Below, in pieces: positions 1 through 21,537 of a stretch of 21,537 nucleotides of DNA; within the stretch, counting starts at the first letter, position 1, and each line of letters begins with the position of its first letter. The stretch lies in IMG/VR virus record IMGVR_UViG_3300042905_005931, positions 1 to 21,537 of that record. One strand, written 5' to 3'. The notes below the pieces were generated by a model. The model made no database searches and was not told where the DNA came from. It was given only the letters and a program-made list of their open reading frames with translations. The DNA comes from a virus. The position numbers and the translations under genes were made by a program.

Positions 1-76
1 AGCCCTTACAACAAATGCCAGCAATGCTAGGGCAACGTTACTAGCCAGAGGCGTTACAGTAACACTCAATGACTAG
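1..76 (+). CDS. C-terminal end of a probable virion/tail protein (partial)
   Basis: The reading frame is open from the window edge to a TAG at 74-76 and gives about 24 residues ending in ARATLLARGVTVTLND. This kind of ending (a short 'A..ARA.L.ARGVTVT' segment) is often seen at the end of repeat-rich surface, leucine-rich-repeat or phage tail proteins, so a virion or tail-associated protein is a reasonable guess, but the visible piece is too short to assign a family. The next gene's ribosome binding site directly follows the stop. Confidence 0.5.
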   Translation, partial: ALTTNASNARATLLARGVTVTLND

Positions 77-84
77 GAGAATAT

Positions 85-270
85 ATGAATAATAGTGAAT
101 CAGAAAATAGTTGGAGATTAATTTATACAAATAATATGGTTTTAGATTTATTTGAAAGCGAAGGCATTACGTCTACTATATATAATTTATTTGTTTCAAA
201 AAATAAACAAGACTGTTTAGATCAAATATCTTCTTTAAATCTGTATTATAATAATGAAAATAATAGCTAA
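85..270 (+). CDS. Small hypothetical protein
   Basis: A 61-residue acidic, Asn/Ser-rich protein that I do not recognise. The start is well supported: AGGAGA lies at 75-80, five bases before the ATG. It sits between the end of a putative virion protein and the Ig-like/serine-protease gene, whose ATG at 254 lies inside this gene's last codons, so the two are probably translationally coupled. There is no signal peptide, membrane segment or metal motif. The position suggests a small virion or chaperone-type protein, but nothing in the sequence proves this. Confidence 0.6.
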   Translation: MNNSESENSWRLIYTNNMVLDLFESEGITSTIYNLFVSKNKQDCLDQISSLNLYYNNENNS

Positions 271-1450
271 TACTAACAGTCCTAAAGTTTCAGTAACTAA
301 AGCTTTTGATTTATTGTCTTTAGACGCTATAGGTTCTATCAGAGCTATTGATACCCAAGGTTCTGTTACTTATTCGACAATTCAAGACAGAATTTATGCT
401 TCTTATCCGAGCATAACTTGTGTTCGTGACTATCAAATGAATCTTATTACCATAGGTCAAAAACAAAACTCAAATGAAAATGTTGTTTGGTCATCGAGCA
501 ACACATCCGTAGCAACGATCAACTCTAATGGTTATGTTTCGCACGTATCTGATGGAAACTCCAACATAACTGCTTCTATAGGTGGAAAAACATTATCTAA
601 AAATCTAACATTCTTAGTAATTAATGCTGTAAATACGATATTTAGCGATTACGCCTCTTCTTCTTTAGCAAAATCTATTATTAGCACAATGGATTCAAGA
701 ATATCTGGTAAAGATCCGTCAACAAGCAAAAATATTTTTTCATTACAAAATCATGCTAATGGAATTTATACTCGGAATACACAATGCTGGGCACACGGCT
801 TAGACTTGACTTGTTTTAGTCCGTGGAATTCATTAGGCGGACCACAAAGAGCCGGAACTCTTATAAGTCCTAGGCATATAATTTGCGCCGAACACTATCC
901 TTTAGCTGTCGGCACCACCATTAGATTCGTTCGTTTAGATAATACTGTTGTTACCAAAACCATAACGGCCATAGGGGATATATATAATACAGACATACAA
1001 ATAGCACTATTAGACTCTGATGTTGGACCAGGAATATCTTTTGCTCAAATTTTACCAGAAAATTGGTATAACTATTTACCTTCTTTATACTCTAATCAAA
1101 GTCTTAATATTAATCGTGACTTTGCATTGCCTGCGTTATGTTTAGACCAAGAAGAAAAAGCATTGAGACTCGACCTTGCTAGAATATCTTCTTCCCTCCG
1201 TAGTACCACTTATTATAAATCATTAAAACTTACAGATAGTGCATTTTATGAAGATATTATTGGTGGAGATAGTGGAAATCCAGCATTTTTAATAATTAAT
1301 AATATATTAGTATTAACAAACACGTGGTATAATCCTGGATCAGGGCCTTTTGTTTCGTACTATAAATCGGAAATTAATAGTCTCATGTCTCAACTAGGAG
1401 GAAACTATCAGCTCACAGAGATTGATCTTAGTTCATTTTCAACATATTAA
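254..1450 (+). CDS. Ig-like (Big2) domain plus trypsin-fold serine protease
   Basis: A protein of 398 residues. Residues about 60-122 look like a bacterial Ig-like Big2 domain: the stretch VVWSSSNTSVATINSNGYV is the classic 'v.WsSSn.sVAtvs.nG.v' signature. Residues about 165-375 look like a chymotrypsin/trypsin-fold protease: the His is in ICAEHYP (His214, after SPRHIICAEH), the Asp in NTDIQIALLD (Asp247), and the nucleophile in GGDSGNP (Ser340). All three catalytic residues are present in the right order and spacing. No N-terminal signal peptide is visible, so it is not obviously secreted. It follows probable tail genes and has no Shine-Dalgarno of its own; it overlaps the preceding gene by 17 bases, which suggests coupled translation. 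A virion-associated protease that binds the host surface through the Ig-like domain, or processes virion proteins, is inferred. Confidence 0.8.
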   Translation: MKIIANTNSPKVSVTKAFDLLSLDAIGSIRAIDTQGSVTYSTIQDRIYASYPSITCVRDYQMNLITIGQKQNSNENVVWSSSNTSVATINSNGYVSHVSDGNSNITASIGGKTLSKNLTFLVINAVNTIFSDYASSSLAKSIISTMDSRISGKDPSTSKNIFSLQNHANGIYTRNTQCWAHGLDLTCFSPWNSLGGPQRAGTLISPRHIICAEHYPLAVGTTIRFVRLDNTVVTKTITAIGDIYNTDIQIALLDSDVGPGISFAQILPENWYNYLPSLYSNQSLNINRDFALPALCLDQEEKALRLDLARISSSLRSTTYYKSLKLTDSAFYEDIIGGDSGNPAFLIINNILVLTNTWYNPGSGPFVSYYKSEINSLMSQLGGNYQLTEIDLSSFSTY

Positions 1451-1482
1451 TATTGGTGTAATAATAATTATGGAGAAATATA

Positions 1483-1809
1483 ATGATTAAACCTGGTTAT
1501 AGAACAAGTGAATTTTGGTTTACTTTAGTAAGTTTCATTTTTAGTGGAGCTTATTTATTTGGAGTATTAGATGACTTCAATCAAAAAGAAGATTTAATAC
1601 AAGAAACAAGCAAAGGAGTAGAGGCAGTTATATTAATTATTGGTCAATTAACATTATTATTTAGATACATAAAAGGAAGAACAGATCTTAAAAAGACTTG
1701 GTGGGATACAGCAACTCCAGAAGAGAGAAAAACGGTCGTTAAAAGGAACTCTACTAAGTCTAAAGCTAAAAAGAAAGTTAAAAAACCAATTCAGCCCAAA
1801 GTTGAGTAG
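1483..1809 (+). CDS. Two-TM phage membrane protein, putative holin
   Basis: A 108-residue protein with two hydrophobic segments (about residues 11-29 and 46-63) separated by an acidic loop, followed by RYIKGR and a strongly basic Lys-rich tail (residues 82-103). The start 'GYRTSEFWFTLV' followed by a second helix and a charged C-terminus is the layout of small phage holin-like membrane proteins. The start is supported by GGAGA at 1472-1476. It opens a cluster of small membrane proteins around a papain-like peptidase, which fits a lysis function. The holin role is inferred from topology and context, not from a diagnostic motif. Confidence 0.6.
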   Translation: MIKPGYRTSEFWFTLVSFIFSGAYLFGVLDDFNQKEDLIQETSKGVEAVILIIGQLTLLFRYIKGRTDLKKTWWDTATPEERKTVVKRNSTKSKAKKKVKKPIQPKVE

Positions 1810-1834
1810 ACAGTCTTGGTCGGTGTATTATAAT
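1807..1834 (+). promoter_or_regulatory. Candidate promoter overlapping the GGTGTATTAT motif
   Basis: TAGACA (1807-1812, 5 of 6 to the -35 consensus), a 16-base spacer and TATAAT (1829-1834, exact -10) lie 33 bases before the ATG at 1867. The spacer and -10 contain GGTGTATTAT (1822-1831), a 10-mer that recurs in this window. The call rests on sequence resemblance only. Confidence 0.5.
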
Positions 1835-1866
1835 ATATAGGGCGTTTTTTCAAAAAGGATATTTTT

Positions 1867-2310
1867 ATGGTAGAAACAGCTTCAATAGACTCAATAAAAA
1901 TTAAAATGAACGAATTCATGACTCAGGTTAAAATCTCTTTAGGGGAGGTTAAGTCTGTTGCCATATCTCAAGCTTGGAAAATTCTGCAACTTGCTGTTGC
2001 TCAAACCGTACAAATATTAGAGCAGAATTCAGCTAATTTAGCTGGTCCAGATAAAAAAGCTATGGCTATGGACTATTTATCAAAATTTTATGATAGTGTT
2101 TTTACCATCATTGACGTTCCTATGATTCCAAACTTCATTCAACCAATTATTAGTAAATATGTAAAAGTATTTTTAATGGCACTAGTAAGTTCCAGTATTG
2201 ATGCTATGGTCACCACATTCAGACAAGTTGGAGTCTTTAAAACACAACCATTAGTTTCACAATCTATCAAGTCCAACCCCAAAGTTAAAAGAGTGAGGAA
2301 AAAGAAATGA
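1867..2310 (+). CDS. Hypothetical protein with basic C-terminus
   Basis: A 147-residue protein of unknown function. The middle has the pattern 'GPDKKAMAMDYLSKFYDSVF...IDVPMIPNFIQPIISKYVKVF', largely helical, with a hydrophobic stretch at residues about 100-115 that may contact a membrane. It ends in a cluster of basic residues (KVKRVRKKK), like the holin-like gene before it. AAGGAT at 1855-1860 supports the start. The end overlaps the next gene as ATGA (2307-2310), so it belongs to the same translational unit. A lysis or virion role is suggested only by the neighbours. Confidence 0.6.
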   Translation: MVETASIDSIKIKMNEFMTQVKISLGEVKSVAISQAWKILQLAVAQTVQILEQNSANLAGPDKKAMAMDYLSKFYDSVFTIIDVPMIPNFIQPIISKYVKVFLMALVSSSIDAMVTTFRQVGVFKTQPLVSQSIKSNPKVKRVRKKK

Positions 2311-2690
2311 ATTACACAGAAAGTTTTGAGCAATTTGCTAGCAGAGTAACACCAACAGATCTAGCCCTATATGCTGGGGCAGGAATTATCCTATGGATCC
2401 TATTCAAGGATAAACTAAGTCCAGTACAAAAATTCCTAGGAGACTTGGTTGGTGGATTAAAATCAAAACTTAACAATGGATCATCAGTTGTTCCTGTTGT
2501 TGTTCCAGACGTTGCTCCTGTTGCAGTAACTAAAGAGACAAAAGAGGACAACTTTTTCAAATTAGTAGTTTCTTGGAAACAAACTAGAGATTTAGCAGTT
2601 AAGAGCGGATGTGATGAGGCCGTTAAGGTTGCTGATCAAATGTTTCCATTCTTAAGCCCAACCGTTTGCTCAAAGGAAAAAAGTGTATGA
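2307..2690 (+). CDS. Single-TM hypothetical protein
   Basis: A 127-residue protein with one membrane segment near the N-terminus (residues about 17-33, ALYAGAGIILWILF), a Val/Pro-rich linker (61-75) and a soluble C-terminal part containing WKQTRDLAVKSGCDEAVKVAD. I do not recognise the family. The start is supported by GAGG at 2295-2298 and by the ATGA overlap with the upstream gene. The TM plus V/P linker plus small helical domain would fit a protein anchored to the inner membrane or spanning the periplasm; this is inference. Confidence 0.6.
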   Translation: MNYTESFEQFASRVTPTDLALYAGAGIILWILFKDKLSPVQKFLGDLVGGLKSKLNNGSSVVPVVVPDVAPVAVTKETKEDNFFKLVVSWKQTRDLAVKSGCDEAVKVADQMFPFLSPTVCSKEKSV

Positions 2691-3187
2691 ATCCCAAACT
2701 TAAAACAGGACTTTTAATACTCGCTCTTGCATTATTAGGAATTGGTATACTAAAACCAGACTTTGGCTCCTTTAATAATCCAGTATCTCCTTCGGCCGTT
2801 ATTGAATTGGACGTTAAGGAACCAGAATCAGTAGAACTCAAAGAAAAAGCAGATGCTGTGATTAAGGCGCTATCTGTTGACTCTGATCGTAAAACTGACG
2901 GTTTGAGATTAGCTTATTTATATAATGATATGGCAACTTTAGTAGGTCTTGATGGAGACAGTGAAGTTATTAAGAATACTGAAGAAATTAGACAAGCTAA
3001 TAGACTAGCTGGTTTAATGTTAAGATTAGATATTAAGGGTAAGTATGAAGATCTACCAGAAGCTGCTCAGGCTTTAGTATTAACAGCAATTGGTGACGAT
3101 AATGTTCTATTAAATAAAGACCTTAGAGATAAAGCTGTTGAGGGTTTCAAAGCTTTGTCCTGGGCCTGTTTACAAGGAAGCAAATAA
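2687..3187 (+). CDS. Signal-anchored hypothetical protein
   Basis: A 166-residue protein with an N-terminal signal anchor (Lys-rich start, then LLILALALLGIGIL at residues 9-22) and a helical C-terminal domain facing outward. I chose the ATG at 2687, which overlaps the previous stop as ATGA and has AAAGGAAA upstream (2673-2680). An in-frame TTG at 2666 would add seven residues but is poorly placed. Residues 46-166 are soluble with no recognised motif. It ends with TAATG shared with the papain-like peptidase gene, so the peptidase is translated directly after it; a partner or inhibitor of that enzyme is a possible but unproven role. Confidence 0.6.
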   Translation: MNPKLKTGLLILALALLGIGILKPDFGSFNNPVSPSAVIELDVKEPESVELKEKADAVIKALSVDSDRKTDGLRLAYLYNDMATLVGLDGDSEVIKNTEEIRQANRLAGLMLRLDIKGKYEDLPEAAQALVLTAIGDDNVLLNKDLRDKAVEGFKALSWACLQGSK

Positions 3188-4113
3188 TGCCAAGACTTTC
3201 ACCACAAGAGTTATATGATAATTATCGCAAAGGTTTTAGTGGATGTTTGTGGGAGCAGCACATATTTGATGAATTAATGCAAAATAGCAAATATCCATTA
3301 TTTGGAGCTGCTAGCAAAAAAATTAAGAGTAGTGGTAAGGGCAAATTATCAACCCCATATAAGAGTGTGTTAAAGTTTGACAAAAGTCCTTATAATGAAA
3401 GACAAACTACTGGAGATTGTGTGAGTCATGGAACACGAAATGCTTGTGATGTTAGTCGAGCAGTAGAAATAGATGTTCATGGACAAAAAGAAGCTTGGAT
3501 AGCAAGAGGAGCAACAGAAGCTATTTATGGTGCTCGTGGTCATGGTGGAGAAGGAATGAGTTGCTCTAGGGCTGCTGAGTTTGTTAGTAAGAATGGTGGC
3601 ATACTACTAAGACAAAATTATAAGGGAGTAGCCGACTTTACTAAATATAATGGTAATCTAGGAGCCGGTTGGGGAGGAAGAGGATTACCAGATAAGGTTA
3701 TTGATGCAGCTAATGACCATCAAATTAAAACAACCAGTTTAATAAAAACAGTAGAAGAAGCAAGAGACGCTTTAGCTAATGGTTATGGCTTAGCAGTATG
3801 TTCTAGTTATGGATTTTCTAATAAAAGAGACAAGAAGGGCATTGCAAATACTAGTGGAAGCTGGGCTCATTGCATGGCTTGGATAGCATGTGACGATACT
3901 GGTAGTGAGCCATTATTCTTAGTTCAAAATAGTTGGGGCAAATGGAATGATGGAGGTCATCCAGAATGGGGGCCTATACCAGACGGTAGTTTTTTAATAC
4001 GAGCCGACGTAGCAGCAGGGATGCTTTCACAAAATGGAAGTTATGCGTTTAGTAATTTTGACGGATTCCCTGTACAAAAGCTACCATCTTACGGTTTCGA
4101 AGACTATCTATAA
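3187..4113 (+). CDS. Papain-like (C1 family) cysteine peptidase
   Basis: A protein of 308 residues with the full C1 catalytic set in order: oxyanion Gln73 and nucleophile Cys78 in RQTTGDCVSHG, His228 in GSWAHCMAW, and Asn248 in LFLVQNSWG. The latter is the standard papain-family Asn-Ser-Trp-Gly motif. There is no signal peptide and no long inhibitory propeptide (about 65 residues precede the active-site region). AAGGAAG at 3174-3180 supports the ATG at 3187. It sits in a cluster of small membrane proteins. Papain-fold enzymes in phages can act in virion maturation, lysis or host takeover; which one applies here cannot be read from the sequence. Fold and catalytic class are well supported, the biological target is unknown. 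Confidence 0.85.
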   Translation: MPRLSPQELYDNYRKGFSGCLWEQHIFDELMQNSKYPLFGAASKKIKSSGKGKLSTPYKSVLKFDKSPYNERQTTGDCVSHGTRNACDVSRAVEIDVHGQKEAWIARGATEAIYGARGHGGEGMSCSRAAEFVSKNGGILLRQNYKGVADFTKYNGNLGAGWGGRGLPDKVIDAANDHQIKTTSLIKTVEEARDALANGYGLAVCSSYGFSNKRDKKGIANTSGSWAHCMAWIACDDTGSEPLFLVQNSWGKWNDGGHPEWGPIPDGSFLIRADVAAGMLSQNGSYAFSNFDGFPVQKLPSYGFEDYL

Positions 4114-4143
4114 TATAGTGGTCTAAAAGCTAACCTTAAGTTT

Positions 4144-4153
4144 GGTGTATTAT
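4144..4153 (+). promoter_or_regulatory. GGTGTATTAT motif before the 4177 gene
   Basis: An exact copy of the recurring 10-mer lies in the 63-base gap between two genes, 23 bases before the next ATG. TATATT (4151-4156, 5 of 6 to a -10 box) overlaps it. No convincing -35 box is visible, so if it is a promoter it is likely an extended -10 type or one needing a phage factor. Confidence 0.45.
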
Positions 4154-4176
4154 ATTTATACCTTTAGGGTTATATT

Positions 4177-4371
4177 ATGAAACTTTTAGATAGAATCGCT
4201 TTAAATAATTTATTACGAATAATAAGAGAACTTATTATACGAATGGTTGACTTTTTTGAAAAGCAAAAAAAAACAGTCAAACCAGTACCAAAACCAAATC
4301 CCAATAGACCTCGCCCTTTGAAAAATATTATAGACCTGATACCTGTTCCATGGAGAACAAAAGATGAATAA
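4177..4371 (+). CDS. Small hypothetical protein, Pro/Lys-rich
   Basis: A 64-residue protein with an amphipathic N-terminal helix (residues 1-29, NNLLRIIRELIIRMVDFF) and a basic, proline-rich middle (residues 31-49). It has no recognised domain. A weak AGGG element lies upstream (4165-4168), and the gene overlaps the next by 8 bases. The amphipathic helix may sit on a membrane, in keeping with the neighbours. Confidence 0.5.
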   Translation: MKLLDRIALNNLLRIIRELIIRMVDFFEKQKKTVKPVPKPNPNRPRPLKNIIDLIPVPWRTKDE

Positions 4372-4711
4372 AATACTATTACCAATTTTAGCAGTTGCTA
4401 TGATATTTGGGTCATATGGATATCATGGGTCAACAACTTCTGCAGTAACTCTTGTGGGTGGTATTGTTAAAGCTCAACATACTGAAAGTGTGAAAAAATA
4501 CAAAAGAAAAGACTGTTTAATATGCAAAGGTAAAGGATACTATATTAGTGGTGACGGTATCGAAAAAGTTAATTGTGGATATTGTATTCCTGATAAGGGT
4601 GAGACTCCAAAAAATCAATCACCAAGTACATATCCAAAAGTTATTGTTCATCCTCCGGTAACTGTTCAACAAAATTGCCCAAATGGCGTTTGTCCAATCC
4701 CTAAAAAATAA
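4364..4711 (+). CDS. Exported or anchored protein with DnaJ-type cysteine motif
   Basis: A 115-residue protein. The N-terminus looks like a signal peptide or anchor (residues 1-20, ILLPILAVAMIF). Residues 51-74 contain CLICKGKGYY followed by CGYC, a CxxCxGxG...CxxC pattern resembling half of a DnaJ-type zinc-binding region (Cys51, Cys54, Cys71, Cys74). A second CPNGVC pair (Cys105, Cys110) lies near the C-terminus after a proline-rich linker. It may bind zinc outside the cytoplasm or form disulphides. GGAG at 4352-4355 supports the start. Function is unknown. Confidence 0.6.
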   Translation: MNKILLPILAVAMIFGSYGYHGSTTSAVTLVGGIVKAQHTESVKKYKRKDCLICKGKGYYISGDGIEKVNCGYCIPDKGETPKNQSPSTYPKVIVHPPVTVQQNCPNGVCPIPKK

Positions 4712-4721
4712 AGGTATAAAA

Positions 4722-5120
4722 ATGGACGATAATCTTAGAGAAAAATTAAAGGCTATAGCAGAAAAAGTATTAAAACAAGCAAACGTACCAAATGATGAAA
4801 AATTTGGTAGTGTTATTGCTATACTGATGATGATTAGTATTATACTAACCGTAATTAGAGTATTACAAGAATGTAATAAAAATAAAACGCAAGGTATGAC
4901 ATCAGAAAATAAACAATCACTCTATGCTGAAAATATTAAATCTTATAGTAAAAAACGAGGTTGGTTTACTAGACTAAGAATAAAAAGAATTCTTAAAAGA
5001 GAACTCACCTCAGAAGAATATAATAAATACGGTATCAAATTAACAGAAGCATTGTTAGATATAGGAGAAACCCTCAAGGATGATGAAGTAGCAACTCTAA
5101 TGGAGGCAGCAAATGTTTAG
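4722..5120 (+). CDS. Single-TM hypothetical protein
   Basis: A 132-residue protein. I chose the ATG at 4722, preceded by AAAGG (4710-4714) just after the upstream stop; an in-frame ATG at 4683 would lengthen it by 13 residues but lies inside the previous gene with no ribosome binding site. It has a short helical N-terminus, one membrane segment (residues about 31-48, VIAILMMISIILTVIRVL) and a basic C-terminal domain (GWFTRLRIKRILKREL). It overlaps the next gene by 8 bases. The family is not recognised. Confidence 0.6.
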   Translation: MDDNLREKLKAIAEKVLKQANVPNDEKFGSVIAILMMISIILTVIRVLQECNKNKTQGMTSENKQSLYAENIKSYSKKRGWFTRLRIKRILKRELTSEEYNKYGIKLTEALLDIGETLKDDEVATLMEAANV

Positions 5121-5364
5121 TATATTAATCTGGTGTGTATATGGTATTTTTGTTGGCGGCATAGCAAAAGCTATAGTCCCAGGGGAAGAAAATTTTGGTT
5201 TTGTAAAAACAGTAGCACTAGGAGTATGTGGCTCCTATATGGGTGGCGCACTATTATACTTACTGGGCAAGTATGAATCGGTGTCTCCTGCTGGATTGTT
5301 CATGGGGGTCGCCGGTGCTGTTTTAGCATTGGTGCTTTATAACAAACTACAACAAAAAACCTAA
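5113..5364 (+). CDS. GlsB/YeaQ/YmgE-family membrane protein
   Basis: An 83-residue, three-helix membrane protein matching the GlsB/YeaQ/YmgE (transglycosylase-associated) family in length and pattern: WCVYGIFVGGIAKAIVPG, then a Gly-rich second helix (LGVCGSYMGGALLYLLG) and a third helix (AGLFMGVAGAVLALVLY). Family members are small stress-related inner-membrane proteins of unclear biochemistry. Strong GGAGG at 5102-5106 supports the start. It ends in an A-rich stretch (CAA AAA ACC TAA) directly where the next reading frame's homology begins in the +1 frame. In a phage it might help lysis or modify the host membrane; this is inference. Confidence 0.75.
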   Translation: MFSILIWCVYGIFVGGIAKAIVPGEENFGFVKTVALGVCGSYMGGALLYLLGKYESVSPAGLFMGVAGAVLALVLYNKLQQKT

Positions 5365-7327
5365 AGTAGCTATAGTCTTATATCTTTACCATATTGACTT
5401 ATGGCCAGAGTTTAAAAATCTATTAATAAACCTAGATATAGACTATACTTTATATATCGGTTTGTGTAAGGACAATAATAATTCTTTCATTGTTGACGAT
5501 TTAAAAAATCTTAATGGCAACAGTGTAAATATAAGTTATCATGATAATTATGGGGCTGATATAGCCCCTTTTCTTTCTCAATTATCTTCCATAACAGAAC
5601 CTTTATTTATCAAACTACATTCCAAAAAAACTAGTTTGCCAAATTATGAATATATAAATTGGCGAGCAGTTCTTTTGCATGATTTTATTGGTGGTACAGA
5701 TATAGTAAAGTCAAATATTTCTATATTTAAAGACAAATCTGTTGGTATGGTATGTAATGGGCCTCTAATGTTAGAAGAATTAGAAGGAACTAATGTAGAG
5801 AATATTAAGCAAGTATGTTCGCTATTGAATATCGACTACGGGTCTGTAAAAAACGGAGCTTTTCCAGCAGGGTCTATGTTCATGTCCAGAACAGATCTCT
5901 TCCAAACAATATTTAATAATCGGCTTGTTAAAAAGATAACTACAAAACTAAAAAATGAGCACGGAAAAGTAAACGATTGGACATCGGGCAAGTACTCTCA
6001 TGCCATAGAGAGGATATTTGGGTATGCAATAAATAATAAAAAATTAAAAATACAATATACTCAATATCCTACTATTCAGATCAAAAACGATTTAGCCACA
6101 AACGGATATCTAAAATTAATAAGAATGTATAATAACGAATGCTATATCCTAGAAGACATACATACTTACGGAAAAATATTAGAAAACAATACCCAAATTG
6201 CAATACAATGGTATAATTTACCAACTAAACCACAAATTTATTCCCATATCACAAATGACACAATTATAAATATAACCTCGTCTTTAGATAACCTAAAAGA
6301 TTTTGATGAAAAGTTTTATATATCAGAATATCCAGATGTAATAACGTATGATCAGTATTCAAAAACGTCTGTTAGGCAAAGGATGCTGGATCATTATATG
6401 AGATATGGTAAAAACGAAGGACGATGTAAAAACCACCCACACCTGTCCAATATTTTAATAGACGAGTCAAATGATATAATTAAAAACATTAAAAATAAAA
6501 ATATATTATGTCCATGTAATAGTTTAGAGTGCATATGTTTGCTTACTACTTCAAAAGAAATACAAAAAAAAACATACGACAAATTTATAAGACATTTATG
6601 TAGCATGACCCAGTTAAGTAAACATGCTAAAAAACTGCATTTTAAAATTATTCTCAATAACGATCAGCACATTCCTAAGATTAACAATTTAAAAAAAATC
6701 TTTAAAACCGTGGAGATTGTTAATTTAAACTTATCTCCAGATGATGATATTTATCTTCCTCGTTTACCTTACAATAAAACTATGCCAGTCCACGGCTTAA
6801 AATCTGGCCCCAACTTATGTTTTTTTAAAACTATTCAGCATTGTGCAAATTATAACACAACACTACTATTAGAAACAGACTGTGTATTAGGAGTCGATTG
6901 GATAGAAAAAATTATGAATTACACACGATATACTAATGGATTTTTAATCTCTGGGGCAGTGTATGATGGTGAATCTGACCATAAAAGCAGCTCTGTTATG
7001 GCTACCCATATTAATGGAGGCACAGGAATTTATGCTACCGGGAACAAAATACTACAATCTCTTATAAAAACCCTAGAAGAACTCATGAAAGAAGAAGTAT
7101 CAAAAGATATGATAGGCTTAGCCTATGATTATGCCCTGAAAGCTATGATAGACAATAATAACGACAGAAAAGAGGTATCTCCACAAATTAAAAAAATATG
7201 GAGATTTATTAAACGAAACTATTTACCAAATAAATTAATTATTAATTGCAGCACCATCAATGACAATCAACTAAGCAAAACGTATCTTAAAAAGATACAT
7301 AATTATGCTATATTACATAAAAAATAA
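5363..7327 (+). CDS. RgpF-like / GT-A two-domain glycosyltransferase, start unresolved
   Basis: A large glycosyltransferase. The N-terminal part matches the rhamnan-synthesis F (RgpF) pattern: PKVAIVLYLYHIDLWPEF, then YGADIAPFL, FIKLHSKKT, INWRAVLL, FPAGSMFMSR and SHAIERIFGY. A spacer motif (DFDEKFYISEYPDV...HYMRYGKNEGR) at about 6295-6423 leads to a second GT-A-like domain with LLLETDCVLGVDWIEKI (around 6865-6915). Conserved sequence begins at 5363, but the frame is open only from 5327 and contains no ATG, GTG or TTG before a TTG at 5462, which would cut off the first strand of the fold. Candidates are an ATA start at 5339, slippage on the A-run at 5354-5359, or a base-call error there. Coordinates given mark where homology starts. 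It probably transfers sugars onto a surface polysaccharide or phage component. Confidence 0.75.
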   Translation, partial: KVAIVLYLYHIDLWPEFKNLLINLDIDYTLYIGLCKDNNNSFIVDDLKNLNGNSVNISYHDNYGADIAPFLSQLSSITEPLFIKLHSKKTSLPNYEYINWRAVLLHDFIGGTDIVKSNISIFKDKSVGMVCNGPLMLEELEGTNVENIKQVCSLLNIDYGSVKNGAFPAGSMFMSRTDLFQTIFNNRLVKKITTKLKNEHGKVNDWTSGKYSHAIERIFGYAINNKKLKIQYTQYPTIQIKNDLATNGYLKLIRMYNNECYILEDIHTYGKILENNTQIAIQWYNLPTKPQIYSHITNDTIINITSSLDNLKDFDEKFYISEYPDVITYDQYSKTSVRQRMLDHYMRYGKNEGRCKNHPHLSNILIDESNDIIKNIKNKNILCPCNSLECICLLTTSKEIQKKTYDKFIRHLCSMTQLSKHAKKLHFKIILNNDQHIPKINNLKKIFKTVEIVNLNLSPDDDIYLPRLPYNKTMPVHGLKSGPNLCFFKTIQHCANYNTTLLLETDCVLGVDWIEKIMNYTRYTNGFLISGAVYDGESDHKSSSVMATHINGGTGIYATGNKILQSLIKTLEELMKEEVSKDMIGLAYDYALKAMIDNNNDRKEVSPQIKKIWRFIKRNYLPNKLIINCSTINDNQLSKTYLKKIHNYAILHKK

Positions 7328-8480
7328 AAACAATATGATACAAAATAATAAAAGTATAAATAATTTTGATGAAAATTTTTACTTAACAAATTATCCTGTA
7401 GTCTCTGAGTACATGGCAGAAATCAATTCTTTGTCTCTAAAAGAAAAATTATATAATCATTATATTAATTATGGTGCAAAATTAGGCTGCTATGCTAATG
7501 AGTATGATGCTGCAAATTTATCTCCAGACTACAAAATAATATCAGATTTAACAATTACAACAGACAATTGTTCAATATTACTGGAGACACCCAAGGCTCA
7601 GTGGCAATATCCCGCAAATACCGAAAAGCACTATTTTAATAACCACAATAATTCATTATTAAAATCAACAGATAATTGGTACATAGGTTTCCCATGGGCA
7701 TCATTAATTAATTCTAATATGTCATTCGATATTAATGTTATACAAGAATTAAAAACTTTTTTATCAAAACTAAATGGAAGAAAACACACAGTATGTCAGC
7801 ATATTTGGTGGAAAAGGTTGGCTTATCTGTGGGAGGCAATAGGACTGACAGACGTTCACCTGTCTCATTATGAAAAAAATATTTATAACACCAATAATTT
7901 AACGTTCCATTCGTGGCCAATAACATCTGCTAATCTAGAAAACTCAGGCAGATCGACTGGTTTGAATTTTAAGTATTATGATAATAAAAAATATTTAGCC
8001 TCTTTTATTGGTTCATATGAAAATTATAATTATAGAAATGACACTCGTTTAAAGTTACAACAAGTATTCTCTAATATTGATAAAATATATTTTAAGCTAT
8101 ATGATGTGGTAAATCGAAATCAAATAAATAAAGAGATACTAGATACAAAAATTATAGATGACTTTGATCAAAAAACTATACAATACAATGAAGTATTGAG
8201 TGATTCCGTTTTCTCTCTGTGTCCAGAAGGATCTGGACCAAATACAATTAGACTATGGGAAAGTATGTCTGTGGGAACTATCCCAGTAATATATTCTGAT
8301 GATTGGATCCCACCCACCCAGTATCAAGCTGCTTTAGAAAAATGCTGTGTCTTTATATCAAGAACAGAAATAGATAAAACAATCAAGATTTTATCGTCAT
8401 ACGATAAGTCTGTAATACAAAATATGCAAATTGATTGTATAAATACCTATAAAGACATTAAAAATATGACTTGTTTTTAA
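7305..8480 (+). CDS. Exostosin/GT47-like glycosyltransferase
   Basis: A protein of 391 residues. Residues 21-62 (NFDENFYLTNYP...HYINYGAKLG) repeat the spacer motif found in the previous gene. The C-terminal catalytic region has the exostosin signature FSLCPEGSGPNTIRLWESM followed by VGTIPVIYSDDWIPP (residues 303-337), where family members bind the sugar nucleotide. The start is uncertain: the ATG at 7305 overlaps the previous gene by 23 bases, and an in-frame ATG at 7335 (MIQNNKS) is equally possible; neither has a Shine-Dalgarno. Donor and acceptor sugars are unknown. Exostosin-like enzymes are uncommon in small phages, and here the gene sits in a six-gene glycosyltransferase island. Confidence 0.78.
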   Translation: MLYYIKNKNNMIQNNKSINNFDENFYLTNYPVVSEYMAEINSLSLKEKLYNHYINYGAKLGCYANEYDAANLSPDYKIISDLTITTDNCSILLETPKAQWQYPANTEKHYFNNHNNSLLKSTDNWYIGFPWASLINSNMSFDINVIQELKTFLSKLNGRKHTVCQHIWWKRLAYLWEAIGLTDVHLSHYEKNIYNTNNLTFHSWPITSANLENSGRSTGLNFKYYDNKKYLASFIGSYENYNYRNDTRLKLQQVFSNIDKIYFKLYDVVNRNQINKEILDTKIIDDFDQKTIQYNEVLSDSVFSLCPEGSGPNTIRLWESMSVGTIPVIYSDDWIPPTQYQAALEKCCVFISRTEIDKTIKILSSYDKSVIQNMQIDCINTYKDIKNMTCF

Positions 8481-8481
8481 T

Positions 8482-9264
8482 ATGATTGATTATTTTATAA
8501 TTGGACACAATTCAGAATGTTTTAATGCTCATAATTTAGAGTCGGCTAAATATTTATTAGTTGGGCCTCAAACTTCTGCAAATACCAAACATATAGACTG
8601 CAAAGCCTTGAAGAATAACTTGGAAGATTATCCCTTCTTATGTTCATATACTGCTTGGTTTGCTATTGCAAAAAATAATTTATTCAATAATCCTTTTGTT
8701 TCTATGATAGAATATGATACTAAAATTAGTAGCAAATTTCATAGTGTTAATTTAGAAATAATTAGCAATCAAAAACAAGATAATAATTTCGTTATAGCAT
8801 ATAGTAAAACATTAACAGATCACTATGTTTTTTATAAAAGTACTCCATGGTTAGAACTAACTCTAAAAAAAATCTACAACATAGACTTGCGAGCATTCGT
8901 AGAAAGCAACAAACAGAAACATCCTTTTTGGCCCACTACAACCAATATTACAGCACCACAAAGCATATTATTAAAGTTCGTTGAATGGTTTGATCCCATA
9001 TCAAAATACATTCGTTCTGAGCCGTTGGGATCTTATGTTCATGAGCGTGCTTTTTTTGTGTTTTGTGTTATTAATAATATCGATATAGTTTATCCAAAAT
9101 ATAATGTTCTTCAACATCAACAGTTATGTTCTCATAATAATAATGATATTTATGGTCAGTTTTTAAAACAAAAAAATACAGACATACTAACAGAAGATAT
9201 GGCATTAGAGTATGATTATTTTTACAAAAAACAATACAATCTGTTAAGAAAGACTAATCAATGA
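8482..9264 (+). CDS. Putative glycosyltransferase, GT-A-like
   Basis: A 260-residue protein starting one base after the previous stop, without a Shine-Dalgarno. A short hydrophobic strand then a DxD-like motif (FVSMIEYDTKISSKF, residues 72-86) suggests a GT-A nucleotide-sugar fold. The C-terminal half has EPLGSYVHERAFFVFC and a His-rich stretch (NVLQHQQLCSHNNN), which may supply the second metal or catalytic ligand, as in several polysaccharide-synthesis enzymes. I cannot assign a CAZy family. The position between two recognised glycosyltransferases supports the call. Confidence 0.5.
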   Translation: MIDYFIIGHNSECFNAHNLESAKYLLVGPQTSANTKHIDCKALKNNLEDYPFLCSYTAWFAIAKNNLFNNPFVSMIEYDTKISSKFHSVNLEIISNQKQDNNFVIAYSKTLTDHYVFYKSTPWLELTLKKIYNIDLRAFVESNKQKHPFWPTTTNITAPQSILLKFVEWFDPISKYIRSEPLGSYVHERAFFVFCVINNIDIVYPKYNVLQHQQLCSHNNNDIYGQFLKQKNTDILTEDMALEYDYFYKKQYNLLRKTNQ

Positions 9265-9983
9265 ATATATATACTTATTATGAAGATGTAAACTTTGAAT
9301 TACAACACAATCTTTTAGAGTTATGGACAACAAGTTGGAAAAGACATGGCTTCGATCCTATCATTCTATCTAGAGAAGATGCCAAAAAATCCCCCTTATA
9401 CAATGAATACTATGATTTTGTTCAAAGCGTTCATGAACTTAGTGTTGGTAAGCAATTGCCAGAAGGCGAATACTGCCTTGCGGCACAGTTAGAAATAGTG
9501 GCTTTTCATACTATATCTGATCCATCATATATTTCTGATTATGATATGATTAACAACGGATTTAAATTAGGAGAAACGGTAGAAGGCCTAGTACACTGGA
9601 GAAATGACGCTTGTTCTTGTTTCGCTTCTGGCGATTGTGATGGTTGGGAAAAATATATTCAATTTTTATTTAATCACAAACAAATCGTCATAGATCACTG
9701 CAAAAAAATAAATTATGAAACAAATAGGATGCATTTTCATGATCAAGATTTTTTAGTTGCAGTAAGAGAATTAGGATTAAAAAATAATATATATAAGATG
9801 TATCGTAACTTAGAAATAGCTGGAGCAGAATATGATCCAGACGGAGAGAATTTATGCAAAATAATACATTTACCACATGATAATATGATACGTATAAAAA
9901 AAACATATCCAGAGTATGCTGACTACTCTCAGGACGAACTAAGAATTCTTTTTGCTAACAAAATTATTAACCGCAAACACTAG
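9261..9983 (+). CDS. Putative GT-A glycosyltransferase (DxD motif)
   Basis: A 240-residue protein overlapping the previous gene by 4 bases (ATGA). The N-terminus MNIYTYYEDV followed by LLELWTTSWKRHGFDPIIL is the start of a Rossmann-like GT-A domain ('w..sW...Gf.P.iL'), and SYISDYDMINNGF (residues 89-101) holds a likely DxD metal/nucleotide-sugar site (Asp93, Asp95). A later HDQDFLV motif may be acceptor-side. The protein is short for a full glycosyltransferase but matches the small capsule-type enzymes. Substrates are unknown. Confidence 0.55.
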   Translation: MNIYTYYEDVNFELQHNLLELWTTSWKRHGFDPIILSREDAKKSPLYNEYYDFVQSVHELSVGKQLPEGEYCLAAQLEIVAFHTISDPSYISDYDMINNGFKLGETVEGLVHWRNDACSCFASGDCDGWEKYIQFLFNHKQIVIDHCKKINYETNRMHFHDQDFLVAVRELGLKNNIYKMYRNLEIAGAEYDPDGENLCKIIHLPHDNMIRIKKTYPEYADYSQDELRILFANKIINRKH

Positions 9984-9993
9984 GTTATTATTA

Positions 9994-10791
9994 ATGTATA
10001 ATAGTCAAAATGGAATATGTGTGATTCACGACTGTGGATTCTTTTCTTGTTTTAGCCAAAGACTTGGACAAATTATAAAATACGCTAACCTAAATAGAGA
10101 ATTCCCACCTTATATTGATAGTTCCAAACAATTTAGTATATTTAAATCAAACAATAGCTTTTTAGATATTTCTTATGAATTTTTAAATATAAATTTGTTG
10201 ATTCCTAAATATACAAATGTTGTTAATTTTACAGATCAGTTTACAGACTATAAAAAACTAAATTTTGATTTATTAAATCCTATCATTACCACATATTTTC
10301 AACCCAGTAAACACGTTGTAAATACTATAAAATATTTTGAAAAACAATATAATCTAAACTATGAAAATACCTGTGCTATTTTTTATAGAGGAAACGATAA
10401 ACATTATGAATGCACCATAGCCAACTATGAGGATTACATCAAACAAGCACTAAAGGTACAATCTGATAATCCAAATATTAACTTTTTTATTCAAACAGAC
10501 GATTCATTATTTATTAAATTTTGTATTGATAATCTTAAAAATATTTTTTATATTAGAGAAATACCAACTATACATGACTCGTCATCTGCTGTTGTATATA
10601 CTTTACCGACAGAACAAAGAATAGAGCATGGAGTAAAATTTCTTGCAGCAACGAATATAGTGGCTAAATGCAAGTTTTTAATTACTCATTCTGGAAATTG
10701 TGGATATTGGGCTTCTTTATATAGGGGCAAATCTGATGGTATAATACAATGTTTTACTGATGAAACTAAACAACCAACGAAATGGATTTAA
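9994..10791 (+). CDS. Fucosyltransferase-like glycosyltransferase
   Basis: A 265-residue protein. I chose the ATG at 9994 (AGG at 9982-9984 upstream) over an in-frame TTG at 9952 inside the previous gene. The layout matches the GDP-fucose fucosyltransferase (Fut8/NodZ/O-FucT) fold: an N-terminal FFSCFSQRLGQII helix-turn resembling the 'g.Gs...rl' start, the central AIFYRGNDK (residues 128-136, equivalent to the HxRRxDK GDP-binding motif), FFIQTDD (164-170), and a C-terminal THSGNCGYWASLYRG (231-245). The 'H' of HxR is replaced by Tyr, so the exact donor is unsure. The next gene is another member of the same broad fold. Confidence 0.6.
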   Translation: MYNSQNGICVIHDCGFFSCFSQRLGQIIKYANLNREFPPYIDSSKQFSIFKSNNSFLDISYEFLNINLLIPKYTNVVNFTDQFTDYKKLNFDLLNPIITTYFQPSKHVVNTIKYFEKQYNLNYENTCAIFYRGNDKHYECTIANYEDYIKQALKVQSDNPNINFFIQTDDSLFIKFCIDNLKNIFYIREIPTIHDSSSAVVYTLPTEQRIEHGVKFLAATNIVAKCKFLITHSGNCGYWASLYRGKSDGIIQCFTDETKQPTKWI

Positions 10792-11588
10792 CAATGAATA
10801 CAGATATTATTATACATTGTAGTGGTGGCTTGGGCAACAGACTAACTACTCTATACTCTACTTATGCCCTAACATTAAAGTACGGATTTAAATTTAAATA
10901 TTTTTGGGATTCTGATTTTGGATATGAATGGAAATTTAATAGTTTATTTGACTATGATTTACCTTTGATTGAAAAAACATCAAATTCTAATATTGTAAGA
11001 AATAAATTATTTAATGAGAGTGATCGTACACATAAAAAATCTGAAATTTTAACTGTTCAAGATTTACACAGTAAAATTTTATGGCTATCTCCTGGCCATC
11101 CAAGGATAGAAAATGATTTAACTTATACTACCAGTAGTTATAAAAATGTTTTTGAACATATATCGATATCTTCTAAATTATTAAATAAAATCAATAATAT
11201 ACATATACCTAAAAATACTATTGGTATACATATCCGTGGTGGAGATATAAAAAATCCTCAGAATCTTGATCCAAATGATAAAAGAAGATATGTTTTTCCA
11301 ACAAATATATTTACTATAATCGATAATAGTAATAATTCTTTTTTTATTAGTTGTGAAGATAGCGAGGATCAGATGCTATTCAAAAATAGATATTCAAATA
11401 ATAAAATTATATATTTAGAAAACTGTACTTATGACCGAATCAGTGAACTTGGACTACAAGATGCTTTCATTAATCTAATATTATTATCAAAGTGCTCGAT
11501 GATTATTGGAAATATGGGAAGTACTTTTTCAGGGGTGGCTAGGATGATAGGAGAGATTGATTTTAAAGATTGTACCAATGAAGGATAA
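10782..11588 (+). CDS. Fucosyltransferase-like protein with IHIRGGD motif
   Basis: A 264- or 268-residue protein; ATG at 10782 overlaps the previous gene by 10 bases and ATG at 10794 (MNTDIIIHCSGG) is an alternative start just past its stop. It opens with the strand and loop IIIHCSGGLGNRL, has IGIHIRGGDI in the middle (residues 143-152 from the 10794 start, the HxRxGD signature of alpha-1,2/1,6 fucosyltransferase folds), and ends with SMIIGNMGSTFSGVARMIG, the usual donor-binding 'iigs..StFS..A' element. The order and spacing of all three are right. It probably uses a GDP-sugar; fucose is inferred from the family. Confidence 0.68.
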   Translation: MDLTMNTDIIIHCSGGLGNRLTTLYSTYALTLKYGFKFKYFWDSDFGYEWKFNSLFDYDLPLIEKTSNSNIVRNKLFNESDRTHKKSEILTVQDLHSKILWLSPGHPRIENDLTYTTSSYKNVFEHISISSKLLNKINNIHIPKNTIGIHIRGGDIKNPQNLDPNDKRRYVFPTNIFTIIDNSNNSFFISCEDSEDQMLFKNRYSNNKIIYLENCTYDRISELGLQDAFINLILLSKCSMIIGNMGSTFSGVARMIGEIDFKDCTNEG

Positions 11589-11595
11589 ATTTCTC

Positions 11596-11624
11596 TTGAC
11601 TCAAGTCTATGTTTCTGGTACTAT
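11596..11624 (+). promoter_or_regulatory. Sigma70-like promoter before dCMP deaminase
   Basis: TTGACT (11596-11601, 5 of 6 to the -35 box), a 17-base spacer and TACTAT (11619-11624, 4 of 6 to the -10 box) with TGG directly upstream as an extended -10. It lies 34 bases before the preferred deaminase ATG at 11659, at the boundary between the glycosyltransferase island and the nucleotide-metabolism genes. Confidence 0.55.
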
Positions 11625-11658
11625 ACAACATACAACCAATCAGCGAATTATTACAATT

Positions 11659-12126
11659 ATGAGACCGTCGTGGACAGATTATTTTTTAGGCTTGGCAAAA
11701 GTTGTTTCTCAACGAAGTCATGATCTGCAAACTCAACACGGGTGCATAATTACAGATAACAATAATCGTATTTTGGGTGTTGGATATAATGGATTTGCTA
11801 GAGGATTAGATGATTCATTATTACCAAATACCAGACCCGAAAAGTATCCGTGGATGATTCATGCTGAAAGAAATGCTTTATCTAATTGTGTGGTTAGGCC
11901 AGATAATGGAATAGCATATGTTACCGGCCAATGCTGTAATGATTGTATTATGGCCTTATGGCAAGAAGGAGTAACCAAGGTTTTTATGGCCGACGATCAT
12001 GGAACAAAATTATTTGATCAAGATGCAAAAAAAAGATTTGATACATTTGTAAATATGAGTGGTATAGAAATTTCTTACATAAAACCAAATCTTTCTTGGC
12101 TCAAGGATTTGAGTGGTGTATTATGA
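11659..12126 (+). CDS. dCMP deaminase
   Basis: A 155-residue zinc-dependent deoxycytidylate deaminase converting dCMP to dUMP for dTTP supply. The family start 'RPSWTDYFLGLAKVVSQRS' is followed by GCIITDNNNRILGVGYNG, the catalytic His-Ala-Glu (His68, Glu70 in MIHAERNAL) and the zinc pair in CCNDC (Cys93, Cys96). Longer in-frame starts at 11557 and 11578 would add 34 or 27 unrelated residues; I prefer 11659 because homology begins there and a promoter lies just upstream. There is no clear Shine-Dalgarno. It ends as ATGA with a tiny downstream ORF and precedes ribonucleotide reductase, a natural pathway partner. Confidence 0.88.
   Translation: MRPSWTDYFLGLAKVVSQRSHDLQTQHGCIITDNNNRILGVGYNGFARGLDDSLLPNTRPEKYPWMIHAERNALSNCVVRPDNGIAYVTGQCCNDCIMALWQEGVTKVFMADDHGTKLFDQDAKKRFDTFVNMSGIEISYIKPNLSWLKDLSGVL
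12115..12124 (+). promoter_or_regulatory. GGTGTATTAT motif at deaminase stop
   Basis: An exact copy of the recurring 10-mer, here within the last codons of the deaminase gene. TTGGCT (12096-12101) lies 17 bases before its TATTAT part, giving a possible promoter for the small ORF and ribonucleotide reductase. Because it overlaps coding sequence it is weaker evidence than the copies in gaps. Confidence 0.35.
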
Positions 12127-12260
12127 GTTTAATAATATATTATATATCGTGCGGTATATATTTTTACCATCAGGTGTTTAATGGTAATTCAGATATCACA
12201 AATTTTTCTTTCCAAACCGCAATCATCATAGGCATAATTGCCATTTTAAATAGGAGATAA
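12123..12260 (+). CDS. Tiny putative membrane protein
   Basis: A 45-residue ORF beginning with an ATGA overlap with the deaminase stop and ending two bases before the reductase ATG. It has two hydrophobic segments (LIIYYISCGIYFY near the start and TAIIIGIIAIL near the end) separated by a polar loop, and a terminal NRR. The tight packing on both sides supports a real gene. Against it, the first third overlaps a terminator-like hairpin (12141-12165), so the stretch could instead be a non-coding leader. No homology can be claimed. Confidence 0.5.
   Translation: MSLIIYYISCGIYFYHQVFNGNSDITNFSFQTAIIIGIIAILNRR
12141..12165 (+). terminator. Terminator-like AT-rich hairpin
   Basis: TATATATC (12141-12148), loop GTGC, GGTATATA (12153-12160) form an 8-bp stem with one G-T wobble, followed directly by five T residues. 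The stem is weak in G+C, so efficiency would be low or partial; it may attenuate transcription between deaminase and ribonucleotide reductase. Confidence 0.4.
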
Positions 12261-12261
12261 T

Positions 12262-14451
12262 ATGTCGGCCCTTCAAGAACTTCAGAATTATACGTTTGTT
12301 AGTAAATATGCTCGTTGGATAGAAGACAAGAATCGCAGAGAAACATGGAAGGAAGCTGTTGATCGTGTAAAAAACATGATGCATACCCAGTATCCGGAAG
12401 TAAAAGAAGATATTGATTGGGCATATGATATGATGTATAAGAAGAAGGTTCTAGGTAGCCAAAGAGCACTCCAATTTGGTGGGGAGCCAATTCTAAAAAG
12501 ACATGCTAAAATATATAATTGCACAAGTTCGTATTGTGACAGACTACGATTCTTCCAAGAGTGTTTTTGGTTGTTGCTTTGCGGCAGCGGCACAGGATTC
12601 AGTGTTCAAAAACATCACGTTGCAAAACTACCAACACTAGAACATGATATTCCAGATAATAATGAAGGTATCAAATACGTAATCGAAGACAGTATTGAAG
12701 GTTGGGCAGATGCTTTAGGTGTTCTTCTTAGCTCATACTTTAGTAAGCCAATCGAAGAATTCAAGATGTACAAAAATACTTATGTTGTTTTTGACTATTC
12801 GAATATTAGACCCAAAGGGTCATCACTAGCCAGCGGAGTTGGTAAGGCCCCAGGATTTGAGCCACTACAAAACGGTCTAGAAAAAATTAGAACCTTACTA
12901 GATCGTTGTATTTCTAATAACCAAAAGAAACTACGACCAATTGACGCTTATGATATTGTTATGCATAGCAGTGATGCTGTATTGAGCGGCGGAGTTAGAC
13001 GTTCTGCTAGTCTTGCTTTATTTAGCCATGATGATGAAGAAATGGCAAAAGCTAAAACAGGCAATTGGTACATTGATAATCCTCAAAGAGCACGAAGTAA
13101 TAATTCCGCATTGTTGTTGAAAGACGATACAACACTTGAGGAATTTCAAACTCTTATGAATAGTGTTAAAGAATTTGGAGAACCTGGATTTATTTGGAGC
13201 GACTCAACAGAAATGACATTCAATCCTTGCGTAGAAGTTGGTATGTGGCCAGTCGATGAAGAGACAGGCAAAAGCGGATGGCAGGGATGCAATCTGTCTA
13301 CTATCAATTGTTCGTCTATTGAAGACGAAGATGATTTTTATGAAAGATGCAAGGCTGCTGCTATTATAGGAACTCTACAAGCAGGATTCACTAAACTAGA
13401 CTATCTTGGAGAGATCACTTGCAGAATCTTTGAAAGAGAGGCCCTACTTGGAGTTTCCTTAACTGGAACAATGGAAAAGCATGATCTTATTCTTTCAGAA
13501 AAGGTTCTTCGTGCTGGAGCTAAAATTGCAGTTGAAACAAATAAAGATCTTTCCAAGAAGATAAAAATTAACCAAGCAGCAAGAGTAACGTGCTTAAAAC
13601 CAGAAGGAACAAGTTCTAGTATGCTTGGAACAAGCTCTGGTATTCATCCGCATCACGCTAAACGCTATATAAGACACGTACAGGCCAATATTTTAGAAGC
13701 ACCGTACCAGCACTTCAAAAAACTAAACCCGCAAGCCTGTGAAAAGTCTAGTTGGTCAGCAAATAATACGGATGAGGTAATTAAGTTTCCAATAGAGGTT
13801 CCAGATGGAGCCAAATTAAAGAACCAATTACCAGCAGTAGAAATGTTATCTATTGTTAAAGATACTCAAAAAAACTGGGTTCAAAGTGGAAAAAATAGAT
13901 CATTATGCACTCAAGAATATCTAAGTCATAATGTTAGTAATACCGTAACTGTGAAACCAGACGAATGGGACGATGTTACTAAATACATCTATGATAACCG
14001 TAAATACTTTGCTGGTATAAGTTTAATTCCACAGAGCGGAGATAAAGATTATACCCAAGCCCCATTCACAACAGTTTATACTAGTCGTGAAATAGTTAAA
14101 GAATATGGAGATGCTGCATTATGGTGCTCTGGACTAATCCAATTAGGCCTGAATGCTTTTAATAATAATCTATGGGCGGCTTGTGATTATGTTAGTATGA
14201 ACCAAGCAAAAGAAAATGATAGTCAAGATAAATTATTATTTATTACTAAAATGAAAAATTTTGCTGGTAAATATTTTGATAGTGACCTTAAGAGATTAAC
14301 ATATTGTATGAAAGATGTTTATAATTGGAAAATCTATTGCGATCTATATAATGGATTTAAAAAAGTAGACTATACACAACTTCTGGAAAATGAAGATAAT
14401 ACTGTGGGGATTGAGGAAATAAGTTGTGCTGGTGGGGCTTGTTTACTATAG
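12262..14451 (+). CDS. Adenosylcobalamin-dependent (class II) ribonucleotide reductase
   Basis: A 729-residue monomeric class II reductase of the Lactobacillus leichmannii RTPR type, which uses vitamin B12 coenzyme to make deoxynucleotides without oxygen or a second radical subunit. Key residues are all present: Cys87 in NCTSS (one of the redox pair), Asn321-Cys323-Glu325 in FNPCVEV (radical Cys flanked by Asn and Glu), Cys343 in WQGCNLST (redox partner of Cys87), and the C-terminal shuttle cysteines 722 and 727 in SCAGGACLL. The length is close to the family standard (about 740). Strong AGGAG at 12252-12256 supports the start. No B12 riboswitch is visible upstream. It follows dCMP deaminase, giving a two-step block for dNTP supply. 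Confidence 0.93.
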   Translation: MSALQELQNYTFVSKYARWIEDKNRRETWKEAVDRVKNMMHTQYPEVKEDIDWAYDMMYKKKVLGSQRALQFGGEPILKRHAKIYNCTSSYCDRLRFFQECFWLLLCGSGTGFSVQKHHVAKLPTLEHDIPDNNEGIKYVIEDSIEGWADALGVLLSSYFSKPIEEFKMYKNTYVVFDYSNIRPKGSSLASGVGKAPGFEPLQNGLEKIRTLLDRCISNNQKKLRPIDAYDIVMHSSDAVLSGGVRRSASLALFSHDDEEMAKAKTGNWYIDNPQRARSNNSALLLKDDTTLEEFQTLMNSVKEFGEPGFIWSDSTEMTFNPCVEVGMWPVDEETGKSGWQGCNLSTINCSSIEDEDDFYERCKAAAIIGTLQAGFTKLDYLGEITCRIFEREALLGVSLTGTMEKHDLILSEKVLRAGAKIAVETNKDLSKKIKINQAARVTCLKPEGTSSSMLGTSSGIHPHHAKRYIRHVQANILEAPYQHFKKLNPQACEKSSWSANNTDEVIKFPIEVPDGAKLKNQLPAVEMLSIVKDTQKNWVQSGKNRSLCTQEYLSHNVSNTVTVKPDEWDDVTKYIYDNRKYFAGISLIPQSGDKDYTQAPFTTVYTSREIVKEYGDAALWCSGLIQLGLNAFNNNLWAACDYVSMNQAKENDSQDKLLFITKMKNFAGKYFDSDLKRLTYCMKDVYNWKIYCDLYNGFKKVDYTQLLENEDNTVGIEEISCAGGACLL

Positions 14452-14478
14452 AACAATATTACTCGTTATTCTTATAAA

Positions 14479-14488
14479 GGTGTATTAT
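14479..14488 (+). promoter_or_regulatory. GGTGTATTAT motif before phoH
   Basis: An exact copy of the recurring 10-mer in the 82-base gap between ribonucleotide reductase and PhoH, 45 bases before the start. No good -35 box is seen. It partly overlaps the left arm of an imperfect inverted repeat (14471-14480 with 14510-14520). Confidence 0.45.
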
Positions 14489-14495
14489 TAAGCAC

Positions 14496-14509
14496 AGTAT
14501 TTTAATACT
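14496..14509. other. Short inverted repeat AGTATT-TT-AATACT
   Basis: A perfect 6-bp palindromic stem with a 2-base centre (or 5 bp with a TTTA loop), nested inside an outer imperfect repeat, CTTATAAAGG (14471-14480) and CCTTATATAAG (14510-14520). It would fall at or near the 5' end of a transcript started at the adjacent motif, so it might be an operator or a 5' stabilising hairpin. It has no T-run, so it is not a typical terminator. Confidence 0.35.
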
Positions 14510-14533
14510 CCTTATATAAGAAAAGGGCACACA

Positions 14534-15265
14534 TTGAGAAAAGCTAATAAAAACTCAAAGAAAAAAGCTAAGGTTATTGATGCGACAAATAGTTTGGAAC
14601 CCAAAGGAGCTGCTTATAGAAATCGATTAAAACCAAGAACCGAAAATCAAAAAGAATACATAAGGACTGTTGCAGAAAATACTATAACGTTTTGTCAGGG
14701 CTTAGCTGGTAGTGGTAAAACACACATCGCTATCGGTATGGCTCTTGAATATCTTTTAGACGAAAAAGTAAAAAAGATTATTATCACAAGACCAATATTA
14801 GAGGCTGGAGAAAAAATGGGATATCTCCCAGGATCAGCAGAAGAAAAATTACATCCTTATCTATTGCCAATACTAGATGAAATTGGACATTTCATAAGTT
14901 CAGCACATTATGCTTCACTAAGACTTAACAACAAAGTTGAAGTTGTACCATTGGGACTCATGAGAGGTCGTAATTTTCATAATGCTTTTATTGTTGCTGA
15001 CGAGTGCCAGAATGCATCGTATGAACAATTAAAAATGTTAATAACAAGAACAGGACAATCTAGTAAAATGGTTTTAACTGGTGACGTTGCTCAGTCTGAC
15101 TTAAGCAGACATTTACAAGGTGGTTTTAGCGATATGATATCAGCCCTTAATGGAGTTGAAGGTATAGGTTATTCTAAATTAGAAGCCTCAGATATTGTAA
15201 GAAATCCAATTATCTCTAAAATCTTATATAGACTTGATGATTATGAGCAGCAAAGCCGAAAATAG
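14534..15265 (+). CDS. phoH: PhoH-family ATPase
   Basis: A 243-residue PhoH-like P-loop ATPase. Walker A is GLAGSGKT (residues 56-63), followed by IIITRPILEAGEKMGYLPG, the characteristic PhoH segment, then Walker B in FIVADECQN (152-160) and LTGDVAQSD (181-189) as sensor region. A basic Lys-rich N-terminus (residues 1-13) precedes the core. Start is TTG at 14534, well placed after AAAAGGG (14521-14527); no ATG is available near by. PhoH is common in phages but its cellular role is unsettled; RNA binding or nucleotide-driven unwinding has been proposed. It overlaps the HNH gene by 23 bases. Confidence 0.9.
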   Translation: MRKANKNSKKKAKVIDATNSLEPKGAAYRNRLKPRTENQKEYIRTVAENTITFCQGLAGSGKTHIAIGMALEYLLDEKVKKIIITRPILEAGEKMGYLPGSAEEKLHPYLLPILDEIGHFISSAHYASLRLNNKVEVVPLGLMRGRNFHNAFIVADECQNASYEQLKMLITRTGQSSKMVLTGDVAQSDLSRHLQGGFSDMISALNGVEGIGYSKLEASDIVRNPIISKILYRLDDYEQQSRK

Positions 15266-15833
15266 TAAATGCTTGTTGTTAAATGCAGACTATGCCCCTC
15301 TAAGAATAATATCTTGGCAGAGGGCTATAGTTTGGTCTATTAGATACGAAGACAACAAAAGTTATGGTATTGAAATATTATCATATTATAAAGATAAATA
15401 TATCCAAGGATCTGCTGGCAAACAATATCCAGTTCCAGCAGTAGCTAAAACTCTTAGATATTTTAATCTCTATAATAGAAAGATTAATTTTTCTAGACAT
15501 AATTTATTTATTAGAGATAATCATACATGCCAATATTGTGGTATGCAATTGTGTTCTACTCAATTAACTTATGATCATATCATTCCCAAATGTCGATTTA
15601 ATGAAAACAAAAGATTATCAACAAATTGGAATAATATAGTAACAGCCTGTAGACCATGTAATCATAAAAAAGGAAACAGGACTCCAAAAGAAGCGGGAAT
15701 GAAATTAATAAATTCGCCAATAGAACCCAATTACTCGTTGGAGTACTTGCCTTGGTTTCAAGAAATCTCTACTATAAGCGATGGACCTTCTTACGAACTA
15801 TGGAAACCCTTTATTGTCAATAAATATGTCTAA
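15243..15833 (+). CDS. HNH endonuclease
   Basis: A 196-residue HNH nuclease. The N-terminal part (CLLLNADYAPLRIISWQRAI, residues 10-29, and VPAVAKTLRYF) matches the bacterial and phage HNH family that begins 'LNad..PL.viSW..Ai'. The nuclease motif has a zinc pair CQYCG (Cys96, Cys99), the catalytic YDHIIPK (Asp111, His112), the Asn of NWNNIVTAC (130-131), and a second zinc pair CRPCN (Cys136, Cys139) with HKKGNRTP. Starts at 15234 (TTG), 15237 and 15243 are all in frame inside phoH and none has a ribosome binding site. Free-standing HNH genes in phages may be homing enzymes or may work in packaging or host DNA cutting. Confidence 0.85.
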   Translation: MSSKAENSKCLLLNADYAPLRIISWQRAIVWSIRYEDNKSYGIEILSYYKDKYIQGSAGKQYPVPAVAKTLRYFNLYNRKINFSRHNLFIRDNHTCQYCGMQLCSTQLTYDHIIPKCRFNENKRLSTNWNNIVTACRPCNHKKGNRTPKEAGMKLINSPIEPNYSLEYLPWFQEISTISDGPSYELWKPFIVNKYV

Positions 15834-16233
15834 TTTTATTTTTAATTCCAAGCCTATCGAAGATATTGAAATGTTTTATTGTCTTAGTGGAAAAGAAGAC
15901 TTTGTAGACAGCGAAGGTAATGCTAGGCTGAATTCATTGGAATCAGAAAATGTGGCTGCCAAATGCAGACAAAACAAAAAGCCAAAAAGCTTTAATAATA
16001 ATCAGTATCAATATAGTTACTATATTAGAACCACTCCAAACTCTACTCTATTTAATCCAATAGAATTATTATCTCCAATTAAAAATAAACGACAATTTGA
16101 TTTTATAGACGGCGTTTGTAAAAACAAATGGATGTTTAAAGAGGTATCAAAAATAACATTTGATAAATATATAAAATTTCTCAATACCAAAAATATATCT
16201 TGGTTAAAGGATGCTGAGAGAGACTTGAAGTAA
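15826..16233 (+). CDS. Hypothetical protein, paralog of the 16922 gene
   Basis: A 135-residue protein (ATG at 15826, overlapping the HNH stop by 8 bases; an in-frame ATG at 15781 lies deeper in the HNH gene). It begins MSNFIFN, has GKEDFVDSEGNAR early on, LFNPIELL in the middle, and ends FLNTKNISWLKDAERDLK. All these elements recur in the same order in the gene at 16922, so the two are diverged copies. No catalytic or metal motif is evident. The function is unknown; the pair brackets an FmdB zinc-ribbon gene and another unknown gene. Confidence 0.6.
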   Translation: MSNFIFNSKPIEDIEMFYCLSGKEDFVDSEGNARLNSLESENVAAKCRQNKKPKSFNNNQYQYSYYIRTTPNSTLFNPIELLSPIKNKRQFDFIDGVCKNKWMFKEVSKITFDKYIKFLNTKNISWLKDAERDLK

Positions 16234-16234
16234 T

Positions 16235-16585
16235 ATGCCAACTTACTCGTATGCGTGTGACAAATGCTCAAATCATTTTGAGTTATTTTATTATATTAAA
16301 GACTATATCGATAATCCAAAATGCGCCAAGTGCGGATCAAGCCGAACATACAGAGAATATATAAAAGACGTATCTACACAAAGTTCTTCTGTTAGAAAGT
16401 CTGATACTGAATTAAAAACTATTGGTGATTTAGCTAATAGAAACAGAGACAAAATGACGGATGATCAAAAAATAGAACTTTATAATAAGCATAATGCATA
16501 TAAAGAGGAACAGCCCAAAACGGAACTTCCCAAAGGCATGAAAAGACTCAAAAAACAACCAAAAATTAAATGGACAGACAAATGA
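16235..16585 (+). CDS. FmdB-family zinc ribbon protein
   Basis: A 116-residue protein whose first 40 residues are a classic FmdB-type zinc ribbon: MPTYSYACDKCSNHFEL (Cys8, Cys11) and PKCAKCGS (Cys30, Cys33). The rest is charged and helical, ending in a basic tail, KGMKRLKKQPKIKWTDK. FmdB proteins are proposed regulators, and the basic tail suggests nucleic acid binding. The gene starts one base after the previous stop and ends as ATGA with the next gene. Confidence 0.8.
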   Translation: MPTYSYACDKCSNHFELFYYIKDYIDNPKCAKCGSSRTYREYIKDVSTQSSSVRKSDTELKTIGDLANRNRDKMTDDQKIELYNKHNAYKEEQPKTELPKGMKRLKKQPKIKWTDK

Positions 16586-16929
16586 CCGACAAGCCAGAAA
16601 TAAACGAACAAGATAAACAAAAAATACTAGACGCTATAGAAGCACTAAGAAAACAACATGATAGTGCCTCTTTGGCTCATAATATATCAATGTCATCAGA
16701 CAAGCTGATTGAGTGTAAGCATGAAATAGTGATTCAGGTAGTGGCAAAAATTCTTGAAGAAGATAATCTAGGCACGACCATAGGGGCCAAAGAGATATGT
16801 CAAAAGAATTATCACATACCTGTTCCTGCTAACAGAGACTATAATGAATATACAAAGGGATTCTTTGAATTTCTAGAAAACTGTATGTCAACATCTATAA
16901 ATAATTTAGAAGAGGATAATAATGGATAA
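16582..16929 (+). CDS. Hypothetical protein
   Basis: A 115-residue acidic protein; I chose the ATG at 16582, which overlaps the FmdB stop as ATGA (an in-frame ATG at 16570 is possible). The N-terminal half is helical (KQKILDAIEALRKQHDSASLAHNI), the second half includes AKEICQKNYHIPVPANRDYNEYTKGFFEFLE. The family is not recognised. It ends 8 bases into the second paralog. Confidence 0.55.
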   Translation: MTDKPEINEQDKQKILDAIEALRKQHDSASLAHNISMSSDKLIECKHEIVIQVVAKILEEDNLGTTIGAKEICQKNYHIPVPANRDYNEYTKGFFEFLENCMSTSINNLEEDNNG

Positions 16930-17302
16930 TTTTATATTTAATCCAACTGAAAAAACCCAGGATTCTATGTCTTTCGAATACTACGGAGTATCTGGTGCAG
17001 AAGATTACTTGGATGCTGATGGTATGCCGAGAATGGCACAAGATAGTCCTAAGGTTTTTGCTAAAAAAATAATACGATCAAACACCACAACACAGTACTG
17101 CATTAAGCTTTCAAATAATAATAAACTATTTAATCCTATGGACTATGGTTTAGACGAAAGATCATACAGTATAGTAGACAATGTATGTAGGCCGTCTGAT
17201 AAATTTAAAATAGTAAATCAAGCCGTTTTCAATATGTATATTAATTTTTTAAGTTCCAAGAACGCTTCTTGGTTAACAAAAGCCGAAAGAGAGTTAATCT
17301 AA
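16922..17302 (+). CDS. Hypothetical protein, paralog of the 15826 gene
   Basis: A 126-residue protein starting MDNFIFN, with GAEDYLDADGMPR, LFNPMDYG and a C-terminus FLSSKNASWLTKAERELI. These line up with the elements of the 15826 gene, about 680 bases away between stop codons in the same orientation. GAGGAT at 16912-16917 supports the start. It shares its last base with the ATG of the next gene (TAATG). The C-terminal 'fL..kn.sWL..AEReL' block is the most conserved part and may be an interaction motif. The function is unknown. Confidence 0.6.
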   Translation: MDNFIFNPTEKTQDSMSFEYYGVSGAEDYLDADGMPRMAQDSPKVFAKKIIRSNTTTQYCIKLSNNNKLFNPMDYGLDERSYSIVDNVCRPSDKFKIVNQAVFNMYINFLSSKNASWLTKAERELI

Positions 17303-17619
17303 TGTCTAAACTGAATAAAACACAAAAGTATGCAATACAATGGCTAAGTCATACAGGGTCTGATTCTGATGCAATAGCCAAGGAATTAAATGTTACGTCA
17401 ACTCAGGTTCTGTCGGTGATAGGGACTCCATCATCTAAAACAGAAACAACAGCTAGGCCACAAGCTAAGGATTTAATGATTACTCATACGTCTGGAAAGA
17501 AAAGTAATTCTGTTTCTATAATGACAAAAGAAGCATCAGAGATTGGGGACGCTTCAAGAAACAGACACAATAATACTAAGACTAATGAGCAAAAAGGAAT
17601 TTTTAGACCAAAGAAATAA
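17302..17619 (+). CDS. Putative helix-turn-helix protein
   Basis: A 105-residue protein (ATG at 17302 in a TAATG junction; a TTG at 17269 lies inside the upstream gene). Residues 6-40, TQKYAIQWLSHTGSDSDAIAKELNVTSTQVLSVI, have the length and spacing of a small helix-turn-helix (scaffold helix, then DAIAKELN and TSTQVLSVI). The C-terminal half is polar and disordered-looking, ending KGIFRPKK. A DNA-binding or regulatory role is plausible; no family is assigned. Confidence 0.5.
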   Translation: MSKLNKTQKYAIQWLSHTGSDSDAIAKELNVTSTQVLSVIGTPSSKTETTARPQAKDLMITHTSGKKSNSVSIMTKEASEIGDASRNRHNNTKTNEQKGIFRPKK

Positions 17620-18043
17620 AATGTATCCATCTAGATACTCGAACGGCAAGACTGTATCAGCAGCACAGTATATTACAGAGCTAATCTGTGAGCACAAAGC
17701 AAGGATAGAGAAGTTAGATCTTCATTATAGATTTTGGACCAATAAAGAATGGTCAAAATATTATCGTGATCAAATAGCTACGGCAAATAAATTATTAAAA
17801 AAATATACTCCAAAAGCTATTGTTAGAGCACTAAATGACAAAAAAACAGAAAAAATCTATTCTTTGCGAGCCCCGCATCTTATTGCTATTATAGAACATC
17901 ATGAGATGTTAGCTCAGTCTGAAAATAAAAATATGAAAGATACCATAGACAGATCTGATGATAAAAAATTCAGACAACCCATTAAGAACAAAAACAATAT
18001 TTTATCCAAGTTAAAGGAAATGGAAGATGGCGACAACTCTTAA
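17585..18043 (+). CDS. Hypothetical protein upstream of RecA
   Basis: A 152-residue basic protein of unknown function. ATG at 17585 gives MSKKEFLDQRNKMYPSRYSNGKTVSAAQYITELICEHKA; a later ATG at 17621 (MYPSRYSNG) directly after the previous stop is also possible. A Trp/Tyr-rich block follows (LHYRFWTNKEWSKYYRDQI). Residues toward the end are charged and low complexity. It overlaps recA by 17 bases, so it is probably co-translated with the recombinase and may act in the same process. Confidence 0.55.
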   Translation: MSKKEFLDQRNKMYPSRYSNGKTVSAAQYITELICEHKARIEKLDLHYRFWTNKEWSKYYRDQIATANKLLKKYTPKAIVRALNDKKTEKIYSLRAPHLIAIIEHHEMLAQSENKNMKDTIDRSDDKKFRQPIKNKNNILSKLKEMEDGDNS

Positions 18044-19046
18044 AGAAGATGTGATGAAAAATTTTGGTGATGAAATCATACTATCCGGCAATGCCCTAGT
18101 AGACAAAAAGGTATTAACAATACCAGTTAGTCCAGCACTAGATATTGCTCTAAATGGAGGAATACCAGAAGGAAGTTTCGTTGTATTAACAGGACAACCA
18201 AAGTGTGGAAAAACAACAACATCGCTAGCCTTCTCTGCAACCGCACAACAAAAGCAATATGCTCATGGATCATTTAAAGAAGGTCGCCAAGTGTACTACC
18301 TAAATATAGAGGGTAGATTAAAAAAGAGAGACCTAGAAGGAATACCAGGACTAGATCTGGCTAGATTTCATATTATAGGTAGTCAGCAAGGAAAAATATT
18401 ACACGGTGAAGAATATTTGCAAATTGGAGAAAGAATTATAAATGAGGTTCCAGGATGTGTCTTAATTATAGACTCATATTCTGCTTTGTGTACTGAAGCA
18501 GAAATTACTAGTGATATGGATAAGATGCAAAGAGCAGATGGCGCCAAGCTATTAGCAAAATTTTGCCGCAAGGTGGCCAATGTTATTCCTGTTAATCGCA
18601 ATATAGTTATAGGCATTACTCACTTAATGGGCAATCCTACCGGATATGGTGCAGAATTCAAAGAAAAAAGCGGTCAAGCTATTGCTTATCAAACAGACAT
18701 TAAGCTCAGGGCTAAAACATTTAAACCGTGGATCGTTGGAACCGATAATACTCAAATAGGGCAGGAGATCGAATGGCAGGTGGTCTGCTCGGCACTTGGG
18801 CCTCCTGGTGCAGTCACAACCAGCTTTGTTAGATATGGTCAGGGAATTGATAAGTATACAGAACTGATTAATTTAGCGTCTGATGTTGGAATAATTAATA
18901 AGGGAGGAGCTTGGTATACCATCACAGTAATGGATGATAAACCAAAGTTTCAAGGAACTGAAAAGGTAAGAAACTTCCTTCTGGAAAATAAAGAAGCCTA
19001 TGAATCTGTTGAGAAATCGGTCAAAGAGGTTTTAGGTATCAAATAA
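18027..19046 (+). CDS. recA: RecA-like recombinase
   Basis: A 339-residue RecA/UvsX-type strand-exchange ATPase. Walker A is GQPKCGKTT (residues 56-64), Walker B VLIIDS (145-150), followed by a loop region with a THLMGNPTGYGAEFKEKSGQ signature (198-217, L2-like), and the C-terminal VRYGQGIDKYTELINLA...GIINKGGAWY (268-297) that is diagnostic for RecA. It is slightly shorter than E. coli RecA (353). AAAGGA at 18014-18019 supports the start. It drives recombination-dependent replication and repair together with the nuclease and helicase genes that follow. Confidence 0.93.
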   Translation: MATTLKEDVMKNFGDEIILSGNALVDKKVLTIPVSPALDIALNGGIPEGSFVVLTGQPKCGKTTTSLAFSATAQQKQYAHGSFKEGRQVYYLNIEGRLKKRDLEGIPGLDLARFHIIGSQQGKILHGEEYLQIGERIINEVPGCVLIIDSYSALCTEAEITSDMDKMQRADGAKLLAKFCRKVANVIPVNRNIVIGITHLMGNPTGYGAEFKEKSGQAIAYQTDIKLRAKTFKPWIVGTDNTQIGQEIEWQVVCSALGPPGAVTTSFVRYGQGIDKYTELINLASDVGIINKGGAWYTITVMDDKPKFQGTEKVRNFLLENKEAYESVEKSVKEVLGIK

Positions 19047-19466
19047 ATGATCGTTAAAGACCTGAATGGAAATATGGTTAACTGGAACTTAACGGGCCAC
19101 ATAGCAAAAGGTAGAGTTAAAGAAAAATCTTCTTTTCATTTGGCCGCTAGGAAAATATTAACACAGATATTCCCAACTCTGCAAATACTAGAAGAAGTTC
19201 CTATACCTCTAAGAAAATCAGAAACTCTATATTTAGACTTTTACCTTCCTCTAATAAAAAGAGCAATAGAAGTTCATGGTGAACAGCATTATAAATTCAC
19301 GCCCTTTTACCACTCGAATAGGATCAATTTTTTAAAAGCACAAAAAAAAGATAATGAAAAAAGAGAATGGTGCGAAACAAATGGGATAAGTCACATTGTA
19401 TTACCTCATTTTGAAAACACAGACAAATGGAAAGCATTAATAATATATGATAACCAGAACAGCTAA
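19047..19466 (+). CDS. PD-(D/E)XK / Vsr-like nuclease
   Basis: A 139-residue protein beginning directly after the recA stop. Residues 60-82 hold the nuclease-like core ETLYLDFYLPLIKRAIEVHG then EQHY (Asp64, Glu75, Glu79), followed by a helix with KKDNEKREWCETNGISHIVLP (100-120). This is the Vsr/DUF559 type of PD-(D/E)XK fold, in which 'D-fyLP...IEvDGeqH' supplies the metal site. Here the usual second Asp is a His (EVHGEQH). A role in processing recombination or replication intermediates beside RecA is inferred. Confidence 0.68.
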   Translation: MIVKDLNGNMVNWNLTGHIAKGRVKEKSSFHLAARKILTQIFPTLQILEEVPIPLRKSETLYLDFYLPLIKRAIEVHGEQHYKFTPFYHSNRINFLKAQKKDNEKREWCETNGISHIVLPHFENTDKWKALIIYDNQNS

Positions 19467-19944
19467 AGAAGATTTACAGCATTGGGATAATATTCTAGAT
19501 GAGTATGAGTCATCAATAGCTCTTCCTAAATATTCTCCTCAATATGGTGTGTCGGAAACTGAGATTAACCAGTATCTAACAATGACTCGTGACGAGATAG
19601 AAAAAATATCACCAGAGGACTGTGCTCAAATATCATATAGATTAGCACAATTCTCGTTTCATGTTCAGAGAACTATTAATAGAGAAATCGCACGATGTAA
19701 TTGGTCAGAAGAGTCAATTAAAGACGCTATTGCTGACGAGATAAATAACTATAAAGGCTATGGTTTTGTTGAAAAGTCTTTACAAGCAATAAAACATAAT
19801 GACAAAGCATCTGCGCTAAATAGCATAAAGAAATATGCTAAACAGAGAATTGACAGATTATCATATATTGCTAATAGTATAAAAAATTTATCTGACATTA
19901 TGATGGCTATACAAAAAACTAAGGTGCAACATGGATCCAAATGA
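19447..19944 (+). CDS. Hypothetical helical protein
   Basis: A 165-residue, mostly helical protein. It overlaps the nuclease gene by 20 bases. Residues 1-30 are acidic (EDLQHWDNILDEYESS), the middle has YRLAQFSFHVQRTINREIARCNW, and the C-terminal half has a helix-rich pattern suited to coiled-coil or protein binding. No metal, nucleotide or membrane motif is seen. Located between RecA/nuclease and helicase, it could be a recombination mediator or helicase loader, but there is no direct evidence. Confidence 0.55.
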   Translation: MITRTAKEDLQHWDNILDEYESSIALPKYSPQYGVSETEINQYLTMTRDEIEKISPEDCAQISYRLAQFSFHVQRTINREIARCNWSEESIKDAIADEINNYKGYGFVEKSLQAIKHNDKASALNSIKKYAKQRIDRLSYIANSIKNLSDIMMAIQKTKVQHGSK

Positions 19945-20374
19945 ACTATTAAAAGACCCAGAACAAATCAAAGCATTGATCTCTCTTTTACAGGGTTTGG
20001 TTGATCAATCAAGCCCAAAGCCAGATGAAGAAGAAGAACCCGAAAACAATAGGGTGGCACCATCAAAACCTGGGTCTACTATAAAAACGAAGGGCCGTCA
20101 AAAAGCCGGCGCCAACAATACTATCAAATCAAAAAAACTACAGTCCAAAAATACAAATCAATTTGAAAAAATGGCTGAGTTTAGAATGCATAAGGATGAT
20201 TGTGCAATAGATAAAAAACTATGTTCAAATCCACCTGTTGCAAGAATGCGAGATTTTGAGTTTATTGATGTTGTTTGTCGCGTTTGTGGAAAAAAAGAAT
20301 CAATAGCTCCTGCGTTATTGTTCGATGTTCCTTCAAGATATAAATGTAATAATTGTTCAACCCAATCTGGTTAA
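19931..20374 (+). CDS. Zinc-ribbon protein with disordered middle
   Basis: A 147-residue protein overlapping the previous gene by 14 bases. A short N-terminal helix (residues 1-25) is followed by an acidic stretch (DEEEEPENN) and a low-complexity basic linker (residues 44-78, Lys/Gln/Asn-rich). The C-terminal domain has VVCRVCGKK (Cys116, Cys119) and YKCNNCST (Cys139, Cys142), a four-cysteine zinc ribbon; additional Cys91 and Cys98 lie before it. AAGG at 19921-19924 supports the start. The layout suggests nucleic acid binding in the replication module; the precise job is unknown. Confidence 0.65.
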   Translation: MDPNELLKDPEQIKALISLLQGLVDQSSPKPDEEEEPENNRVAPSKPGSTIKTKGRQKAGANNTIKSKKLQSKNTNQFEKMAEFRMHKDDCAIDKKLCSNPPVARMRDFEFIDVVCRVCGKKESIAPALLFDVPSRYKCNNCSTQSG

Positions 20375-20377
20375 AAT

Positions 20378-21537
20378 ATGATTTTGTGTGATCCCTCGGC
20401 CGAAAGAGCCATACTTAGTGGTATATTAAAATATGGTGAAGATGCTTATTTGGATATAGCCGATATCCTTCAAGAATCATCTTTTACCATAGATAGCAAT
20501 CAGGTAATCTTTAAATGTCTCAAAAACATTTGTGATAAAGAACCTAAGCCATCAATAGATCTTGCTTCTGTCTATTCTTCTTCAGAAGAACTAGGCTTGT
20601 CTAATATATTGTCCAAAAAAGAAGAAGCTCAACATCTTAAAGCGATATTCGACTTCCCCGTTAATTTGGAGAATGTTAGAAAATTTGCTACAAAGGTTAA
20701 AAAACTAGAGATAGCCAGATTACTCCACAAAGAAATGGATCAGGTGCAGGATAGACTACTTGATGTTAATGGTAGTGAATCATTGTCCTCCATTATCGGA
20801 ATAGCAGAAGAAGTAATATTTAATTTTACTTCAAAAATATCCAACGATGGAGAATCCGCTCCCGCTCCAATATCTTCTAATATAGATGATTACATGGAGT
20901 TTTTACAGTCAAATAAAGTTGATCAAATAGGAATACCTACAGGATTTCCAGTATACGACAAAGCCATTGGCGGAGGCTTAAGAAGAGGCACGGTGAATGT
21001 AATAGCAGCACGACCAAAAGTGGGAAAAACCCTCTTATCTGACAATATGGGCTATTATATAGCTAGCAAGCTCCAGATACCTGTGCTTAATATGGATACC
21101 GAAATGACCAAGGAAGACCATATTCACAGAATACTTGCTATGTCTTCAGAAATAGAACTATCAAAAATTGAGACCGGTAAGTTTTCTGATACTCCAAGTT
21201 CGTTATCAAAAATTAAATCATCAATAGAAGAATTGAAAGCAAGTAAGTTATTTCATAAAAGTATTGCAGGAAAAGCATTTGATGAACAACTTTCAATAAT
21301 GAGACGATGGCTTATCAAAGAAGTCGGATTAAATGACGATGGAACAGCAAAGGACTGTGTTATATTTTATGACTATCTAAAGCTTATGGACAGTGCTGGT
21401 ATAAGTCAAGATATGAAAGAATATCAGGTTCTTGGTTTTATGATGACGGCGTTACATAATTTTGCTATACAGTATAAGGTTCCTATCTTAGCGTTTATTC
21501 AGTTAAATAGGGATGGCATAACTAAAGAAAGTACTGA
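20378..21537 (+). CDS. DnaB-family replicative helicase (partial)
   Basis: The frame is open from ATG 20378 to the window end, giving 386 residues without a stop. Residues 1-125 resemble the DnaB N-terminal helical domain; after a linker, residues about 185-386 are the RecA-like ATPase core: IPTGFPVYDKAIGGGLRRGT, Walker A ARPKVGKT (211-218), LNMDTEM (237-243), Walker B VIFYDYLKLMD (328-338) and AFIQLNRDG (372-380). The C-terminus lies beyond the window. It unwinds DNA at the phage fork, probably with a primase not seen here. No clear Shine-Dalgarno is visible; the start lies four bases after the previous stop. Confidence 0.9.
   Translation, partial: MILCDPSAERAILSGILKYGEDAYLDIADILQESSFTIDSNQVIFKCLKNICDKEPKPSIDLASVYSSSEELGLSNILSKKEEAQHLKAIFDFPVNLENVRKFATKVKKLEIARLLHKEMDQVQDRLLDVNGSESLSSIIGIAEEVIFNFTSKISNDGESAPAPISSNIDDYMEFLQSNKVDQIGIPTGFPVYDKAIGGGLRRGTVNVIAARPKVGKTLLSDNMGYYIASKLQIPVLNMDTEMTKEDHIHRILAMSSEIELSKIETGKFSDTPSSLSKIKSSIEELKASKLFHKSIAGKAFDEQLSIMRRWLIKEVGLNDDGTAKDCVIFYDYLKLMDSAGISQDMKEYQVLGFMMTALHNFAIQYKVPILAFIQLNRDGITKEST

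Follow-up and report, generated by a model that had tools for sequence, protein, structure and literature searches.

What would a phage do with six consecutive glycosyltransferase (GT) genes? The question is raised by IMG/VR record IMGVR_UViG_3300042905_005931; the whole 21,537-nt stretch of it analyzed here is called the window, and its numbering is used below. Do the encoded enzymes modify DNA, the host surface or the virion, and how firmly do their genes belong to this phage?

Gene content of the island

Six consecutive plus-strand frames (653, 391, 260, 240, 265 and 264 aa) fill positions 5366–11588, with junctions ranging from −23 to +10 bases; two starts have been refined, to ATG 9994 for gene 5 and ATG 10794 for gene 6. 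A preliminary description had read this region as a six-gene GT island with short gaps or overlaps, comprising RgpF-like, GT47-like, two GT-A-like and two fucosyltransferase-like genes. GT support exists for all six, although of unequal strength, and these classes were essentially right as judged by Pfam, predicted folds and homologues. Megablast against phages gave no matches, nor did tblastn with genes 1 and 4, and the PHROGs matches of all six genes are weak and unnamed.

Gene 1 (5366–7327) combines a putative RgpF-like N-terminal half, a linker with FYxxxYPDV/HYxxxG motifs and a GT-A-like C-terminal half, the two halves being present as separate genes in relatives. The RgpF assignment links through homologues: gene 1 itself has no match to PF05045, and 33%-identity homologues in two relatives (G012 and G050) match it at 2.5e-9 and 5e-9. 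Gene 2 (7305–8480, alternative start 7335) has an N-terminal linker domain in common with gene 1 and belongs to the exostosin-like GT47 family, its residues 205–365, in the C-terminal GT-B half, matching PF03016 at 4.6e-17 with 62.7 bits (curated cutoff 33.4). Gene 3 (8482–9264), which has a conserved EYD motif and 45–53% homologues, models as a GT-A fold: its AlphaFold2 model (pTM 0.85) has WbbM as its best Foldseek match (TM 0.56), with further structural matches to hyaluronan synthases, B3GalT5 and SpsA. Gene 4 (9261–9983) matched no family or structure, and its candidate GT-A-like assignment rests on its DYD motif (conserved as ISDYD) and on phage homologues (44–48% in G002 and G024).

Gene 5 (9994–10791), with an FYRGND motif and a 49% homologue in G039, appears closest in fold to the FUT8/NodZ fucosyltransferases: nearly all of its Foldseek matches below E 0.001 are FUT8, NodZ or AtFUT1, at TM 0.34–0.45 from a model that is just fair (pLDDT 62.7). 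Gene 6 (10794–11588, alternative start 10782) carries an HxRxxD-type donor motif as HIRGGD, and homologue alignment links it to the O-FucT/GT11 superfamily: it aligns to the O-FucT stretch of a homologue (L140) that itself matches PF10250 at 2.8e-4, below the curated cutoff, and it is 25–27% identical to phage genes annotated as protein O-fucosyltransferase. Profile searches of PDB sequences were uninformative for genes 4, 5 and 6; a glucosidase identity for gene 6 from a PDB profile search was dropped, the match spanning 50 residues.

Translation signals, composition and promoters

Most island starts had been described as lacking a Shine-Dalgarno sequence, unlike the genes upstream. Duplex energies agree, with medians of −5.5 kcal/mol before the island, −1.2 inside and −3.9 after it, and the island sequences are weaker than those of the phage's own core genes (n = 51, p = 0.004). 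This is not a general mark of such cassettes: the 26-gene cassette of a relative, G050, does not differ from its core genes (p = 0.80). Gene 1 has no ATG, GTG or TTG upstream of 5462, where the first (TTG) occurs; a programmed +1 frameshift was considered as a shared cause of the missing start and set aside, there being no slippery site common to this gene and G005.

Island GC is lower (0.27–0.32), accompanied by an amino-acid content rich in Phe, Tyr, Met, Ile, Asn and Lys; GC3 and synonymous codon use agree with those of the flanks, and codon use, a comparison proposed in the preliminary description, is rejected as a sign of foreign origin. A promoter-like TTGACT-17-TACTAT (11596–11624, plus strand) lies just past the island, ahead of the deaminase gene that follows; it is weak in the window (9/12, not above shuffles), and its counterparts in five relatives are stronger (10–12/12 at this position in G010, G012, G021, G005 and G050). 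Within the island, the promoter scan does not clearly exceed shuffles.

Alternative alleles at a conserved site

The island lies between two conserved plus-strand genes, encoding, on the left, a small membrane protein assigned to the Transglycosylase-associated family (5113–5364; PF04226, 1.4e-7) and a dCMP deaminase on the right (11659–12126; PF00383, 2.1e-15). Both are identified by synteny as well and are kept in relatives, at 66–79% and 72–85% identity, respectively; beyond the deaminase, a class II ribonucleotide reductase (12262–14451, plus strand) is 80–89% identical in nine relatives. Between the same two borders, nine alleles hold 0, 0, 2, 4, 6, 8, 9, 10 and 26 genes: two relatives are empty here, and six others have differing gene sets. 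The island is one allele at a fixed operon-boundary hotspot of a large-phage lineage. The separate origin suggested earlier for these genes is upheld by this synteny, and not by codon use. Cassette contents include epimerases, NeuB, PseF/NeuA-like proteins, RmlC, methyltransferases, GTs of families 2, 4, 47, 61 and 64 and a pyruvyltransferase; many of the genes are sugar-related.

The lineage and its other glycan genes

The window's own phage, an aquatic one, is available as 64,770 bases only, in a longer record (G001) that is identical to the window save for an 18-base indel after 8104, in gene 2. Its relatives include records of 243,821 bases with overlapping ends (G050), 232,683 (G019) and 381,443 (G051), each beyond the 200 kb that defines a jumbo phage. 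The host is probably a member of the Planctomycetota. This call is based on planctomycete hallmark genes, because the genome scan for a host gave just one Saprospiraceae-binned and one Verrucomicrobiales-binned contig, either of which may be a phage contig in a bin.

G001 has two GT clusters besides the island, making at least three glycan clusters in the phage, and encodes a PF11397 GlcNAc-transferase (238 bits), a GDP-fucose-synthase-like enzyme, GT2, GT4 and Caps_synth; G050 has GMD-like, GDP-fucose-synthase-like and GlmS genes. The PF11397 gene is conserved in the lineage and resembles polypeptide GlcNAc-transferases, which points toward protein acceptors. The PF11397 family is broad, and its protein specificity is not known outside eukaryotic members. 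Thr/Pro-rich, mucin-like tracts occur at 27/67 PF11397 loci (those with tracts being phylogenetically non-independent), in some clades in the gene immediately upstream; there are none in 199 kb of control phage DNA, a small set. In the window's phage the nearest mucin-like gene (3823–5343 of G001) is outside the island, ~34 kb away.

Possible functions of the cassettes

We favor glycosylation of virion proteins in the cytoplasm over a change to the host surface, at about even confidence, because the cassette proteins have no predicted membrane segments, G050 encodes no flippase- or polymerase-like protein, and PF11397 genes often lie near mucin-like genes; the nine alleles, their sugar-related contents, the further GT clusters and the folds of genes 3 and 5 also lend support. 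As we infer the pathway, soluble cassette GTs would act during infection to extend glycans on virion proteins, drawing on nucleotide sugars from host and phage enzymes (such as the GDP-fucose-synthase-like protein). The conserved PF11397-type enzyme would initiate chains on Thr/Pro-rich, mucin-like tail proteins, RgpF, GT47 and GT-A enzymes would extend them, and capping would fall to the two fucosyltransferase-like enzymes; exchange of the cassette would then alter the sugar coat, presumably to the benefit of the phage. More tentatively, the lineage may consist of Planctomycetota jumbo phages with a mucin-like virion coat, their Thr/Pro-rich tail proteins O-glycosylated in the cytoplasm and their outer sugars switched, serotype-like, by exchange of a whole cassette of 0–26 genes at the one site.

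Might the sugars instead go onto host lipopolysaccharide, S-layer glycoprotein or exopolysaccharide, via host carriers and exporters, blocking superinfection or hiding infected cells? In their exchange and their contents (NeuB, RmlB/C-like, pyruvyltransferase, GT4), the cassettes do resemble O-antigen loci, and cyanophage islands are interpreted in this way in the literature (PMC9602691). However, the 55 cassette proteins examined, which come from five phages, all lack predicted membrane segments, and neither the cassettes nor the 243.8-kb G050 genome encodes a recognizable flippase, polymerase, ligase or exporter, G050 having no protein with at least four membrane segments. No temperate or serotype-conversion genes were recognized, and nothing resembles a gtrABC-type lysogenic system, in which a membrane flippase (GtrA) and a lipid-carrier GT (GtrB) accompany an acceptor-specific GT: the 55 proteins lack membrane segments and the six genes have no such Pfam match; the conserved polypeptide-type GlcNAc-transferase also indicates protein acceptors. 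Host flippases and polymerases could still be used for a surface glycan, and we regard this explanation as possible, if rather doubtful.

It is unlikely that the island is decaying or is a gene reservoir, its glycan genes having been acquired at a permissive site and turning over, for the most part, without fixed function. The two empty sites, the weak ribosome-binding sites and the lack of a standard start codon in gene 1 would fit, and the cassette could be partly decaying given that missing start, but the six frames are long and intact, with catalytic motifs conserved relative to 44–53% homologues, and the empty-site relatives still hold GT genes elsewhere. Phage GTs acting on DNA are well known, and the addition of sugars to phage bases against restriction would be another role. 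Diverse DNA glycans have been reported (Pyle 2024, as cited in PMC12619734). This we consider highly improbable: the enzymes are far too numerous, the cassettes hold nucleotide-sugar and surface-sugar genes, and a search of five records for a thymidylate-synthase-type hydroxymethylase found none (PF00303 is absent from G001, G002, G019, G050 and G051, all fragments except possibly G050, and matched in 9/14 control genomes). The earlier idea of a glycan going beyond DNA base glucosylation was likewise essentially right. The TET/JBP oxygenase profile PF12851 had no match anywhere, the controls being equally silent.

Comparison with known systems

Phage sugar islands are already known; the swap site and the mucin link are new. 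Like the window's phage, cyanophages S-SCSM1 and S-SKS1 have a sugar island within the genome: in S-SCSM1 (ORF113–135) it includes GMD, GDP-fucose synthase, protein O-fucosyltransferase, alpha-1,2-fucosyltransferase, NodZ and five more GTs (PMC9602691), and in S-SKS1 an annotated stretch of ~14.5 kb includes nucleotide-sugar epimerases and a fucosyltransferase. These are, however, T4-like cyanobacterial phages with 26–29% protein similarity to the window, confined to part of genes 2 and 6, and the sections consulted describe neither empty and filled alleles at one site nor mucin-like partners (PMC9602691). The moraphages, aquatic Bacteroidota jumbo phages, have four putative GT orthogroups among their widely shared genes, and virion glycosylation has been suggested for them; their predicted hosts differ, and swap cassettes are not described in the sections consulted (PMC12619734).

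The chlorovirus PBCV-1 decorates its major capsid protein without the host ER or Golgi, using virus-encoded cytoplasmic GTs and GDP-fucose synthesis. The proposed system would be similar in its virus-encoded cytoplasmic glycosylation and GDP-fucose supply; PBCV-1, in contrast, is a large DNA virus of eukaryotes whose GTs belong to other families, and the acceptor in the window's phage is a putative one. Virion glycosylation in mycobacteriophages uses far fewer GT genes. There, glycosylation of capsid and tail tube by phage GTs has been demonstrated experimentally (Freeman 2023, as cited in PMC12619734), whereas the many GT and nucleotide-sugar functions of the window's phage are known from its genes.

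Significance

A limited literature search found no paper on glycosyltransferases in phages of Planctomycetota, on which this lineage offers a handle; it is also a source of many unclassified GTs, and its empty and filled sites provide a clean natural comparison. Should the virion be the acceptor, swapping of cassettes would be how large aquatic phages diversify the glycans that coat them, much as bacteria vary their O-antigens, and mucin-type glycoproteins would be made in the bacterial cytoplasm under virus control.

Gene content and genomic setting

The proposed six-gene glycosyltransferase (GT) island was confirmed as six real open frames, tightly packed on the plus strand: gene 1 (5366-7327), gene 2 (7305-8480), gene 3 (8482-9264), gene 4 (9261-9983), gene 5 (9994-10791, initially listed from a TTG at 9952) and gene 6 (ending at 11588, with candidate starts at 10782 and 10794). 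Gene 2 (GT47) alone passes a curated cutoff unaided; classes for the other five are drawn from relatives and folds. Structure prediction, suggested in the preliminary description, gave a confident model for gene 3 with four homologues (pTM 0.85), whose PDB neighbors are GT-A enzymes, with the bifunctional GT WbbM at the top, and whose viral-structure neighbors include phage and giant-virus GTs. The gene 5 model, of fair quality, has FUT8, NodZ and plant FUT1 as best PDB neighbors, and gene 6 aligns to an O-FucT-matching stretch within a large multidomain homologue. Gene 1 is a fusion: relatives carry its halves as separate genes, and homologues of its N-half match RgpF. Gene 4 carries a conserved ISDYD motif, and the GT-A label is putative both for this gene and for the gene 1 C-half.

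The whole window, a virus record of 21,537 bases, is contained at 100% identity in the longer record G001 (IMGVR_UViG_3300042343_001663; 64,770 bases), apart from 18 bases inserted in frame into gene 2 at window 8104, the sole difference between the two across 21.5 kb. The island is one among several glycan clusters in G001: a minus-strand cluster (9665-16184) holds a PF11397 GlcNAc-transferase, HtrL/YibB, a GDP-fucose-synthase-like epimerase (nearest in NCBIfam to GDP-L-fucose synthase, but scoring 251 bits where the curated cutoff is 500) and a distant gene 5 paralogue, and a plus-strand cluster (17602-21979) holds GT2, Caps_synth-like and methyltransferase genes. Two GT4 genes are also present, and all 10 large records tested have GT2 genes. 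Amid the window's replication genes lies a pair of small paralogous proteins (15829-16233 and 16922-17302; 37% identity), both present in most relatives examined; a phage IMP dehydrogenase/GMP reductase-family gene (L007 2826-3950; 220 bits) is likewise kept in relatives.

A swap site between conserved borders

With PF11397 as bait, 67 loci were recovered from IMG/VR; nine relatives share a class II ribonucleotide reductase (RNR) at 80-89% identity. In the region line-up, variable cassettes lie between a small Transgly_assoc membrane gene on the left (66-79% identity where measured) and a dCMP deaminase on the right (72-85%), with colinear conserved genes extending outward from both. The cassette comprises six genes in the window, two in G005, four in G021, eight in G010, nine in G012, 10 in G024 and 26 in G050; it is empty in G019, where 3 bases separate the border genes, and in G026, where the deaminase is absent too. 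The left-border gene of G005 and G021 was masked in automatic ORF choice by an opposite-strand frame; its sequence was found in G005, and the match in G021 is limited to the gene preceding it. Cassette genes common to several alleles are mostly 25-49% identical, with differing order and fusions, the one clearly closer exception being the RgpF-like pair from G012 and G050 (78%).

Of six further filled alleles tested, five have a good sigma-70-type promoter directly ahead of the deaminase (12/12 in G010, 11/12 in G012, 10/12 in three more); the window's promoter-like site scores 9/12, no better than chance. G026 has a terminator-like hairpin after the membrane gene. We read the swap site as an operon boundary where insertions do little harm. 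Immediately beyond the deaminase, G010 (L165, reverse complement, 12322-14974) and G005 (L166, reverse complement, 14072-16710) have replaced the class II RNR with two genes resembling a putative two-subunit RNR.

The overlapping ends of G050 (243,821 bases) indicate that it is probably a complete genome. Its swap site spans 21.7 kb and includes NeuB-like and PseF/NeuA-like genes; GMD-like, GDP-fucose-synthase-like and GlmS genes lie elsewhere. Families in a Pfam tally of 50 cassette proteins are methyltransferases, epimerases, NeuB, RmlC, CTP-transferase, GT47, GT61, GT64, GT4, GT2 and pyruvyltransferase.

Probable host

Several relatives carry hallmark planctomycete families: DUF1559 in G002 (a pseudopilin-like protein, L011 9379-10341), G021, G022, G024 and G026, and in none of 14 control genomes; DUF1549/PSCyt2 in G002 and G010; and DUF1501 (L012 17803-19095) and PSCyt1 (with PSCyt2, L013 3-1445) in G002. 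A G050 subtilase starts ...VESLENRKLL, which we take to resemble the planctomycete LEPR-XLL motif; an NCBIfam profile search of G050 did not match that motif. These gene contents suggest a planctomycete as the probable host, extended to G001 from its relatives because G001 itself has none of the hallmark families.

Translation signals and codon use

Most island starts had been described as lacking a Shine-Dalgarno sequence. This weakness holds for the island (p = 0.004) and also for the minus-strand cluster of the same phage (p = 0.016), but not as a general mark of cassettes: in the 26-gene cassette of G050, Shine-Dalgarno strength does not differ from that of core genes. A few hand-set starts in the downstream group of window genes are 1-2 bases off, which can at most blur that group. 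Coupled translation may occur at overlaps such as that at 9261. The suggested separate origin found no echo in a codon-use comparison with the flanks, as neither synonymous codon use nor GC3 sets the island apart; if acquired, it therefore had a similar source or has since been ameliorated.

The N-terminal strand of gene 1 starts where the border gene has its stop codon, and TTG 5462 is the first ATG, GTG or TTG to follow (window 5339-5462). The window and G005 share a junction 9-mer, TAAAGTAGC, after the Transgly_assoc gene, and the G005 RgpF-like gene likewise lacks a standard start codon, having no ATG (L166, reverse complement, 11060-11130); five other gene 1 homologues have an ATG start. 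Possibilities include near-cognate re-initiation, a frameshift fusion to the membrane protein, or start loss. Within gene 1 there is also a terminator-like hairpin (5552-5568; GGGGCTGATATAGCCCC-TTTTCTTTCT), which may be chance, as a scan shows no clear excess over shuffles.

Possible acceptors

Three observations favor virion proteins modified in the cytoplasm over a secreted polysaccharide. A simple hydropathy count predicts no membrane segment in any of 55 cassette proteins from five phages, and fewer than four in every G050 and G001 protein; the count does pick up two in the border gene. Flippases, polymerases, ligases and exporters are thus absent. The lineage's most conserved GT is a PF11397 member, and characterized eukaryotic members of that family place GlcNAc on polypeptides. 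Finally, mucin-like Thr/Pro/Ser-rich tracts occur within ~10 kb of the PF11397 gene in 27 of the 67 loci (a count that is no statistical test, because the loci are mutually related) and in none of four control phage stretches (199 kb). In L042-L046, L048, L049, L056 and L067 the tracts lie on the strand of the PF11397 gene and begin no more than ~3 kb upstream of it; in L043 (8990-9952), L045 (8539-9963) and L048 (8980-9951) the gene immediately upstream encodes a very long Thr/Pro-rich protein, and another such protein is found in L061 (4759-9387). The first gene of G001 (2372 aa) has two Thr/Pro-rich tracts (L006 3823-4062 and 5194-5343).

Another possibility is that the island GTs alter the host surface, as a cyanophage sugar island is interpreted in PMC9602691. 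We consider this reading less likely than virion modification but plausible, since the host may supply export. Glycosylation of phage DNA is unlikely, because a search of five records, whose control worked, found no thymidylate-synthase-type hydroxymethylase. Gene turnover without any fixed function is possible, since two relatives manage without a cassette.

Sugar islands are already known in phages, so this one is not new in kind. Within the literature searched, and as far as we found, three features of the lineage appear to be new: a fixed swap site whose alleles range from empty to very large, mucin-like proteins partnering the PF11397 gene, and a probable planctomycete host.
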